Shown here piece after piece: positions 1 to 64,000 of a stretch of 64,000 nucleotides of DNA. The stretch lies in NCBI RefSeq assembly GCF_003337435.1, contig NZ_QPJS01000001.1:574513-638512 (forward strand). Reading direction: 5' to 3'. The stretch comes from Schleiferia thermophila. GTDB lineage: Bacteria > Bacteroidota > Bacteroidia > Flavobacteriales > Schleiferiaceae. The position numbers and the translations under genes were made by a program. The notes under the pieces were generated by a model. It was not told the origin of the DNA, made no database searches, and saw only the letters and a program-made list of their open reading frames with translations. The first letter of the stretch is position 1. Each line of letters starts with the position of its first letter.

Positions 1-1088
1 AAAGTACCGACGACGAAGAAGCTGATGAAGATGCTGCCTTGCTCCCCAATCTGGCCAAAGGTGATACCTTACAGGCAGTTAAAATTGAGGCCATTCAAAG
101 GTTTACCAAGCATCCACCCAGATACACAGAGGCCTCATTGGTGAAAAAGCTCGAAGAACTCGGTATCGGACGACCCTCTACTTATGCGCCTACCATTGCA
201 ACCATCATTAAAAGAGGGTATGTGCACAAACCGATACTAGAGGGCAAGATCAGGGAGTATTCCATATTGACCTGGAATGACAATCAAATAGATAAAAAGA
301 CAGAAAAAGAGACCACAGGAGCAGAGAAAAACAAATTATTCCCCACGGATATCGGAATCCTGGTAACGGACTTTTTAGTAGAAAATTTCCAAAATATTTT
401 AGACTATCAGTTTACGGCTAATGTGGAAGAACAGTTTGATGAAATCGCTACCGGAAATCTCGACTGGGTACAAATGATCAGGCAGTTTTACAATCAATTT
501 CATCCGACCGTCGAGCAGGTGACTGAGAAATCCGAAAAAGTAACCGGTGAGCGACTGTTAGGTCAGGACCCGAAAACAGGTAAAAATGTATATGCCAAAA
601 TAGGGCGTTACGGGCCCATGGTTCAAATGGGTGAAAGTACTGACAAAGAGAAACCCCAATTTGCCAGTTTGCTGAAAAATCAATCCATTGAAACCATTAC
701 GCTCAAAGAAGCATTAAAACTCTTTGAATTACCTAGAAAAGTTGGTGAATATCAGGGAAAAGAAATCATAGCCTCAGTCGGTAAGTATGGACCGTATTTA
801 AAGTACGATTCGATGTTTATTTCTCTGAATACGGGAAAAGGTGACGATCCCATTTCAATCTCCATAGAAAGGGCCATTGAACTGATAGAAGAGAAAAAAA
901 CGTCAGCAAATTCTAACATCATCAAAGTATTGAAAAATGATGGTTCTGAAATCCAAATCCTCAAAGGCCGATATGGACCCTACATCAAAAAAGACAAAAA
1001 CAACTATAAAATTCCAAAAGGAACTGCACCTGAAGAACTGACATTGGAAAAAGTGCTTGAAATCATTAACTCGCAAAACCAAAAGTAA
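1..1088 (+). CDS. topA: DNA topoisomerase I, C-terminal part (5' end outside window)
   Basis: Type IA topoisomerase that relaxes negatively supercoiled DNA. The reading frame is already open at base 3, so the start and most of the catalytic core, including the active-site Tyr, lie outside the window. The visible part begins with an acidic linker. It then has the conserved type IA motif around YTEASLVKKLEELGIGRPS (about bases 120-180). Three C-terminal repeats of the GRYGP/GKYGP type follow (bases about 602, 779 and 967), as in the C-terminal DNA-binding repeats of bacterial TopA. The stop is followed after 13 nt by the arginase-fold gene, so the two are probably co-transcribed. Confidence 0.95.
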   Translation, partial: STDDEEADEDAALLPNLAKGDTLQAVKIEAIQRFTKHPPRYTEASLVKKLEELGIGRPSTYAPTIATIIKRGYVHKPILEGKIREYSILTWNDNQIDKKTEKETTGAEKNKLFPTDIGILVTDFLVENFQNILDYQFTANVEEQFDEIATGNLDWVQMIRQFYNQFHPTVEQVTEKSEKVTGERLLGQDPKTGKNVYAKIGRYGPMVQMGESTDKEKPQFASLLKNQSIETITLKEALKLFELPRKVGEYQGKEIIASVGKYGPYLKYDSMFISLNTGKGDDPISISIERAIELIEEKKTSANSNIIKVLKNDGSEIQILKGRYGPYIKKDKNNYKIPKGTAPEELTLEKVLEIINSQNQK

Positions 1089-1101
1089 CTGACCTTCATA
1101 T

Positions 1102-2283
1102 ATGGAACTTTCAGAACTTTTGTATCCGGTTTCAGAACACTTGCTCGACGACCTTAAAGATATATTGCCGCATAAATTGGGCAAATTAATAAGGTATCAC
1201 AGCGAATTCGAAGGATTGCCAAACCTGGAATCCTCAAAATTAGCTTTAATTGGAGTGGCGGAGGACCGTGGATCTATCGAAAACAAAGGTTCGGCTGCTG
1301 GAGTGGATAAGATTAGATCCAGATTTTACCGGCTCTATCCAGGCAACTGGCAGGCATCATGTATAGCAGATTTAGGCAATCTCAGGAAAGGTAACTCCTT
1401 GAAAGATACATATGCTGCCCTACAGATGGTATGTGAGTATCTTTTTAAAAATCAGATCATTCCCATCGTAATTGGCGGATCAAATGACCTTCTGTATCCG
1501 ATGTACCTGGGCTTTTCGAAATTGGAACAATACGTAGACATTACGTCGGCGGATGCTATGCTTGATATAGGAACTATTGAGGAGGCGGTCAATGATACCA
1601 ACTATCTGAGCCATCTGGTACTACAAAAACCCTACATCCTGAACAACTTCACCAATATTGGCTATCAGACCTACTTGGTAAGTCCGGAAGAGCTTCAATT
1701 GATGGATAAAATGTTTTTTGACCACTACAGACTAGGTGATTTAAAACCCATAAAAAAAGTAGAGCCATTGGTCAGAAGTGCAGACATACTTTCTTTTGAT
1801 ATGATCAGTATCAAGGCATCTGACAATCCAGGTCATTCTCGATCACAACCTAATGGTTTTACAGGAGAAGAAGCATGCGCCATAATGCGCTATGCCGGAT
1901 TAAGTGACAAATTAATGGCAGTTGGACTCTTTGGATACAACCCGGCTTTTGATCACCATTTGATTTCTGCTTCCCTGGCAGCAGAGATGATCTGGTATTT
2001 TGTAGAAGGTTTTTTCAATAGAAAAGGAGACTACCCACTGACATCAAAAAGAGATTTTCTTAAGTTTACTGTCATCATTGAAGAGGGCGATTATGAATTG
2101 GTATTTTATAAAAATCCAAAAACAAGTCGATGGTGGCTTGAAGTACCACAAATCATCAACGGAGATACCACAATGGAACGAAACATATTAATTCCTTGTA
2201 ATGAAGAGGATTATCAGAATGCAGTAAATCAGGAAATTCCCGTTCGCTGGTGGAAAGCATATCAAAAAACAATTGTAATCTAA
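1102..2283 (+). CDS. Arginase/formimidoylglutamase-fold protein with degenerate metal site
   Basis: 393 aa, ureohydrolase (arginase, agmatinase, formimidoylglutamase) fold. The family is recognised from GVAEDRGSIENKG near residue 51, VIGGSNDLLYP at 123-133, SADAMLDIG at 149-157, LSFDMISIKASDNPG at 230-244 and a C-terminal segment rich in aromatic and His residues. Active members use GGxH, DxHxD and SxDxD to bind two Mn ions. Here these read GGSND, DAMLD and SFDMI, so at least three ligands are replaced (His to Asn, His to Met, Asp to Ile). A regulatory or structural role is therefore as likely as catalysis. It lies 13 nt after topA and just upstream of the T9SS genes. The ATG at 1102 is the first in frame and is well placed. 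Confidence 0.8.
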   Translation: MELSELLYPVSEHLLDDLKDILPHKLGKLIRYHSEFEGLPNLESSKLALIGVAEDRGSIENKGSAAGVDKIRSRFYRLYPGNWQASCIADLGNLRKGNSLKDTYAALQMVCEYLFKNQIIPIVIGGSNDLLYPMYLGFSKLEQYVDITSADAMLDIGTIEEAVNDTNYLSHLVLQKPYILNNFTNIGYQTYLVSPEELQLMDKMFFDHYRLGDLKPIKKVEPLVRSADILSFDMISIKASDNPGHSRSQPNGFTGEEACAIMRYAGLSDKLMAVGLFGYNPAFDHHLISASLAAEMIWYFVEGFFNRKGDYPLTSKRDFLKFTVIIEEGDYELVFYKNPKTSRWWLEVPQIINGDTTMERNILIPCNEEDYQNAVNQEIPVRWWKAYQKTIVI

Positions 2284-2375
2284 TAACTCTGAGCAAAAAA
2301 CAATCAATTTTATTGACAATTTAAAAAATGTTATAAATTAGCCAAATCTTATAGCCTTCTGCATAAACAAACCGC

Positions 2376-3323
2376 ATGAAAAAAATCTATATACTGATTA
2401 TTGCGATTATACTTATTAAAACCTCCACAGCCCAGCAGGAAATTCAGTTTACCCAATTTATGTTTAATAAAACTTTTTACAACCCTGCCCATACCGGTAT
2501 AGCGCCATCCATCTGTGCTACATTATTTTACAGAAGTCAATGGGTTGGATTCGAAGGTGCCCCTGTAACCCTAAGTGGAGTAGTAGAATCACCTGTTAAG
2601 TTTTTACACGGTGGATTAGGATTAAGACTTTTTAGAGATGAAATCGGATTCTTTGATGATGTGAGTATAGGTCTTTCGTATTCCTATCACCTTCAACTCA
2701 ATGACGGTGTATTAGGAATAGGTATAAGGGCAGACCTCATCAATAAGTCCCTCGGTCAGGCAGATTGGATTACTCCCAGCGGAAATCTATGGGTATCCGA
2801 TGGTTCGATTGCTTCGCCGGCATCTACGGGTTTAAGTCCGGATATCGCATTAGGAGTTCATTATGAAGGGTCAAAATTCAACGCCGGTATTTCATCGGTT
2901 AGACTTTTAGAAGCAGAGACAGATCTACAAAACGGACAAGGTGGGATTGTGAAATTTCGTGGTCGGAGAACTATGATTGGGCATTTTGGATACAATCTCC
3001 CCATCAATGAGACAAATATCGTAATAGTACCAGGTGCCTTTATTAAATACGATTTTACAAAATTCCAAATGGACATCAATGCCATGGCCTATTTAAGCGA
3101 AAAATTCTGGGGAGGAATATCCTACAGATTTGTAGACGCGATAGCAATAATGGCGGGTGCTCAAGTATTTCCTTCTCTTGCTTTGGGATATTCGTATGAC
3201 CTTACTACCTCATCAATCCGAAGAGTGTCATCCGGTAGCCATGAAATATTTTTCAGATATTGTTTTAAAATCACTATTCCACCAAGAGAAATTGGCAGTT
3301 ATAGAAATGTTAGATTTTTGTAA
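2376..3323 (+). CDS. PorP/SprF family type IX secretion outer membrane protein
   Basis: 315 aa. An N-terminal signal peptide of about 20 residues ends in TSTAQQ, followed by the family hallmark EIQFTQFMFNKTFYNPAH (mature N terminus). The rest alternates short beta strands with glycine turns, as in the PorP/SprF outer membrane beta barrels. Family members partner with PorK/GldK-type lipoproteins or specific adhesins in T9SS and gliding. It stands 86 nt upstream of gldK and in the same direction, the usual place for the core-locus porP homologue. A 92-nt gap separates it from the arginase-fold gene; no clear Bacteroidota -33/-7 promoter was found there. Confidence 0.9.
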   Translation: MKKIYILIIAIILIKTSTAQQEIQFTQFMFNKTFYNPAHTGIAPSICATLFYRSQWVGFEGAPVTLSGVVESPVKFLHGGLGLRLFRDEIGFFDDVSIGLSYSYHLQLNDGVLGIGIRADLINKSLGQADWITPSGNLWVSDGSIASPASTGLSPDIALGVHYEGSKFNAGISSVRLLEAETDLQNGQGGIVKFRGRRTMIGHFGYNLPINETNIVIVPGAFIKYDFTKFQMDINAMAYLSEKFWGGISYRFVDAIAIMAGAQVFPSLALGYSYDLTTSSIRRVSSGSHEIFFRYCFKITIPPREIGSYRNVRFL

Positions 3324-3408
3324 TATAGCGCCCCGAAATAAAAATAAAAAATCATCGTTAACCGGGATGACTAAACATACCTATATCAGTAACCTAATTC
3401 ATTGCAAT

Positions 3409-4830
3409 ATGGTTAGAGCCACTTCATGGTTACTTCTGGCTGGTTTTGTGCTCAGTTCCTGCAGAAGCTCCGATCACGGAGAATTGGTGGGAGTAAAAGA
3501 CAGGCCAAGATGGTATCCTTCAGAGCCTTATGGCATGGTATTCATTCGCCAGGGATCCTTTAATATGGGAAATGCCGATCAAGATGTCCCTTATGCACAG
3601 ATCAGTCCTACAAAAACAGTATCTGTTCCGGCTTTTTGGATGGATCAAACTGAAATAACAAATAACGAATACAGACAATTTGTGGAATGGGTCAGGGACT
3701 CCATCCTTCGATATAGATTGGCTGAGAATGAAGATGTTCCGGGTTATGAATTCATCTCTCCGGAAACCTCAAGAAGGCCGACTTTTCTGGATGAATACAT
3801 GGAAAACAATTATCCAGATTCCATGAAACGTTCTCTCAACTGGGAACCACGACTTATTTGGGACCCGAGAAAATATCCCAGTGAGGAGTACACTCAGATC
3901 ATTGAATCAATGTACCTCCCTCCAGAAGAGCGGTTTATGGGGGAGCGTATCATTGATGCCAGACAGCTTAATTATGTATTTTTCTGGATCAACAAACAAA
4001 AGGCGGCACAGAAATCGAACCGAGTACTTTTCGACTTTTATGATGATGACAATGATGGAAAAAAATTTTCATACCGCGATTATATCAAGGAAACAAAAGA
4101 AGAATCCGATCGATCATCATTTTTCGAACAGTCAGTTATCAATGTTTATCCCGACACTTTATGCTGGATTCACGACTTCGCATACTCTTTTAATGAACAC
4201 ATGCACGATGATTATTTTTACCATCCCGCTTATGATGACTATCCTGTAGTTGGAATCACCTGGAAACAGGCACGTGCATTTTGCAATTGGAGGACAAAAT
4301 ACAGAAACGATTATCTTGTCTCCATCGGTGAACCAAAAGAGAAAGAGTTTCGCCTGCCTACAGAGGCTGAATGGGAATACGCAGCAAGAGGTGGTATAAA
4401 CAATATGACATATCCATGGGGAGGTCCCTATGCAATAAATTCTTCCGGGTGTTATTTGGCCAATTTCAAACCGATGAGAGGAAATTTAACGGCAGATGGA
4501 GGATTCTATCCGGTAAAAGTAACTGCGTATAACCCCAATGGATTCAATCTTTTCAACATGGCCGGAAATGTGGCAGAATGGACTTCCACAGCATTTGATG
4601 CTGCATCCTACTATTATGTTAGCGATATCAGTCCTGACTTTCAATACAACGCAAGCGATCGTGACGACGAAACTTTAAAGCGAAAAGTCATCAGAGGAGG
4701 CTCATGGAAAGATGTTGCATACTATCTCCAGGTAAGCACCAGAGATTTTGAATACCAGGATACAGCAAAGTCGTATGTAGGTTTTAGATGCGTACAGTCG
4801 TTTCTGGGCAGAGATCTGAAAGATTTTTAA
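3409..4830 (+). CDS. gldK: GldK/PorK type IX secretion lipoprotein
   Basis: The frame is open far upstream (from 3157, overlapping the previous gene), but the ATG at 3409 gives 473 aa with a proper lipoprotein signal, hydrophobic WLLLAGFVL then LSSC with Cys18. That is close to the usual GldK length. An ATG at 3367 is the alternative. The mature part is an FGE-sulfatase (formylglycine-generating-enzyme-like) domain: GMVFIRQGSFNMGN, FWMDQTEITNNEY, FRLPTEAEWEYAARGG, GNVAEW, VIRGGSWKD and a terminal GFRCV. In T9SS, GldK/PorK with GldN/PorN forms the large periplasmic ring attached to the outer membrane. The domain is not known to be catalytic here. Confidence 0.95.
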   Translation: MVRATSWLLLAGFVLSSCRSSDHGELVGVKDRPRWYPSEPYGMVFIRQGSFNMGNADQDVPYAQISPTKTVSVPAFWMDQTEITNNEYRQFVEWVRDSILRYRLAENEDVPGYEFISPETSRRPTFLDEYMENNYPDSMKRSLNWEPRLIWDPRKYPSEEYTQIIESMYLPPEERFMGERIIDARQLNYVFFWINKQKAAQKSNRVLFDFYDDDNDGKKFSYRDYIKETKEESDRSSFFEQSVINVYPDTLCWIHDFAYSFNEHMHDDYFYHPAYDDYPVVGITWKQARAFCNWRTKYRNDYLVSIGEPKEKEFRLPTEAEWEYAARGGINNMTYPWGGPYAINSSGCYLANFKPMRGNLTADGGFYPVKVTAYNPNGFNLFNMAGNVAEWTSTAFDAASYYYVSDISPDFQYNASDRDDETLKRKVIRGGSWKDVAYYLQVSTRDFEYQDTAKSYVGFRCVQSFLGRDLKDF

Positions 4831-4877
4831 ATAAAAATAATTCCTAACAATTGTTTAACCTAAAAACCCAATGAAAA

Positions 4878-5549
4878 ATGCCACTTATTGATGTAAACGG
4901 AAAAAAATTCAAAAACTTTTTAGCTAAACTGTACGGCTTTGGTGCATCCATTGTCATTTTAGGTGCAATGTTTAAAATCCTTCATTGGACAGGAGCTGAC
5001 TTGATGCTAATTATTGGTTTATCTACAGAGGCAGTGATCTTTTTCTTTTCAGCTTTTGAGAAACCTGCACCGGAATACGATTGGACCTTAGTATATCCTG
5101 AGTTGGCAGGTGTAGAAGATTTAGATTCAAAAAATAATGCTTTGGTACCTCAAGGCGGTACCAGTCTTACACAGGAGCTCGACAATATGTTGAAGGAAGC
5201 TAGCATTGATGAGGAGCTTATTAAAAGCCTTGGCGATGGTTTAAGAAAATTCGGCGATGCTGCTTTGAAACTCAATGAAACTATAGATGCTGCTGAAGGT
5301 ACTCAAAAATACACTGAGCAAATCACTCTTGCTGCAAAGCATATGGAGAGTCTGAATGCACTTTATGCTGTACAATTAGAGGGTACTGCCAGCCAGATGG
5401 AATTGCAAAATGCTTTAATTGAGAAGTTGGGCAGTAGCATTGAAAATACAGAGAAACTTTCTACTGAATTAAGCGAATTAGTGACCAATATGTCCGCCCT
5501 GAATAAAGTATATGGAGGTATGCTTTCGGCCATGGGCGTTAGCAAGTAA
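4878..5549 (+). CDS. gldL: GldL type IX secretion motor membrane protein
   Basis: 223 aa. Two transmembrane helices lie near the N terminus (about residues 17-37 and 42-60), containing GASIVILGAMFKILHW and MLIIGLSTEAVIFFFSAFE, including the membrane-buried Glu of the second helix. The helices are followed by a PEYDWTLVYPEL segment. The remainder is a long cytoplasmic helical/coiled-coil region. GldL with GldM forms the proton-driven inner-membrane motor that powers T9SS and gliding. It lies 47 nt after gldK and 31 nt before gldM in the conserved K-L-M-N order. Confidence 0.95.
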   Translation: MPLIDVNGKKFKNFLAKLYGFGASIVILGAMFKILHWTGADLMLIIGLSTEAVIFFFSAFEKPAPEYDWTLVYPELAGVEDLDSKNNALVPQGGTSLTQELDNMLKEASIDEELIKSLGDGLRKFGDAALKLNETIDAAEGTQKYTEQITLAAKHMESLNALYAVQLEGTASQMELQNALIEKLGSSIENTEKLSTELSELVTNMSALNKVYGGMLSAMGVSK

Positions 5550-5580
5550 ACATATAAACATTAAATCAGAATAATATAAA

Positions 5581-7110
5581 ATGGCTCAGGGAAAACTCAG
5601 TCCAAGACAACGAATGATCAACATGATGTATTTGGTGCTTACAGCTCTGCTGGCACTGAATATATCTAAAGATATCCTCGAAGCACTTACAAAACTTAAC
5701 GACGACCTGTCCTCCACAGTGATGACCGTGGAGAAAAAGCTCGCGTTTATCTATCAGGCTTTTGACCTGGCTGCCTCTGAAAATCCTGAGAAAGCCGGAG
5801 TTTGGCGTGATAAAGCGTACGAGGTAAAAAAACAAGCTGATGAACTCCATAATTACCTTGAGGGCATAAAAAATGACCTTATAGAAATTACTGGCGGGAT
5901 TGATGAAAAAACCAATAGACCTAAAGGACTCGACAACAGAGAAAAAGTAGCCAACTATCTTCTGGTTAGCGAAGGTGGGAAAGCGCGGGAAATCAGAGCC
6001 AGATTAGAACAATTCCGGAACAACATGAAACAGTATGTAGATGAAGAAGCCGCACTTATAAACATGCTGGAAGCTTTATTTAATACGGAGAAAAAGAAAG
6101 TAGGTGATGTGATGATTGAATGGGAAAATGCCACATTTGAACACTTCCCGCTTGCAGCTGTCATCCCCTTTATTACTGGTATTCAGGCCAATGTACGCAA
6201 TGCCGAAGCTGATATTATCTCTCATCTTCAAAGAAACATTGGTAAAACCGATTTAAAGTTTACCGATGTTTACGCTGTGGTAAAACCAAATGCACTGTTT
6301 TTGACACAGGGGGAGACCTATGAAGCAGAAATTTTCCTTGCTGCCTTTGACGCTACCCAAAAACCAGAAATCTACATCAATGGCCAACCTCTGGATCCTT
6401 CATTGATAAACAATGGAATAGCTAAGTATCGCGTCCCTGCTAGTTCAGTAGGTGAAAAATCTTACTCAGGAAAAATTGTCATCAAACAAAATGGTGAACT
6501 CAAAGAATATGAGATTCCCACACAAAAATATACAGTAGCTCCATCTTCAGTTGTCATCTCTCCTACAGCTATGAATGTCCTTTATAGAGGTGTAGACAAC
6601 CCACTGGAAGTTGGTGTCCCCGGCGTTGATCCATCGAAAGTTGAAGTAAGGGGGCCTGGGCTCACCAAAAAGCCCGACGGTACTTACATAGTAGATATTA
6701 CCAAAATGGAGGGTACAAAGGCCAAATACGAAGTATTCGTAAAATCCGATGATGGTACCCGTAAGGCTGGAGAGAAGGAATTCAGAATTAAAGGTTTGCC
6801 TCAAGCATCTGGTATGATCTACAACAGAAAAGGCGGTCTATTCTCAGCTAACGCTGTTAAAGCAGCTGAAATTCAGGCTGTATTTGAGGACTTTGTTTTT
6901 GATCTTTCTTTGAATGTTATCTCATTCGAGGTAGTTATACCCGGATTCCCGCCTCAACAAATCAGAGGAAACAGATTTGATGATGCTGCCCGAAAAAAAA
7001 TTGAGTCACTAAGACCAGGCTCCAGTATTACCATCAGAAATATCAGAGCTGTAGGTCCAAAGGATTTTCAGGTAACCAATATCAGTCCGATCTCCATAGA
7101 TATTCAATAA
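5581..7110 (+). CDS. gldM: GldM type IX secretion motor protein
   Basis: 509 aa. The N terminus is MAQGKLSPRQRMINMMYLV, then a single transmembrane helix (about residues 17-36) ending LLALNISKDILEA, the typical start of GldM/PorM. The long periplasmic part begins with an alpha-helical bundle (about 40-220). It continues into beta-rich Ig-like domains (about 225-509), with GGLFSANAVKAAEIQAVFEDF near 415. GldM spans the periplasm and couples the GldL motor to the GldK/GldN ring. The stop is one base before the gldN start, so the two are translationally close. Confidence 0.95.
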   Translation: MAQGKLSPRQRMINMMYLVLTALLALNISKDILEALTKLNDDLSSTVMTVEKKLAFIYQAFDLAASENPEKAGVWRDKAYEVKKQADELHNYLEGIKNDLIEITGGIDEKTNRPKGLDNREKVANYLLVSEGGKAREIRARLEQFRNNMKQYVDEEAALINMLEALFNTEKKKVGDVMIEWENATFEHFPLAAVIPFITGIQANVRNAEADIISHLQRNIGKTDLKFTDVYAVVKPNALFLTQGETYEAEIFLAAFDATQKPEIYINGQPLDPSLINNGIAKYRVPASSVGEKSYSGKIVIKQNGELKEYEIPTQKYTVAPSSVVISPTAMNVLYRGVDNPLEVGVPGVDPSKVEVRGPGLTKKPDGTYIVDITKMEGTKAKYEVFVKSDDGTRKAGEKEFRIKGLPQASGMIYNRKGGLFSANAVKAAEIQAVFEDFVFDLSLNVISFEVVIPGFPPQQIRGNRFDDAARKKIESLRPGSSITIRNIRAVGPKDFQVTNISPISIDIQ

Positions 7111-7111
7111 T

Positions 7112-7939
7112 ATGAAAAAGTGGTCGTTCTTCCCGGTAATGTACCTTTTCGCCTTATCGATGCAGGCTCAGGTACTCTCGCCTCAGGATGATGGTATTAT
7201 TCCTTCCCAAACCAGGTTTCACAACAACAATAAAGTGTTTGAGTATCCCTACCTACGTGAAGCTGATCTGATGTGGAGTACACGTCATTGGGAGCGAATT
7301 GACCTTAAAGAAAAAGCAAATTTCCATCTGTACTATCCTGAAACTCCGCTGCCTGACAGAAAGTCCCTCTTCAGTGTGCTGATCGATGGAATTCTCAAAG
7401 AAGCGACCATCGTCGATGTATTTGGAGATGATCGATTCGAAATACCTTACACATCTGATGAGGTTAGCAGATATGTACGTACTATTGATACAATTTTTAA
7501 TCCCGATGATCCATCCAAAATTGACCTGATTGATACCATAGAAATCAAAAGCAAGGATGTGATCGCATATTATATCAAATCAGATTGGTATTTCGACAAG
7601 CAGAGGGGTGAATTGAAAAACAGGATTATAGCTATTGCACCTGTAGTCAAGAACCCAAAGACCAAGGACATTTATCCACTGTTTTGGATTTGGTTTCCGG
7701 ATGCGCGATATGCTTTAGCAACAAACACAGCCTTCAATCGCGGTAACAATATGCAACGTCTTACTTTTGATCAGGTCTTCCATTTGAGGTTTTTCTCTTC
7801 TGTCATTTATAAAGAGGAAAACGTGTACGATCGATCAATAGCAGATTATAAACGAAAGTCAACACTTGAGCAATTACTTGAAGGTCAGCAAATCAGGGAA
7901 AAACTCAGAAATTTTGAAAACGACCTTTGGGAATTTTAA
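7112..7939 (+). CDS. gldN: GldN/PorN type IX secretion protein
   Basis: 275 aa. The signal peptide ends near SMQAQ. Mature motifs are READLMWSTRHWERIDLKEKAN, FHLYYPETPLP, KEDWYFDKQ-type KSDWYFDKQRGELKNRI and the FWIWFPDAR stretch followed by YALATN, characteristic of GldN/PorN. It is a periplasmic partner of the GldK lipoprotein in the T9SS ring. It is the last gene of the core operon and is followed by a strong terminator. Confidence 0.95.
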   Translation: MKKWSFFPVMYLFALSMQAQVLSPQDDGIIPSQTRFHNNNKVFEYPYLREADLMWSTRHWERIDLKEKANFHLYYPETPLPDRKSLFSVLIDGILKEATIVDVFGDDRFEIPYTSDEVSRYVRTIDTIFNPDDPSKIDLIDTIEIKSKDVIAYYIKSDWYFDKQRGELKNRIIAIAPVVKNPKTKDIYPLFWIWFPDARYALATNTAFNRGNNMQRLTFDQVFHLRFFSSVIYKEENVYDRSIADYKRKSTLEQLLEGQQIREKLRNFENDLWEF

Positions 7940-7962
7940 AAGTGTTAAGTGGATATAAATTT

Positions 7963-7989
7963 GCCGTGGTTCACCACGGCTTTTTTTTT
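7963..7989 (+). terminator. Rho-independent terminator after gldN
   Basis: Perfect 7-bp GC-rich stem GCCGTGG (7963-7969) with CCACGGC (7974-7980), a 4-nt TTCA loop, then nine T residues (7981-7989). It lies 23 nt after the gldN stop and closes the T9SS core operon. Confidence 0.93.
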
Positions 7990-8016
7990 GATAACAAAAA
8001 GGTAATATTCAATAAG

Positions 8017-8024
8017 TACATTTG
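8017..8024 (+). promoter_or_regulatory. Bacteroidota -7 box before the nuclease locus
   Basis: TACATTTG matches TAnnTTTG exactly, 29 nt before the ATG at 8054 and just after the gldN terminator. No good TTTG -33 box lies at the usual distance, so only the -7 element is supported. It would drive the exported-nuclease operon. Confidence 0.45.
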
Positions 8025-8053
8025 TCCAGAAACATAGGATCAAGCCACTATTT

Positions 8054-9379
8054 ATGAAGCATTTATACTTTTTAGTACTTTTTTCGCTGGTATTTCTAGG
8101 CCTTAATGCACAAACTTATGACACGCTGAGAATTATGACATATAATCTACTCTATTACAGAGTAAATTTCAGCAATTGCAACGCTACAAGCAATAATCCT
8201 GATAACAAAGACAACTATATAGCCACTATTTTCGACCATGTTCAGCCGGATATTTTAATCGTTCAGGAAATGGGGGTTAATCCCGGTGCTTTTGATGCTC
8301 CGATGGTTGCCTTTCATCAAAATATCTTTTTAAATAGGGGTCTTACACATTATAAAAGGGCGAATTTTACCAGAAGTAATAATTCCAACATCGTCAATGC
8401 CTGCTATTATAACTCCAACAAAGTAGAGCTTAAATCCCAATTCCTGCTTACTAATGGAAGCAACAACCAAAACATAGTAAGGGGAATAGACTTTTACACT
8501 TTTTATTACAAGAATCCAAACCTGGGTCAACCAGGAGTTGATACCCTGTTTTTTGTATGTATTGGAATGCACCTGAAAGCAGGAAGTACACAATCGGATA
8601 TTACCCAAAGAACATATGCTCTGGAAGCTGTAATGAATCACATCAACCAAAATATTGGTGAACAAAATGTCTTTATAATGGGCGATTTTAACATGAATTC
8701 ATCCAATGAACCCGGTTTCCAGGCGCTGATCAATCACCCCAATCAGTCAATACGGTTTTATGACCCAATCAATACCCTCGGAACCTGGTTTAATAATTCC
8801 ACTTTGGCGTTTACCCACACCCAATCCACCAGGCTCAATCAAACAAATAACAACTGCTTTGTAGGTGGAGGCCTGGATGACAGGTACGATATGATATTGA
8901 TCACCGATCCTGTAAGGAATGAATCCATGGGTATGCGATATGTAACAAGTTCGTATACAATCCCAGGTAATGATGGATTGAGGTTTAAAAACTTTATTAC
9001 ATCAACCAGTCCTGTGCCTAATCAAAGTGTCCCACCCTCAGTATTGACTGCGCTATACGAAAATTCTGATCACCTGCCGGTATACATTGATGTAGTAGTG
9101 CTGAAAAGCAATTTATCAGTCAGCGATTTTACACACAAAAAGTGGAAATGGAATGCAACTTACAACGAGGGTGTCATACGAATACATACACAAGGAGAAA
9201 TGCCAACTTCTTTTAATCTTCAAATTACAGATCTTACGGGTAAAATCATTTTAACAAAAAAAATAGAAGACGCCACATACACGGATATTGTGTTAAGCAG
9301 CCGTCTATCTAAAGGAATCTACATGGTCAGTATCAATGATGCAGGGTTTACCAGCAGCAGAAAGCTAATAGTTTACTGA
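8054..9379 (+). CDS. Secreted endonuclease/exonuclease/phosphatase-family protein with T9SS type A domain
   Basis: 441 aa. The signal peptide ends FLGLNAQ. The EEP fold (DNase I-like) motifs are in order: LRIMTYNLLYYR (about 26-37), ILIVQEMG with the catalytic Glu, MHLKAGS, VFIMGDFNMNS with Asp and Asn, YDMILITD and SDHLPV with the terminal Asp-His pair. The last 80 residues form a T9SS type A sorting domain (ITDLTGKII, LSKGIYMVSI, SRKLIVY). A secreted nuclease or phosphodiesterase is likely; the substrate is not shown by sequence. The stop overlaps the next start by one base (TGATG). The neighbours are T9SS-exported and TonB-type proteins. Confidence 0.88.
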   Translation: MKHLYFLVLFSLVFLGLNAQTYDTLRIMTYNLLYYRVNFSNCNATSNNPDNKDNYIATIFDHVQPDILIVQEMGVNPGAFDAPMVAFHQNIFLNRGLTHYKRANFTRSNNSNIVNACYYNSNKVELKSQFLLTNGSNNQNIVRGIDFYTFYYKNPNLGQPGVDTLFFVCIGMHLKAGSTQSDITQRTYALEAVMNHINQNIGEQNVFIMGDFNMNSSNEPGFQALINHPNQSIRFYDPINTLGTWFNNSTLAFTHTQSTRLNQTNNNCFVGGGLDDRYDMILITDPVRNESMGMRYVTSSYTIPGNDGLRFKNFITSTSPVPNQSVPPSVLTALYENSDHLPVYIDVVVLKSNLSVSDFTHKKWKWNATYNEGVIRIHTQGEMPTSFNLQITDLTGKIILTKKIEDATYTDIVLSSRLSKGIYMVSINDAGFTSSRKLIVY

Positions 9380-11553
9380 TGAAACTTAAAGGCAGACTAT
9401 CATTTTTTTTAGCATTTTTGCTTTCACTTGGTCTTGGGGCACAGCAATTTGAAGAGCGAATCACCAATGCAGGTAATGTACGTCTTACAGTGACCAATGC
9501 CGGAACTTTCGGAAATGCTTTCAGGGGTTACAGGGATGGCACTGGCAGGCAGAGTTGTGAGTATCCTGCAGGTAGTGGAATTGAACATCTGTTTGAAGGA
9601 GGTCTGTGGGTTGGAGGTGTAAGACGTGGTGATGGGAGCATTCTGGTGAGTACATCGGCTTTGGATGCACCACAAGGCTATGCCCCCGGTAGAGCGGGTT
9701 TCGAATTTACCATACCCATCGGATCGCCTGGCTTACAAGAAAGGTCTTCGCTCACAGATTCAAGGTTTTTCACCCCCAATGCCGTATCACATCAGGATTT
9801 TGTAGCTATTTTCAACGATGTAAGCCAAACCATACCAGGAACTACTATACCAATCACCGGGCATCAGTTTCCGATGAATATTCAAGTCACACAGGAAACA
9901 TACAATTGGAATTTTTCTTTTTCGGACTTTTTTGTGGTGGTCAATTACAAGTTGAAGAATATCGGAAACGCCACCTTTGACAGTCTATTCGTAGCCCTGT
10001 GGAACAATACCGTGGTCCGGAATGTAAAAGTGACCCCCGCCGGTGCCGGCGGCAGTGTATTTTACAGTCAGGGAGGCAACGGATATGAAGATTCGCTTGC
10101 CCTGGCATATTGCTACGATGCCACCGGTGATGTGGGATTTACAGAAAGTTACATTGGTCAGAAATTTCTTGGGTCTGAAGATAAATTTGGATTTCATCAT
10201 TTCTTGCTCGACAGTACATACAACAAAAAAACCGGGCAGTGGGTAAAAGAGAATTTTAAAGCACATTACAATGCCTGGCAATTCAACAATGCAAACAATC
10301 CGATTTTCTTTTTTCCAACTAATGATGAGCTCAGATTTATCAAAATGACTTCCGGGCTTAACCATCACCCATGCTGGAATGAACCTACTTCAGCGGGATG
10401 TCAGTCCACTTTTGGCGTGGATCTGCAAGTAGAACTCAACAAGAGCGGAAATCGTTCGGACCTTGTCAGTGTGGGTCCATTTAATGATTTTCAACCGGGA
10501 GATGAAATTACGGTGACCTTTGCCTACATCATAGCTAAAAAGTTTGAAGACGGAAATCCCAATTCGGTAAACAGTCCTCTTCAAAGACAAAATCTGATCA
10601 ATAATGCCAACTGGGTTCAGGTGGCCTATAATGGAGAGGATAAAAACTTCAACGGTGTATTGGATTCGGGGGAGGACATAGATGGCAATGGAAAAATTAC
10701 AAGGTTTATTTTGCCATCGCCACCCGATATACCTCGCACACGTATAGAACCTTGCGATGGTAAAATCGACATTTATTGGTCTGATAACTCTCTCTACAGC
10801 ATTGATCCTATTTTGCAAGAAATGGATTTTGAGGGGTTCAGAGTATATATTACCAAGCCTGGTTTTGATGTTGTGAATGTACAGGATGTCAGTTCGGCTT
10901 TTGTACTTATCGCTGAGTTCGACGAGGTCAATGGAATTGGGAACGATGTAGGTCTTGATAAAATCATGCTCCCTGAACCAGTGAAGTTTGATGGAGATAC
11001 AGTGGAATATCACTTTAAATATACGGTGGATCAGCTCTTAAACGGATGGCAATATGCCGTGTCGGTAACGGCTTTCGACCGTGGTGATGCCTCTCTGAAT
11101 CTGGATAAGCTGGAGTCGTCCATACTGGCCAATCAATTTAGGGCGTATCCGGGAACTGGCACCAATGACAATATGAATGAAAATGAGCCCTATGTGTATC
11201 CAAATCCATACTACTATGGCAGTTCATGGGAAGGCATCAGCAATTTTCAGGAGGAGACTCGAAAAATTTATTTTTCGAACCTTCCAAAGAGGTGTAAAAT
11301 TTCCATATACAATCCTGTAGGTGAACTGATCGATGAAATTCATCATGATGAAAATTACGACGGCACCGACATCCGATGGTTTCGCTCTTTTTCAGCCGAG
11401 GACCCGTTTCGAAACAGATTTAGTGGTGGTGAACATGCGTGGGACTTGCTGTCCAAAAGTACTCAAATCATTTCAAGAGGTCTGTATTTGTTTACTGTAG
11501 TAGACCTTGAAACCGGTAAACGCTATACGGGAAACTTTGTAATCATCAAATAA
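9379..11553 (+). CDS. Large secreted protein with C-terminal T9SS/FlgD-Ig-like domain, function unknown
   Basis: 724 aa. The signal peptide ends LGLGAQQ. The N-terminal 120 residues have ITNAGNVRLTVTNAGTFGN and LFEGGLWVGG, a beta-rich pattern I have seen in uncharacterised secreted proteins of Bacteroidota and Ignavibacteria. Around residues 418-438 there is a calcium-binding-like acidic loop (DKNFNGVLDSGEDIDGNGK). A fibronectin III-like segment follows (about 455-570). The C terminus (YPNPYYYGSSWEG, ISIYNPVGELI, GLYLFTV, NFVIIK) is a T9SS type A/FlgD-Ig-like domain. No catalytic motif was found. It overlaps the nuclease stop by one base and precedes the OB-fold protein by 12 nt. Confidence 0.75.
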   Translation: MKLKGRLSFFLAFLLSLGLGAQQFEERITNAGNVRLTVTNAGTFGNAFRGYRDGTGRQSCEYPAGSGIEHLFEGGLWVGGVRRGDGSILVSTSALDAPQGYAPGRAGFEFTIPIGSPGLQERSSLTDSRFFTPNAVSHQDFVAIFNDVSQTIPGTTIPITGHQFPMNIQVTQETYNWNFSFSDFFVVVNYKLKNIGNATFDSLFVALWNNTVVRNVKVTPAGAGGSVFYSQGGNGYEDSLALAYCYDATGDVGFTESYIGQKFLGSEDKFGFHHFLLDSTYNKKTGQWVKENFKAHYNAWQFNNANNPIFFFPTNDELRFIKMTSGLNHHPCWNEPTSAGCQSTFGVDLQVELNKSGNRSDLVSVGPFNDFQPGDEITVTFAYIIAKKFEDGNPNSVNSPLQRQNLINNANWVQVAYNGEDKNFNGVLDSGEDIDGNGKITRFILPSPPDIPRTRIEPCDGKIDIYWSDNSLYSIDPILQEMDFEGFRVYITKPGFDVVNVQDVSSAFVLIAEFDEVNGIGNDVGLDKIMLPEPVKFDGDTVEYHFKYTVDQLLNGWQYAVSVTAFDRGDASLNLDKLESSILANQFRAYPGTGTNDNMNENEPYVYPNPYYYGSSWEGISNFQEETRKIYFSNLPKRCKISIYNPVGELIDEIHHDENYDGTDIRWFRSFSAEDPFRNRFSGGEHAWDLLSKSTQIISRGLYLFTVVDLETGKRYTGNFVIIK

Positions 11554-11565
11554 ATCCTTTATATC

Positions 11566-13827
11566 ATGAAAATGAAAAACTACTTCACACTATTGCTCAC
11601 AGCACTCGTATGCAGTGGTGTGGCTGCCCAGACAGTTCCTTATGTAAGCATACACGATATTCAGTATGTTTCGCCGACCAATCTGGCTAATTGTGTGGAC
11701 TCTTCTCAATACGAAAATCAACTGATCAGAACCAGGGGCATTGTGATCGTAGACGGAGGTAGAGTGGAGGTACCGTCATCGGCTGTTCAAGGCGGTTTCA
11801 GGCCCTTTATGTATATAGTTGATACGGCAGCTGCTGGTCAAATGGGGCCTTTCAAAGCGGTAGAAGTTGCTGGCTGGTATCCGAGTGGAAATCAACAGGT
11901 ACCTCATCCTATTGCATGGCAGGTAGTGGCCGGAGATGTGGTAGAGGTCATCGGATTGGTAAAAAACTTTAACCGAAATACTCAAATTGAACCCCAACAG
12001 TTCAGTCATATCAATCTCATATCGTCAAATGCACCTGTGCCTCAGCCTGCTGTGGTAAGTGTTGGTCAGCTCAATGATCAAAATCGCGTGAATCAGCTAC
12101 CTACAGGAGAGCAGTGGGAAGGGGCTTTTGTAGAAATTCAAAATGTAACGGTGGTGAATGTCGATTTTTTTGCCAATGGAACTCGTGTGAGTTTCGACGT
12201 GGTGGATGCAAATGGAAACAGAATCAACGTTTCTGACCGCTTTATAGCGCAAAGGCTTCCGACCTATCAGGTGACAAATCCCAATTCGCCCTATGCAACG
12301 ATCAATGGTGGACCGGGAACGGGCCTTTTTCAGCCACCTGTAGTAGGTGCATTCTACCAGAAGATCAAAGGCATCATTCTGCATTCGGCTAATGGCTGTA
12401 CGGGTCTGAATGGGAGGGGGTATGAGCTCAATCCATTTGACTCTACCCACTATGTGCTTGGGGCTACTCCACCGGTGATCTCGGACAAGCAGAGAGTACC
12501 ACCAGTTCCGAATCCTACCCAACAGGTAAAAATTACCTTTACAGCTAATGATCCGGATGGGACAGTAGCCAATGCCAAAGTATTTTGGAGCAGCAATTTG
12601 TCAGTACCTGTAGCTCAGTTTGACTCGATTACTGCTACACTCAAGCCTGGCACTACGGATGAGTATGAGGTCACCTTACCGTCCCAACCTCTCAATACTG
12701 TGGTAAGGTACTACATCAGAGCCACTGACAATCAGGGTAACGTTTCAAGACTGCCTACAGGAAATTTTAACAATGAGCCTAGGGTATTCCACTACACAGT
12801 ACGGGCATCTGGTATGGTAATCCCTGACATCCAATATGTATTGGATGGTGGTGATTCGCCTTACAGGGGTCAGCAGGTGACTGTAAAAGGCATTGTAACT
12901 TCTACAGCTAAAGACCAGGATATGGGCTATGTGTACATTCAGGATCCGGATTACAACGAGTGGTCTGGTATTTGGCTGGTGGGTGTCGGATTGTTTGACC
13001 TGTTCAGACATGAAGAAGTGCAAGTGACCGGGGTAGTGGAGGAGTTTTTCAATTACACGCGTCTGCAGGTAGTGAATGTGCAAAAGACAGGCAAGCTTGA
13101 CAGTACCTCCATACAGCCGGTGGTGCTCAATCCCTCGGACAGTGCTACGCTGCATCCGCTGAATATGGAGAAATATGAGGGTATGCTGGTCAGATTTCAA
13201 CATCCTACAACTGGGCAGAAAATCCGCATATCAGAACCTAAACTGACCTTTGGTGAATACCGGATAGCCACTCAAGCCGGTTTCACATCGCCAAACAACT
13301 CCTTCCGGGTGCATGCGGGTCGTCAGAGCAATACGGCGTTTAGCTCGCTCTGGGTACAGCCGGTCACTGATACCATATATGCTACCGTGGATGGGGTGAT
13401 GAATGTACCTCCGATAGTGACCAGCGATACCATGACTTTCGATGCAGTGCAGGGGATTGTGTTTTTTAGCTTTTCGAACTTCAAGCTGCATCCTCGGGCC
13501 AATGATGATTTCATCGGGGCAAACTTCCCTATGCTGCCTGTAACGGACCGACCCAGGTCTCCGATAAATGTGAGGGAATACGAACATGTGCGTGTATCGC
13601 TCTATCCAAATCCGGCTCATGACATCCTGAACATCACTTCTTCGGCCAATGAACACGTGATGGCTACGATTACAGATTTGCAGGGAAGAGTAGTGAAAAG
13701 GTTTGAAATACAGCCATTTGAGGTAAACACGTATGATATATCTGCTCTGAAAGCTGGTGTGTATTTGGTGACATTGGTTTCCAAGAGCGGTAATGTAATG
13801 GGAAATTCAAAACTTGTGGTTCAATAA
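11566..13827 (+). CDS. Secreted OB-fold/Ig multidomain protein with T9SS type A domain
   Basis: 753 aa. The signal peptide ends SGVAAQ. Two related regions (about 25-230 and 415-650) each hold a GIV/KGIV strand, a MYIVD or VYIQDPD strand, and the EQWEGAFVEIQNVTV or MEKYEGMLVRFQHP segment. This arrangement resembles the OB-fold/accessory parts of large extracellular nucleases (ExeM/YhcR type). Between them, near 310-410, is an Ig-like domain (ITFTANDPDGTV). The last 75 residues (LYPNPAHDILNI, ITDLQGRVVK, LKAGVYLVTL) are a T9SS type A sorting domain. No EEP nuclease domain is present, but a separate one is encoded at 8054, so it may bind the substrate for that enzyme (inference). Confidence 0.75.
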   Translation: MKMKNYFTLLLTALVCSGVAAQTVPYVSIHDIQYVSPTNLANCVDSSQYENQLIRTRGIVIVDGGRVEVPSSAVQGGFRPFMYIVDTAAAGQMGPFKAVEVAGWYPSGNQQVPHPIAWQVVAGDVVEVIGLVKNFNRNTQIEPQQFSHINLISSNAPVPQPAVVSVGQLNDQNRVNQLPTGEQWEGAFVEIQNVTVVNVDFFANGTRVSFDVVDANGNRINVSDRFIAQRLPTYQVTNPNSPYATINGGPGTGLFQPPVVGAFYQKIKGIILHSANGCTGLNGRGYELNPFDSTHYVLGATPPVISDKQRVPPVPNPTQQVKITFTANDPDGTVANAKVFWSSNLSVPVAQFDSITATLKPGTTDEYEVTLPSQPLNTVVRYYIRATDNQGNVSRLPTGNFNNEPRVFHYTVRASGMVIPDIQYVLDGGDSPYRGQQVTVKGIVTSTAKDQDMGYVYIQDPDYNEWSGIWLVGVGLFDLFRHEEVQVTGVVEEFFNYTRLQVVNVQKTGKLDSTSIQPVVLNPSDSATLHPLNMEKYEGMLVRFQHPTTGQKIRISEPKLTFGEYRIATQAGFTSPNNSFRVHAGRQSNTAFSSLWVQPVTDTIYATVDGVMNVPPIVTSDTMTFDAVQGIVFFSFSNFKLHPRANDDFIGANFPMLPVTDRPRSPINVREYEHVRVSLYPNPAHDILNITSSANEHVMATITDLQGRVVKRFEIQPFEVNTYDISALKAGVYLVTLVSKSGNVMGNSKLVVQ

Positions 13828-13838
13828 GTGATTTGGGT

Positions 13839-13863
13839 AAAAGCCGGCTCTTTGCCGGCTTTT
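13839..13863 (+). terminator. Terminator after the OB-fold protein
   Basis: 10-bp perfect stem AAAAGCCGGC (13839-13848) with GCCGGCTTTT (13854-13863), loop TCTTT. It lies 11 nt after the stop at 13827. The T tract is short and interrupted (TTTTGCTTT), so termination may be partial. Confidence 0.8.
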
Positions 13864-13955
13864 GCTTTAAGATCAGTTTGAAAACAACAGTTGAATGCAA
13901 GGAAGCGACACGATGGAGGTATGTGATGCGTGAGGTGGGTGGAGGGCCCGAAGGG

Positions 13956-13997
13956 GTCTCATCTGTGGCCTTCATGACCGAAGGCCACAGATGAGAC
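13956..13997. repeat. Perfect 17-bp inverted repeat, hairpin element 1
   Basis: The 17 bases 13956-13972 are exactly complementary to 13981-13997, around the 8-nt loop CATGACCG. There is no T run on either side, so a simple terminator is unlikely. It lies in the GC-rich gap 13864-14091, which has no gene, and is followed 20 nt later by a second perfect hairpin. It could be a REP-like element, an mRNA-stabilising structure or a small mobile remnant. Confidence 0.85.
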
Positions 13998-14017
13998 GGA
14001 ACCCCGGAACACACCGG

Positions 14018-14063
14018 CCCCTGCCGGCTGAACTCTGCCGACGGTAGACTCAGCCGGCAGGGG
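14018..14063. repeat. Perfect 14-bp inverted repeat, hairpin element 2
   Basis: CCCCTGCCGGCTGA (14018-14031) pairs perfectly with 14050-14063. The 18-nt interior contains a second small palindrome (CTGCCG A CGGTAG, with one G-T pair), so the whole block can fold into a long rod. It ends 28 nt before the lipoprotein start at 14092. It is GC-rich compared with most of the window. Confidence 0.85.
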
Positions 14064-14091
14064 ACACGCCCAAAGAAAATGATTAACAAAA

Positions 14092-15543
14092 ATGAAGATG
14101 CGCCTGATACATTGGACTCTGCTCCTGCTGGCTGTGGCAAGTCTGAGCCACTGTAAGCGGGGGAGTTTTAAGGAGAATCAACCTCCTGTGACCCAGCTTT
14201 TTTTGAACGAAATCAACCGGGTGGGAGAAAATAGATTGAATTCTACGGTTTTTCTTTCGTGGTTTGGTTCGGATCCGGATGGATATGTAGTGGGATATGA
14301 ATTTAGCTTGGATTTTGAGACCTGGACGTATACGACAAGAACGGATAGTGTATTTCGATTTTCCATCACTGCTGGCAATGACACGGATGATATTAATTTT
14401 TGGATCAGGGCTGTGGATAATCTGGGTGCGCGGGATCCGAACCCTGCATTTCTGAAAATTCCGCTGAGAAATACTCCGCCGGTAGCTACTATAGACAGGG
14501 GTGCTGCTCCGGCAGATACGGTGAGGATAGCAGCGACGTTCCGCTGGAGAGCTACGGATGCCGATGGAGATCATACCATCACAAAAGTGCAAATAAAGGC
14601 CAATGATGGGGACTGGGTCGATGTTCCACGGAATTCAAATCTCTTTACAATAGTGCTTCGGAAACCCTATCAAACCGGTGTGCATGAGGCTGATATTTAC
14701 ATAGACAATGCGCGGGTACCCCATGTACAGGCCTTTGACAAGATACGATATAACGATACCAATCGGGTGTACATTAGAGCTTTTGACATTGCTAATTCGG
14801 TGAGTTTGGTCGATACGTCTGAGGTTTTTGTGATGGTTCCGGCCTCAAGCGACTTTTTGGTAATCGGAGGGCAGCCCTCAAACATCTGGGATATATATAG
14901 GCCGATCATAGAACTGGTCAGCACAGGGTATGACTACCTGGATCTGATCAGGAATCAGGGAAAATACAGACCAAAGTTTTGGAATCCGACGTTCAGACAT
15001 GTAATAGCGCAGTACAGCCGGTTGTTCATTTTTACAGATCCGACGAATTATCAGAATCCTGTAACTGGTCAGTCGGCTTCGCTGCTGGTATTTATGGCTC
15101 CGGCTATAGCGGATTTCAATAATATCGGGGGAAAATCGCTGGTGACAACGACGCTTACAGCCAATGCCGATATTACGGCATTTTCGATTGCTTATCCGAT
15201 CGATGGGCTTGTGATATCGGGAGGTCAGGCCAGATTAACTGCTGACAGTACGATTTTTTCAGTACAAGGGACACCTCAGCAATATCCGGCCATGAAGCCG
15301 CAATTTGTGCTAACGGGATTGGTGCCTATCGTGCGATCGCCGGATTCTGAGCCGTTTTACAGGGCACAGCTCACCAAACTTCAAGGATGGCAGGGGGATA
15401 ATCTGGTGGGCGTGCGCAGACGCAATGGTCAAGGCCAGGTCCAACAGGTCTTTTTTGGAGTAAACCTTCACCACTTTGCCATGGATGGCAATCATTTGCA
15501 AACTTTACTACATCAAATCCTCAACAATGATTTCAACTGGTAG
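14092..15543 (+). CDS. Predicted surface lipoprotein, Ig/Fn3-like, upstream of TonB receptor
   Basis: 483 aa. The lipoprotein signal is HWTLLLLAVASLSHC, with the acylated Cys at residue 21. Residues 30-120 (TVFLSWFGSDPDGYVVGYEFSLD) and 125-190 (ATFRWRATDADGD) are Ig/Fn3-like beta domains with D-P-D-G and D-A-D-G turns. Residues from about 250 (DFLVIGGQPSNIWDIYRPIIEL) look like an alpha/beta domain of unknown family. The gene overlaps the TonB receptor start by 17 nt, which points to co-expression, much as SusD-like lipoproteins pair with SusC-like receptors. I do not see a SusD signature. Confidence 0.7.
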   Translation: MKMRLIHWTLLLLAVASLSHCKRGSFKENQPPVTQLFLNEINRVGENRLNSTVFLSWFGSDPDGYVVGYEFSLDFETWTYTTRTDSVFRFSITAGNDTDDINFWIRAVDNLGARDPNPAFLKIPLRNTPPVATIDRGAAPADTVRIAATFRWRATDADGDHTITKVQIKANDGDWVDVPRNSNLFTIVLRKPYQTGVHEADIYIDNARVPHVQAFDKIRYNDTNRVYIRAFDIANSVSLVDTSEVFVMVPASSDFLVIGGQPSNIWDIYRPIIELVSTGYDYLDLIRNQGKYRPKFWNPTFRHVIAQYSRLFIFTDPTNYQNPVTGQSASLLVFMAPAIADFNNIGGKSLVTTTLTANADITAFSIAYPIDGLVISGGQARLTADSTIFSVQGTPQQYPAMKPQFVLTGLVPIVRSPDSEPFYRAQLTKLQGWQGDNLVGVRRRNGQGQVQQVFFGVNLHHFAMDGNHLQTLLHQILNNDFNW

Positions 15544-18397
15544 AACTTTAAGAGGGATCTTGTGGCTGATAGCTGCGCTGTATTGGGGGATGGCGGGTGC
15601 CCAAAGCAGGTCATCTACCGGCAGCTTGAGAGGGAAAGTAACGGATGCCAAAACGGGTGAAGAACTCATCGGGGCCGGGGTGGTGATCGTCGGCACTTAT
15701 TTGGGTGCGTCTACAGATTTGGATGGAAATTATTTGATTTCAAACATCAAACCGGGGGATTATGTCCTTAGGGTTCAGTTTATCGGATATGCCACGCAAT
15801 TGATTACGGATGTGAGCATAAGGGCAGGGGAGACCAAGGTACTCAATGTGGCCCTAAAACCTCAGACGGAATCGCTCAATGAAGTGACTGTGGTGGGAAG
15901 AAAGAGCACTGTGAATCTGGAAAGTGCAAAAAGTGAGGTAACTTTCAAATTTGAAGAAATCAGCCAAATGAATGTGCGCAATGTTCAGGAGTTGGTAGCC
16001 ATGCAGGCCGGTGTGGTGCGCTCGCCCGATGGTCTACAGATCAGGGGTGCCAGAGTGTATGAAACGGAATATATCATCGATGGCATATCGGCCCAGGATC
16101 CGCTGGCTGGTACTGGATTTGGTGTAGAAGTGAGCTCCAATGCCATAAACAGCCTGAGTCTGATCACCGGTGGTGCTGGTGCTGAGTTTGGGGGCGGATC
16201 TTCAGGGGTGATTTCCACCACCATCCGAGAGGGAGGAGATCGCTTTGAAATATCAGGCAACTGGCAGAGGGATTATCTCATCAACGCTCAAAATCCCACT
16301 TCCTTCAACACGGATATTGTGGAAGTGACCTTTGCATCGCCTATACCGGGTACCAGGAAGAAAATGACGATCTTCAACAATCTGACTACACGACTGACGG
16401 ATGAATATTTTGGCCCTACGGCGAACCAGCTGATATCGTCGCTGCTGCCGGAACAGTCTAAACTTCTGGCGCCAAGGTATTCGAATACACACATACACAC
16501 GCTGAAACTTGCTTATCAGCTCAAGCCAGGTACTAAGATTACTTTTACCAATCAGTTCAGCCTTTCGATCAATCAAAATACGCGTATGTTGCAAATTGTG
16601 GGTTTTGATGCGATACTGGTGCCCGGATTTCAATATGCCAGAAGTCAGAATCTGGACAATGCCACTACCTATACACATAAATCAATACTGAACGCTGTAA
16701 ACATTAATCATCTGATAAACAAAAAGTTAGGTGTAAATATTTCGCTAGGAAGACTTTTTACCAACCTTAGGGCGGATGCCAATGGTCGGCCTTTTCGAAC
16801 GGAAACTGTTGATCAGATATTTGATGAAGACCATATCGTAACTGATCCAGTGGAGATTTTCAACCCCGGTGATCCTACGGGAACCTATTTTGTATTACCC
16901 GGTAATGGATTGGTCAACAATGGAGGTATTTCGCCCATCTGGCACGATCACTATGCGCAGGAATATTCGATTCGCACAAAATTTACATACAATCCAAACG
17001 ACAACATCAATTTTATTTCTTTTGGATTTCAACATTCGGCCAACGAATACCAGTGGGTAGACGTGATCAGACCCTGGGTAGGTGCCCCCATCAAAATCAA
17101 CGATACGACTTTTACCCCTTCGATAAGTATCGGCTCATCCAACGATATATGGGCTGTACGGCCACACAATGGTGGCTTGTTTGTAGAAGATAAAATCACC
17201 TACAAAGGCATACAGGCGACCCTGGGATTGAGGTTAAATTACTGGGCTATGGGGAGATTTGCCGATGAGGCAGTAGAAAACTCCCAAAGCCCTGTAATCA
17301 ATCAGGTACGAGAGGATTATCTTCGCAAGACTACTCAATTGTTAGGACTGCGTTGGAAGGCTCGTCTGATGCCGAGGATCAATGTATCCTTTCCGGTGAC
17401 AGAGAACAATGTGCTCTATTTCAACTATGGCCACAGCATGCGAATGCCGCATCCACGGTTTGTGTATGCGGGTTTGGACCCTGTATATCAAAACAGGTCT
17501 TTTTTGGCGAACCTCGGAAATCCGGATATTGACCCCGAAATCAACGTGAGCTATGAGGTAGGTATCAAAACCAAAGTAAATAAAGATCTGGGATTTACGC
17601 TCACGGCCTTCAACAACAACCGCTTTGACTACATTGTATCCAGGTCTGTTATTACCAGAGATCCTACCGGTCGTTTTGTAACCCGCACCATGTTTATCAA
17701 TCAAGACTATGCACGGATAGCTGGTGTGGAGTTAGGGTTTAATTATCGATGGCTTTCGCATTACAACTTTTTTGGGAATGCAGCCTATCAGGTGGCGCGT
17801 GGTAAATCCAATTCAGCCAGAGAATCCGCCCTGCAGATTGCTCAGAACGGCGAAGTGCAGCTCAGCAGAGAGCAGTATCTGGCTTTCGATCGACCCTGGA
17901 ACATCAATGTTGGGCTTATGTTCAGCCCGGATTCTACCTTCAAGGTTATGGGCAGAAAGATTACAGGATTCCGTGCATTTGCGATTTATCAGTATACCAG
18001 TGGATTCCGTTACACGCCAATGCGCCGTGTGGGAGAGCTGGAGGTGCGTCCCGGAGTGGAGCGCCCGCTCTTTATGCCCGAAAACGACAAATTCCTCTCC
18101 AGACTTGCTACCCCATGGCACAATGTGGACTTGAAAATCAGCTACGACTATTTCATCACCAAATTTACCGGGCTGACTTTTTCCATTGAAATGAGAAATG
18201 CATTGAACAATAAAAACGCGCAGATCATCAATCCCGTAACTGGTAGAGCCTATGAATTCGGCGATGACGTGCCCAATGATTGGAGAGATCCGCGTCCGGA
18301 GTTCAACGGACCGCAGGAGCGGGGATTGGACCCGCGCAATCCGGCGCGCTACTTACCACCGCGCCAGATGCTCTATGGTATAACATTCAGATTCTGA
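15527..18397 (+). CDS. TonB-dependent outer membrane receptor
   Basis: 956 aa from the ATG at 15527; this start gives a good signal peptide (WLIAALYWGMAGAQS), unlike the longer open frame from 15476. Domains: carboxypeptidase-regulatory-like beta domain (about 30-115, LRGKVTDAKTGEELIGAGV, DGNYLISNIKPGDY); plug (about 130-250, VRNVQELVAMQAGVV, GAGAEFGGGSSGVI); then a 22-strand-type barrel to the C-terminal Phe (YGITFRF). It imports a ligand using TonB energy. The N-terminal regulatory domain resembles SusC-type receptors, but the partner lipoprotein is not SusD-like by eye. The substrate is unknown; the nearby exported nuclease suggests nucleic-acid products. Confidence 0.9.
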   Translation: MISTGRTLRGILWLIAALYWGMAGAQSRSSTGSLRGKVTDAKTGEELIGAGVVIVGTYLGASTDLDGNYLISNIKPGDYVLRVQFIGYATQLITDVSIRAGETKVLNVALKPQTESLNEVTVVGRKSTVNLESAKSEVTFKFEEISQMNVRNVQELVAMQAGVVRSPDGLQIRGARVYETEYIIDGISAQDPLAGTGFGVEVSSNAINSLSLITGGAGAEFGGGSSGVISTTIREGGDRFEISGNWQRDYLINAQNPTSFNTDIVEVTFASPIPGTRKKMTIFNNLTTRLTDEYFGPTANQLISSLLPEQSKLLAPRYSNTHIHTLKLAYQLKPGTKITFTNQFSLSINQNTRMLQIVGFDAILVPGFQYARSQNLDNATTYTHKSILNAVNINHLINKKLGVNISLGRLFTNLRADANGRPFRTETVDQIFDEDHIVTDPVEIFNPGDPTGTYFVLPGNGLVNNGGISPIWHDHYAQEYSIRTKFTYNPNDNINFISFGFQHSANEYQWVDVIRPWVGAPIKINDTTFTPSISIGSSNDIWAVRPHNGGLFVEDKITYKGIQATLGLRLNYWAMGRFADEAVENSQSPVINQVREDYLRKTTQLLGLRWKARLMPRINVSFPVTENNVLYFNYGHSMRMPHPRFVYAGLDPVYQNRSFLANLGNPDIDPEINVSYEVGIKTKVNKDLGFTLTAFNNNRFDYIVSRSVITRDPTGRFVTRTMFINQDYARIAGVELGFNYRWLSHYNFFGNAAYQVARGKSNSARESALQIAQNGEVQLSREQYLAFDRPWNINVGLMFSPDSTFKVMGRKITGFRAFAIYQYTSGFRYTPMRRVGELEVRPGVERPLFMPENDKFLSRLATPWHNVDLKISYDYFITKFTGLTFSIEMRNALNNKNAQIINPVTGRAYEFGDDVPNDWRDPRPEFNGPQERGLDPRNPARYLPPRQMLYGITFRF

Positions 18398-18403
18398 GGT
18401 AGA

Positions 18404-19408
18404 ATGAGATTCTTTTTTACAGGTATCGCTTTATTGATATCGTTGAGTACCCGGATTTTGGCACAGGTGTTTCCCAGCTATGGGGGGGAAAGAGCCGGAT
18501 TGTCAGCCCTTACATTTTTGAAAAACGACATCAATCCGCGGTCAGCAGCCATGGGTGGAGCATCTGCTGCAATTACAGGGGATGCTTTCTCCATACTTTC
18601 TAATCCCGCTGCTTTGGTTCAGTTAAAAGAGCATGGCTTTACCCTGGCCAACAAGTTTATTGGTGCCGGCGTAAATCAGAGTTTTGTGTCCTACGTAAAT
18701 CCTCAAAGCGATGAAACATCGGTGTGGGGTTTTTCACTGAATTCGCTGACCTCGGGGTATATTAAAGAAAGAACGGAATTTATGCCTGGGGGTACTGGCA
18801 GGGAAATATCTGTAATCAACATGGCCTTTGGGGCTACCTATGCCAAAATGCTTACCGAACAGTTTTCGTTTGGACTTACCATGAAATACGTCTATGAGCA
18901 CGTGGCTGGGTTTAACAATCATACCGCAGCTGTTGATTTGGCATTTTTATACAAGACCGATTTCAAAAATCTTCAGTTTTCCGCTGTCCTGCACAATTTT
19001 GGAGGAAGCAGCTCGCTGGCATCCAGGGAGGACATCCCGGTCACTTTCAACCGGACTACCGGTATTGCACTTGAGTCGAATCCCGTGCCTACTGTTTTTT
19101 CAATTGGATTGTCGATAGTACCGTATAAAGTAGAGAAGCATTCGCTCCTGGCTTCTTTTCAAATAAGTCACCCAAATGACAACAGCGAAAACATCCGCCT
19201 GGGTGCTGAGTACACGTACGACAATCAGTTTTTTGGCCGTCTGGGATATAAGTTTAATGTTTTAGGACATGTATTTCCTACAGCTGGTGTAGGGATGGCT
19301 GCGCCTATGGCCGGCGGACAGGTTTTAATGATTGATTATGCCTTTACGGCCACAAGATTTTTTGGCTCACAGCATTTGATCGGACTAAGATATATGATGC
19401 CTAAATAA
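18404..19408 (+). CDS. PorV/PorQ family outer membrane protein
   Basis: 334 aa. The signal peptide ends RILAQ. The hallmark AGLSALTFLKNDINPRSAAMGGA (residues about 29-51) is followed by GDAFSILSNPAAL and then regular beta-barrel strands to the end. Family members (FadL-like barrels) include PorV, which shuttles T9SS cargo to the attachment complex, and PorQ. It starts 6 nt after the TonB receptor, so it belongs to that operon. Its presence next to several T9SS-tagged cargo genes suggests a dedicated cargo receptor, but paralogues elsewhere in the genome may be the main PorV. Confidence 0.8.
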   Translation: MRFFFTGIALLISLSTRILAQVFPSYGGERAGLSALTFLKNDINPRSAAMGGASAAITGDAFSILSNPAALVQLKEHGFTLANKFIGAGVNQSFVSYVNPQSDETSVWGFSLNSLTSGYIKERTEFMPGGTGREISVINMAFGATYAKMLTEQFSFGLTMKYVYEHVAGFNNHTAAVDLAFLYKTDFKNLQFSAVLHNFGGSSSLASREDIPVTFNRTTGIALESNPVPTVFSIGLSIVPYKVEKHSLLASFQISHPNDNSENIRLGAEYTYDNQFFGRLGYKFNVLGHVFPTAGVGMAAPMAGGQVLMIDYAFTATRFFGSQHLIGLRYMMPK

Positions 19409-19419
19409 TTTTGGTAAGG

Positions 19420-20619
19420 ATGAAAAGACTTTTTTCAATTTTAATATTGGCTATAATACTGACGGGTTGCCGGAAATACTTTGGTGAGAAGACCGACCTG
19501 GGATTTATCGACGTTCCGGAGTTTACCAACAGGGATATCGCATATGTACCCATTTTGCCGGCATTTACAGACTTTGTAAAACCTGTTGATATAGCAGTGG
19601 GGTTCGATGAACTCATTTATGTAGCAGATGAGGGCAGACAGGAAATAATACAATTGGATGAGACAGGCAGACGGCTGGGAAGCTTTTTCATTCCAGGGCT
19701 GAAATCCGTAACTCAGGACAGGCGTTTTGATTTGATCGCAATAGGTACTTCAGACACCGTGATCGCAGGTAATACCTTTACGTTCACATGTATATACAGG
19801 ATCCGGATGACCGGGCCGGAAGGCTACAAACTATCGCAGACCAATGCGCAGATCATCCGAAAAATTGTCCATCCGTTTTATTATAAAAGTACCTATTCTA
19901 CTTCAGATCTGAGTGTTCAGTTTAACCGAATTGCCGTAATCGCCTCAACCAATCCGGCAGAAAATAATTCCTATTTTGTAACGCGTACAGGGCCTGCCAA
20001 AAATCCGATCCTCGGCCCTGATGATGCAGTCTTGCTGTTCAACAACAACGACCAGTACATCACACCGGTGACGGTGTCCACCTCTCAAGGTACCTTCAAC
20101 GATTACTTTCAAAAGCCATTTGGTATAACCACCTTTGCAAAACCACCTCAAATCACTGCAAGGACAGGCCAGAATTTTATGGTAACCATGCTTGAGCCCA
20201 ATGCTGCCATCAAAGTGCAATACATCGAACGAATCGAAAGCGAATTTGGTGCTGAATACCGGCCGAGGATATTTCCATATGGCGACACTACCAGAGCAGA
20301 TGGAGGCATTCACGAGCCCTTTAAATTTGAAATGCCCTTAGGAATTACCATAAGTGGCGATGCTGCAGGATTTATCTTTGTAACGGATATCGCCAAAGAT
20401 TCTTTGTATCAGTTTTCATCAAATGGGCTAGAGGGGGTACAGCCTCCGGCCGCTACAGGGATAACAAAACTCCAAAAAGCCAGCTTCGGCGGCAAAGGCA
20501 GTGGTTTCACACAATTCAACCAACCTATGGCAGTGGCCTTTTTCAAGAAAATTTTGTACGTGGCCGATGCCAACAATGGACGAATTCTTCGCTTCAGATT
20601 AACTCTAGACTTTGATTAA
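19420..20619 (+). CDS. Predicted NHL/beta-propeller-like lipoprotein
   Basis: 399 aa from the ATG at 19420; a TTG three codons earlier is less likely. The lipoprotein signal is FSILILAIILTGC with the Cys at residue 17. NHL-like repeats are visible at both ends: VDIAVGFDELIYVADEGRQEIIQLDETG (first, about 50-78) and MAVAFFKKILYVADANNGRILRF (last). This suggests a closed six-blade propeller at the cell surface, probably for binding. It starts 11 nt after the PorV-like gene and ends the operon. Confidence 0.72.
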   Translation: MKRLFSILILAIILTGCRKYFGEKTDLGFIDVPEFTNRDIAYVPILPAFTDFVKPVDIAVGFDELIYVADEGRQEIIQLDETGRRLGSFFIPGLKSVTQDRRFDLIAIGTSDTVIAGNTFTFTCIYRIRMTGPEGYKLSQTNAQIIRKIVHPFYYKSTYSTSDLSVQFNRIAVIASTNPAENNSYFVTRTGPAKNPILGPDDAVLLFNNNDQYITPVTVSTSQGTFNDYFQKPFGITTFAKPPQITARTGQNFMVTMLEPNAAIKVQYIERIESEFGAEYRPRIFPYGDTTRADGGIHEPFKFEMPLGITISGDAAGFIFVTDIAKDSLYQFSSNGLEGVQPPAATGITKLQKASFGGKGSGFTQFNQPMAVAFFKKILYVADANNGRILRFRLTLDFD

Positions 20620-20705
20620 AATTACCCAAAGCAAATTTTTTAGTGATTTTGTACAATGAAACTGAAATTTTAATTCCAAGGCCTTCGTAAAACTGGAAGT
20701 TCTTT

Positions 20706-20713
20706 TATTTTTG
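20706..20713 (+). promoter_or_regulatory. Possible -7 box before the stand-alone sorting domain gene
   Basis: TATTTTTG fits TAnnTTTG, 18 nt before the ATG at 20732. The -33 position is not TTTG. T-rich sequence makes chance matches likely. Confidence 0.35.
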
Positions 20714-20731
20714 TCGTGTATTAGTATATGT

Positions 20732-21142
20732 ATGTTAAGATTTTTGGGGATTTTTTTTCTGCTGTTTTTCCTAATACCTCCGGGCCTTAAAGCACAGGGT
20801 GGAAACGATCGCATACCACCAGAGGAGAGAATTAATGAGTGTGTGCCTTTTATACCTACAGCGTTTACACCTAATGGGGATGGAATCAATGATCGTTTTG
20901 GAATTAAAATAAATCCAAACTGTTTTACAGTTCGTTTTAATATAAAGATCTTTGACCGCTGGGGAAGAATGATTTTTGATGCCAACGACCACCGTGAGCC
21001 GTACTGGTGGGACGGTACATTCGATGGCAACCCAATGAAAGAAGGCACTTACACCTATCACATCGTTGCAGAGTTTGAACTGCCCGACCGAAGCGATCGG
21101 GTTGAGGTGCGAAGGCACGGATTTTTTACGCTGATCCGTTAA
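20732..21142 (+). CDS. Small secreted protein that is almost only a T9SS type B sorting domain
   Basis: 136 aa from the ATG at 20732. The signal peptide is FLGIFFLLFFLIPPGLKAQ. After some 25 residues the rest is the gliding-motility-associated C-terminal domain (T9SS type B): FIPTAFTPNGDGINDRF, IKIFDRWGRMIF, YWWDGTFDG, GTYTYHI. These domains normally end proteins of several hundred to thousands of residues; here there is almost no cargo. It could be the surviving 3' end of a larger gene or a free sorting-domain protein. The C terminus FFTLIR is intact. Confidence 0.85.
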   Translation: MLRFLGIFFLLFFLIPPGLKAQGGNDRIPPEERINECVPFIPTAFTPNGDGINDRFGIKINPNCFTVRFNIKIFDRWGRMIFDANDHREPYWWDGTFDGNPMKEGTYTYHIVAEFELPDRSDRVEVRRHGFFTLIR

Positions 21143-21283
21143 TATATTTTACAAGAATATATTTGAAAGAGCAGTATTTATCGTCAAATAGCAGGTTTCA
21201 GTTTTCCCGTTTTGGTTTACATGTGCGTGTATCTTTTATAAAGAAGGATGTCAGGTCGCTCAATAAATTTTTTTGTAGCTTAA

Positions 21284-21314
21284 TTTTTAAAGGAAACGTA
21301 AAAACTTATATTTG
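21284..21314 (+). promoter_or_regulatory. Bacteroidota-type promoter of the DUF7948-like remnant
   Basis: The -7 box TATATTTG (21307-21314) matches TAnnTTTG exactly. A TTTT at 21284-21287 sits at the -33 position with a 19-nt spacer (3 of 4 matches). The remnant start codon is 23 nt downstream. The rest of the gap 21143-21336 shows nothing else. Confidence 0.5.
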
Positions 21315-21336
21315 AAAAAGCAAAGCAGCTTATATA

Positions 21337-21792
21337 ATGCTAAGGTTTTCTTTCATCGCTGCACTATCGTTTCCACTTTCTCTGGTGTATGCCGGCGATT
21401 TAAACAGCCAAAATGATTCCTTATATTCTCCGGATAACCGGAAGAATCCACGTATTTTATTCAAAACAACGGCCAGATATCAACAACGCAAGGCCTGCCG
21501 GCTGATTTTGTAAAGTTTGTTTACAAGCACAGGGATGTACAAATTTTTTTACTGAATCCACCAAGCAATTGCATTTCAATTCCTCAAACGGGACACTGTA
21601 GAGGAGAGTCCCGGCACGGGAAAAGGTGAAAGACTGGAAATGTATCGAATGGACCTGATTTTGGAGGGGGCCAATGCTCTGGCTGAATTATCTGCTGAGG
21701 GTAAAAGTACCGATTATCAAATCTATTATACACCAAGCCCAACTTTAGTACATCATTTTAAAACCATCATTTATAAACCGGAAAGTTGGTAG
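21337..21792 (+). pseudogene. Frameshifted N-terminal remnant of a DUF7948-like secreted protein
   Basis: The ATG at 21337 opens a 58-codon frame with a plausible secretion signal (FIAALSFPLSLVYAG) that stops at 21511-21513. From about 21438 the coding-like text is in another frame (YFIQNNGQISTTQGLP, FVKFVYKHRDVQIFLL). From about 21556 it returns to the first frame (RLEMYRMDLILEGANALAEL, STDYQIYY, VHHFKTIIYKPESW) until a stop at 21790-21792. The order F-x-x-N-x-G-Q, then M-x-L-x-G-A-N, then Y-x-x-H-x-K-x-I-Y, is that of the DUF7948 domain that starts many long SBBP-repeat surface proteins. Two frameshifts and a missing 3' part indicate a dead gene. The family call is from memory of the pattern. 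Confidence 0.65.
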
Positions 21793-21808
21793 GTTGTCTT
21801 TTGGGATT

Positions 21809-23128
21809 TTACAAGTCGAAGTCGAAATCGATATGATTTTTCTGGTTAAAAATCCGCTTTACGTACTGTCGCAATTCGGGTAGTTGAATTTTGTCTACTA
21901 TTTCACCGGCAAAAGCCAGAAGTAACAAGGCTCTGGCTTTATCGGCTGCTATTCCCCTCTGCCTGAGGTAAAACATAGCGTTTTCATCCATTTGGCCTAC
22001 GGTGCAGCCGTGGGAGCACTTTACGTCATTGGCAAATATTTCGAGTTGTGGTTTGGTATTAACGGTGGCTTTATCGGAAAGCACAATGTTGTTGTTCTGC
22101 TGGAAGGCATTGGTTTTTTGGGCATGGGGTGCCACATACACTTTTCCGTTGAAAATCCCTGTGGAGCGGCCGCCAAAAATGCCTTTGTAGAGTTCATTAC
22201 TCTGGCAATGGGGTGCGATATGTTCAATGGAGGTATGGTGATCTGCTAATTCACTGGAATCTATTTTAGTGAGACCCCATAGATGGGCTTCGGCCATTGA
22301 CTCGATAAGTTTTACAATTGGATTGTTTCGCACAAACTTTCCTCCAAGACTTGCAGTGGTGAGATTTAGCACAGAGTATCCTTGCAACTGATACACGGTG
22401 TTGTCGATTAAAGAAGCTTCGTAGTGGTCAGTTTGTATTTTGTAATGATCAAGGATGGCACCGGTATGTAAGAAAACCTCAGTAGCTGAATTTGTAAATA
22501 CTGGATTGGCACTTAGCGAAATATGTCTTTCGATCACTGTAGCTCTTGAGTTTTTTCCAAGTACTAAGAGGCTTCTGGGCTGCTGAAAGGCTGGTAAAGC
22601 GTGTGGAGTTGTGAAGTGCAGTATTTCTATGGGTTTGTCAACAATTTTATTGTCAGGCACGAAAATATATGCTCCTTCTCTGGCGAATGCCGTATTGAGT
22701 GCGGTGAAACTGTCGCCATGATTAATGAGCTTACCTACGTATTCGTCGGCAATTTCTGGGTACCTGTTAATCAGTGCCGAAAATGTACATATGTCGTATT
22801 GGTGGTGGGTAGTGAGGCTCAGCCAGGAAGCGTAGTATCCATCGACAAATACAATGCGGTAGGTATCTGTTTCCGAAAGGAAATATTTTCGGGCTTCATC
22901 CAGTTGGAGCTTTTGTTCTTTTGGGTGAAATATCTTGTAATCGTGTTTGATGATGGGTTTTAGATTGGTGTATTTCCAGTCTTCATCCTTTCTGGTCGGA
23001 AAGCCGTATTTTTCAAAAGCCTCAAAAGCTTTCTGTCTTAATTTGTGAAGCTCAGACTTTTTTTGTCCGTTGAGCTGATTTTCAAAAACTATAAAAGAGG
23101 ATAGTAAGGTTTCTTTGAATGCTTCCAT
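21809..23128 (-). CDS. sufD: FeS cluster assembly protein SufD
   Basis: 439 aa, usual SufD length. Beta-helix SufB/SufD family: KYGFPTRKDEDWKYTNLKP near residue 37 (characteristic SufD N terminus), LADHHTSIEHIAPHCQSNELYKGI and GIFNGKVYVAPHAQKTNA (about 291-340), KCSHGCTVGQMDENAMFYLRQRGI with the conserved Cys/His (about 370-393). SufD pairs with SufB in the SufBC2D scaffold that builds Fe-S clusters in the cytosol. It is the last gene of sufA-B-C-D, 17 nt after sufC. No sufS or sufE/sufU lies in the window. Confidence 0.95.
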   Translation of the reverse strand: MEAFKETLLSSFIVFENQLNGQKKSELHKLRQKAFEAFEKYGFPTRKDEDWKYTNLKPIIKHDYKIFHPKEQKLQLDEARKYFLSETDTYRIVFVDGYYASWLSLTTHHQYDICTFSALINRYPEIADEYVGKLINHGDSFTALNTAFAREGAYIFVPDNKIVDKPIEILHFTTPHALPAFQQPRSLLVLGKNSRATVIERHISLSANPVFTNSATEVFLHTGAILDHYKIQTDHYEASLIDNTVYQLQGYSVLNLTTASLGGKFVRNNPIVKLIESMAEAHLWGLTKIDSSELADHHTSIEHIAPHCQSNELYKGIFGGRSTGIFNGKVYVAPHAQKTNAFQQNNNIVLSDKATVNTKPQLEIFANDVKCSHGCTVGQMDENAMFYLRQRGIAADKARALLLLAFAGEIVDKIQLPELRQYVKRIFNQKNHIDFDFDL

Positions 23129-23145
23129 ACCGGGGTGCGTTTTGG

Positions 23146-23898
23146 TCAGATAGCCACTTCTTCCTTGATCCAGTCATATCCTTTTTCCTCCAGTGCAAGG
23201 GCTAGGTCTTTGCTTCCGGTCTTTACAATTTTTCCATTGTAAAGCACATGGACAAAATCAGGCACTATATACTCCAAAAGCCTCTGATAATGTGTGATGA
23301 TGAGAAATGCATTTTCCGGAGTTCGAAGTGTATTGACTCCCTTGGCTACGATCCGGAGTGCATCGATGTCGAGGCCTGAATCGGTTTCATCCAAGATAGC
23401 GAGCTTTGGCTGTAACATGGAGAGTTGAAAAATTTCATTTCTCTTTTTTTCGCCACCGCTGAAGCCTTCATTAAGGGAACGGCTTAGAAATGACTTATCC
23501 ATATTGAGCAATTCCATGCGTTCGCGGATGAGTTTTAGCAATTCTTTGGCAGGCATGGGCTCCAGACCTTTGGCTTTACGATTTTCGTTGATGGCTGTTT
23601 TGATAAAGTTGGTGACGGAAACACCTGGTATTTCCACTGGATATTGAAATGAGAGAAAAATTCCCAAATGTGCGCGTTCTTCTGCTGATAGCTCCAGAAG
23701 GTCTTTGCCTTCAAACTCAATGGTGCCTTGTGTGATTTGGTAATCTTCTTTTCCGGCTATTACATTGCTCAGCGTACTTTTTCCGGAGCCATTGGGCCCC
23801 ATAATGGCGTGTATTTCGCCCTTTTTTATTTCCAGACTAATGCCTTTGAGGATGGGAGTATCGTCTACGGATACGTGCAGATTTTTGATTTTGAGCAT
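23146..23898 (-). CDS. sufC: FeS cluster assembly ATPase SufC
   Basis: 250 aa ABC-type ATPase. Walker [10 protein letters not shown] (about 34-42), Q-loop, the SufC-specific signature [11 protein letters not shown], Walker [17 protein letters not shown] and the H-loop IITHYQRLL are all present. SufC drives conformational change of the SufBC2D scaffold. Placed between sufB (23-nt gap) and sufD (17-nt gap). Confidence 0.97.
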
Positions 23899-23921
23899 TT
23901 TGTATATTTTAAAAATTTACT

Positions 23922-25352
23922 TTATCCAACAGATCCTTCGAGGCTTACCGCAAGGAGTTTTTGTGCTTCTACGGCAAATTCCATTGGGAGTTGGCTGATT
24001 ACTTCTTTTGCAAAGCCGTTTACAATCAGATTAATGGCTTCTTCTGTCGGGATTCCTCTCTGATTGCAGTAGAAAATCTGGTCTTCACCTATTTTGCTGG
24101 TAGTAGCCTCGTGCTCCACCTTGGCGGTTGGGTTTTCTACTTCAATGTAGGGAAACGTGTGGGCTCCACATTGATCGCCCATCAGCATGCTGTCGCATTG
24201 AGAGAAGTTGCGGGCATTTATGGCTCTGGGACCAATTTTCACAAGACCGCGATAGCTGTTTTGGCTGCGACCTGCAGAAATTCCTTTAGAGATGATGGTG
24301 CTTCGCGTATTGCGGCCGAGGTGGATCATTTTGGTTCCGGTATCGGCTTGCTGATGGTGATTGGTTACAGCCACGGAGTAAAATTCTCCTACGCTGTTGT
24401 CACCTTTGAGTATACAGGAGGGATATTTCCAGGTGATGGCTGACCCGGTTTCTACCTGAGTCCAGGAGATTTTGGAATCGCGTTCGCAGAGACCTCTTTT
24501 GGTCACAAAATTAAACACACCACCGTTTCCGTCTTTGTCGCCGGGATACCAGTTTTGTACGGTAGAATATTTTATTTCAGCACCTTCTAAGGCTATGAGC
24601 TCTACTACGGCAGCGTGGAGTTGGTTTTCATCGCGCATGGGGGCAGTACATCCTTCCAGGTAGCTCACGTAGCTACCTTCGTCTGCAACGACAAGCGTAC
24701 GTTCGAACTGTCCGGTACCGGCTTCATTTATTCGGAAGTAGGTGCTTAATTCTACAGGACATCGAACCCCTTTAGGGATGTAGCAGAAGGAACCATCGCT
24801 AAAGACAGCCGAATTGAGCGCTGCATAGAAATTGTCTGTACGCGGCACTACGGTTCCAAGGTATCTGCGTACCAGGTCGCCGTGTTCCCTGATGGCTTCG
24901 CTCATCGAGCAAAAGATAATTCCCAGTTCAGCCAGCTTTTCTTTAAAAGTGGTTTTTACCGAAACACTGTCTACCACCACATCGATGGCCACACCGGTCA
25001 GACGTTTCTGTTCTTCGATACTGATTCCGAGTTTTTGAAAAGTTTTTAATAGTTCCGGGTCTACTTCCTCCAGGCTGTTGAGCTGTTTTTTTGGTTTGGG
25101 TGCTGCGTAGTAGGAGATTGCCTGGAAATCTGGTTTTTTATATCTAATATTTGCCCATTGCGGTTCTTGCATGGTTTGCCAGATTCTGTAGGCCTCGAGT
25201 CTCCATTCGGTCATCCATTCGGGCTCGTTTTTTTTTGCTGAAATATGCCTGATGATGTCTTCATTGAGCCCTGGTGGTACTTTGTCAGCTTCCAAAGGGG
25301 TGTAGAAGCCGTATTTGTATTCGCTTTTGGTTACTTTTTCTAGAATTTCCAT
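23922..25352 (-). CDS. sufB: FeS cluster assembly protein SufB
   Basis: 476 aa, typical SufB. It includes [20 protein letters not shown] at the N terminus, [15 protein letters not shown], the Cys-containing [23 protein letters not shown] region (about 230-252), [24 protein letters not shown], and [19 protein letters not shown] near the end. SufB is the main cluster-bearing scaffold subunit. It starts 14 nt after sufA. Confidence 0.97.
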
Positions 25353-25366
25353 GGTCGATGGTATTG

Positions 25367-25690
25367 TCAGACAGCAAAGCTTTCACCGCATCCGCATGTG
25401 CGCTTAGCGTTGGGGTTTATAAACACAAAACCTTTTCCATTGAGGCCACCTGTAAAGTCCAGAGTAGTTCCGGCCAGGTACAGTAGTGACCTTTTATCTA
25501 CAGCTATTTTAATTTCATTATCTTCAAAAATTTTGTCATCCGCTTTAGGTTCGGCAAATTCGAGATTGTAGGAAAGACCACTACATCCTCCGGTAGTCAC
25601 TGTCACTCTCAGGCAGATGTTTTGGCCCTTGCCTTCAGCTTCCATCAGATGGATGATCTGTTTTTTGGCACTCTCGGATACCTGAATCAT
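25367..25690 (-). CDS. sufA: A-type iron-sulfur carrier (SufA/ErpA-like)
   Basis: 107 aa HesB/IscA-type protein. The three conserved Cys of A-type carriers are present: one in [13 protein letters not shown] (Cys35) and two in the C-terminal [24 protein letters not shown] is the usual strand before the CxC. It accepts and delivers Fe-S clusters. It is the first gene of the suf operon, so it is named SufA by context; sequence alone does not separate SufA, IscA and ErpA. Confidence 0.9.
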
Positions 25691-25716
25691 AATTTTAATT
25701 TAATCTAAATTCAGTG

Positions 25717-25724
25717 CAAAAGTA
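25717..25724 (-). promoter_or_regulatory. Bacteroidota -7 box of the suf operon
   Basis: On the minus strand TACTTTTG matches TAnnTTTG, 26 nt before the sufA ATG. The -33 position reads ATTT, so it is a partial match. No regulator site was recognised around it. Confidence 0.5.
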
Positions 25725-25802
25725 CATAAGAATAACCCTTTTAAAATGTTATGGTTTAAAAAAACATGACTTTTGGGACAAAATTTTATGTTTTTGTAAA
25801 AT

Positions 25803-25838
25803 AAAAAAAAGGGACGCCTGATTACAGCGCGTCCCTTT
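25803..25838 (-). terminator. Rho-independent terminator after tRNA-Arg
   Basis: On the minus strand AAAGGGACGC (25838-25829) pairs perfectly with GCGTCCCTTT (25817-25808), 11-nt loop, and runs into a stretch of T residues (25810-25803). It starts 6 nt after the tRNA 3' end. Confidence 0.92.
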
Positions 25839-25844
25839 GTGAAG

Positions 25845-25918
25845 TGACTTCGTAGGGATTCGAACCCCAAACCTTCTGATCCGTAGTCAGATGCTCTATC
25901 CAGTTGAGCTACGAAGCC
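25845..25918 (-). tRNA. tRNA-Arg, anticodon ACG
   Basis: 74 nt. The acceptor stem GGCTTCG (25918-25912) pairs with CGAAGTC (25852-25846), with one G-T pair, then discriminator A at 25845. The D arm is GCTC/GAGC. The anticodon stem TCTGA/TCAGA encloses loop CTACGGA with anticodon ACG, read as ICG after deamination to decode CGN. The T arm has the TTCGAAT loop. CCA is not encoded, as is common in this phylum. Confidence 0.96.
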
Positions 25919-25992
25919 ATTGGTTGATAAATGCGCGGCAAAATTAATGCAAAATTTAATTTTAGTAGTAAAACGAATGAAAAATTGGTATT

Positions 25993-26280
25993 TTAGTGAA
26001 TCTCAGCTGATAAGCCTCTGTTTAGCAGCTCGGTACACATCGGTTTTAGTTCTTCATAACTGCCGTTTTTTACATCACACTTTCCTTTTAGATGAGTGAT
26101 CCAGGCACATTGTTCTGCTTGTTCGGGTGTATGTCCGCAGACTTCTATCAGGGCTTCAATCACCCAGTCAAATGTATTTACATCATCGTTGAAAAGAATA
26201 ATTGACTTAACGGTGGTGAGCTCTTCGAGGACCGAAACTTTTGTATCTGTTTGAAATTCAAATAATGTGTTCATCTGCAT
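25993..26280 (-). CDS. clpS: ClpS, ATP-dependent Clp protease adaptor
   Basis: 95 aa. The core is IILFNDDVNTFDWVIEAL (about 28-45), the N-degron-binding loop typical of ClpS, followed by CGHTPEQAEQCAWITHLKGKCDVKNG, with the conserved CxxxxEQAEQ and His. ClpS hands N-end-rule substrates to ClpA/ClpC. ATG at 26280; an in-frame second ATG lies two codons in. A promoter of its own is visible (26301-26331), with the -33 box touching the murI stop. Confidence 0.93.
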   Translation of the reverse strand: MQMNTLFEFQTDTKVSVLEELTTVKSIILFNDDVNTFDWVIEALIEVCGHTPEQAEQCAWITHLKGKCDVKNGSYEELKPMCTELLNRGLSAEIH

Positions 26281-26300
26281 TGTCTTTTCAATAGGCCATA

Positions 26301-26331
26301 CAAAGATACATAATACTTTTCGGGCTTCAAA
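26301..26331 (-). promoter_or_regulatory. Bacteroidota promoter of clpS, overlapping the murI stop codon
   Basis: On the minus strand the -33 box TTTG (26331-26328) and the -7 box TATCTTTG (26308-26301) are both exact, with a 19-nt spacer. The expected start of transcription is near 26294, giving a leader of about 14 nt. The -33 box overlaps the TGA of murI (26329-26327), so clpS has its own promoter inside the end of the upstream gene. Confidence 0.78.
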
Positions 26332-27136
26332 GCACTACGTGCTCCAGCACGGGCTGGAAGCCAAGAAAATACGATGCAATCTCTTTGAAACTTTCGGTAA
26401 GGTCAGAAAGGTAAAAATGATATTCTCCGTGGTAGGTAGAAGGGGAGCGTAGGGAAGTATCAATCAATACCTGCCGGAGGTGGGCTGCTGTGATGGAAGG
26501 GGTATCCAAAATTTTTATTTGCTCTTTGAAAAAGGCTTTGATATCTTCTTGAATGAGTGGATAATGCGTACAACCAAGGATCATACAGTCGAGCTGATCA
26601 AATCTCTGGTCGCGTAGGTAATGCTTGATCAGTGCACGACTGACCTCTGTGCCGGCAAGTCCCTCTTCTACCATACCTGCCAGCAGGGGAGTGGCCTTGG
26701 AGTTTACGGTCACATTGCTGCAGGATTCTTGAATTTTCCTTGAATACACTCCACTGTTGATGGTGGCTTTGGTGCCGATGATGCCGATATTGGCAAAATG
26801 CTGCTCGCAAACATATTCTACTACTGGATCAATGACATTGACGATGGGTAATCTTTCCTTCCAATATTCGCATAATGCTTCGTAAGCTGTAGCGGAAGCT
26901 GAATTACAGGCGATCACCAGGACTTTGACTCCTTTTTGGTATAAAAATTCGCTGATTTCCAGGGAATATTTTATGATGGCTTCTTTACTTTTTTCGCCAT
27001 AGGGCATGTGTGCAGTATCGCCAAAGTAGAGGATATCTTCGTTGGGCATCAGATTCATTATAGCCTTTGCTACGGTAAGTCCACCTACACCACTGTCGAA
27101 AATACCTATCGGTGCATAACTGTCTTGTCGGAACAT
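26327..27136 (-). CDS. murI: Glutamate racemase
   Basis: 269 aa. It converts L-glutamate to D-glutamate for peptidoglycan. Family motifs in order: PIGIFDSGVGGLTVAK (catalytic Asp region), YFGDTAHMPYGEKS, VIACNSASATAYEAL with the first catalytic Cys, GIIGTKATINSGVYSR, and MILGCTHYPLI with the second Cys. Length is normal. It is a single gene facing the tRNA/suf side. Confidence 0.96.
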   Translation of the reverse strand: MFRQDSYAPIGIFDSGVGGLTVAKAIMNLMPNEDILYFGDTAHMPYGEKSKEAIIKYSLEISEFLYQKGVKVLVIACNSASATAYEALCEYWKERLPIVNVIDPVVEYVCEQHFANIGIIGTKATINSGVYSRKIQESCSNVTVNSKATPLLAGMVEEGLAGTEVSRALIKHYLRDQRFDQLDCMILGCTHYPLIQEDIKAFFKEQIKILDTPSITAAHLRQVLIDTSLRSPSTYHGEYHFYLSDLTESFKEIASYFLGFQPVLEHVVL

Positions 27137-27576
27137 GTCAGATTATCTGTGCGAAAATACTGTTTTACCTGTCTATCATATTGCATTGAATTACAAGTAT
27201 TTTTTAGGCCTGGTTTTTTTTGGTTTACTTTTAGGGAGGTGATGTCGGATGACGATGGAGGTCCATAAAAGTGAGGTTGTTTTCATGGTTTGTAAAATGT
27301 AGAAAGCGGAACATGATTTTTTAATTTCTCTGGAATTTTGTGCTTAACTCGTTTTTAATTCGCTAATACAGTAAAAGGGCGGCCTGGCAACTCGTAGATA
27401 AGGGTACGAAAAACCAGTTTTTCAGTGGGTCACTTTTCTGCATTCTGGTATTTTGGATTGAGCAGGTTGTGAAAAAAGAGTTCAAAAGGCAGGTGTTAGG
27501 ATATGGACACCATTCAAAGGCCGTAGTCTGAAGTTATCGAGTTGCGTTTTAATTGCTATCTATGTAGTTGCAAAGT
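27137..27576. other. Intergenic stretch without a recognised gene
   Basis: 440 bp between murI and the terminator of the NlpC gene. Only short unsupported open frames are present. The sequence is mixed, with poly-T/poly-A runs and no long inverted repeat or RNA-gene pattern that I can see. It should contain the murI promoter; a weak TATTTTCG (minus, 27159-27152) is 1 base off the -7 consensus and has no matching -33 box. Confidence 0.5.
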
Positions 27577-27614
27577 AAAAAAATCCGGTAATCCAAAGCT
27601 TTCGGATTACCGGA
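27577..27614 (-). terminator. Rho-independent terminator after the NlpC/P60 gene
   Basis: 11-bp perfect stem TCCGGTAATCC (27614-27604 on the minus strand) with GGATTACCGGA (27594-27584), 9-nt loop, then seven T residues (27583-27577). It begins 11 nt after the stop of the NlpC/P60 gene. Confidence 0.92.
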
Positions 27615-27625
27615 CAGAGTAGTTT

Positions 27626-28426
27626 TTATCGCTGTCTGAAATTGAGGTCAAAAACGTTTTTCAAAAGTCTGAGTCTGTGTGTATATTTTTTGAGATCGGC
27701 GCGGTAAATGCCGTTTTGGTCGAGCATATCGATTCGGACCATACCACCTGAAGCATGAATGATTTTTTTACCCGGAAGAAGTATTCCTACATGAATGATC
27801 CGGCCGTCCTTGTCATCGAAAAATGCCAGATCGCCGGGACTGCATTCTTCAATAAAGCTCAGTTGCATACCAATGGTAGCCTGCTGATAGGAGTCTCGTG
27901 GCAGATTTACGCCCGCCATTCTGTAGGCTATCTGTACCAAACCGGAGCAATCAATACCAAAATGGGTGCGACCTCCCCACAGATAAGGTGCGTGCAGAAA
28001 ATTTAGAGCCGTGTCAATGATGGCGGGTCTGTTTTTAATGCCCTTGGTAGTAGGGCCACTGAATACCATTACCTCATCACCTACTGAAAATTCACCGTTT
28101 TTTAGCAAAGGGATTTTGCTTCCGAGCAGTATTGAGAAGAAATGATTGCTGTTTTTTTTCATGACCAGGTCTACCATGTCGGCACTGTATCCTGTAAATT
28201 CAGCGAAATGCTGACTGTATTCTTCAGGTGAAATGCATTTGATTTGTTCTCTCAGTACCCAGCCTGTGTAGTCGTCGTGCATGAGCGTTACTCTGAGCCA
28301 TTCATCCGTTTCTTCCAATAGATGCATGAGCTCTCCAAAGAGTATTTGATTAATCATTTCTGACCTATGCGACGGCTCTTTTCGCATGGGAATAACAGAA
28401 AGCAGGCAGACACCTTTTGCCGACAT
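27626..28426 (-). CDS. NlpC/P60 cysteine peptidase with SH3-like domains
   Basis: 266 aa. The N-terminal 115 residues form two SH3-like segments (VIPMRKEPSHRSEM, WLRVTLMHDDYTGWV, then GEFSVGDEVMVF). The C-terminal NlpC/P60 domain holds the catalytic triad: Cys160 in GIDCSGLVQIAY, His212 in IIHVGI and His224 in IIHASGG. The arrangement matches gamma-D-glutamyl-diamino-acid endopeptidases of the YkfC type, which cut peptidoglycan stem peptides. No signal peptide is visible, so it probably acts in the cytoplasm in cell-wall recycling. The start lies 26 nt after the thiolase stop; they may be co-transcribed. Confidence 0.88.
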   Translation of the reverse strand: MSAKGVCLLSVIPMRKEPSHRSEMINQILFGELMHLLEETDEWLRVTLMHDDYTGWVLREQIKCISPEEYSQHFAEFTGYSADMVDLVMKKNSNHFFSILLGSKIPLLKNGEFSVGDEVMVFSGPTTKGIKNRPAIIDTALNFLHAPYLWGGRTHFGIDCSGLVQIAYRMAGVNLPRDSYQQATIGMQLSFIEECSPGDLAFFDDKDGRIIHVGILLPGKKIIHASGGMVRIDMLDQNGIYRADLKKYTHRLRLLKNVFDLNFRQR

Positions 28427-28452
28427 ATACAGATTGCTAATAATAGGTGGTA

Positions 28453-29634
28453 TTAATTGATATTTTCAATCACGATTGCCGAGGCTCCACCTCCGCCATT
28501 GCAAATTCCGGCAGCACCGTATCGTGCATTGTTTTGCTTGAGAATATGAATGAGCGTGACAATAATTCTCGCGCCAGAGCACCCGAGTGGATGACCGAGT
28601 GATACTGCTCCTCCGTTTACATTGACTTTGGCAGGGTCCAGATTCAGGAGTTTGATATTGGCCAGTCCGACGACCGAAAAAGCTTCGTTGAGTTCGAAGT
28701 AGTCGATATCTTCGATTTTAAGACCGGCTTTGCCAATGGCTATCGGCAGGGCTTTGGCGGGTGCAGTTGTAAACCACTTGGGCTCCTGAGCTGCATCTGC
28801 AAAACTGACTATTCGAGCTAATGGTTTGAGATTTAGTTCCTGAGCTTTTTTGGCACTCATCAGAATTAAAGCTGCAGCTCCGTCGTTCAGAGTGGAAGCA
28901 TTGGCTGCTGTGATGGTCCCGTTTTTGTCAAAAACTGGTGGTAGTGTAGGGATTTTTTCAAATTTTACATTCTTATACTCTTCATCTTCTGAACATACAA
29001 TGGGATCACCTTTTCGCTGAGGAATGGAGACTGGCACGATTTCCTCATTAAAAAGACCTGACTGCCATGCCTTGGCACTTCTTTTATAGGATTCAATGGC
29101 AAAATTATCCTGGTCCTCGCGGCTGAAGTGAAATTCCCTGGCACAGAGCTCTCCACAATTACCCATATGTTGACCGTCGTAGGCATCAAGCAGACCGTCG
29201 CGCAGCATGCCGTCCACAAGTCGCAGATCACCGAGTTTTTGGCCGGTCCGCCCGTTGCCGAGGTAGTGTGGGACTAGACTCATGTTTTCCATTCCGCCTG
29301 CCACCACTATTTTATTGTCACCTGTTTTTATGGATTGTGCTGCCATCATTACAGATTTCATACCTGAAGAGCACACTTTGTTTACTGTTGTACAAGGTAC
29401 ATCGGCTGGTAGGCCTGCTTTAATAGCCGCTTGTCTGGCAGGTGCCTGGCCTAAGTTGGCTTGTAGTACACAGCCCATTAGCACTTCATCGACCAGTTTC
29501 GGATCGAGTTGTATTTTGGAGAGGGCACCTCTGATGGCTACTGCACCAAGTTCAGGAGCCGGTACATGACTCAATGAGCCGCCAAACGAACCTATAGGTG
29601 TTCTGACGGCAGAAACGATAACTACTTCATTCAT
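28453..29634 (-). CDS. Acetyl-CoA C-acetyltransferase (thiolase)
   Basis: 393 aa, thiolase II length. The catalytic residues are Cys88 in NKVCSSGMKSV, the His of GGAVSLGHPLGCSGARI and the Cys of GICNGGGGASAIVIE; NEAFSVVG is also present. It condenses two acetyl-CoA to acetoacetyl-CoA, or the reverse. It could serve amino-acid or fatty-acid breakdown, and propionyl-CoA chemistry fits the methylmalonyl-CoA mutase at 55848-59266. The ATG at 29634 has no clear Bacteroidota promoter directly upstream. Confidence 0.95.
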   Translation of the reverse strand: MNEVVIVSAVRTPIGSFGGSLSHVPAPELGAVAIRGALSKIQLDPKLVDEVLMGCVLQANLGQAPARQAAIKAGLPADVPCTTVNKVCSSGMKSVMMAAQSIKTGDNKIVVAGGMENMSLVPHYLGNGRTGQKLGDLRLVDGMLRDGLLDAYDGQHMGNCGELCAREFHFSREDQDNFAIESYKRSAKAWQSGLFNEEIVPVSIPQRKGDPIVCSEDEEYKNVKFEKIPTLPPVFDKNGTITAANASTLNDGAAALILMSAKKAQELNLKPLARIVSFADAAQEPKWFTTAPAKALPIAIGKAGLKIEDIDYFELNEAFSVVGLANIKLLNLDPAKVNVNGGAVSLGHPLGCSGARIIVTLIHILKQNNARYGAAGICNGGGGASAIVIENIN

Positions 29635-29679
29635 TGTTGTTAATTTAGGTATGCAAGTTAGGAATTACAAAAAGTTCTA

Positions 29680-30387
29680 TCAGGAAATTCCAATTAAAAA
29701 AATCGTTGGTTGCTTATCGATGTGTTGAAAATCTTCTGTCTTCCATTCAGATAATTTTTTTGTTTTGATGAATTGATTGATACCAGTGATGTCGGAGGCA
29801 ATGCACAGCAAAGTGTCAGGTCGCAGAGTTAGTTTGATGTCTTCTACAAGTTGCAAATTTCTGTAAGGCGTTTCTATAAAGATAAAAGTCGTTTTGTCCT
29901 TCAAGGATTTGGCTTCCAATTCCTTCAGTTTACGACGTCGGTCGTGTTTGTCAATGGGAAGATAGCCGATAAAAGAGTAGTTCTGACCGTTAAGTCCAGA
30001 TGCCATAAGCGAAAGCAATATAGATGATGGACCTACCAAAGGAATCACCGGTATGCCTTGTCGATGAGCTTCCAGTACGATCTGGCTTCCGGGATCAGCT
30101 ACAGCCGGACAGCCGGATTCGCTCATCAAGCCAATATGTTTTCCGGATTTACACTGATGTAAATATTTATAATATTCTGATTCAGAAGAGTGTTTATCGA
30201 TTTGTATCACTTCCAGAGAACTCTGCTGTACGTATGGAATGGCTTTTTTTAAAAAAGCTCTTGCGGATTTGGCATTTTCTGCCAGATAGATTCTTGTCTC
30301 CTCAAGAACTTTCTTCGTCCCAAGGGGGATAACTTCCAAAGGATTTACATCGGAAATAAGTGTGGGAATAAGATATAGATTGCCCAT
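29680..30387 (-). CDS. SAM-dependent methyltransferase, tetrapyrrole-methylase/RsmI-like
   Basis: 235 aa from the ATG at 30387 (MGNLYLIPTLIS); the longer open frame would run into the upstream phosphatase gene. Motifs of the family are GLMSESGCPAVADPGSQIV, PLVGPSSILLSLMASGLNG and FIFIETPYRN. It resembles RsmI, which methylates 16S rRNA C1402, but is shorter and more divergent, so the target is uncertain. The gap to the LMW phosphatase is 4 nt. Confidence 0.8.
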   Translation of the reverse strand: MGNLYLIPTLISDVNPLEVIPLGTKKVLEETRIYLAENAKSARAFLKKAIPYVQQSSLEVIQIDKHSSESEYYKYLHQCKSGKHIGLMSESGCPAVADPGSQIVLEAHRQGIPVIPLVGPSSILLSLMASGLNGQNYSFIGYLPIDKHDRRRKLKELEAKSLKDKTTFIFIETPYRNLQLVEDIKLTLRPDTLLCIASDITGINQFIKTKKLSEWKTEDFQHIDKQPTIFLIGIS

Positions 30388-30391
30388 TGAT

Positions 30392-30865
30392 TTAGCTCTG
30401 CTGGGTCTTAAAATGTTTTTCAATAATTGCATCGCAGGATTTGTTGATTAGCTGATAGACGCTTTCAAACCCTTCTTCACCGCCGTAATAAGGATCGGGG
30501 ACATCAATTTTTTGGTTCGGAAAAAGTTCTTCGGTCATCATCTTTACTTTTTTCTTTGCTTCGTGATCAGGAGCCATCATCATCAATGCATGAAAAATGG
30601 ATGCATCGGCCGCATAAATCAAATCGAAGCGATTGAAATCTTCGGGTTTGAATTGTCTTGCTCGCAGGTCCGAAAGATCAATACCATGACTTAGCGCATT
30701 TTTCATGGTTCTCTTGTCAGGCTTCTCACCCACGTGGTAATCTGCAATTCCTGCTGAGTCTACTATGGCCTGAAGGTCCATTTCCCGAAGTTTGTGTTTC
30801 AAAATACCTTCTGCCAGAGGTGAGCGACATATATTGCCCAAACAAACCATCAGAATTTTTTTCAT
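30392..30865 (-). CDS. Low-molecular-weight protein-tyrosine phosphatase
   Basis: 157 aa. The P-loop CLGNICRS gives the C-x5-R-S catalytic motif (Cys8, Arg14). The general-acid Asp lies in [13 protein letters not shown] near residue 126. It dephosphorylates tyrosine-phosphorylated proteins; in bacteria it often controls exopolysaccharide export. It overlaps purE by 4 nt, so it is probably translated together with it. The NusG-like protein at the head of the same operon also fits a polysaccharide link. Confidence 0.92.
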
Positions 30866-31356
30866 TGATTCTGTTTTAGTTCGTTGCTCATTTGTAACAC
30901 GCTGTTCTCTAAATCTTTTTTGTATTGAACCAACTTATCTGCTAGAGCAGAATCCATCAAAGACAAAATCTGTACGGCGAGGATTCCGGCGTTTTTTGCG
31001 CCATTTAATGCTACTGTGGCTACCGGTACTCCGGCTGGCATCTGGAGGATGGAGAGCACTGAGTCCCACCCATCAATGCTGTTGGACGATTTGATGGGGA
31101 CACCAATCACCGGCAGGGTAGTGACACTGGCCACCATGCCTGGCAGGTGAGCTGCACCGCCTGCCCCGGCTATAATGATTTTCAGACCGCGCTCCTTGGC
31201 ATTGCGGGCATAAAGAAACATTCGCTCGGGCGTACGATGCGCCGATACTACATCTAGCTCATAACACACTCCAAAGCTTTCAAGTATTTCGGCAGCCTGC
31301 TTCATCACTGGCAGATCGCTCATTGACCCCATAATAATACCTACAGACGGACTCAT
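30862..31356 (-). CDS. purE: N5-carboxyaminoimidazole ribonucleotide mutase
   Basis: 164 aa, class I PurE. Motifs are [16 protein letters not shown] (nucleotide-binding), [28 protein letters not shown] and GVPIKSS. It moves the carboxyl group from N5-CAIR to CAIR in purine synthesis. No purK lies in the window. It starts 2 nt after the NusG-like gene and overlaps the phosphatase by 4 nt. Confidence 0.96.
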
Positions 31357-31358
31357 AT

Positions 31359-31910
31359 TTACTGGATTCGGTTAATAAGTTTATTTTCCTTTTGTTTTTT
31401 ACTTGGTGCTTCTATCACTTCAAGCACATCTTTATCCAGTATCGCAGTAAATTCCAGACCCGCACTGTACAATCGAATGGATATTACATTTTTATCGATT
31501 TTGAGAATCTCACCTTCCTGTGCTATCAGAGGTCCGGAGAGTACCCTAGCCTTAGCGCCAACCTCAAGCTGGCGAACATTGATTTCGGACACATGCGCAG
31601 AGGAGAGAAAATCCATTAATGCTTTCATTTCCACTTCTCTGACGATGGCCGGCTTTCTCAGCCAATAGACAAAGTTGAGAACACCAGGTGTTTGAAGCAC
31701 ATGTATCCTTTCGCTTTCTTCCACTTTGACAAATACATAAGAACGGATAAGAACTTCATCTACGTATTTCTTCCTGTCACTCCACTGCCTCAGCACTCTT
31801 CTGGTCGGGCAATAGTTGTTTATGGATTTTTTAGTGAGTAGGTCTGCTACTTTTTTTTCGTGTCGAGGTTTGGTGTACACAATCATCCATAATTTGCTTC
31901 TTTCTGCCAT
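31359..31910 (-). CDS. NusG-family (UpxY/RfaH-like) transcription antiterminator
   Basis: 183 aa from the ATG at 31910; the open frame extends upstream to 32033 but that part is not NusG-like. The NGN domain (about 1-105) begins [18 protein letters not shown] and includes [20 protein letters not shown] and [12 protein letters not shown]-type C-terminal part follows (about 120-165, [18 protein letters not shown]). Specialised NusG paralogues of this type act at exopolysaccharide operons in Bacteroidota. No such operon adjoins it; it heads the purE operon and lies back to back with padR. Confidence 0.85.
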
Positions 31911-31986
31911 CGGTGGGTGGAATTGGATGCAAAGTAAAGGCTTGACCAGAAAGTGTAGCATCCTTTTATCTAAATTTACAATTTTA

Positions 31987-32007
31987 GTACTATGTATTGC
32001 ATAGTAC
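31987..32007. promoter_or_regulatory. Candidate PadR operator
   Basis: GTACTATG (31987-31994), 5-nt spacer, CATAGTAC (32000-32007): a perfect 8-bp inverted repeat. It overlaps the -33 region of the padR promoter and lies between divergent genes. PadR dimers bind inverted repeats of similar size, so self-repression is the simplest reading. Confidence 0.6.
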
Positions 32008-32028
32008 AATTTTACAATTATATCTTTG
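31996..32028 (+). promoter_or_regulatory. Bacteroidota promoter of padR
   Basis: The -7 box TATCTTTG (32021-32028) matches exactly. ATTG at 31996-31999 is a near match to the -33 TTTG, with a 21-nt spacer. The GTG start at 32049 is 20 nt downstream. The candidate operator at 31987-32007 covers the -33 region. Confidence 0.68.
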
Positions 32029-32048
32029 CACAATCAAAAACTAACTAG

Positions 32049-32384
32049 GTGACGAGTGATAACAGGGAACAGGTGCTGGCACAAATGCGGAAAGGCGTGC
32101 TTGAAATGTGCGTCCTTGCCATTTTGTCAAAATCAGATGCTTATTCAAACGACATCATCGAAACACTTCAGAAAAATCATATTTTAATGGTAGAGGGAAC
32201 GCTGTATCCATTGCTCACGCGAATGAAGAACCAAGGATATCTCAGCTACAGATGGGAAGAAAGCAAGTCCGGGCCTCCAAGGAAATATTTTTCTATCACA
32301 GAAAAAGGAAAAGTGCATTTGAACACCCTGATTGGTATTTGGAATGAATTTTCACATTCAATAAACAAATTGATTAAACAATGA
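32049..32384 (+). CDS. PadR-family transcriptional regulator
   Basis: 111 aa from the GTG at 32049, which gives the usual N-terminal helix before QMRKGVLEMCVLAIL. The winged-helix motif is EGTLYPLLTRMKNQGYLSYRWEES then GPPRKYFSITEKGKVHL, diagnostic for PadR (short subfamily 2). It probably represses its own operon through the inverted repeat at 31987-32007. Its last 4 bases overlap the PspC-domain gene start, a pairing common in this phylum. Confidence 0.93.
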   Translation: MTSDNREQVLAQMRKGVLEMCVLAILSKSDAYSNDIIETLQKNHILMVEGTLYPLLTRMKNQGYLSYRWEESKSGPPRKYFSITEKGKVHLNTLIGIWNEFSHSINKLIKQ

Positions 32385-33895
32385 AAAAAACAGTTTCTGT
32401 ATCCATTAACAATATACAGTTTTATCTGACTGAGCAGGCGTTTGCTTGCTTACAGCAATATCTCGACAGCATTAAATCGGTCTTAGATCCTGAGTATGCA
32501 GAAGAAACCCTTCAGGATATTGAATTCAGAATAGCTGAGCTACTGCAACAAGAGCTGCATGGGAGGGAAGTTGCTGATGATAAAGATATATTGAAGATCA
32601 AAAAGATACTCGGAAGTCCTTCTGATTTTGATACCGACACAGCGAATCAGGCTGAAGAGTCCGATACGGGAATGGTGATCAAAAAATTGTTGAGGGATCC
32701 GGAAGGTGGGATAATAGCCGGTGTAGCTTCGGGCTTGGCTCACTATTTCTCAATCGATGTGCTGATTGTCAGACTTCTGTTTATAGTGTTTGGCTTTATA
32801 TCAGGTACCGGGCTGATTGTGTATCTGATTCTGTGGCTGATCGTACCAAAAGCCAACTCCAGTATTGACAGGCTGAAGATGAGAGGTGAAAAAATTACCG
32901 TTAAAAAAATTGAAGAACAAATCAGAAATGAGTTAAAATCAAGTGACTTTTCTGTTCGAAAAATTTCATCTACCAAGGCGGGAAAAATTTTAAATGACAT
33001 AATCAATTTAGTTGCTCAGATTATACGAAGTCTGATTAGATTAGGATTGAAATTATTTTCTATTTTGATTTTGATTATTGTTGGAATATTGATTTTTGCT
33101 TTACTTTCAGTAATCTTTTCGTTTTTGAGTTCCAATAATGCACACATTTCCATTAATCATTTTGAATTTAATGCAAATAACTTAAGCGATGTTATCTCAT
33201 TTTATTTTGGTTCTGTTGGCACATTTTATTGGCTTATATCATTTTTATTATTGTTTCTTGTATCTGTTGGTTTGTTGTTCTTTTTTGTTTTCAGATCAAT
33301 CGCTAAATCTACTTTTTCTACCTACAAAAAATATTACATTTTTATACTTTTCTCTCTGCTCTTATCATCAGCGGTTGTTACTGGGTTTATTATTAATAGA
33401 GTGAAGGAATACAGCGAGAGTTCTTCATTGGTTATTTTCTCATCACAAATTAATGTAAATGAACAAGATACTATATTTATACTCCCTGTGCTTGAGGATG
33501 AGGCTTATAAATCCAAATTCCAATTTGGCAGAGACAGCCTGTATTTGAGTGATGTAGAGATACACTTAACCAAAGGCGATGCCAAACCCATTGTTTTTAT
33601 TCGAGCGGAAGCAAAAGGCACTACAAAAAATTCAGCTTTTCTCCGAGCTAAAAATATTGAATATCCTTTTCAGATAAACGAAAGGTTTTTAAAATTGTCA
33701 AGATATTTAATTGTTCCTGTTACGGACTCATATGGAGCCCAGAAAGTGAGTATTCATCTGTCAGTTCCAGAAAACACTGTATTGTTTCTTTCGGATGTTT
33801 TTAATTATTCGGTAAATTCTGCCATTAAATATAAAAGGAATTCTATAGAAACCGGATATTATAAAATTTCCACGGACGGTTTTGAGAGGTTATAA
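32381..33895 (+). CDS. PspC-domain membrane protein
   Basis: 504 aa. The N-terminal cytoplasmic part (1-105) has SVSINNIQFYLTEQAF and a helical EYAEETLQDIEFRIAEL segment. The PspC domain (about 106-170) carries RDPEGGIIAGVASGLAHYF and a double hydrophobic stretch. Four further hydrophobic segments follow at about 212-245, 274-305 and 318-345. A C-terminal extracytoplasmic part holds beta strands. It is co-translated with padR by ATGA overlap, so the pair probably forms a membrane-stress response unit. Confidence 0.85.
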   Translation: MKKTVSVSINNIQFYLTEQAFACLQQYLDSIKSVLDPEYAEETLQDIEFRIAELLQQELHGREVADDKDILKIKKILGSPSDFDTDTANQAEESDTGMVIKKLLRDPEGGIIAGVASGLAHYFSIDVLIVRLLFIVFGFISGTGLIVYLILWLIVPKANSSIDRLKMRGEKITVKKIEEQIRNELKSSDFSVRKISSTKAGKILNDIINLVAQIIRSLIRLGLKLFSILILIIVGILIFALLSVIFSFLSSNNAHISINHFEFNANNLSDVISFYFGSVGTFYWLISFLLLFLVSVGLLFFFVFRSIAKSTFSTYKKYYIFILFSLLLSSAVVTGFIINRVKEYSESSSLVIFSSQINVNEQDTIFILPVLEDEAYKSKFQFGRDSLYLSDVEIHLTKGDAKPIVFIRAEAKGTTKNSAFLRAKNIEYPFQINERFLKLSRYLIVPVTDSYGAQKVSIHLSVPENTVLFLSDVFNYSVNSAIKYKRNSIETGYYKISTDGFERL

Positions 33896-34093
33896 CTATT
33901 TGTACAAACCTTTGTTGGGTATCTAGAAAATCCCCTCTATAGTGAATTTGCTGTTTTTTTACAAGATTTTATGTAGTTATACAAGCAACTGAAAGAGCAA
34001 GAGCGGCAGCTAGATTAAAAAATGCTGCGGACTAAGGATTAAGTTTTTTGCTTGTTAACAGATTGTTAAATGCAAACAGTGACTTGAATCATC

Positions 34094-34124
34094 TTTCAAT
34101 TACGGGATGGAGTTGTTAAATTTG
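34094..34124 (+). promoter_or_regulatory. Possible Bacteroidota promoter of the MbnP/MbnH locus
   Basis: The -7 box TAAATTTG (34117-34124) matches exactly; TTTC at 34094-34097 is one base off the -33 box with a 19-nt spacer. The first gene starts only 12 nt past the -7 box, so its message would be nearly leaderless. In the rest of the gap 33896-34130 I see nothing notable. Confidence 0.5.
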
Positions 34125-34136
34125 TAGTCGTTGATT

Positions 34137-34529
34137 ATGTGGCGAAAGTTTTTTCATATACTTGTTGCTCTTGCTATTTTGACGCCGACTTGTATCGGTT
34201 TTTCAAAGGTCGTCCGTTACTACATAGATTTCGAAGACTACAAAAAGTCATGTAAGAATCGAGACAATTCCGAGATTTCCTGTAATGGACTATGTCGGCT
34301 TAGTGAAGAGCTGGCAGCTGAGGGAAATGTAGATGACGTGCATCCGCCTGTCCTACCGAATGTTGAAAACATCTTACCACTGTTTATTGGAATATTTAAA
34401 ACTTCCGGTTTCGTTGTTATCGAATTCATTAAAGTATTTTCAAAATCTTTTTATTATTTGCTTCATTTCAATTCACATGAATTTGTCAAAGAGCTGATCA
34501 AGCCACCCGCCATCTGTTATATTTTGTAA
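34137..34529 (+). CDS. Small membrane/secreted Cys-rich protein at the head of the MbnP/MbnH locus
   Basis: 130 aa from the ATG at 34137. An N-terminal hydrophobic segment (HILVALAILTPTCIGF) is followed by a short Cys cluster CKNRDNSEISCNGLCRLSEE (residues about 39-58). The C-x(n)-CNGxCxL pattern occurs, from memory, in small Bacteroidota proteins near metal-handling genes. A second hydrophobic stretch lies near 80-105. No function is assigned. The gap to mbnP is 97 nt. Confidence 0.55.
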   Translation: MWRKFFHILVALAILTPTCIGFSKVVRYYIDFEDYKKSCKNRDNSEISCNGLCRLSEELAAEGNVDDVHPPVLPNVENILPLFIGIFKTSGFVVIEFIKVFSKSFYYLLHFNSHEFVKELIKPPAICYIL

Positions 34530-34626
34530 TTTCTTATATTTTATACAGGAGTATTCTTTTTCCTGTTTGAATTTTTAGTGGTGATAATTCATTATTTGTT
34601 AATTAAAAATATTAAAAATTTACCTT

Positions 34627-35379
34627 ATGAAAAAGCTTTTATCAATAGCAATCGTATTACTGGCTTTCAGCTGTAGCAAAGATGACAATCCCAGTGACAA
34701 TCCAGCTGATCTGAAAGGTGCCCTTGAAATCAAATTTGAGCATGTATGGGGCCAGAATGCTGCTCCATTTGCACTAAATCAGGAAATGACGCATCCGAGT
34801 GGTCAAAAAATGACCTTTACTACATTGAAATATTATATTTCAAACATAAAACTCAAAAAAGCTGACGGCACAGATTGGATACAACCAGAAAGCTATTATA
34901 TAGTAGATGCAGCCCAGACTCCTGAAGCAAAGATTACCATACCGGATGTACCTGCAGGAGATTATGTGGAGGTTAGTTTTCTGATTGGTGTAGACAGCCT
35001 TAGAAATACATCTGGTGCTCAAGTAGGAGCATTAAGCCCGGAGCATGGGATGTTTTGGAGCTGGAATACCGGCTATATCTTTATCAAGGCCGAAGGTTCA
35101 TCTCCTGATTCACCGACAGGTACTTTCACCTATCACATTGGAGGTTTTCAGGGTGAACACAATGCCATACGCAGCCGTACCATTAACTTCAATGGCGCTG
35201 TGCTGATGGTAAAGCCCAATGCAAAACCATCCATTCACCTGATGGTAAATGCAGGCCGATTCTGGCATGGTGGAGTGCAGCTCTCGCAAGTAAACAGAGT
35301 GCATATGCCCGGAGCCAATGCATCAATGCTGGCTACCAATTTTGTTGGAGGTATTTCTTTTGATCACCTGCACAATTAA
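34627..35379 (+). CDS. MbnP-family copper-binding lipoprotein
   Basis: 250 aa. Lipoprotein signal IAIVLLAFSC with Cys16. The mature protein opens ALEIKFEHVWGQNAAPFAL. Conserved motifs are TFTTLKYYISNIKL, SFLIGVDSLRNTSGAQVG, SPEHGMFWSWNTGYIFIKAEG, TFTYHIGGF, HLMVNAGRFWHGG and the His-bearing C terminus FDHLHN. In the methanotroph MbnP, one Trp is oxidised to kynurenine by MbnH to make a Cu(I) site; Trp and His residues in the motifs above are candidates. It is followed by the MbnH-type gene after a hairpin. Confidence 0.85.
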   Translation: MKKLLSIAIVLLAFSCSKDDNPSDNPADLKGALEIKFEHVWGQNAAPFALNQEMTHPSGQKMTFTTLKYYISNIKLKKADGTDWIQPESYYIVDAAQTPEAKITIPDVPAGDYVEVSFLIGVDSLRNTSGAQVGALSPEHGMFWSWNTGYIFIKAEGSSPDSPTGTFTYHIGGFQGEHNAIRSRTINFNGAVLMVKPNAKPSIHLMVNAGRFWHGGVQLSQVNRVHMPGANASMLATNFVGGISFDHLHN

Positions 35380-35387
35380 CAAGTTGC

Positions 35388-35416
35388 AGCCGTTTCGGCT
35401 CAGTGGCGAAACGGCT
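35388..35416 (+). terminator. Hairpin between mbnP and mbnH (attenuator-like)
   Basis: 10-bp perfect stem AGCCGTTTCG (35388-35397) with CGAAACGGCT (35407-35416), 9-nt loop, followed by TCTTTTATT. It begins 9 nt after the mbnP stop and 19 nt before the mbnH start. Because the next genes are clearly linked, it may be a partial terminator or an RNA-stability element that raises MbnP over MbnH. Confidence 0.7.
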
Positions 35417-35434
35417 TCTTTTATTATCCGAAAG

Positions 35435-36472
35435 ATGAAAGCGTTAAAATATCTGTGCATATTACTTTTATACTTTTTTTACTCCTGCAGAAAAGTTACT
35501 GATTCCTTTAATACGGACGAAAAACTATCACTGGAGATACCCGCTTACTTTCCACAACCTAAATACAACTTTGAAGGTAATCCGCTCACCCGGGAGGGGT
35601 TTGAACTGGGCAGAAGACTCTTTTATGATCCCATTCTCTCAATAGACAGCAGTCTGTCATGCGGCAGCTGTCATGCTCAGGTACACGCTTTTGCAGACCA
35701 CAATGTATCTGTGAGTGTTGGAGTTTTCGGGAGAAAAGGAACCCGGAATGCACTTCCGACTTTCAATTTGATTTTTATGCCGCTGTTTAATTGGGACGGG
35801 GGAGTCAATCATATTGAAATGCAACCTACTGCACCCTTGCTCAACCATGATGAAATGGACATCACGATGGCAGAAGTTCTCAGGAGACTCAGAAATCATC
35901 CAGAGTATCCGAAGCTGTTTAAGAGAGTTTTTGGCACAGATGAAATTTCTGCCAGAGATTTTCTCTATGCACTCACACAATTTCAAGGGGCAATTATTTC
36001 TTCTGATTCTAAATACGATAAATATCTGCAAGGCAAGGCTCAACTGACAGCAGAGGAACTTGAGGGACTAGCTTTGTTTTACCAGCATTGCTCTTCTTGT
36101 CACGCCGGGCCTTTGCAAACCGATTTTGCTTTCAGAAGTAATGGTCTGGAATGGAACAGACATGAAGAAGGGCGCTATCACATCACCCTTGATTCAGCAG
36201 ATTTTCAGAAGTTCAGAACTCCATCGCTGCGAAATGTAGCTCTCACCAGGCCGTACATGCATGATGGCCGATTTAATACACTACAGGCAGTTCTTGATCA
36301 TTACTCAGAATTAGGAAGGTCCAAACCGGCACCAGATTACACCGATCCAAAACTCAAAGACGGCATTCCTTTATCAGAGTCGGATAAAGAAAAAATCATT
36401 GCCTTTCTGCACACTCTTTCTGATTTTTCATTGCTTTCCAATAGTAATTATTCAGAGCCGAGATTAAAATGA
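35435..36472 (+). CDS. MbnH-like di-heme cytochrome c peroxidase-family protein
   Basis: 345 aa from the ATG at 35435; the open frame from 35318 lies inside mbnP and is not used. A signal segment CILLLYFFYSC (Cys18) suggests a lipoprotein. Two c-type haem sites: CGSCH at 76-80 and CSSCH at 219-223. LTREGFELGRRLFYDP and the MHDGRFNTLQAVLDHYSELG segment match the bacterial di-haem peroxidase/MauG family. Family members either reduce peroxide or, as MbnH, oxidise a Trp of MbnP. Placement directly after mbnP favours the second. Confidence 0.85.
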   Translation: MKALKYLCILLLYFFYSCRKVTDSFNTDEKLSLEIPAYFPQPKYNFEGNPLTREGFELGRRLFYDPILSIDSSLSCGSCHAQVHAFADHNVSVSVGVFGRKGTRNALPTFNLIFMPLFNWDGGVNHIEMQPTAPLLNHDEMDITMAEVLRRLRNHPEYPKLFKRVFGTDEISARDFLYALTQFQGAIISSDSKYDKYLQGKAQLTAEELEGLALFYQHCSSCHAGPLQTDFAFRSNGLEWNRHEEGRYHITLDSADFQKFRTPSLRNVALTRPYMHDGRFNTLQAVLDHYSELGRSKPAPDYTDPKLKDGIPLSESDKEKIIAFLHTLSDFSLLSNSNYSEPRLK

Positions 36473-37401
36473 GAAGGTTTTTATACTACAGGGCATTGTT
36501 TGTGTTGGTAGTAATAATGTGGGTCTTCGGAGCTTCAGCCTGTGATATTTGTGGTTGTGGCATTGGGGGTGGGTATTTGGGAGTAATGCCCCAGTTTCAC
36601 AAAAATCTGATTGGATACCGGTATTTGATGAGTGCATTTTTACATCCTGAAACCCCTTACAATGCAACCAACGGAGACCAGTTGCAAAGAGATGTCTATC
36701 ACCGTCAGGATGTTTGGATGCGCTATTATCACGGAGCAGACAATCAGTTTTTTGTCTTCATTCCTTATCGGATGAATGTAAGAGAGTATGAAAGCGGGCG
36801 AGTGGACTGGATCAAAGGGATCGGGGATATACAGTTGAACTATCTTCGCCAGATCATCAATCAGTCGGCAGATCCCGGGCGCCTTTGGCGTCATAGTTGG
36901 TTTGTTGGGGCCGGGCTTCAGATGCCGACCGGCAAGTTTATGCAAAGGGATGCTCAGGGTCGCATGCATCCACTTCAAATTCAGTCAGGTATAGGGGCTT
37001 GGGGATATCAGATCCAAAACCTCTATATTCTGCGATGGAAAAATTTTGGCATTCAATCCGATATTCAATATCGGTATTTTCAGCCTAATGAGCTGGAGTA
37101 TCAGTTGGGAAATGCATTTGTGTCATCTATAAGCTTATTCCATTGGTGGCAGATGACTCCACGCACAGCTCTGCTTCCCATCATGGGAATGCAGCTGGAA
37201 GCCTATGGATACGATACTGAATATCGGATAAAAAAGCCCGATACAGGCGGTCAGTTCGGATTCCTTACTGCAGGTGTGGACCTCTACTACAGGGATTTTG
37301 TTTTTCAGGTATTTGGACAGTTTCCAACTATTGAAGCAACGACATATGTTCAACCTGAAGCGGGAGCAAGAGTTGGATTAGGAGTTGCCATTTTTTGGTA
37401 G
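36469..37401 (+). CDS. Predicted outer membrane protein with N-terminal CxxCxC motif
   Basis: 310 aa. A signal peptide (about 1-24, VLVVIMWVFGASA) is followed directly by CDICGCGIGGG (Cys25, Cys28, Cys30), a likely metal-binding CxxCxC at the mature N terminus. The rest is beta-barrel-like, with aromatic-rich strands and alternating hydrophobicity, to the terminal AIFW. It starts with an ATGA overlap on the mbnH-like gene and so completes the copper-type locus. A role as outer membrane partner for MbnP is inference. Its last 24 bases overlap the 3' end of the opposite gene. Confidence 0.7.
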   Translation: MRRFLYYRALFVLVVIMWVFGASACDICGCGIGGGYLGVMPQFHKNLIGYRYLMSAFLHPETPYNATNGDQLQRDVYHRQDVWMRYYHGADNQFFVFIPYRMNVREYESGRVDWIKGIGDIQLNYLRQIINQSADPGRLWRHSWFVGAGLQMPTGKFMQRDAQGRMHPLQIQSGIGAWGYQIQNLYILRWKNFGIQSDIQYRYFQPNELEYQLGNAFVSSISLFHWWQMTPRTALLPIMGMQLEAYGYDTEYRIKKPDTGGQFGFLTAGVDLYYRDFVFQVFGQFPTIEATTYVQPEAGARVGLGVAIFW

Positions 37402-38016
37402 ACTCCCTTTCTTTTGATCCCATTTGCTTTTTAGAAACTGACAGCAATAGTAGTCATTAAGGCCTGAAATGGCGGCATGGTTCAGTAAGTCGTGTCGGAT
37501 GCATCCATTTTCATCCACAGCTGAAGAATTATCAACCGCCAGATTAATTATTTCACCCACCACAAAAACCGTTTTATTTGCCTCTATTAGGTGTTCTTCT
37601 TTTCTTTTGAGTAAAATCTTCAATGGACTGTCTTCCACCGCAGGGGTGGTGTGATTCGGAAAGTAAAATGGTGTAAAACCTAAAATATCAAATTCATCCT
37701 CTTGATCAGAATATTTCAGAGAAGTCTTGTGAGCAAGGTCAAGGATAGCCTGGTTGATCGAATTAAATGTAAAAAAACCTGTGGAGCGAATGTTTTCCAA
37801 TGTGTGGCGTCTGACACTTTCGGGTCTGAAGACGACACCCAATAACGGAGGGTTAGCTCCGATGTGAACCACAGAGTTGAATAGCCCTAAATTTTTTCGA
37901 CCGCGGCTGTCTGCAGTACCGATCATCCATACCGATCTGATTCCGGATACGGTATTGAACAGATTAATTTTGAAATACTTGTCTGCACCAGCAAGCAAAT
38001 CGTCGAGATAGGTCAT
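37378..38016 (-). CDS. Flavin reductase-like (FMN-binding) protein
   Basis: 212 aa from the ATG at 38016 (MTYLDDLLAGADKYFKIN); the longer open frame runs into the SDR gene. Motifs of the flavin reductase-like split-barrel family are FNTVSGIRSVWMIGTADSRG, NLGLFNSVVHIGANPPLLG and FRPESVRRHTLENI. It probably binds FMN; the electron acceptor is unknown. It is the last of eight minus-strand genes with gaps of 24 nt or less, and overlaps the SDR by 4 nt. It converges with the CxxCxC gene and overlaps its end by 24 nt. Confidence 0.82.
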   Translation of the reverse strand: MTYLDDLLAGADKYFKINLFNTVSGIRSVWMIGTADSRGRKNLGLFNSVVHIGANPPLLGVVFRPESVRRHTLENIRSTGFFTFNSINQAILDLAHKTSLKYSDQEDEFDILGFTPFYFPNHTTPAVEDSPLKILLKRKEEHLIEANKTVFVVGEIINLAVDNSSAVDENGCIRHDLLNHAAISGLNDYYCCQFLKSKWDQKKGSLPKNGNS

Positions 38017-38702
38017 ATTTTCAAGGTACTCATTCCACCGTCTATGTGAAAGATTTGACCCGTTACCCATGCCGATTGCTCGGACAACAACCATAGGGCA
38101 GCATTACCGATATCAGATGGAGTACCATATCTTTTTAATGGGTGACGCTGCCGGGCAGATTCCTGCTTGGCTTCTGTATTGAGCAGTTTGGATGCCAGCG
38201 GAGTATCTGTCAAACTTGGCGCTATGGCATTGACTCTGATTGCCGGGGCTAGCTCAGCAGCAAGGCTTTTCGTCAGTCCTTCGATTGCTCCTTTGGCGGA
38301 TGCGATACCCGCATGGAAGGGCATTCCGGTTTGCACGGCTACGGTGCTAAACAAAACGACAGAGGCGGATTCGCTTTTTTTAAGAGCCGGAAGGCATTTT
38401 TGAATGGTTCTGAACGCTCCAAAAAAATTAATTTCAAATTCCTCTTTTAACTCACTTTCCGTAATTCTGTGAAATGGTTTAAGGTTGATAGTGCCGGGGC
38501 AATACACTATACCATCTAAATTTTCAATAGCCGGAATGGAAGCATTTGGATTCGTAACATCGAATTCAAAATGTATTGCTCCTTGAATTCCTTCGGCTGG
38601 TCTGCGTTGGCCAGTGTATATGCGATGTCCGTCGGCAGCGAGTTTTTCTGCTATATATCTGCCAATTCCCGATGAGGCACCAACGATTAGATAGGTCTTC
38701 AT
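38013..38702 (-). CDS. Short-chain dehydrogenase/reductase lacking the catalytic Tyr
   Basis: 229 aa Rossmann SDR. The cofactor loop is VGASSGIGRYIAEKL (usual TGxxxGIG), then VYCPGTINLKPF for the NAG region, VVLFSTVAV for the catalytic Ser and GGM near the end. The Y-x-x-x-K motif reads IASAK within FHAGIASAKGAIEG, so Tyr is Ile while Lys is kept. I recall a conserved SDR subgroup with FHxxIAAAKG at this place, so this may be normal for it. Next to folE and PTPS, a sepiapterin/pteridine reductase role is a reasonable guess, but the missing Tyr weakens it. Confidence 0.78.
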   Translation of the reverse strand: MKTYLIVGASSGIGRYIAEKLAADGHRIYTGQRRPAEGIQGAIHFEFDVTNPNASIPAIENLDGIVYCPGTINLKPFHRITESELKEEFEINFFGAFRTIQKCLPALKKSESASVVLFSTVAVQTGMPFHAGIASAKGAIEGLTKSLAAELAPAIRVNAIAPSLTDTPLASKLLNTEAKQESARQRHPLKRYGTPSDIGNAALWLLSEQSAWVTGQIFHIDGGMSTLKI

Positions 38703-39469
38703 TTATTGTGAATTATTGAAAGAAATTCTTGTTTTACCTGAGGGTCTGATAAAAATCGGCCTCCATAGTGTACCGTTACGGTGGAGCTTTGACTGTCTTC
38801 GATACCACGAGTTTTTACACAGAAATGTTCGGCATCGATATAAACAGCTACATCATCAGTTTGCAGGACATTTTTGAGCTCTTCGGCTATTTGTTCGGTC
38901 AATCTTTCCTGGACTTGTGGTCGTTTGGAATAGTATCGGACCATTCTGTTAATCTTACTAAGCCCGATCACCTTGCCATTGCTTATATAGGCTACGTGTG
39001 CGGTGCCAATGATCGGCACCAAGTGATGCTCGCAATAGGAATGAACGGTGATGTTTTTTTCGACGAGCATCTGGTGGTATTGATAGGGATTTTCAAAAAG
39101 TTGTATCAGTGGTTTTCTTTCCGGGTGCAGACCTGCAAATATTTCTTTCACATACATCTTTGCTACCCGGCGGGGTGTGTCTTTCAGGCTGTCGTCGTTG
39201 AGGTCAAGACCAAGAGTGTGCAGTATTTCGGTAAATTTTTCTGTAATGATTTCGATTTTTTCTTCATCGGTGAGCTTAAAAGCATCTTCGCGCAGGGGTG
39301 TTTGCTTGGAGGTGCTTATGTGGTCGTGATCGTGATCACAATCACAGCATGTATCATGTAGATTGTCGATGCATAGGGAGTGAACGTCGGAAGAGCCTTT
39401 GAGATGCTTTACGCCGTTGCCATTAATTTTCTTCTCCGGAGTATTCAACAAAATTTCTGGGCGTTTCAT
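38699..39469 (-). CDS. folE: GTP cyclohydrolase I with Cys/His-rich N-terminal extension
   Basis: 256 aa from the ATG at 39469; it then overlaps the PTPS gene by 47 nt, and no later ATG fits. The catalytic domain (about 70-256) has LKDTPRRVAKMYVKEIF, VHSYCEHHLVPIIGTAHVAYI with the zinc Cys and His, KINRMVRYYSKRPQVQERL and HFCVKTRGIEDSQS. It turns GTP into dihydroneopterin triphosphate, the first step of folate and tetrahydrobiopterin. The first 70 residues are an extra segment containing CCDCDHDHDH (about 41-50), a metal-binding-like cluster not needed for the enzyme. Confidence 0.94.
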   Translation of the reverse strand: MKRPEILLNTPEKKINGNGVKHLKGSSDVHSLCIDNLHDTCCDCDHDHDHISTSKQTPLREDAFKLTDEEKIEIITEKFTEILHTLGLDLNDDSLKDTPRRVAKMYVKEIFAGLHPERKPLIQLFENPYQYHQMLVEKNITVHSYCEHHLVPIIGTAHVAYISNGKVIGLSKINRMVRYYSKRPQVQERLTEQIAEELKNVLQTDDVAVYIDAEHFCVKTRGIEDSQSSTVTVHYGGRFLSDPQVKQEFLSIIHNK

Positions 39470-39842
39470 AAAGAGTGATTTTAAGTTGATAAGTTTGTGG
39501 GATGTGTGGTCTGAGCCATCCATAGATGACTACGGCTATGTTTTCAGCTGTAGGGTTTAAGGTTTTAAATTCTTCCACCTGAAGGTTTAGATTTTTATGA
39601 TCGAGTTTGTCTTCTACCTCTGACTTGATCACATCCGAGAGGGTTTTCAAATCCATCACATAACCTGTAACAGGGTCAATAGGGCCTTTTACGCTAACAA
39701 TTAATTCGTAATTGTGACCGTGATAATATTCATTGTTGCAGAGGCCAAAAAGTTTTTCGTTGGTTTGTTGGTCTAAATTGGGGTTGTGCAGTCTGTGCGC
39801 AGCATTAAAATGTGCGCGCCTAGACACTGTAACTATTTTCAT
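39423..39842 (-). CDS. 6-pyruvoyl-tetrahydropterin synthase-type protein
   Basis: 139 aa. Zinc His residues lie in RRAHFNAAHRL and HGHNYEL. The catalytic Cys is in LFGLCNNEYYHGHNY: Cys-Asn-Asn spacing is the form found in PTPS (PTPS-II) rather than the CxxxHGH of QueD. IDPVTGYVMDLKTL, LDHKNLN, TAENIAVVIYG and the Glu of LYETPRN complete the site. PTPS makes 6-pyruvoyltetrahydropterin, the second step to tetrahydrobiopterin. It starts 1 nt after idi and overlaps folE by 47 nt. QueD activity cannot be excluded. Confidence 0.85.
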   Translation of the reverse strand: MKIVTVSRRAHFNAAHRLHNPNLDQQTNEKLFGLCNNEYYHGHNYELIVSVKGPIDPVTGYVMDLKTLSDVIKSEVEDKLDHKNLNLQVEEFKTLNPTAENIAVVIYGWLRPHIPQTYQLKITLYETPRNFVEYSGEEN

Positions 39843-39843
39843 T

Positions 39844-40359
39844 TTAGCTTTTTACGTGGTTGTAAAATCGGTCAAAAACTATTTTAAACCACTCGGTATA
39901 GTTTTGAGGATTTCGAAACAGATCTTTCTTTACCTCATCGAGTGGCATCCACTTATAATCTGAAACCTCAACCGGGTTGATCCGAGGAGTTCCATTAAAA
40001 TATCCGATAAAGACGTGATCGTATTCGTGCTCAGTCAATCCATCGGAAAATTCAGCGCGATAAACAAAATCAAGGGCTTTTTCCAATTCACAGTCGAAGC
40101 CCATTTCTTCCATCAGCCTTCGATGGGCAGCTTCCTGGAGGGTTTCGCCTTTACGCGGGTGGCTGCAGCAGGTGTTGGTCCATAAGCCTCCGCTGTGGTA
40201 TTTGCTTTCAGCTCTACGCTGTAAGAGCAGCTCTTTGTTGTCGTTAAGAATAAAGATACTGAAGGCTCTGTGCAGTAGTCCTTTTCGGTGTGCTTCCATT
40301 TTCTCCATCAGTCCGAGCTCGCGGTCCTGAGCATCGACCAGGATAACTTGTTCGATCAT
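39844..40359 (-). CDS. idi: Isopentenyl-diphosphate delta-isomerase, type I
   Basis: 171 aa Nudix-fold. Motifs: LLHRAFSIFILNDNKELLLQRRA, WTNTCCSHPRKGE with the catalytic Cys, EEMGFDCELEKA and EHEYDHVFIG with the metal-binding Glu/His. It interconverts IPP and DMAPP for carotenoid synthesis. Gap to crtB 3 nt, to PTPS 1 nt, so it sits in the middle of one operon. Confidence 0.94.
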   Translation of the reverse strand: MIEQVILVDAQDRELGLMEKMEAHRKGLLHRAFSIFILNDNKELLLQRRAESKYHSGGLWTNTCCSHPRKGETLQEAAHRRLMEEMGFDCELEKALDFVYRAEFSDGLTEHEYDHVFIGYFNGTPRINPVEVSDYKWMPLDEVKKDLFRNPQNYTEWFKIVFDRFYNHVKS

Positions 40360-40362
40360 AAG

Positions 40363-41199
40363 TTAAAGTAAATTAAGTGTATGTTTGATGTAGGATTTGA
40401 ACAACAGTCTGATTTTTTTATTATTTGGGATCCGTATTCGCTTGTTAAGAATTTCGGTTGGTGGTAGGTTTTTTATGCGTTGAAAGAGCTGGTAGTAATA
40501 CACATAGGCAATGTAAACGCCCAGTCTGCTAGACTTTGGAAGTCTTCTGATGCCTTCAAAACCAAGAGCAAAGTCAACTTCGATATCCTTTTCTATCTCT
40601 TGCTTGGTTTGATAGTCAAATTTTGTCATATCTACTCCGGGAAAGTAAACGCGCCCCAGTTGATAATAATCAGCATTCAGGTCTCTTAAGAAATTGATCT
40701 TTTGAAAAGCACTACCCAATTTCATGGCAAAATACTTTAGAGTATTGTATGCTTTTTCGTCGCCTTCGACAAAGACTTTCAGACACATTAATCCTACCAC
40801 TTCTGCAGAACCGAGAATGTATCTTTCATAAGTCTTTCTGTCATAATCGATTTTTTGCAAATCCATTTCCATGCTGTGTAAAAATGCTTCAATGAGCTCT
40901 AAATCGATATTGTATTTATTGACCACCTCCTGAAAAGAATTGAGTACAGGATTCAGGCTGATGCCTGATTGAATGGCCTCATAGGTATCTTCTTTGAATT
41001 TTAACAACAATTTCGCTTTATCGTGTTCATGAAATGTATCAACAATTTCATCTGCCAGTCGCACAAATCCATAGATGGCGTAGATGGCATTGTGAAACTT
41101 TCGGTCGAGAAAGTAGATTCCCATCGAAAAAGATGTGGAATACTTCCTGGTTACTATTTTACTGGTCTTGTAAGAAATTTCATTGTATAAATTTTTCAT
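40363..41199 (-). CDS. crtB: Phytoene synthase
   Basis: 278 aa, squalene/phytoene synthase family. The first Asp-rich motif is DEIVDTFHEHD (about 50-60) and the second is NFLRDLNADYYQLGRVYFP (about 165-183). SAEVVGLMCLKVF takes the place of the usual YCxxVAG helix. It joins two geranylgeranyl diphosphates to phytoene. The first residues YNEISYKTSKIVTRKYSTSFS are typical of Bacteroidota CrtB. It lies 20 nt after crtI. Confidence 0.92.
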   Translation of the reverse strand: MKNLYNEISYKTSKIVTRKYSTSFSMGIYFLDRKFHNAIYAIYGFVRLADEIVDTFHEHDKAKLLLKFKEDTYEAIQSGISLNPVLNSFQEVVNKYNIDLELIEAFLHSMEMDLQKIDYDRKTYERYILGSAEVVGLMCLKVFVEGDEKAYNTLKYFAMKLGSAFQKINFLRDLNADYYQLGRVYFPGVDMTKFDYQTKQEIEKDIEVDFALGFEGIRRLPKSSRLGVYIAYVYYYQLFQRIKNLPPTEILNKRIRIPNNKKIRLLFKSYIKHTLNLL

Positions 41200-41219
41200 A
41201 GCAGGGTGGTTTAGTATTG

Positions 41220-42698
41220 TTAAACGGGAGCTAAGCTCATATCCTTAACCACTTCATTAGCCACCACCCAACCGGATATAAGCGAAGGAGGAACACCGGG
41301 ACCCGGAACGGTTAATTGTCCGGTGTAATACAAATTTTGCAGCTTTTTATTTTTCAGTGTTGGTTTCAAAATTGCAGTTTGCAGCAAAGTATTAGCCAGA
41401 CCATATGCATTGCCCTTAAATGCGTGATAATCTTCCAGGAAGTCTTTCATGGCATAGGACCTTTTCACTACCACGTAAGGTCTTATTTCTTGGCCAATTC
41501 TGCTTTCCAGTCGCTCCATTACAAGATGATAGTATTTTTCTCTCATTTCATGACAATCATCGAGCCCTGGAGCAAGCGGAATCAATATGGTCAAATTTTC
41601 GCAACCTTCGGGAGCGGTATTTTCGGTTTTTGAAGTGAGAGAAATGTAAAACAACGGGTCCGTGGGCCACTTTGGAGTCCCATAAATCTCTTCGGCATGC
41701 AGTTTAAAATCTCTGTCAAAAAAGAGAGTGTGGTGGGGCAAACCTTCAATTTTTTTATTCACACCGAGGTAAAACAACAAGCTGCTAGGAGCCATTTTTC
41801 TGGATTCCCAATATTTTTTAGAGTAATTTCTAAATTCCGGGGGAAGGAGTTGTTGATCTACGTGATGATAATCCGCACCAGCTACGACCACGTCTGCAGA
41901 ATAGATCTGGTCAGCAGTTTTTACTTCTGTAATCAATTTTCCGGAAAAGGTAAACCCTACAACTTCCTGATTGAAATGAAATTTTACCCCCTTTTCTTCT
42001 GCCAGAGAGACAAGGGCTTGAACGACCGAATACATTCCACCCTTGGGATACCAGGTACCTAACACAAGGTCGGCATAATTCATCAGTGAATACAAAGCCG
42101 GAGTTTTCCAGGCTCTCTCACCCAGAAAGAGCACGGGAAATTCGAGCAGTTGAATGATGTAGGGATCCGTGAAAAAACTTCTTATATGCTTGCTGATGTT
42201 GGTAAGTAGGTCCATTTTAAACAAACCAGTAAGGACTCGCCAATCAGCAAACTCGAAAATACTTCGGCCAGGTCTGTATACCAGGTCGTTGATACCTACT
42301 TCGTACTTGTAAGCAGCTTCTTTTAAAAACTGGTCCAGCCGGGCACCACTACCCGGCTCCCTTTGTTCCATCCAATTCTTTAATTGGGATAGGTCAGCGG
42401 GTACTTCTACTTCTTCGTCTTTAAAGAAGACTTTGTACGCCGGGTCAAGCCTGTACAAGTCGTAGTAATCACTTACTTTTTTACCGAATCTGTTAAAAAA
42501 TGCTTCGAAAACATCTGGCATCCAATACCATGAGGGTCCCAGGTCAAAAGTGAACCCATCTTTTTTCCACTGACGTGCTCTCCCGCCAGGTTGATCATTT
42601 TTTTCTAAAATGGTAACGTCAAATCCCATGTGCGCCAATGAGATGGCGGCTGACAAACCAGCAAATCCGGTACCTATTACGACAGCGTTGTAGTTCAT
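41220..42698 (-). CDS. crtI: Phytoene desaturase
   Basis: 492 aa, CrtI family. The FAD motif is VVIGTGFAGLSAAISLAHMG (residues 5-24) followed by ILEKNDQPGGRARQW. FDLGPSWYWMPDVFEAFF, YSVVQALVSLAEEKGVKF, LYYTGQLTVPGPGVPPSLISG near the end are standard. It adds double bonds to phytoene to give lycopene-like products. It is 24 nt after the sigma factor and 20 nt before crtB. Later carotenoid genes (cyclase, hydroxylase) are not in the window. Confidence 0.94.
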   Translation of the reverse strand: MNYNAVVIGTGFAGLSAAISLAHMGFDVTILEKNDQPGGRARQWKKDGFTFDLGPSWYWMPDVFEAFFNRFGKKVSDYYDLYRLDPAYKVFFKDEEVEVPADLSQLKNWMEQREPGSGARLDQFLKEAAYKYEVGINDLVYRPGRSIFEFADWRVLTGLFKMDLLTNISKHIRSFFTDPYIIQLLEFPVLFLGERAWKTPALYSLMNYADLVLGTWYPKGGMYSVVQALVSLAEEKGVKFHFNQEVVGFTFSGKLITEVKTADQIYSADVVVAGADYHHVDQQLLPPEFRNYSKKYWESRKMAPSSLLFYLGVNKKIEGLPHHTLFFDRDFKLHAEEIYGTPKWPTDPLFYISLTSKTENTAPEGCENLTILIPLAPGLDDCHEMREKYYHLVMERLESRIGQEIRPYVVVKRSYAMKDFLEDYHAFKGNAYGLANTLLQTAILKPTLKNKKLQNLYYTGQLTVPGPGVPPSLISGWVVANEVVKDMSLAPV

Positions 42699-42722
42699 GT
42701 GACAGAAGAACCAGTTAATCTC

Positions 42723-43226
42723 TTATCTGTAATCTTTTAATCGTTCCATCATTTTTTTCCTGGCAAGAAAAATACGACTTTTTACGGTACCTAAAGGAAT
42801 GTTCATGATTTCGGCGATTTCTTCATATTTATAGCCATTGTAGTACATCATAAAAGTTTCCAGGTACACTTTATCAATTTCTTCAATTCGTTTCATTAAA
42901 TATTCCATATCCAAATTTTTATCAGAATACACTTCTTTATCTCCAGTACCTTGGCTAATAAAAAATTTATTGTCGGTGGTGTCGATGAAAGTATTTTGAA
43001 ATTTCTTTTTTCGGTACTGGTTGATGAAAGTGTTTTTCATAATCGTGTAGAGCCAACCCTTGATATTTGTGCCTTCCTCGTATTTGTCTTTGTTTTTAAT
43101 GGCTTTAAAAAATGTTTCCTGTATAAGGTCTTTGGCGTCGTCTATGTCTTTGGTCAGTTTCATGGCCAGCTGATGCAGAAAAGACTTGTGCGAAGTGATC
43201 AGATTGCTAAATTCTAAGGTTGACAT
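42723..43226 (-). CDS. ECF-type RNA polymerase sigma factor
   Basis: 167 aa. Region 2: DIDDAKDLIQETFFKAIKN, NIKGWLYTIMKNTFINQYRKKK. Region 4: YKYEEIAEIMNIPLGTVKSRIFLARKKM with the helix-turn-helix. No anti-sigma gene is adjacent. It is the first gene of the carotenoid-pterin operon, preceded by an exact Bacteroidota promoter. In such operons it may feed forward on crt expression. Confidence 0.92.
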   Translation of the reverse strand: MSTLEFSNLITSHKSFLHQLAMKLTKDIDDAKDLIQETFFKAIKNKDKYEEGTNIKGWLYTIMKNTFINQYRKKKFQNTFIDTTDNKFFISQGTGDKEVYSDKNLDMEYLMKRIEEIDKVYLETFMMYYNGYKYEEIAEIMNIPLGTVKSRIFLARKKMMERLKDYR

Positions 43227-43254
43227 GGCTCTTTGTGTTTAATTTTAGATGCAA

Positions 43255-43285
43255 CAAAGTTAAACAAGAAAGTGAACTGTGCAAA
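43255..43285 (-). promoter_or_regulatory. Bacteroidota promoter of the sigma/crt/pterin operon
   Basis: On the minus strand the -33 box TTTG (43285-43282) and the -7 box TAACTTTG (43262-43255) are both exact, spacer 19 nt. The transcript should start near 43248, about 22 nt before the sigma ATG. The candidate operator lies 28 nt upstream of the -33 box. Confidence 0.8.
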
Positions 43286-43312
43286 TTTTTGTCTAAAAAA
43301 ATTGACTAATAA

Positions 43313-43329
43313 TTAAACAAAATGTTTAA
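43313..43329. promoter_or_regulatory. Candidate operator upstream of the crt promoter
   Basis: Perfect inverted repeat TTAAACA-AAA-TGTTTAA; the sequence AAAATGTT is then repeated directly (plus strand 43320-43337). The half-site TGTTTAA also occurs upstream of the merR gene (minus strand, around 44611-44619), together with TTAAACA at 44593-44599. A site for the CarH-like regulator is a natural guess, but these A/T-rich words also turn up by chance. The remaining gap 43330-43660 shows no gene; one 21-codon ORF at 43408 is unsupported. Confidence 0.45.
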
Positions 43330-43660
43330 AATGTTGAAATTTAGCATAATAAACGGGTAAATATATTATAATAATAAATAAATTAGTTTCAAAAATCAGA
43401 AAAAATTATGCCAGTTGTCAAGTCATTCGGTGTAGTATTGAACCCAAAATGGACTTGGGCTACTATATATTGAATTGTAGAGTAATGGGCGATACTTTGA
43501 ACGAAGCACTTAACTGTTGAGGTGTATTATTGACGGAATGCTTTGTAATTCAGTTTTTTTCTTTGTTTTTTTGGTTTCAACCTTGTCGATAGGGAGCCAT
43601 CATTTAGTTAGCATGACCTTATAATTTCTCTTAAGGCTGTCACATGCTCGATTATTAAAG

Positions 43661-44551
43661 TCAGTCAAACGAATTGCATATAGCTTCTACTGAGACATGA
43701 AAGTGAAACCTTTCATTATTAAAAGATTCAATATCAATATTTTGAGTTTGATAACCGCTGAAATGAAACCAACAATCATTGTTTCCAAAGAGGTCGTCCA
43801 ACTTTCTGATGTATTCCCTGATTTGTTCTGAAAATGGATTCGTTGTAAAAATGGAGATAAAAAGTCTCCTACCTGTCTTATCAAATATTTCCTTTAGATT
43901 TTCAGCCGGCACCGATTGACCAAGATACAATATTTTATATCCCTTTTTTTTCAGATTGTAATAAATGTACAATAAGCTAAGCTCATGAAGTTCACTTTCA
44001 GGTAAGTAAAGCACTATTGGCTCTGTATTGGGGCGGGGATTCACAATCATTTGATCTATGGCCGAAAAAAGCTTTTGCTTGATCAAATTTGATATAAAAT
44101 GCTCGTGAGCTATAGAAATGGCATTGGTTTGCCATAAAATACCGATTTCATTGATAAACTTGCCCAAAATCTGATTGAAGGTAGTATCAGGCCCGAAATT
44201 AAAGATGCACTGACTTAACAATTTATCGAAATATTCTACATCAAAATCGATCATTGCCATTTTCAGCCCGTTTATTTGAGCCTCATATTCACCTTTGTAT
44301 TTGGAATACTCGAGGACAAGCGATGCTATCTGTTCATCGCTCATCTTTGATATCTTGCTGATTTTTATTCCATTTTTAATCAGGACACTTATGTTCAGCA
44401 ACTTTTTTAAATCATTGTCAAGGTAGTATCTGATGTTGGTATCCGTTCGCCGGGGACATATAAGATTGTACCTCTGTTCCCAAATACGAATCGTATGCGC
44501 TTTTATTCCTGTGAGTTGCTCCAGGTCTTTAATTGAATACTTATTGGTCAT
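43661..44551 (-). CDS. CarH/LitR-like MerR-family regulator with B12-binding-type domain
   Basis: 296 aa from the ATG at 44551; two upstream in-frame ATGs lie at or before the -7 box, so this start is preferred. MerR-type HTH (about 5-60): YSIKDLEQLTGIKAHTIRIWEQRY. The cobalamin-binding-type C half has Trp140-x9-Glu150-His151 (W-QTNAISIAH-EH), the motif of CarH that cradles adenosylcobalamin. The lower-ligand-like His189 lies in ESELHELSLLYIYY (usually D-x-H-x-x-G; here G is Ser), followed by GYKILYLGQSVPAENL. Family members repress carotenoid operons in the dark and release on light. It precedes the sigma/crt operon in the same direction. Confidence 0.85.
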   Translation of the reverse strand: MTNKYSIKDLEQLTGIKAHTIRIWEQRYNLICPRRTDTNIRYYLDNDLKKLLNISVLIKNGIKISKISKMSDEQIASLVLEYSKYKGEYEAQINGLKMAMIDFDVEYFDKLLSQCIFNFGPDTTFNQILGKFINEIGILWQTNAISIAHEHFISNLIKQKLFSAIDQMIVNPRPNTEPIVLYLPESELHELSLLYIYYNLKKKGYKILYLGQSVPAENLKEIFDKTGRRLFISIFTTNPFSEQIREYIRKLDDLFGNNDCWFHFSGYQTQNIDIESFNNERFHFHVSVEAICNSFD

Positions 44552-44578
44552 TAACTCTTCTACAATCATAGAAATCCG

Positions 44579-44586
44579 CAAAAGTA
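44579..44586 (-). promoter_or_regulatory. Bacteroidota -7 box of the MerR-type regulator gene
   Basis: TACTTTTG on the minus strand matches TAnnTTTG and sits 27 nt before the ATG at 44551. No exact TTTG lies at the -33 position. The half-sites TTAAACA and TGTTTAA lie just upstream, so self-control is possible. Confidence 0.5.
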
Positions 44587-44930
44587 AAACTTGTTTAAGT
44601 ATTTAATTGTTCTGTTAAACAGCAATCTATTGCCTTAATAATTTGAAGGCCAAGTATGAAAACCAATGGAATGGCGAAATGTTGAATTTACAAAGAATTT
44701 TTTGTATATCGATTACTCCGGATTTTTATCCACAACCAATGCCTTTTGAGTATCCTTGGTTCGTTTAACAAAATTCAGCCTTTCTTATTTTTTTTTCATT
44801 AACGGGGAATTTTCATTCAGCCGTATTACTTTCTATCGGTTTAATTCCAAACTGGTTGAGATCAGAATTGCATACGGGTTCAAATTGAAGTCTTGTACAA
44901 TGCATGAATTTCCGATTTTCTCAAAAATTC

Positions 44931-44961
44931 TTTAATTAAATTCATACTCATAGTAAAATTG
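44931..44961 (+). promoter_or_regulatory. Weak promoter candidate for the chemosensory operon
   Basis: TTTA (44931-44934), 19 nt, then TAAAATTG (44954-44961): each box is one base off the Bacteroidota consensus, at the right distance from each other and 32 nt before the first ATG. The rest of the 44582-44930 gap shows no gene, only A/T-rich sequence. Confidence 0.4.
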
Positions 44962-44993
44962 CAAAAAAATAAACCAGAAAAGCAATAAATAAA

Positions 44994-46496
44994 ATGGCAA
45001 CTCAAACAAATAACGATAGACAAACCAACAGCCGAAAGATCAACAAGAGTTTTAATTACATCATTGTTTCAGTGGCTCTTATGTTGATGATAATTATTTC
45101 CGGAATTTTTGCCATGAAGTCTATCGCAGACCAGTTGCAACAAAGTTACAAAGCAACCAATTCTTTAAAGTCTCTGATGCTGATGGCTAAAAATTGGGAA
45201 TCATGGTTAACACAGTCGATGAAAGTTTCAGACGGTCTATCAGGTGTAGATGTCGTATTGGATTCCGTAATCAGCAGTAAAAATGAAGTAGAAATGCATT
45301 TAAAATTATTGTCAGTATTTACAGGGAAATCGGATATAAAAGATACAGAGTTATTTAGAGAAGGTTTTAAAGGTTTTTTGGAGTTAAGTGAAGAAATAAG
45401 AAAAACAAGACCAATGGAAGCTTCTTCAGAAGAGCTTTTGGGCAATGGCTTTGGTCGATTATACGCATTTTTAAACCAAATTGAAAAAAGTGGTTCTGTA
45501 GTAAAAATTCAATTGGATCTGAACGTAAAAAGATTGAGTAAAATGACAGATTTTGTGCTGAATGGCAGTTTGGTTTCTCTCCTGATTCTCGGCATAGGTC
45601 AGATCCTATTGGTGGTGGTAATGAGCAATAGAATCAAGAACCTTTTTAAAAGCATAATTAATCAAATCAAAGACGGTGTATCCGTCATCAACGCAGCTTC
45701 AGCTGAAGTACAAACTACCGCAGCAGAGGTGTCGACCAGTGTAGCTGAAACAGCCACCTCTATCGCCGAAACAACCACTACAATCGAGGAAATCAGACAG
45801 ACGGCTCTCTCCGCTAATGATAAAGCCCAGAATTTAATACATCGCTCAGAACAGGCAATGAGCCTGGCTGAACGGGGAATTCAATCCTCTAAGGAAATGT
45901 TTGAAACAATCCACGATCTGACTGAGCAAATGAAGGAAGTAGTAAAAGCAGTAAACAATCTTGCAGAACAAAATAAGTACATAGGTGAGATCACTACAAC
46001 TGTTTCTGAGATAGCAGACCAAACCAATTTGTTGGCTGTAAACGCTGCCATCGAAGCGGCTAGAGCCGGAGAGCACGGCAAAGGTTTTAGTGTGGTAGCA
46101 CAGGAAATAAGAAATTTATCCGAGCAATCAAAAAAATCTACGATACAAGTAAGACAAATATTAGATGAAATATACAAGGCAGTAGAAAATATTGTAGAAC
46201 AAATTCAGCTCAGCATCCAAAAGGTAAAAAACAGTCGCGAACAGGTATCAGAAAATCAAAAAATTGTAGAAACATTGGCTGAAGATGTGGAGAAAACCCT
46301 CAACACATCCATGCATATATCCTCTTCCAGCAGCCAGCAATTGGCAGGTCTGGAACAAATTGTCCCAGCTATGCAAAATATCCGACAGGCAAGTGACCAG
46401 AACTTGATTGGCATTCGTCAAACACAAAAGGCAATAGAAGATGTAAATGAATTGGGTAAAAAATTGCACGATATAATGGAAAAACTTGAACTGTGA
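44994..46496 (+). CDS. Methyl-accepting chemotaxis protein (WspA-like position)
   Basis: 500 aa. TM1 about 21-41 and TM2 about 191-211 enclose a helical periplasmic sensor of some 145 residues. A short juxtamembrane region with no clear HAMP leads into the long signalling coiled coil. The hairpin tip is about 339-370 ([35 protein letters not shown]). The heptad-rich stretches around 240-275 and 470 contain the likely methylation sites. It is the first gene of the seven-gene operon. Its TGA overlaps the GTG of the following CheW gene. Confidence 0.93.
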
Positions 46497-47029
46497 TTAA
46501 AAAAGATAACATAGATAAACCCACAGGATATTATCTATTTTATACATTAGGTGGACATGGCTTTTGTGCTCCTATTGAATGTGTAGAAGTGGTACTTGGT
46601 GCTGCCACACCTACCGCAATGCCTGTTCGAGAAAAAGGTTTTTTAGGTGTGTTGCAAGTACATGAACAATTGATCCCAGTATTTTCAGGGTTTGAATTAC
46701 TCGGTTTAAGCCCGATTCCATTAGATCCTTCACAACGAATTATTGTTTTTAATGGTTCGAAAACGGTTTTCAGTGACTCCGAAAATATACAGAATGTCGG
46801 ACTTTTGGTTGAAGATATAATTGGCGTAGCGTCTGTTGAATCTTATAAACACTATCGATTGAATTTTCCTGCATCCGATACCGAAGAGTATGTTAGTATG
46901 TTCATCGATGAACAAAATCAAAAATACATACACCTTCCCTTGGCAAAATACTTTGAAAAAATAAGCTTACAGAAAGACATTTATGAATTAATCAACAATG
47001 CTGAAAGAACTATTTTAAAGAATGAATGA
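46493..47029 (+). CDS. CheW-domain protein (WspB-like position)
   Basis: 178 aa from the GTG at 46493, which overlaps the receptor stop by 4 nt; no early ATG exists. CheW-like beta fold: [75 protein letters not shown]. Divergent from classical CheW. It couples the receptor to the kinase. It overlaps the CheR start by 8 nt. Confidence 0.8.
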
Positions 47030-48386
47030 ATCTCTTAACAGGCTTGCAGAGAGTATTTTATCAGTGATGGGAATTTACATCGCTAATGACCGATTCGAAC
47101 ATTTAGAAAAAGTCATCGCACAGGCATCAAAAGAACTGGGCCTAGACAATGATGTACAAACGTGGATATCAGGCCTTAGTGGAAAAGAAAGTGATCTATA
47201 TGTAAAAACTTTAGCAAAGTATCTTACCATTGGAGAAACATACTTTTTTAGGGAAGAAGAGACAATGCAATTTATTCGGGAAATAATAGTTGAAGAAGTT
47301 CAAAACAGAATAAAAACCAAAACAAATCTTCCCTATAAAATTTGGTGTGCAGCATGCAGCACGGGAGAAGAACCTTATTCGATTGCTGTAATTTTGCACT
47401 CTGCAATCAAAGAACTCACAAATGATAAAGTCAAAATATTAGGTACCGACATTAATCCGTCCGAGATTGAATCAGCCAAGAGGGGAATATACAGGGAATG
47501 GTCTTTCCGGACCACTACTGATGACATTAAAAATCAATATTTTATCAGATTAGGAAAAGAATATGCAGTCAACGACGAAATAAAATCATTTGTAACTTTT
47601 AATTATCACAACCTTAAATCAGACACCTTTCCTTGTCAGAATATCTTTTTTTCAGGAAAAGAATATTTTGATTTGATTATATGCAGAAATGTATTTATTT
47701 ATTTTGATAAAATAACAATTGCTTCGACAGTACAAAAACTCAGTGAATGTCTTGCAGATACAGGTTGGTTTATTACCAGTCAAACAGAATTGAATGAGGA
47801 GTACTTAAAATATTTCAAAAAACTAAATTTCAAAAAGTCATACTTTTATAAAAAGTGTACACTTCCATTTTCGGATATAAGCAAAAGTTTGGTTCTTAAA
47901 AGTGATGAAAATAGATTTAATACCTTAAAAATTTCCAAAAGCTCTCATGTATCAGATGATATAATTTCTATAAAAAGACCAAGTGATTGGAAAAAGAACA
48001 GATTGTACTCAAGGTCAAATTCTGATCATTTTAATGATACAGAAATGACAGAAAATCAAAATTTACAAATATCTACCGCTCGTGTAGATTATACAATAAT
48101 GAAACAGGATTTGTATCTGGATGCACTAAAATATGGTGAAAAGGGAGACCTGGAAAAAAAGGAGAAAACTTTGGAAGAAATACTGCTTCATCAACCTGAA
48201 CATTTTCTTGCCAGATATGAATATGTGAATTGTCTTTTAAAGAAAAATAAGGTCTCTGAGGCAAGAAGTCAACTTGAAATTCTGTTTGAAAAATTAGACA
48301 AACTTTCAGACAATTTACAAATCGATGAATGGATAACCGTAGGCTCACTTAAATTTTTATGCAATGATTTAATTACTAAATTATGA
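47022..48386 (+). CDS. CheR-type methyltransferase with C-terminal TPR-like extension (WspC-like)
   Basis: 454 aa. The CheR core has GETYFFRE (71-78), the SAM loop CSTGEEPYS (112-120), ILGTDINPSEIESAKRGIY and the conserved DLIICRNVFIYFD. A linker of low complexity follows (about 290-360). The last 90 residues are helical and TPR-like (LEEILLHQPEHFLARYEYVNCL, KNKVSEARSQLEILFEKL). A CheR plus TPR is the form of Pseudomonas WspC. It methylates receptor glutamates. ATGA overlap with the next CheW. Confidence 0.9.
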   Translation: MNESLNRLAESILSVMGIYIANDRFEHLEKVIAQASKELGLDNDVQTWISGLSGKESDLYVKTLAKYLTIGETYFFREEETMQFIREIIVEEVQNRIKTKTNLPYKIWCAACSTGEEPYSIAVILHSAIKELTNDKVKILGTDINPSEIESAKRGIYREWSFRTTTDDIKNQYFIRLGKEYAVNDEIKSFVTFNYHNLKSDTFPCQNIFFSGKEYFDLIICRNVFIYFDKITIASTVQKLSECLADTGWFITSQTELNEEYLKYFKKLNFKKSYFYKKCTLPFSDISKSLVLKSDENRFNTLKISKSSHVSDDIISIKRPSDWKKNRLYSRSNSDHFNDTEMTENQNLQISTARVDYTIMKQDLYLDALKYGEKGDLEKKEKTLEEILLHQPEHFLARYEYVNCLLKKNKVSEARSQLEILFEKLDKLSDNLQIDEWITVGSLKFLCNDLITKL

Positions 48387-48880
48387 CTGGATTAAAAGAA
48401 AAAATATTAGATGAAAGAGCAAAAAGACTTAAAAATATTCAAGAAAAAGATTTTGTACAATCTGGTGACTATTATTTAGTATTTATCATTAATCCAGATG
48501 TTTTTGCCATTCATGTGAGCCATTTATTAGAGGTTGGTAAATATCAGGAACTCTTTCACGTACCCTTACTTCCAGATTATATTCCTGGAGTAATTTTTCG
48601 GTCTGGAAAAATTATTCCAGTGATCAATATTAAAACGTATTTTGAATTGAGAACACCTGGTCTGACATCGTCCGATCACGTAATATTTCTGGAAGCTGAT
48701 GGATTAATTTTTGGACTGTTGGCTGATAGGATAAAGGGATTGTTTACATTTTCGGATGAGGAATTGTTTATGAACCGTGAATTGAGCTTGCCAAAAGAAA
48801 TTAAAGGATATTTTCAGAATGATATAGCGTTGCTTAGTATAGAAAATATTGCGATGAAATTACGTGATATATCGTTTTAA
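48383..48880 (+). CDS. CheW-domain protein (WspD-like position)
   Basis: 165 aa. CheW fold: YYLVFIINPDVFAIHVSHLLEVGKY, FHVPLLPDYIPGVIFRSGKIIPVINIKTYFEL, HVIFLEADGLIFGLLADRIKGL. This is the second coupling protein; operons with two CheW around CheR are typical of Wsp-type systems. ATGA overlap with cheR. Confidence 0.88.
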   Translation: MTGLKEKILDERAKRLKNIQEKDFVQSGDYYLVFIINPDVFAIHVSHLLEVGKYQELFHVPLLPDYIPGVIFRSGKIIPVINIKTYFELRTPGLTSSDHVIFLEADGLIFGLLADRIKGLFTFSDEELFMNRELSLPKEIKGYFQNDIALLSIENIAMKLRDISF

Positions 48881-48891
48881 AGTTGAACACA

Positions 48892-51135
48892 ATGGACTTT
48901 TTAGAATCTTTAAAAGCTGACTTTATCGCAGAAGCAGAAGAGTATCTGTCCATAATGCAAAGTGAACTTTTACGGCTTGAGGAATTAGATGGCTCCGGAA
49001 ACTGGTATGATGAACTTGAAGAAGTCTATCGGACTACGCACAGTTTGAAAGGGGCAGCTAGGTCAGTAAATCTTCCATTGATTGAACAATTGTGTATCAC
49101 ACTTGAAGAACTGTGGAAAAGGGCAAGAAATGGTGATCTGACCTTAGAAAGAAAAATTTTTGATGTGGCAAATGAAACATTAGATGTTTTGAATCAACTA
49201 CTGCACGATGTACGAAACAATACTGTCACGATCTCTGTTTCAGGTGTGGAACAAATGAGAAAAAAAATTGAAAAATTCTTTATAGATACATCAAAACATA
49301 CAGGTCTTTTAGACACCTTGAATTCCGAACACTTCTTGAATACTTCTGACAAGTTATTGGACATTCATGATAAAGAGAATGATGAAAATTCAATAATCGA
49401 AATACAAAATAATGAAACGAGTACAATAAAAGCCAATATCACAAATAAAAAGGGCCAGAATGAAACTACGAAAGAATTCATCAGATTGGCATTTGAAAAA
49501 ATCAACAACCTATTGATTGAAACTGAAGAATTAGTATCTTTTGAAAATCAATTAAATTTCATTCAAAATGAAGTAAATGATTTGTACACAGAAGGGTGGA
49601 AATATTTTAAGAATGAAGTAAATCCTAATATACAACATAAAACATATATTTCTGAATTTTTAAATCGTTTGAATGCAGTAAATAGAAGTTTACATCAATT
49701 AAAACATTCATTTGCGATTCATACAAACACTATATTGGAGCATTCACATGAAATGATCATGTTTCCAATAGCTCAGGTGTTTGAAATTTTACCTAGAATG
49801 GTACGTGACATATCCAAATCCCGGGGAAAAAAAGTGAAACTTACATTAATTGACAATCAGGTAGAGATTGACAAACGAATAGTGGAAGGATTAAAAGACC
49901 CTTTGATACACCTGGTTAGAAATTGTATAGACCATGGAATTGAAAGTCCTCAAACTCGTAAAATACAAGGAAAACCGGAAGAAGGAAACATTACAATATC
50001 AGCATCCATAAATTCAGAAGGAAGACTTGTATTAGATATTGAAGACGACGGGAGTGGTATCAACATTCATAAGATAAGAGAAAAATCACTTCAGAGGAAT
50101 GTAGTATCAAGTGAACAGATAAAAAAGATGTCGGATGAAGAAATTGTACATCTTATATTCACAAGTGGACTTAGTACAAGTGAAGAAATAAACGACATTT
50201 CCGGACATGGACTAGGAATGACTATCGTAGCGGATCAAATTGAAAAGCTTGGTGGTACAATATCCATAGCTACTCAACAGTCTAAAGGAACCAAATTTAC
50301 AATACTATTACCTAGAGTTTTGTCCTTTTTCCGTGGTATTTTGGTCAATGAAGGAGAAATATGGATACTGATTCCCGTTCAATTTGTAACGAAAGTATTC
50401 TCCATTCCTATATCCAAAATAAAACACATCTCTTCATCGACTTATATTGATATGGAAGGCGTGAAAATACCATTGGTTAAACTATCAGATGTAACCCGAA
50501 TAAATAGAAATTCAGTTCTTGGTCTTAAAGATACTACTATTCAAGTAATAATTTTACAGCAAAGCAATAAAATGATTGCTTTGCATATACAAAAAATTAT
50601 TGGATTTGAGGTTGGAATTATCAGGTCATTTGATAATTTTTTACTTAAACATCCATTGTTTTCTGGAGCAGTAGTTCTAAGTTCTGGGAAACTTGCGTTT
50701 GTAGTAAAAGTAGATGCAATTTTTAATCATTCTTTTCAAACAAATTCAATGGATGTATCTGATGTTAAAAAACATATTTTAGTGGTTGACGATTCACTCA
50801 CGGTGAGAAATATACTACGAAACTATCTGGAGGCATCTGGATTTGATGTATCTACTGCAGAAAATGGAATTCTGGCTTTGAGTAAGTTAAGAGAAGTTAG
50901 ATTTGATGCTGTAATAACCGATATTGAAATGCCGGCTATGAATGGACTTGAGCTTATAAAAAGAATTCGACAGGAGGAGAAATGGAAATATTTGCCGGTA
51001 GTGATAGTTTCAACTCTTGACCGTGAAATCGATCAGCAAAAAGGTTTTAAAGCAGGTGCTAATGCCTATATTACCAAAGGAAGTTTTGAGAAAGGCAAAT
51101 TGTTGGAAATACTTAATACTTTGATTTCTAAATGA
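48892..51135 (+). CDS. cheA: CheA-type histidine kinase with C-terminal receiver (WspE-like)
   Basis: 747 aa from the ATG at 48892 (an in-frame TTG at 48883 is less likely). Domains: Hpt with His50 in YRTTHSLKGAARS; a linker without a P2 domain; HATPase with N-box LVRNCIDHGIESP, G1 LDIEDDGSGI, G2 GHGLGMTIVADQIEKLGG; a CheW-like regulatory domain (about 475-615); receiver with Asp677 in VITDIEMP. Hpt-ATPase-CheW-REC in one chain is the WspE layout. 4-nt overlap with cheB. Confidence 0.94.
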   Translation: MDFLESLKADFIAEAEEYLSIMQSELLRLEELDGSGNWYDELEEVYRTTHSLKGAARSVNLPLIEQLCITLEELWKRARNGDLTLERKIFDVANETLDVLNQLLHDVRNNTVTISVSGVEQMRKKIEKFFIDTSKHTGLLDTLNSEHFLNTSDKLLDIHDKENDENSIIEIQNNETSTIKANITNKKGQNETTKEFIRLAFEKINNLLIETEELVSFENQLNFIQNEVNDLYTEGWKYFKNEVNPNIQHKTYISEFLNRLNAVNRSLHQLKHSFAIHTNTILEHSHEMIMFPIAQVFEILPRMVRDISKSRGKKVKLTLIDNQVEIDKRIVEGLKDPLIHLVRNCIDHGIESPQTRKIQGKPEEGNITISASINSEGRLVLDIEDDGSGINIHKIREKSLQRNVVSSEQIKKMSDEEIVHLIFTSGLSTSEEINDISGHGLGMTIVADQIEKLGGTISIATQQSKGTKFTILLPRVLSFFRGILVNEGEIWILIPVQFVTKVFSIPISKIKHISSSTYIDMEGVKIPLVKLSDVTRINRNSVLGLKDTTIQVIILQQSNKMIALHIQKIIGFEVGIIRSFDNFLLKHPLFSGAVVLSSGKLAFVVKVDAIFNHSFQTNSMDVSDVKKHILVVDDSLTVRNILRNYLEASGFDVSTAENGILALSKLREVRFDAVITDIEMPAMNGLELIKRIRQEEKWKYLPVVIVSTLDREIDQQKGFKAGANAYITKGSFEKGKLLEILNTLISK

Positions 51136-52187
51136 AACATGATAAAATAAGGATATTGCTTGCAGATGACAGCTTAGTTACCAGAAAACTGTACAGGCAT
51201 TTCCTGGAAGCTGATGGTGATTTTGATGTTGTCGGTGAAGCAGTCAATGGTGAAGAAGCTGTAAATATGGCCGAATTACTCAATCCGGATGTGATCAGTA
51301 TGGATATCGAAATGCCAAAGATGAATGGAATAGAGGCTACAAAAAAGATAATGGAATCCTTTGCTAAACCTGTAGTAATAGTCAGTTCGTTATATCAGCC
51401 TGGAAACGTCCAATTATCTATGGAATGTCTAGCCGCCGGTGCAGTTGCCATAATTCCAAAGCCTCCTGGTCCTGGTCATCCTGAATATCAAAAGCTGTCT
51501 CTGCAATATACCCGTACTCTGAAAACCATGGCGGAGGTTAAAGTAGTCCGGAGAAAACAAACAATATCGATGCAATCTATCCGGACGCAACCACAACAAA
51601 ATACTACAGTAACAAAATCTGTAAATCCGTATGAAATTCTTGTAATTGGTGCTTCGGCTGGCGGACCAGGTTCACTAAAAAAAATTTTATCTGAATTATC
51701 TCAAAAAATAACAATCCCTATAGCCATTGTGCAACATATTGATAATAATTTTGCAGAAGGATTTGCTCAATGGATTAGTACATTTTCTAAGCTTCCTGTT
51801 GAAAAAGTGAGAGGCGATATGCCACTTTTACCCGGGCGAGTCTATTTAAGCGTTCTTCCTAAACATTTGGTCATAAAATCTAAAAACAAAATAGGACTTT
51901 GTAACGGAATATCTGAAAGTGAAATAATACCTTCAGTGGATAAGTTGTTTACTTCAGCCAACAAAATTTTCGGTGCAAATACAATAGCTGTTTTACTCTC
52001 AGGTATGGGGTGGGATGGCGCATTTGCCTTAAAACAACTCAAAGAAGTAGGGGCATATACAATAATTCAGGATGAATCTTCTTGTTTGGTATTTGGAATG
52101 CCTGGTGAAGCCGCAAAACTCAATGCACATATAGATTCAATACCCCCGGAGCAAATAGCATGGAAAATAAATAGTTTATTGTTATAA
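51132..52187 (+). CDS. cheB: CheB-type protein-glutamate methylesterase (WspF-like)
   Basis: 351 aa. Receiver with phospho-acceptor Asp58 in MDIEMPKMNG; linker rich in Gln/Thr (about 143-165); esterase domain with catalytic Ser175 in GASAGGPG, His202 in VQHI and Asp295 in SGMGWDGA. It removes receptor methyl groups and resets adaptation. 10-nt gap to the output kinase. Confidence 0.95.
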   Translation: MKHDKIRILLADDSLVTRKLYRHFLEADGDFDVVGEAVNGEEAVNMAELLNPDVISMDIEMPKMNGIEATKKIMESFAKPVVIVSSLYQPGNVQLSMECLAAGAVAIIPKPPGPGHPEYQKLSLQYTRTLKTMAEVKVVRRKQTISMQSIRTQPQQNTTVTKSVNPYEILVIGASAGGPGSLKKILSELSQKITIPIAIVQHIDNNFAEGFAQWISTFSKLPVEKVRGDMPLLPGRVYLSVLPKHLVIKSKNKIGLCNGISESEIIPSVDKLFTSANKIFGANTIAVLLSGMGWDGAFALKQLKEVGAYTIIQDESSCLVFGMPGEAAKLNAHIDSIPPEQIAWKINSLLL

Positions 52188-52197
52188 TACAAAGGAT

Positions 52198-53502
52198 ATG
52201 TCATTGCATTTAATACAACCCTTAGATTACATTTTAATAGCTGAAGATTCGGTGGTGCAGGCAAAAAAACTGCAAAAACTGCTCGAGGATTACAAGCTAA
52301 ATTCATTAGTTTGTAAAAATGGAAAAGAAGCTTTGGAACAAGCCGAGAAAAAGAAACCAATTCTCATTATTTCGGATGTAGTCATGCCAGTGATGGATGG
52401 GTATACACTGTGCAAGAATATAAAATCAAATGCCAGCCTCAGAGATACACCATTTATGATACTCACATCGCTAAGTGATCCATTGGATATCATTAAAGGA
52501 TTGCAGGCCGGTGCTGATAATTTTCTGACAAAACCCTATGAAGAAAAATATCTATTATCCAGAATCAATTACCTTCTGACCAATAAAATGATTCGGGACA
52601 CGAGCAATGTAGATGTAAATATGGAAATCGTGTTTCAGAATCAAAAATTTATTATCAACTCCGACAAAAAGCAAATACTTGACTTATTGCTTTCTGTATA
52701 TGAGGCAGCTATGGTTCGCAATAGTCAACTGCAGGTGGCTCAGAGACAGTTACAAATTCTAAACGAAGAGCTGAAGCAAGCCAACTCAGAGCTTGAGTCA
52801 TTTGCTCATGCCGTATCTCACGATTTAAAAACTCCGTTGACAGGTATTCAGGGTATTTATGAGCTGTTTGTTGAAGAATATGGCAATACTTTGGACGAAA
52901 AAGCCATGGAATACCTGCATTGGATTAAGGTGGCCACAAACAATATGTCTGATTTGATTAAAGACTTGCTTAATTTTTCCAAATCATCCCGGGCAAATCT
53001 GTATCCTGAGGAGGTACACCTTTCTCAAATGGCCGAGCAGGTTATAAAAGAACTTCGCATGACGAATTTCAAAGCCAATTATCAGATACACATACAGCCG
53101 GATATCAAGGTGTATGCCGATCCTTCCATGATGAGAATTGTGCTGACAAATCTGCTGAGTAATGCTTTAAAATACAGCCAAAAAGTGGATAATCCCACAA
53201 TCTATTTTGGAAAAACTTCCTACCACGGACGTGAAATCCTCTATGTAAAGGATAATGGTGCCGGTTTTAGTATGGAAAAGGCAACACAGCTTTTCAAACC
53301 CTTTACCAGGCTTCACAGTGAGTCTGAATTCCAGGGTACAGGTATAGGGCTTAGCACTGTAAAGCGCATTATTGACCGACACAATGGTGAAATATGGTGT
53401 GAATCTGAGCCAGGCAAGGGTGCTGTATTTTATTTCACATTAAATCTGGATCCAGCCCATCAAAGTGATAGTGAAACTACCGGAGAAACTCCTGTAAACT
53501 AA
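52198..53502 (+). CDS. Receiver-histidine kinase hybrid, last gene of the chemosensory operon
   Basis: 434 aa. Receiver domain at the N terminus (Asp60 in IISDVVMPVMDG), a coiled-coil linker (about 172-205), DHp with His208 in AHAVSHDLKTPL, ATPase with N-box LLSNALKYSQKV, G1 VKDNGAGFS, F-box LFKPF and G2 GTGIGLSTVKRI. Soluble; no sensor domain. In Wsp the last gene is WspR (receiver-GGDEF), which makes cyclic-di-GMP; here it is a kinase, so CheA would phosphorylate a protein that itself phosphorylates a further, unlinked partner. The final 4 bases overlap the opposite gene. Confidence 0.93.
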   Translation: MSLHLIQPLDYILIAEDSVVQAKKLQKLLEDYKLNSLVCKNGKEALEQAEKKKPILIISDVVMPVMDGYTLCKNIKSNASLRDTPFMILTSLSDPLDIIKGLQAGADNFLTKPYEEKYLLSRINYLLTNKMIRDTSNVDVNMEIVFQNQKFIINSDKKQILDLLLSVYEAAMVRNSQLQVAQRQLQILNEELKQANSELESFAHAVSHDLKTPLTGIQGIYELFVEEYGNTLDEKAMEYLHWIKVATNNMSDLIKDLLNFSKSSRANLYPEEVHLSQMAEQVIKELRMTNFKANYQIHIQPDIKVYADPSMMRIVLTNLLSNALKYSQKVDNPTIYFGKTSYHGREILYVKDNGAGFSMEKATQLFKPFTRLHSESEFQGTGIGLSTVKRIIDRHNGEIWCESEPGKGAVFYFTLNLDPAHQSDSETTGETPVN

Positions 53503-54995
53503 TGCTGCATTCGTATTGATTGCTTTGGTGCGGGCCTGGAATATCTGGATGAAGTTTTTACAGTGCTTTGATACCTGATTTCGGCAGGAAGAACTATGCT
53601 TTGAAGGGTATGGGCATCTTTATAGGCTTTTTGAAAGGATTTGTCCATGCATTTTAAAGCCAATGTCAGTGTCTGTATGTTCACTTCCTGAGGTCGTCGG
53701 ATAGCAGAGTTGGTTACAGTGTTGATTTCCATGTGTTCCCGGCCAAAGAAAAGTATAATTGGACCTTCTATATAGTTGTTTATCAGAGCGATACGGTTTG
53801 TGTTGTTTTCTACTACAGAAAATCCATGTCTGGTAATATGGTTTTTGAAGAACACATTGTTTGGGCCTGAGGCTCCGTGTGAATTATCTGCAATGGCCAT
53901 CCATGCGCGATTACCTTCGAAAAGATTGGCATAAGGATAATTTCCATGCAGTACCATATCGCCGGTCAGGGTGTTTTCGATTTCAATTCCAAATACTCCG
54001 GTTGTTTGTCGTGGATGAGTTGATAGGTTGAAAGCGAATACATTTCCATTTGCACCTGCTTGTAAAATCATGGAATGCCTCAGGTGTTCAAAGATGTTGT
54101 CCATCACCAGAGTGTTGACGGTACCCAGGTGAAGCATCACACCATAGGCTCTGCCTCCACTTCCATATCCATGTGAAAGAGAAAAGTAGTTTCCAGCAAT
54201 GGTGATATGCGCGCTATTTCTGGCTTCAACATGGGCATAGTTGGTGTAGAAGCTTTCGACTTCGCTGACCTTGCAGTTGATGGCGTAATTGAAGAAAATG
54301 TTAGATGCTTGATCTGTAGTTTTATCGAGCCTGATGATTGTAAAACTCTCCAAAAAAACATTTTCAGCAGGCTGAATGATGGTGATGTAATGATTGGTAC
54401 CCGGTGCACTGCTATCTCTTACCACATCGTGCAGGAAAAGGGTTGTGCCTTTTGTTTTTTCAATTTTGAACAGTTGTCCGGTGGTGGATTGACACCAGTT
54501 GTTGTGACAAAGGTGCTCGTCATCCCTTATCCATCGAATCCATTGTGCGGATTCAAGTAGAGGCTCCTTGAGCTCTATCAAGCGGTGACCCCTGTCAGGT
54601 GGACGGATTTCGGTTCTTTTCTGTTTGATCTGTCCTTGTACCGCTAGGCCATGGCGGGAGCCGTTATTTTGTATATACATAATTGTTTTTCCCGGACCTC
54701 TTCCCTTAATCATCACATTAGAGGGAATATTCAGCGTGCCATTCAAGAGATATCTGCCTTCTTCGAGCAATACGATACCAGGTTTCCCATTTAGTTGTGC
54801 AAACGCTTGTAGAAAGAGTTCATTTACAGGCGTGGTTGTATCCGGCAATGGGTGTATTCGAAGTACTTTCTGTGGTTTGAAGCTGTCTGACAGCAGACCT
54901 GCATTACTCCAGTCGCTCAGATAACTGCTGGGTGTAAATTGAGCACTTACACCGTAAAAAAGTAAGACCTGAAAAAATAATGCAAATTGTTTCAT
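53499..54995 (-). CDS. Secreted parallel beta-helix protein, pectate lyase-like fold
   Basis: 498 aa from the ATG at 54995, which overlaps the prmC stop by 1 base (TGATG); the TTG one codon earlier is not needed. Signal peptide FFQVLLFYGVSAQ. The body has the rungs of a right-handed beta helix: LEEGRYLLNGTLNIPSNVMI, GRGPGKTIMYI, ITIAGNYFSLSHGYG, LVMDNIFEHLRHSM and NRIALINNYIEG. No T9SS sorting domain is recognisable at the C terminus, so it is likely periplasmic or exported otherwise. The substrate, probably a polysaccharide, is unknown. Confidence 0.78.
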   Translation of the reverse strand: MKQFALFFQVLLFYGVSAQFTPSSYLSDWSNAGLLSDSFKPQKVLRIHPLPDTTTPVNELFLQAFAQLNGKPGIVLLEEGRYLLNGTLNIPSNVMIKGRGPGKTIMYIQNNGSRHGLAVQGQIKQKRTEIRPPDRGHRLIELKEPLLESAQWIRWIRDDEHLCHNNWCQSTTGQLFKIEKTKGTTLFLHDVVRDSSAPGTNHYITIIQPAENVFLESFTIIRLDKTTDQASNIFFNYAINCKVSEVESFYTNYAHVEARNSAHITIAGNYFSLSHGYGSGGRAYGVMLHLGTVNTLVMDNIFEHLRHSMILQAGANGNVFAFNLSTHPRQTTGVFGIEIENTLTGDMVLHGNYPYANLFEGNRAWMAIADNSHGASGPNNVFFKNHITRHGFSVVENNTNRIALINNYIEGPIILFFGREHMEINTVTNSAIRRPQEVNIQTLTLALKCMDKSFQKAYKDAHTLQSIVLPAEIRYQSTVKTSSRYSRPAPKQSIRMQH

Positions 54996-55864
54996 CAAGA
55001 TGGGTACTGTGCGAATAAAAACCTGATTTTGCCGGATATATCCTTTTTAAATTCAACAGTATAATGCGCAGAGGCTATTTTCAAAAGTTCCTCCACGTAT
55101 TGAGGATTGATTTCAAGTGCAATGAGCCCTCCGGGATTTAGATAATCAATGGCTGATTGAAGAATTTTTCGATAAAACAGAAGAGGGTCACTTTCAGGAG
55201 CAAACAAAGCCAGGTGGGGCTCGTACATATACACATTTATCGGCATTGCTGAAGCTTCAACTGGCGAAACATAGGGTGGATTGGATATTACCAGGTCGGC
55301 AGATTGAGGGGGTACAAAAGTTTGCCTCAACAGATCAATTCTGTGAAATTGGATTTCCCCCACATGCATTGCTGCATTTTCGATGGCGACTTGTAAAGCT
55401 TCAATGGACACGTCTGTGGCTAGCACTTTGGCTTCAGGAAATGCTTTTTTGAGAGCAATGGCCAAACAACCGCTACCGGTACAATGATCGATAATGAATT
55501 TAGGTTTGATTCCCTTTTTGTTTCGGTCGGCTTTTACCAATTCGTAAAGTTCTTCAGTTTCGGGACGGGGGATAAGTACAGAAGGATTAACTTTAAGCCA
55601 GAGGCCTGCAAATAGCTGCTTGCCGGTAATATATTGATAAGGTTCACCAGTGGAGAGCCTTTGGACCACAGATGTGATTTTGTCCCACCGTTCGTCTGAT
55701 ATTACTTCGCTTGGTTTTGGAAGCTGAAGGTCCAGAAAGTCTTCCAGAATATAGTTTATCAAAGTATAAGCCTCACTCAATTCGTAGAGGTCTTTGAGCT
55801 TTTCCAATGCAATGGCACGGAAGTCAGCTACTTTTTTGGTTACGGTGTTATGATTTGGCACCAT
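54995..55864 (-). CDS. prmC: Peptide chain release factor N5-glutamine methyltransferase
   Basis: 289 aa from the ATG at 55864, which overlaps the mutase gene by 17 nt; the longer open frame runs deeper into that gene and is not used. Motifs: [15 protein letters not shown] (usually PxQYIxGxxxF), [28 protein letters not shown] for SAM binding and ISNPPYV, the catalytic NPPY. It methylates the GGQ glutamine of release factors. It lies after mutB on the same strand. Confidence 0.93.
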
Positions 55865-57983
55865 CCAGCATGAGTTGCAGAATTTCGGTAGCCGCTTCGG
55901 CGAGATTGGTACCCGGACCAAATACTCCTGCCACTCCGCAGTCGAACAGGAAGTCGTAGTCTTGTCTTGGTATAACACCGCCTGCTATAACAAGGATATC
56001 GCTCCGCCCGAGTTTTTTTAGTTCGCTGATTACTTCCGGTACCAGAGTCTTGTGACCGGCTGCCAGGCTCGATATTCCCAGGATGTGAACATCGTTTTCG
56101 ACAGCTTGCTGTGCGACTTCTTGTGGTGTTTGAAACAATGGCCCCACGTCTACATCAAAACCAAGATCTGCAAACGAAGTAGCAACTACTTTAGCACCCC
56201 GGTCGTGTCCGTCCTGGCCGGTTTTGGCCACCATAATGCGGGGTCTGCGGCCATACACTTCGATGAAAGTATCCACGAGTTTGCGAGCATTGGCAAATTT
56301 TTCGTTATTTTTCATTTGTTGAGCATACACTCCTGAAATCGTTTTTATTTGCGCCTGATACCTTCCAAAGACTTTTTCCATAGCTTCAGAAATCTCTCCC
56401 AGAGTTGCTCTCACCCGGGCTGCTTCCACAGCAGCTTCCAGGAGGTTTCCCTGTCTGGCACCGGATGCAATTTCCGATATGTTTTGTAAGGTTGTTTCTA
56501 CTGCAGCCTGATCCCTATTTCTTTTTACCTCCTGAATACGGGCTACCTGCCTTTCTCTTACAGCGCGATTGTCAACTTCAAGTATTTCTATGGGAGTTTC
56601 TTTTTCGGCGGGAAATATGTTGACGCCTATAATCCATTCCTGACCGCTTTCGACCAAAGCCTGTCTTTTGGCGGCTGCCTCCTCAATTTTGAGTTTGGGA
56701 AGACCGGTTTCCAGTGCTTTGGCCATACCTCCAAGTTCATCGATTTCTCTTATGTGTTCTATAGCTTTGTAAAGGAGCTGATGAGTTAAATACTCCACGT
56801 GGTAAGAACCCGCCCATGGGTCCACTGTACTACAGATACCGCTTTCGTATTGAAGATAGAGTTGTGTATTTCTCGCAATTCTCGCTGAAAAGTCAGTTGG
56901 AAGTGCGATGGCTTCATCGAGTGAATTGGTATGTAGACTTTGAGTTCCACCAAAGGCTGCAGCAAGTGCTTCGATGGCTGTGCGCGTCACATTGTTAAAA
57001 GGGTCTTGCTCGGTGAGGCTATATCCTGACGTCTGGCAGTGAGTCCTGAGGGCCATGGATTTGGGGTTTTTGGGGTTGAATTCCCTCACGATAGAAGCCC
57101 ATAAAACCCTGCCAGCCCTCATCTTGGCAATTTCCATAAAGAAATTCATTCCGATAGCCCAAAAAAAACTGAGCCTTGGAGCAAAGTCGTCGATGTCAAG
57201 ACCGGCTTTAAGGCCTGTTTTCAAATATTCAATTCCATCGGCTAGGGTGTAGGCGAGTTCCAGGTCGGCCGTGGCACCGGCTTCGTGCATGTGATATCCT
57301 GAAATGGAAATGCTGTTGAATTTTGGCATGTGCAGCGCGGTATATTTAAAAATATCTCCGATGATGCGCATAGATGGCTCAGGTGGATAGATGTATGTAT
57401 TGCGTACCATAAATTCCTTGAGGATATCGTTTTGAATGGTACCCGACAGCTGGTTGGGCCGTACACCTTGCTCTTCAGCTGCTACTATAAAAAATGCCAG
57501 CACCGGAATCACCGCCCCATTCATGGTCATGCTGACCGACATCTGGTCGAGAGGAATTCCATCGAAGAGGATTTTCATATCTTCAACCGTATCGATGGCG
57601 ACACCAGCTTTGCCCACGTCGCCCACCACTCGTGGGTGGTCGCTGTCGTAGCCTCTGTGCGTAGCAAGGTCAAAAGCGACTGAAAGCCCCTTCTGACCAG
57701 CAGCCAGGTTACGACGGTAAAAAGCATTCGACTCCTCTGCTGTGGAAAAACCAGCATATTGTCTGATGGTCCAGGGTCGAAGGACATACATGCTTGCATA
57801 TGGTCCTCTCAGATAGGGTGGGGCACCGGCTCCATATCCAAGATGTTTGGCTGAAGCCAAAATATCTGCCTCAATATTGTATGGTATTTCGATGCCTTCA
57901 GGGCTGAGCCATTTGTCCTTGTAGGTGTGAACAACTTTCGACCTGATTTGGAGAATATCCTCTTTGGTGAGCTGGATTTTCAT
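55848..57983 (-). CDS. mutB: Methylmalonyl-CoA mutase large (catalytic) subunit
   Basis: 711 aa. The TIM-barrel (about 1-540) contains [67 protein letters not shown] and [25 protein letters not shown]. The B12 domain (about 575-711) has [29 protein letters not shown] with the D-x-H-x-x-G cobalt-ligand His. It interconverts methylmalonyl-CoA and succinyl-CoA. The 4-nt overlap with the small subunit shows co-translation. Confidence 0.96.
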
Positions 57984-59266
57984 AAAAATTCATTTTGTAT
58001 CACAAAAGGCGCAAAAGGGGAACCTTCTTTCGAATCAATTTTAATAGACTTCAACGTTTCATCTTTGGGTTGAAATTTTGTAACTCCGATGAGAATTCTG
58101 TTTCCCTTGATAAACTCATCGGTTAATTTCTTCCTGTAGGAATTGACGCTGTTTGTCAAATCCAATGATCCGATGAAATCAAAAACTGAAGGATATTTAT
58201 TGATCTTCTCTAAGTGGTCAAGTGCTGCATCAATAAGCCCGTCGGTCATAGTTTCAAAGGCATAACTTCCTGCCAATGGATCGCGGTATCGGTTGAGTTT
58301 CGACTCGTGTATCGCAATCAATGCCTGATTTCTCGCTAACCTAAGAGCATCTGCATTGTGGGCATCTCCGGTTTTATAAGGCAAGACTGTGATCCCATCA
58401 GCTCCGCTTACAATGGCCGATATTACTTTAATGCTGTTTTTGATTAAATTGGTATGATGGTCAATGGAAATCAGATCCGATCTGCCGGTGCGGGTATGGA
58501 TATAAACGGATTCTACATCTGCACCTGTTTTGGCCTTCCATGAAAGGTGAAGCAACCGCAAGGCTCTATTAAGCACAAAGTCCTGATAAACGAGGCCATT
58601 GCAGCAGGTAAGATATCCTATTTTTTTTAGCAAAGTTGGTTTTACTGAATAAATTTCATGTAACATTCCCATACCTAAAGCCAGCGCCTGACCGGGAGGT
58701 ACTCCGGCTTCCAGAGGTTCTGCCAGGTCAATCAAAAAGCCACTGTGGATTTCGTTTAAGTCAAGAAGAATTTCCCGGAATAATTCAGCATTTGTAGTCC
58801 ATGGCAAAACCACTTTGACCTTATCAGCCGAATTTTCAAGTCTAGTTAGCGAAAGAAATGCTTCAAGATTTCGATATCCGGCCGAAAAATCTCCTCTGAA
58901 ATCGAAGACCGATGTAATGTATTCCATTCCAACTTCCCTCAAAGCAGTTTCCCAATTCAGTTGATGGTACACATTTACATATAAACCTGTGGCACCTGAA
59001 ATAAGGGATTTCAGAATCTCGGAATTTATTTTTTCTGCAGGAAAATTCCCGAAATCTATCCAATCTGCCACTACAGGTTCACTATAGGTACGGACAATAT
59101 CCGAACTGGTGACCTTGGCAGATTCATGCGAATAATAGGGTCTTATAACAAAGTGATTGTCCACTTCTTTAATAAATTCATCTATGGACTTACCACCAGA
59201 CTCTTTCAGCCACAATTCAAGCCATTGTGACTCAGTTTGCTGGTCAAAAAGCAGATTGAAATTCAT
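57980..59266 (-). CDS. mutA: Methylmalonyl-CoA mutase small subunit
   Basis: 428 aa. Homologous barrel with no cobalamin-binding domain: [92 protein letters not shown]. Shorter than large subunits, as expected. It is followed by mutB with a 4-nt overlap. The 232-nt gap before the M15 gene is the likely promoter region. Confidence 0.93.
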
Positions 59267-59498
59267 TTGGACAGACTAACGAACGGCTAAATTACGATGG
59301 ATATGCCATGAAAGAGAAAGGGAGTAGGCCATTTCATATGTTCCTATTCCTCTTACTGGATTTTGATTAGGACCTGGATTGCAATTTGCATCCGAATGTT
59401 TTTTATATTAACAATCAATCCTGAAAAATTAGACTTCAATATTGTTTTGGTAGATTTGAAGAGTCGCTTAATTTGATGCGTAGTCTTTTCTTCGTCTT

Positions 59499-60179
59499 AT
59501 GAAATACTTTTTCTTTTGTTTTTTAGGTATGCATACAGCCTTTGCCCAGTTTACCAAAGAAGAGTTAACAGGAAAATTCAATCCGGAAAGTCATAAAGAT
59601 TTTCAACGTATTAATGTGGAATATGCAAGTCACGGCAATCATTTTTTAAGAAGAGAAGTTGCAGAAGCTTTTTACCGGATGGCCGAGGCAGCACGCAAGG
59701 ATGGTGTGAAGCTGATTATTGTATCTTCAACACGCAATTACTACCGGCAAAAGACCATCTGGGAAAATAAATACAGCAATTTATCCGGTACTCCCTTCGA
59801 CCGGGCGACCAGGATTCTTCAATATTCCAGCATGCCCGGCACATCGCGCCATCATTGGGGTACTGATTTTGACCTAAACTCTGTCGATCCAGAATACTTC
59901 AACACACCCACCGGACAAAGGGTCTATACCTGGCTGCAAAATAACGCATGGAAATATGGTTTTTTCCAGCCATATTCAGCTGTGAATCAAACCCGCGATT
60001 CAGGTTATATGGAAGAGAAATGGCATTGGTCGTACAAGCCCTTGGCAGATTTATTTTTATGGGCATATCGGATGATGGTCTCGTATGAGGACATCACAGG
60101 ATTTCAGGGAGCAGAAGTGGCTCCAATTATAAAAGTAATTGATAGCCATGTGTTGAGTATTTTACCGGATTTTCGATAG
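59499..60179 (+). CDS. Secreted M15-family D-Ala-D-Ala carboxypeptidase-like peptidase
   Basis: 226 aa. Signal peptide MKYFFFCFLGMHTAFAQ. Zinc ligands of the M15B (VanY/DacB-like) type: His118 and Asp125 in SRHHWGTDFDL and His176 in EEKWHWSY. IIVSSTRNYYRQKTIW is the conserved strand before the site. It cuts D-Ala termini of peptidoglycan peptides in the periplasm. Single gene; a TAGATTTG at 59451-59458 fits the -7 consensus but no -33 box stands at the usual place. Confidence 0.9.
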   Translation: MKYFFFCFLGMHTAFAQFTKEELTGKFNPESHKDFQRINVEYASHGNHFLRREVAEAFYRMAEAARKDGVKLIIVSSTRNYYRQKTIWENKYSNLSGTPFDRATRILQYSSMPGTSRHHWGTDFDLNSVDPEYFNTPTGQRVYTWLQNNAWKYGFFQPYSAVNQTRDSGYMEEKWHWSYKPLADLFLWAYRMMVSYEDITGFQGAEVAPIIKVIDSHVLSILPDFR

Positions 60180-60997
60180 ATACTGCTGCCGTGATATGTA
60201 CATTTTTCGATAAAAATACAAGTAGTTTTATTTTGTCCTTCTAGAGTATATTCAGATCACTATATTCAGCTGAAAGTCTTACTGGCAGGAGGATCATCAG
60301 GAACTCGCCCAACTGATTTTTCAACCATACTCCGAGTTCGTACACAAGATGAACAAAAAGGAAGTTGATACGTGTGCCAAAAGCAATCAAATTGTCACCT
60401 TGCTCTTGATGTGCCGGAGAGGCATTGGATACATACTGCATTACAACTATTTTGGGTTTAAAATGTTGTGTTAATTGGGACCAATACATTTTTAAAGTTA
60501 CTGCAATATACTCCGTTTTTTGTGTCTATTTGTATATAGTTTAAATACATTTTTTTATTTAAAAAAATAAATGTATCGATTACATATCATCGTATCCTCA
60601 AAAACAGTAGTAGATAATCCGAAGCACATTCAATGATATTAGCAAATCAATTTTAAGGGTTTGTATTTTGACATTGTGACTTTTGTAAGTACTGTATGTG
60701 AATAGAATAAAGAGGAGAGAGTCTATAATCCGTCCAGTTGAAACCTCCACTCATTGCTGATGACGCCGATTGGATAATGGTGTATTTTATAGCCTCCGAT
60801 TCGCAATCAACATGTATTGCGAATATCCTTAAGGGTAAGGTTAGAAAATCAGCAGATAAGTTGATGGTTGACGAACTAAGACTTTTCTTAGTTGAGTAAC
60901 GACAGGCCGAGTGAGGCCGGCTTTATAGTATCCTGAGCAATGTAATCGGGCATTAGCTGCAAAAGCCACCTGAGATTTAAGTTTGCAGCAAAAACCT
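60180..60997. other. 818-bp gap upstream of rpe with two hairpins, no supported gene
   Basis: A minus-strand open frame (60241-60489) has no recognised motif and no clear start context, so I do not call it. Two perfect inverted repeats lie near the 3' end: ATTCGCAAT (60799-60807)/ATTGCGAAT (60816-60824), loop of 8, and AACTAAGA (60874-60881)/TCTTAGTT (60886-60893), loop of 4. They fall 105-200 nt before the rpe start and could belong to its leader. Confidence 0.55.
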
Positions 60998-61648
60998 ATG
61001 GCACTTATTGCCCCTTCCTTGCTTTCTGCAGATTTTACGCGCCTGACAGAAGTTGCTGACATGCTCAATCAATCTGAGGCCGACTGGTTTCACCTCGACG
61101 TTATGGACGGTTTGTTTGTACCAAATATCACTTTTGGAATGCCTGTCATTGCACAACTGAGGAAACTCTCAAAAAAGACCTTCGATGTGCACCTGATGAT
61201 CGTTCAACCGGAGCGTTACATTGATGAATTCAGAAATGCAGGAGCAGATGTATTGACCGTGCATTATGAAGCATCCACGCATCTGCATCGAACCTTGTCA
61301 GCTATTCGAAAAGCCGGGATGAAGTCAGGTGTTGCAATCAACCCACACACGCCGGTCGATTTGCTACAAGATGTAATTGCAGAGGTGGATGTGGTATGTG
61401 TGATGAGTGTGAATCCAGGTTTCGGAGGTCAAAAATTTATAGAAAATACTTACAGAAAAATAGAAAAATTATGTGCGATAAGAAGCGATGCGGGATTAAA
61501 TTTTTTGATAGAAGTGGATGGGGGTGTTCATGCAAAAAATGCATTGAAATTGCTCCAAACAGGCGTCGATGTGCTTGTGGCAGGAAATTTTATATTTTCA
61601 TCCCCTGAGCCCCTAAAAACCATTCTTGAACTAAAAAGATTGATATGA
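60998..61648 (+). CDS. rpe: Ribulose-phosphate 3-epimerase
   Basis: 216 aa from the ATG at 60998 (MALIAPSLLSADF). Motifs: SLLSADFTRL, WFHLDVMDGLFVPNITFG with the metal His and Asp, DVHLMIVQPERYI, MSVNPGFGGQKF and LIEVDGGVHAKN. It swaps ribulose 5-phosphate and xylulose 5-phosphate in the pentose phosphate pathway. ATGA overlap with the BatA-domain gene. Confidence 0.96.
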   Translation: MALIAPSLLSADFTRLTEVADMLNQSEADWFHLDVMDGLFVPNITFGMPVIAQLRKLSKKTFDVHLMIVQPERYIDEFRNAGADVLTVHYEASTHLHRTLSAIRKAGMKSGVAINPHTPVDLLQDVIAEVDVVCVMSVNPGFGGQKFIENTYRKIEKLCAIRSDAGLNFLIEVDGGVHAKNALKLLQTGVDVLVAGNFIFSSPEPLKTILELKRLI

Positions 61649-63618
61649 CTTTTGGAAACCCTTTGTTTCTTTGGTCATTAGTGCTGCTTTCGGTTCCGAT
61701 ACTTATTCATTTGTTCAGATTTAGGAAGTATAAAAAAGTATATTTTACACGAGCAGTATTATTAGAAAAAAGTGTTTCAGATCAGCGAAGAGTAAAAAAT
61801 TTAAAACACATTTTAATCCTTGTGTCAAGGGTATTGTCTTTGCTGCTTTTCATATGGGCTTTTTCGTTGCCATATTTCATTAAAAATGGCCAAAAAACAT
61901 CTCAAATTTTAGATGACAGTCATTTGATTTTAGTGGTTGATAACCATCTAGGTATGTACTTCAACGATGAGGATAAGACAGGCCGGTTATATGCTGTAAA
62001 GCAACAAATAAAATCACTATTGAAAAACCTGAATTCTTTTTCAAAAATTTCATTGGTAACTCTAAATTCAGCTCCTCAAACATTTAACTCCATCGATGAA
62101 GCTCTCACTGCCATTGAATCCCTATCACCTACGGCAGCCATTGGCAGTTGGCATGAACTGAATTCCAAAATCCAACGGGTCACCAGAGGTCAGGAGAACA
62201 AACCAAATATTCTGCTCTTCAGCGACTTCTTGAACAAAAATGATGATTTGAAACAAATCAGTATAAAATTTACTCCGGTAATTGTCCCTTCATTTGATTT
62301 CAACACATTACAATGTATAGACTCCTTATGGGAGTTTCCAATTGCATCTGGCTCATTTTATTTCCAATTAAAGGGTGATACTTCTAATGCATATCCTGTT
62401 GTCTACGGAGAGAAAAAACCGATTTTTTCAGCTGAGCGTACCAAAGAAATGCCAAATGTGTATTCATTTCGATTTCCTGCAAATATGAATTTTACATACG
62501 GCATTATAACACCTCAGAACAGTTTCAATCCTGCACAAAACTTTTTTTTCATTCCCTCAACAATGGAAAAAAAATCTATTTTACTTCTTTATAATAACAA
62601 GAAACTTTCAGACTTATACAAAAGTAAATTTTTCAATATGCAAACTGTAGAAGTGGATCACTTCACTTTTGACGATGTGAAATCAATTAATTTTTTGAAA
62701 TACAATCATGTTATTTTAATTGAAGTTGAAAAAATCGACGACCGACTCAGCAGAGAACTACAGGAATTTCTGAAACGAAATACCAGGGTATTTTTAGTAC
62801 CGTCTTCTGATGCGGATCTAACGTCGATCAATCGATTTTTACAAAATTATGGATTGAATTTCACGCAGCAGGAAACTGTAATCACCGAGGCTGAAAAAAT
62901 TGAATACCAGGACTTGCTATTTCGAAATGTTTTTGAAGAAGAATATGAACTTCCACATTTGCCATTTTTCAAAAAATATTATAATGTTGAGGTCTCCAAC
63001 GGCATCCCAATATTATATACAATTTCCGGAAAGAATATGCTCGTTAAAACTACCTCAATGAATGGGGGTATCTTATACGTATCTTCGGGTTCTTTTCATC
63101 CCGAAAATTCAGATATTTTAATGCATGAGATTTTTTCTCCAATGATATATAATTTTTTGCATAGAGATATGACGATTTCTATGCCGTATTATTTGTGTGG
63201 GCAGGACTATACATTTAATTTTTCTTTAGCTGTAAAAAACCATGATGAATCTATCAAACTCAAAACTCCTATGCAAGAGGAAATCATTCCGCTGCAAACG
63301 AAAAGAGGTTCTGATTTTAGTGTGACTCTCGGAAAAGAGTTTTTACAAAATGGAATATATTCCTTGTGGTATGATGGTGAAAAAATTAAAGATATTGCTT
63401 TTAATTTACCAGTGTGTAAATTAAATAACAGATATTATACACCTAAGGATTTGGCATCTGATGGAGTTATTGATTTGTCTGATATAATGTATTTAACTGA
63501 TAACAATATTCTTTCCAGAATTCAAGCTAGTACTGGGGTCCAATTATGGGTATATTTTGTAACCCTAGGTATCCTTTTGCTGTTTGTTGAATTATCAATT
63601 ATTAAATTCTTAAAATGA
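61645..63618 (+). CDS. BatA-domain membrane protein
   Basis: 657 aa. The N-terminal aerotolerance-regulator (BatA) domain: FLWSLVLLSVPILIHLFRFRKYKKVYFTRAVLLEK, then a second hydrophobic helix (about 57-77). A vWA-like alpha/beta region follows (about 90-210, HLILVVDNHLGMYF, NILLFSDFL), with only a partial metal site. A large beta-rich part and a C-terminal helix (about 632-655, VYFVTLGILLLFVELSII) close the chain. In Bacteroidota this protein often precedes a dihydroorotase-like gene, as here (ATGA overlap); the role is unknown. Confidence 0.85.
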   Translation: MTFGNPLFLWSLVLLSVPILIHLFRFRKYKKVYFTRAVLLEKSVSDQRRVKNLKHILILVSRVLSLLLFIWAFSLPYFIKNGQKTSQILDDSHLILVVDNHLGMYFNDEDKTGRLYAVKQQIKSLLKNLNSFSKISLVTLNSAPQTFNSIDEALTAIESLSPTAAIGSWHELNSKIQRVTRGQENKPNILLFSDFLNKNDDLKQISIKFTPVIVPSFDFNTLQCIDSLWEFPIASGSFYFQLKGDTSNAYPVVYGEKKPIFSAERTKEMPNVYSFRFPANMNFTYGIITPQNSFNPAQNFFFIPSTMEKKSILLLYNNKKLSDLYKSKFFNMQTVEVDHFTFDDVKSINFLKYNHVILIEVEKIDDRLSRELQEFLKRNTRVFLVPSSDADLTSINRFLQNYGLNFTQQETVITEAEKIEYQDLLFRNVFEEEYELPHLPFFKKYYNVEVSNGIPILYTISGKNMLVKTTSMNGGILYVSSGSFHPENSDILMHEIFSPMIYNFLHRDMTISMPYYLCGQDYTFNFSLAVKNHDESIKLKTPMQEEIIPLQTKRGSDFSVTLGKEFLQNGIYSLWYDGEKIKDIAFNLPVCKLNNRYYTPKDLASDGVIDLSDIMYLTDNNILSRIQASTGVQLWVYFVTLGILLLFVELSIIKFLK

Positions 63619-64000
63619 GTGCTCCGAACGTCAATTTTTCTGATGTCTATAATTTGATTCCAGGTCACGAACATTACGGAAAGATTTGCAATATTTCTCT
63701 TACCGATAAGTTTTTGGAAATTAAACCTGTTACTGATCATCTGCATCTTTCTGAGGATACCACTCCCGGTGGAAAATTAATTCTGGCTCCCGGATTTATC
63801 GATATGCATTCTGAAATAAACGAGCCTGGTCGAGAAGACCGTGAAACATTATCTCAAACCATTGAACTTGCAATAAAGGGCGGATATATTGCCGTAGCAG
63901 CAATGCCCTCTGCCCAGCCTGTAATAGATCACAAAGCTTTTGTCGATTTTCTCAAAAAGAGCACGGTGGGAGCTGTCTGTGAAATTTTGCCAGTAGGAGC
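63615..64000 (+). CDS. Dihydroorotase-like amidohydrolase, N-terminal part (3' end outside window)
   Basis: 128 residues visible. Amidohydrolase composite-domain start, then LAPGFIDMHSEINEPGRED (about 55-73) and GGYIAVAAMPSAQPVID. In active dihydroorotases this reads PGFIDxHxHxxEPG and MPNTxPVxD; here the second metal His is Glu (H-S-E) and NTxP is SAQP. This points to the PyrC-like non-catalytic type or another hydrolase. The start codon overlaps the BatA-domain stop (ATGA). The remaining metal ligands lie beyond the window. Confidence 0.8.
   Translation, partial: MSAPNVNFSDVYNLIPGHEHYGKICNISLTDKFLEIKPVTDHLHLSEDTTPGGKLILAPGFIDMHSEINEPGREDRETLSQTIELAIKGGYIAVAAMPSAQPVIDHKAFVDFLKKSTVGAVCEILPVG

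Follow-up and report, generated by a model that had tools for sequence, protein, structure and literature searches.

The DNA analyzed here, a window of 64,000 nucleotides from Schleiferia thermophila (contig NZ_QPJS01000001.1), carries a run of surface-protein genes on its plus strand. The locus raises two questions: whether these genes belong together, and what they would capture and import if they do. A first-pass annotation had suggested nucleic-acid scavenging by an exported nuclease, an OB-fold/Ig protein, a TonB-dependent outer-membrane receptor (TBDT), a PorV-like protein, and two lipoproteins, linked by proximity only. Family-model searches recovered all of the named parts, all on the plus strand (Table 1). 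The gene for the 724-aa protein p724, between the EEP and 753-aa genes, is missing from the parts listed in that annotation.

Table 1. Features of the cassette and its flanks, in window coordinates.
Feature	Position	Strand	Basis
Terminator-like site separating gldN from the cassette	7963..7980	+	Pattern match
Secreted EEP-family nuclease (predicted), T9SS type A tail	8054..9379	+	PF03372 and Por_Secre_tail
p724: surface protein, beta-supersandwich (~22-450), more beta domains, T9SS type A-like tail with insertion	9379..11553	+	Structure model, profile comparison
p753: OB-fold/Ig protein resembling the front part of ExeM nucleases (non-catalytic), T9SS type A tail	11566..13827	+	NF033681 positions 1-229
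Terminator-like hairpin and two long hairpins	13837..14068	+	Sequence, folding energy
lip483: lipoprotein, two fn3/Ig-like domains, glutamine-amidotransferase/ThuA-like fold (253-483)	14092..15543	+	Structure model
TBDT with CarbopepD_reg_2 domain	15527..18397	+	PF13715, PF07715, PF00593
PorV/PorQ-family outer-membrane barrel	18404..19408	+	NF033709
NHL beta-propeller lipoprotein	19411..20619	+	NHL repeat, NHL propeller structures
Small accessory protein, little beyond a T9SS type B tail	20711..21142	+	TIGR04131, 59.6 bits

The view that only proximity joins these genes is overturned by their conservation. The order EEP, p724, p753, lipoprotein, TBDT, PorV-like barrel, and NHL lipoprotein is found in 20/20 same-family regions; the EEP gene is part of the block in 16 of the 20, and the p724 gene is cut in one (L045). 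The core of p724, lipoprotein, TBDT, PorV, and NHL genes is retained in 40/43 regions of distant families. The exceptions are L163, which ends near a contig end, and L164 and L216, from one family, which show only p724-p753. Eight same-family loci keep p724-p753-lipoprotein-TBDT, with the EEP, PorV, and NHL genes absent. Across many Bacteroidota families, six to seven adjoining surface-protein genes appear in the same order, and the cassette genes overlap or are closely spaced. The conserved unit comprises EEP, p753, and p724, all three secreted and with T9SS-type tails, together with two lipoproteins, a TBDT, and a PorV-family barrel. Within the order, p724 occurs in 29/196 genomes, all 29 from the family of the window, and the lip483 gene in 46/48 same-family genomes. 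The small type B-tailed protein follows the NHL gene in 13/20 same-family regions. No description of the cassette was found among the titles and abstracts listed in searches of open-licence PMC papers.

The partial terminator and hairpins noted near 13.9 kb in the first-pass annotation are real, with a folding energy of z = -8.7. These elements sit in a 264-bp spacer that measures at most 59 bp in 20 relatives, as counted from script-chosen gene starts. A dispersed repeat was considered for the hairpin and rejected, with no second match elsewhere in the genome at E 1e-5. The relatives, with their shorter spacers, show no such hairpins, and the split at ~13.9 kb is therefore peculiar to this genome. 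The cassette is preceded directly by gldKLMN, of which gldN was assigned by family and the other three genes are presumed from position to be gldK, gldL, and gldM.

The first gene product was recognized by PF03372 with 35.9 bits (cut-off 24.5) and by Por_Secre_tail with 31.7 bits (cut-off 27), in agreement with the annotation as an exported EEP-type nuclease with a T9SS domain. Residues N31, E72, H173, D211, N213, D339, and H340 are invariant in 17 aligned sequences and are taken here to be the EEP catalytic set; the domain and these conserved catalytic-type residues place the protein in the EEP family. When the protein was compared by sequence with solved structures, only the T9SS tail was matched at E 0.001, and no match to the ExeM model was obtained at E 0.05. 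For this protein and the EEP protein of L181, no nuclease model was matched except through the T9SS tail. Assignment to the type A T9SS cargo exceeds the Pfam/NCBIfam cut-offs for EEP and p753, and for p724 it comes by profile comparison only (hhalign probability 95.5%, E 1.5e-8, to T9SS tails). In the structure model of p724 (pLDDT 88), the predicted supersandwich resembles GH94/GH116-type supersandwich domains with Z of 18-20.

The likeness of p753 to the accessory parts of ExeM-type nucleases holds: residues 440-666 align with positions 1-229 of the 546 in the ExeM/NucH model at E 1e-14. The same part was matched by 3/3 distant p753 relatives tested (L149, L218, and L231). At 54 bits against a cut-off of 300, p753 is not itself an ExeM/NucH nuclease, in which the OB front and the EEP domain share one chain. 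The cassette thus contains counterparts of both halves, an OB-type front part (p753) and an EEP catalytic domain (EEP), but as separate T9SS-tailed proteins. The p753 slot is occupied in L215 and L222 by a DUF5689 protein, above cut-off, with a chitobiase C-terminal domain and in L224 by a protein whose SusE match is barely above cut-off. A DUF5689+EEP fusion is also present in L222.

The lipobox cysteine of lip483 is invariant in 45 aligned sequences. The structure model (pLDDT 92) gives a predicted similarity to ThuA/GATase folds with Z of 12-14, and no Cys or His of the C-terminal domain is fully or almost fully conserved among the 45 sequences; lip483 is probably not an enzyme. The TBDT contains plug and barrel domains (31 sequences aligned). 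The ORF as listed opens at 15476, and if the start that we infer from the sequence, ATG 15527, holds, the TBDT and lipoprotein genes share 17 bp; an overlap of the two was also noted in the first-pass annotation. Among solved structures, the TBDT is most similar to a TonB-linked receptor whose ligand is not stated, a match confined to the N-terminal quarter, and it does not group clearly with any characterized peptide, vitamin, or glycan receptor, a grouping that would have spoken against the earlier proposal.

The barrel belongs to the PorV/PorQ family, as annotated, with 155.7 bits to NF033709 (cut-off 90). Among solved structures, the PorV of the T9SS translocon is the nearest to it (E 4e-26); TodX reaches only E 0.001, and a FadL-type lipid pore was rejected because that match is weaker than the match to PorV. 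The barrel shares its family with translocon PorV but differs in being a paralog: it falls below the PorV equivalog cut-off (63 vs 250 bits) and is one of six PorV-family matches in the genome. The propeller lipoprotein is likewise borne out by an NHL repeat and a lipobox cysteine that is invariant in 25 sequences. BtuG is a propeller lipoprotein beside a TonB receptor. The vitamin riboswitch suggested by BtuBG was rejected; in Rfam comparisons of the window and of four distant loci, tRNAs alone were matched.

The cassette resembles SusCD systems and utilisomes (e.g., the levan utilisome), as well as BtuBG, in combining a TonB receptor with surface lipoproteins and a surface enzyme. It differs from SusCD in being without SusD and in having T9SS cargo and a PorV-like barrel as partners. 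The TBDT scores 89.8 bits against the SusC/RagA cut-off of 368, and no SusD family was detected in nine window proteins. No glycoside hydrolase or lyase family was found in the nine scanned proteins (window 7112-21142), and the locus is not classed as a polysaccharide utilisation locus.

The nature of the cargo is addressed by the enzymes that accompany the cassette. An EEP nuclease gene adjoins it in 13/41 genomes and 10/26 families (expected, 0.12), and it takes one of three positions, ahead of p724, after NHL, or in divergent orientation. A PLD-type nuclease with a T9SS tail is found at the same place in 7/41 genomes, one of which also has an EEP gene, and a PLD/NucT-like nuclease lies beside the cassette in three families beyond the 10 with EEP. 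Two intact HKD motifs are present in 10/10 PLD proteins checked (7 from cassettes and 3 from other families). EEP and PLD genes combined account for 19/41 genomes and 13/26 families. The "PLD" and "EEPR" HMM labels are often due to the shared T9SS tail or the OB part alone. A recount was therefore restricted to matches covering the catalytic part. Next to distant cassettes, 12 regions with EEP and 7 with PLD remained, a single region having both; in L154 and L177 the EEP gene is farther away, and these two were left out of the adjacent count. The nearest curated names, all below cut-off, are MnuA (L171 and L222), NucT (L169, L263, and L265), and ExeM (L204). In one lineage, a nucleotide pyrophosphatase/phosphodiesterase (NPP-type) gene stands at that place. 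No EEP, PLD, or NPP-type gene is directly beside the cassette in 12/26 families examined.

A comparable association is known from Riemerella, whose natural transformation depends on a TBDT/DUF5689 pair (PMC8459023). In a second report, tonB mutants transform less, and one tonB effect is attributed by the authors to iron shortage (PMC8383284). In Riemerella anatipestifer, RA0C_RS04915/04920 resemble the cassette in that a TBDT-like outer-membrane protein adjoins a DUF5689/OB-type surface protein. In other Flavobacteriales families, a different TBDT has as its neighbours a DUF5689 OB-type protein and a nuclease of either EEP or PLD type. In loci of this layout (f3/f6), the EEP gene lies divergently beside the receptor in 7/8, and the DUF5689 gene directly follows the TBDT in 7/8, with one small gene between them in L205. 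These loci differ from the cassette in their receptor; no p724, PorV-like, or NHL gene was seen in them, and their DUF5689 protein has a lipobox with an invariant Cys and is not recognized as T9SS cargo. The cassette TBDT was rejected as an ortholog of the Riemerella-type receptor. A profile of the eight f3/f6 TBDTs, which stood in for the Riemerella sequence itself, barely separates cassette TBDTs from unrelated ones: the six top-scoring cassette sequences come at E 6e-15 to 5e-12, and unrelated TBDTs begin at 4e-11. The f8/f11/f14 TBDTs, in contrast, are recovered at 6e-62 to 8e-56. Orthology of the window's p753 with the Riemerella-type DUF5689 protein is not supported by profile comparison, which gave no similarity to the DUF5689 lipoproteins, yet the p753 slot is occupied by DUF5689 above cut-off in L215 and L222.

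The reading preferred here, to which we give an even chance, is that of a surface complex that captures nucleic acid, probably DNA, cuts it, and imports it by way of TonB. The OB-fold protein p753 and p724 would hold the polymer at the cell surface, and EEP, or a PLD-type nuclease in other lineages, would cut it. SusD and BtuG serve their own receptors as a lid or feeding arm, and the lipoproteins may act in this way over the TBDT. The PorV-like barrel could tether the T9SS cargo beside the receptor, and fragments would reach the periplasm via TonB. The conserved order, nucleases of more than one fold, and OB/DUF5689 domains in the p753 slot argue for nucleic acid; the folds of p724 and lip483, which are common in sugar enzymes, the families without a nuclease, and the absence of a specific relationship to the Riemerella-type TBDT argue against it.

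The same TonB/PorV/T9SS complex could instead bind a glycan or another polymer, with the nucleases as DNA-clearing helpers or chance arrivals in some lineages, an alternative that we consider doubtful. It would accommodate the GH94/GH116-like domain of p724, the ThuA/GATase-like fold of lip483, the chitobiase C-terminal domain and SusE match in the p753 slot, and the 12/26 families lacking an adjacent nuclease or phosphodiesterase. A paralogous triad of TBDT, p724-like, and PorV-like genes in the same genome has no recognized nuclease and lies ~5 kb from a GH65 gene, and because of this triad the core architecture alone is no mark of nucleic acid. A glycan ligand is opposed by the lack of glycoside hydrolase and lyase families in the scanned proteins and by nuclease company of more than one fold far above expectation, together with the OB/DUF5689 domains. 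EEP, PLD, and NPP families also contain lipid-cleaving enzymes, and the barrel has a weak Toluene_X match (E 2e-6, below cut-off). Phospholipid utilisation, with these enzymes as phospholipases and a PorV/FadL-type barrel for lipid uptake, is nevertheless highly improbable: the nearest curated models of the partners, where any matched, are nucleases, though below cut-off, the barrel is nearer PorV than TodX, and OB-fold partners are present.

A phylum-wide natural transformation machine that brings long DNA across the outer membrane in the absence of type IV pili is unlikely. The Riemerella pair lends it support, as do ComEC and helix-hairpin-helix proteins in this genome without a secretin match, which is also missing in 11/13 same-family genomes. 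However, a secretin is present in 25/30 distant carriers tested, the cassette TBDT is no specific relative of the Riemerella-type receptor, donor DNA would not survive a secreted nuclease, and ComEC is widespread (10/14 control genomes) and hence no proof. Quite unlikely is a role in the structure or biogenesis of the T9SS or outer membrane, e.g., as a second PorV-type cargo attachment site, for which the gldKLMN neighbourhood would be meaningful. The position of gldKLMN, the closeness of the barrel to PorV, and the lip483 gene in nearly all same-family genomes fit such a role, but among 20 same-family regions gldM and gldN were found in front only in the nearest relative (L033), although most of the others extend no more than ~2 kb upstream. 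A terminator-like site also separates gldN from the cassette, p724 is confined to one family within the order although the T9SS is common in Flavobacteriales, and such a role leaves the TonB receptor and the nucleases unaccounted for.

If nucleic acid is the cargo, feeding on extracellular DNA, as a source of carbon, nitrogen, phosphate, or nucleosides, is likelier to be the purpose than uptake for recombination. A wider proposal, tentative and with chances well short of even, is that of an ancient, undescribed TonB-driven nucleic-acid import machine in which exchangeable nucleases join T9SS cargo, lipoproteins, and a PorV-type tether, extending from the Schleiferiaceae to classes outside Bacteroidia. 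Its functional cousins, with other receptors and the same OB-type and nuclease partners, would serve natural transformation in Flavobacteriaceae-type bacteria. Such a machine, if real, would provide a pilus-free route for DNA through the outer membrane, and it bears on the passage of DNA or DNA fragments across that barrier in Bacteroidota that lack type IV pili. The recurring pattern of TBDT, OB-type protein, and nuclease ties the hypothesis of feeding on extracellular DNA to a genetically proven transformation locus, and the cassette is now a named conserved gene set open to direct test. The paralogous triad suggests a wider family of such systems, and the cassette itself hints at TonB systems of a type that has T9SS cargo and a PorV paralog in the place of the SusD of SusCD systems.

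The gene set of the nucleic-acid scavenging locus proposed by the first-pass annotation is confirmed across positions 8054-21142 of the window, with one gene to be added. The genes that it described stand; it missed the gene for a 724-residue protein (p724), which opens on the final base of the stop codon of the EEP nuclease gene. Pfam and NCBIfam searches confirmed that the EEP nuclease carries a T9SS tail and that the 753-residue protein (p753) combines an ExeM-like front part with another such tail; they also confirmed the TonB receptor (TBDT), the PorV-family barrel and the NHL lipoprotein, and identified a small type B T9SS protein in the locus. No Pfam or NCBIfam family was found at an E-value of 0.05 for p724 or for the 483-residue lipoprotein (lip483). 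The gldN gene before the cassette was identified by family match, and the three genes ahead of it presumably resemble gldK, gldL and gldM. Both gldM and gldN also precede the cassette in L033, the locus of the nearest relative. The spacer between p753 and lip483 is much shorter in relatives; in the window it holds two long, almost perfect hairpins, of which no second copy was found in the 2.6 Mb genome.

The order p724, p753, lip483, TBDT, PorV-like barrel, NHL lipoprotein is kept in 20 of 20 regions fetched from the same family, in one of which (L045) p724 is cut by the region end and the EEP position lies beyond reach. The EEP gene is present in 16 of these regions and absent in L034, L046 and L050, all of one genus. 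Within the family, lip483 is encoded by 46 of 48 genomes (G000-G047), and it was absent from all 31 other genomes of the order that were searched. Named loci, which partly share source genomes with these regions, were scored among the best 80 of 208, each gene only where the locus was long enough. Among these 80, a list that may omit the window's own record, the closest named p724 is that of Thermaurantimonas aggregans (84% identity), and others come from Phaeocystidibacter, Owenweeksia, Acidiluteibacter and uncultured members of Schleiferiaceae and Cryomorphaceae; the window is therefore probably from Schleiferiaceae. Here p753 (68/68), lip483 (63/63) and TBDT (55/55) are always present, the PorV-like barrel is found in 46/54, the NHL lipoprotein in 42/50, and the EEP gene in 58 of the 76 loci that extend 1.5 kb or more upstream. 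Forty-eight of the 80 are long enough on both sides: 36 carry EEP, PorV-like and NHL genes, 4 lack EEP alone, 8 lack all three, and EEP never occurs unless the other two do as well; counts are given because the loci are related, which inflates a test value. The median intergenic spacers along the cassette, with starts chosen by script, are -3, 18.5, 52, -17, 2 and -4 bp, lengths that would suit a single transcript.

The p724 profile was searched against 395 genomes of the phylum. Matches below an E-value of 1e-50 appear in about 108 genomes besides its own (a hand count of the table), all outside the window's class ("same phylum"). Within the order, matches at 1e-30 appear in 29 of 196 genomes, all 29 from the window's family. 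One Flavobacteriales family and many families of other classes thus carry p724, and the distribution is therefore patchy. Forty-three regions from other (distant) families were fetched, picked non-randomly for family spread and long contigs; the core p724-lip-TBDT-PorV-NHL is intact in 40 and all six genes are present in 31. The p753 slot or its neighbour was scanned in four distant regions lacking a recognised p753. In L215 and L222 the slot is filled by a T9SS protein whose DUF5689 domain exceeds the cut-off; L224 has a different T9SS protein, and the frame in L221 encodes a lip483-like protein of enlarged size that has a BNR-type match. These 40 regions and the 20 of the same family carry the link between the genes beyond the proximity on which it had first been based. 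The cassette is a real, conserved system. By eye, several distant families (L214, L219, L220, L225, L230, L160, L163 and L168) show a secreted-looking protein of about 370-820 residues encoded ahead of p724 in the same orientation, with a similar end that resembles LysM.

Nuclease adjacency was counted in 41 genomes, the 40 distant carriers whose core is intact plus the window's own (154 Mb, 147 PF03372 genes). A PF03372 gene directly adjoins the cassette in 13 genomes from 10 of 26 families (expected 0.12) and lies within 10 kb in 16 (expected 0.77); the distance limit was fixed after the data were seen and members of one family are not independent observations, and the excess is still about hundredfold. 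Either an EEP or a PLD-type gene adjoins the cassette in 13 of the 26 families, a type I phosphodiesterase/nucleotide pyrophosphatase gene (L174) is found in one more, and none of the three was found beside it in the other 12. A T9SS tail is at or over the cut-off in seven of the eight EEPs scanned at cassette loci, and none is found in that of L175. The PLD assignment was made by Pfam in L169, L180 and L181; for the rest, it relies on a full-length profile match together with two intact HKD motifs. The nearest curated names, all below the cut-off, are MnuA nuclease for the EEPs of L222 and L171, NucT nuclease for the PLD proteins, and ExeM for the p753 proteins and one Flavobacteriaceae-type EEP.

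Features of the cassette and related loci (L, fetched locus; f, family; C, contig of the window's own genome)
Feature	Location	Position or remark
gldKLMN-like genes (T9SS motor and ring)	window 3157-7939	directly before cassette; gldN by family
Terminator-like site	window 7963-7980	
p724	window 9379-11553	
Two hairpins	window 13956-14063	p753-lip483 spacer
EEP	window, L167	before p724
EEP	L150, L171, L175, L178, L181, L182, L186, L187, L188, L231	behind NHL
EEP	L222	divergent to cassette
PLD-type nuclease, T9SS tail	f31 (L169), f60 (L228), f61 (L180, L223), f49 (L232)	directly behind NHL
PLD-type nuclease, T9SS tail	f55 (L227)	one gene farther from NHL
PLD-type nuclease, T9SS tail	f49 (L181)	behind EEP
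Paralogous triad	L294:7706-16496 (C5:29.7-38.5 kb)	own genome
Helix-hairpin-helix protein, 691 aa	L271:3053-5952 (C4)	own genome
T9SS-tailed protein, 931 aa	L189:7978-10773 (C1:131978-134773)	own genome
Second receptor, 933 aa	L295:6077-8878	f3 genome

The window's own genome also holds a triad of a TBDT (1215 residues, E-value of 2e-64 to the cassette profile), a p724-like protein (1356 residues) and a PorV-like barrel. The same triad was found in four of four other, distant genomes examined (L296-L299), and the p724-like proteins, the own one included, span 1150-1356 residues. Since the triad occurs in its own and four distant genomes, TBDT, p724-like protein and PorV-like barrel seem to form a core design, to which the OB-type protein, the lipoproteins and the nuclease would add a substrate. 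Around the triad, nuclease-profile matches span T9SS tails only; in the own genome, the triad is about 5 kb from a GH65 gene. In the lip483 model (pLDDT 92), a glutamine-amidotransferase/ThuA-like domain (Z 12-14) accompanies a pair of fn3/Ig-like domains. The p724 model (pLDDT 88) shows a supersandwich-type fold at residues 22-450, where the best hits, to domains of GH94, GH116 and related enzymes, reach Z 18-20 over about 240-280 residues; its tail forms a domain like those of T9SS type A. Fold similarity does not establish function, and these two folds point to a sugar-like or polymer ligand no less than to nucleic acid.

A TBDT with a DUF5689 protein and a nuclease recurs elsewhere. Eight genomes from f3 and f6 (presumed Flavobacteriaceae and Weeksellaceae) have the DUF5689 gene behind the TBDT, immediately so in seven and after one small gene in L205; excerpts of PMC8459023 describe the same order in F. 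columnare. An EEP-type protein divergently adjoins the TBDT in seven of the eight, L209 being the exception (PF19580 confirmed in L204 and L205, GDFN and SDH motifs in the other five). In L207 and L208 an EEP-type gene lies on both sides of the TBDT/DUF5689 pair. The loci in f8, f11 and f14 line up a roughly 300-residue T9SS protein, with a lamin-tail domain in L264 (the one tested), a TBDT and a T9SS protein of the PLD type; DUF5689 and PLDc_2 were confirmed in L263 and L264, and NucT similarity was found in L263 and L265. The TBDTs of f3/f6 and of f8/f11/f14 are specific relatives of each other, and profile comparison rejected the cassette TBDT as a specific relative of either group. The second receptor in L295 is a specific relative of the f8/f11/f14 receptors (E-value of 5e-157), and its neighbors include no recognised DUF5689 or nuclease. 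The lone 931-residue protein of L189 has two weak DUF5689 matches and is the only protein of the own genome in which DUF5689 was found at an E-value of 0.001. According to the same excerpts of PMC8459023, Riemerella anatipestifer loses natural transformation when RA0C_RS04915 (TBDT-like) or RA0C_RS04920 (DUF5689) is disrupted by insertion; by shared domains and gene order, the f3/f6 loci putatively correspond to these genes. In the excerpted text of PMC8383284, Riemerella tonB mutants show lower transformation, which the authors partly blame on iron shortage.

In the own genome, ComEC is encoded about 21 kb before the cassette and helix-hairpin-helix proteins are also present; a secretin match was not found. 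This match is absent in 11 of 13 same-family genomes and present in 25 of 30 distant carriers; with so many carriers possessing it, a missing pilus pore therefore does not explain the spread of the cassette. The gene for the helix-hairpin-helix protein of L271 overlaps one with a weak PorV-family match, and this protein is possibly relevant to periplasmic DNA handling.

No description of the cassette was found in the open-licence PMC literature searched. The nucleic-acid reading of the first-pass annotation is favored by the gene set and by the conserved unit with its nuclease neighbors. With moderate confidence, capture, cutting and import of nucleic acid remains the best reading of the cassette, its cargo and purpose being putative.
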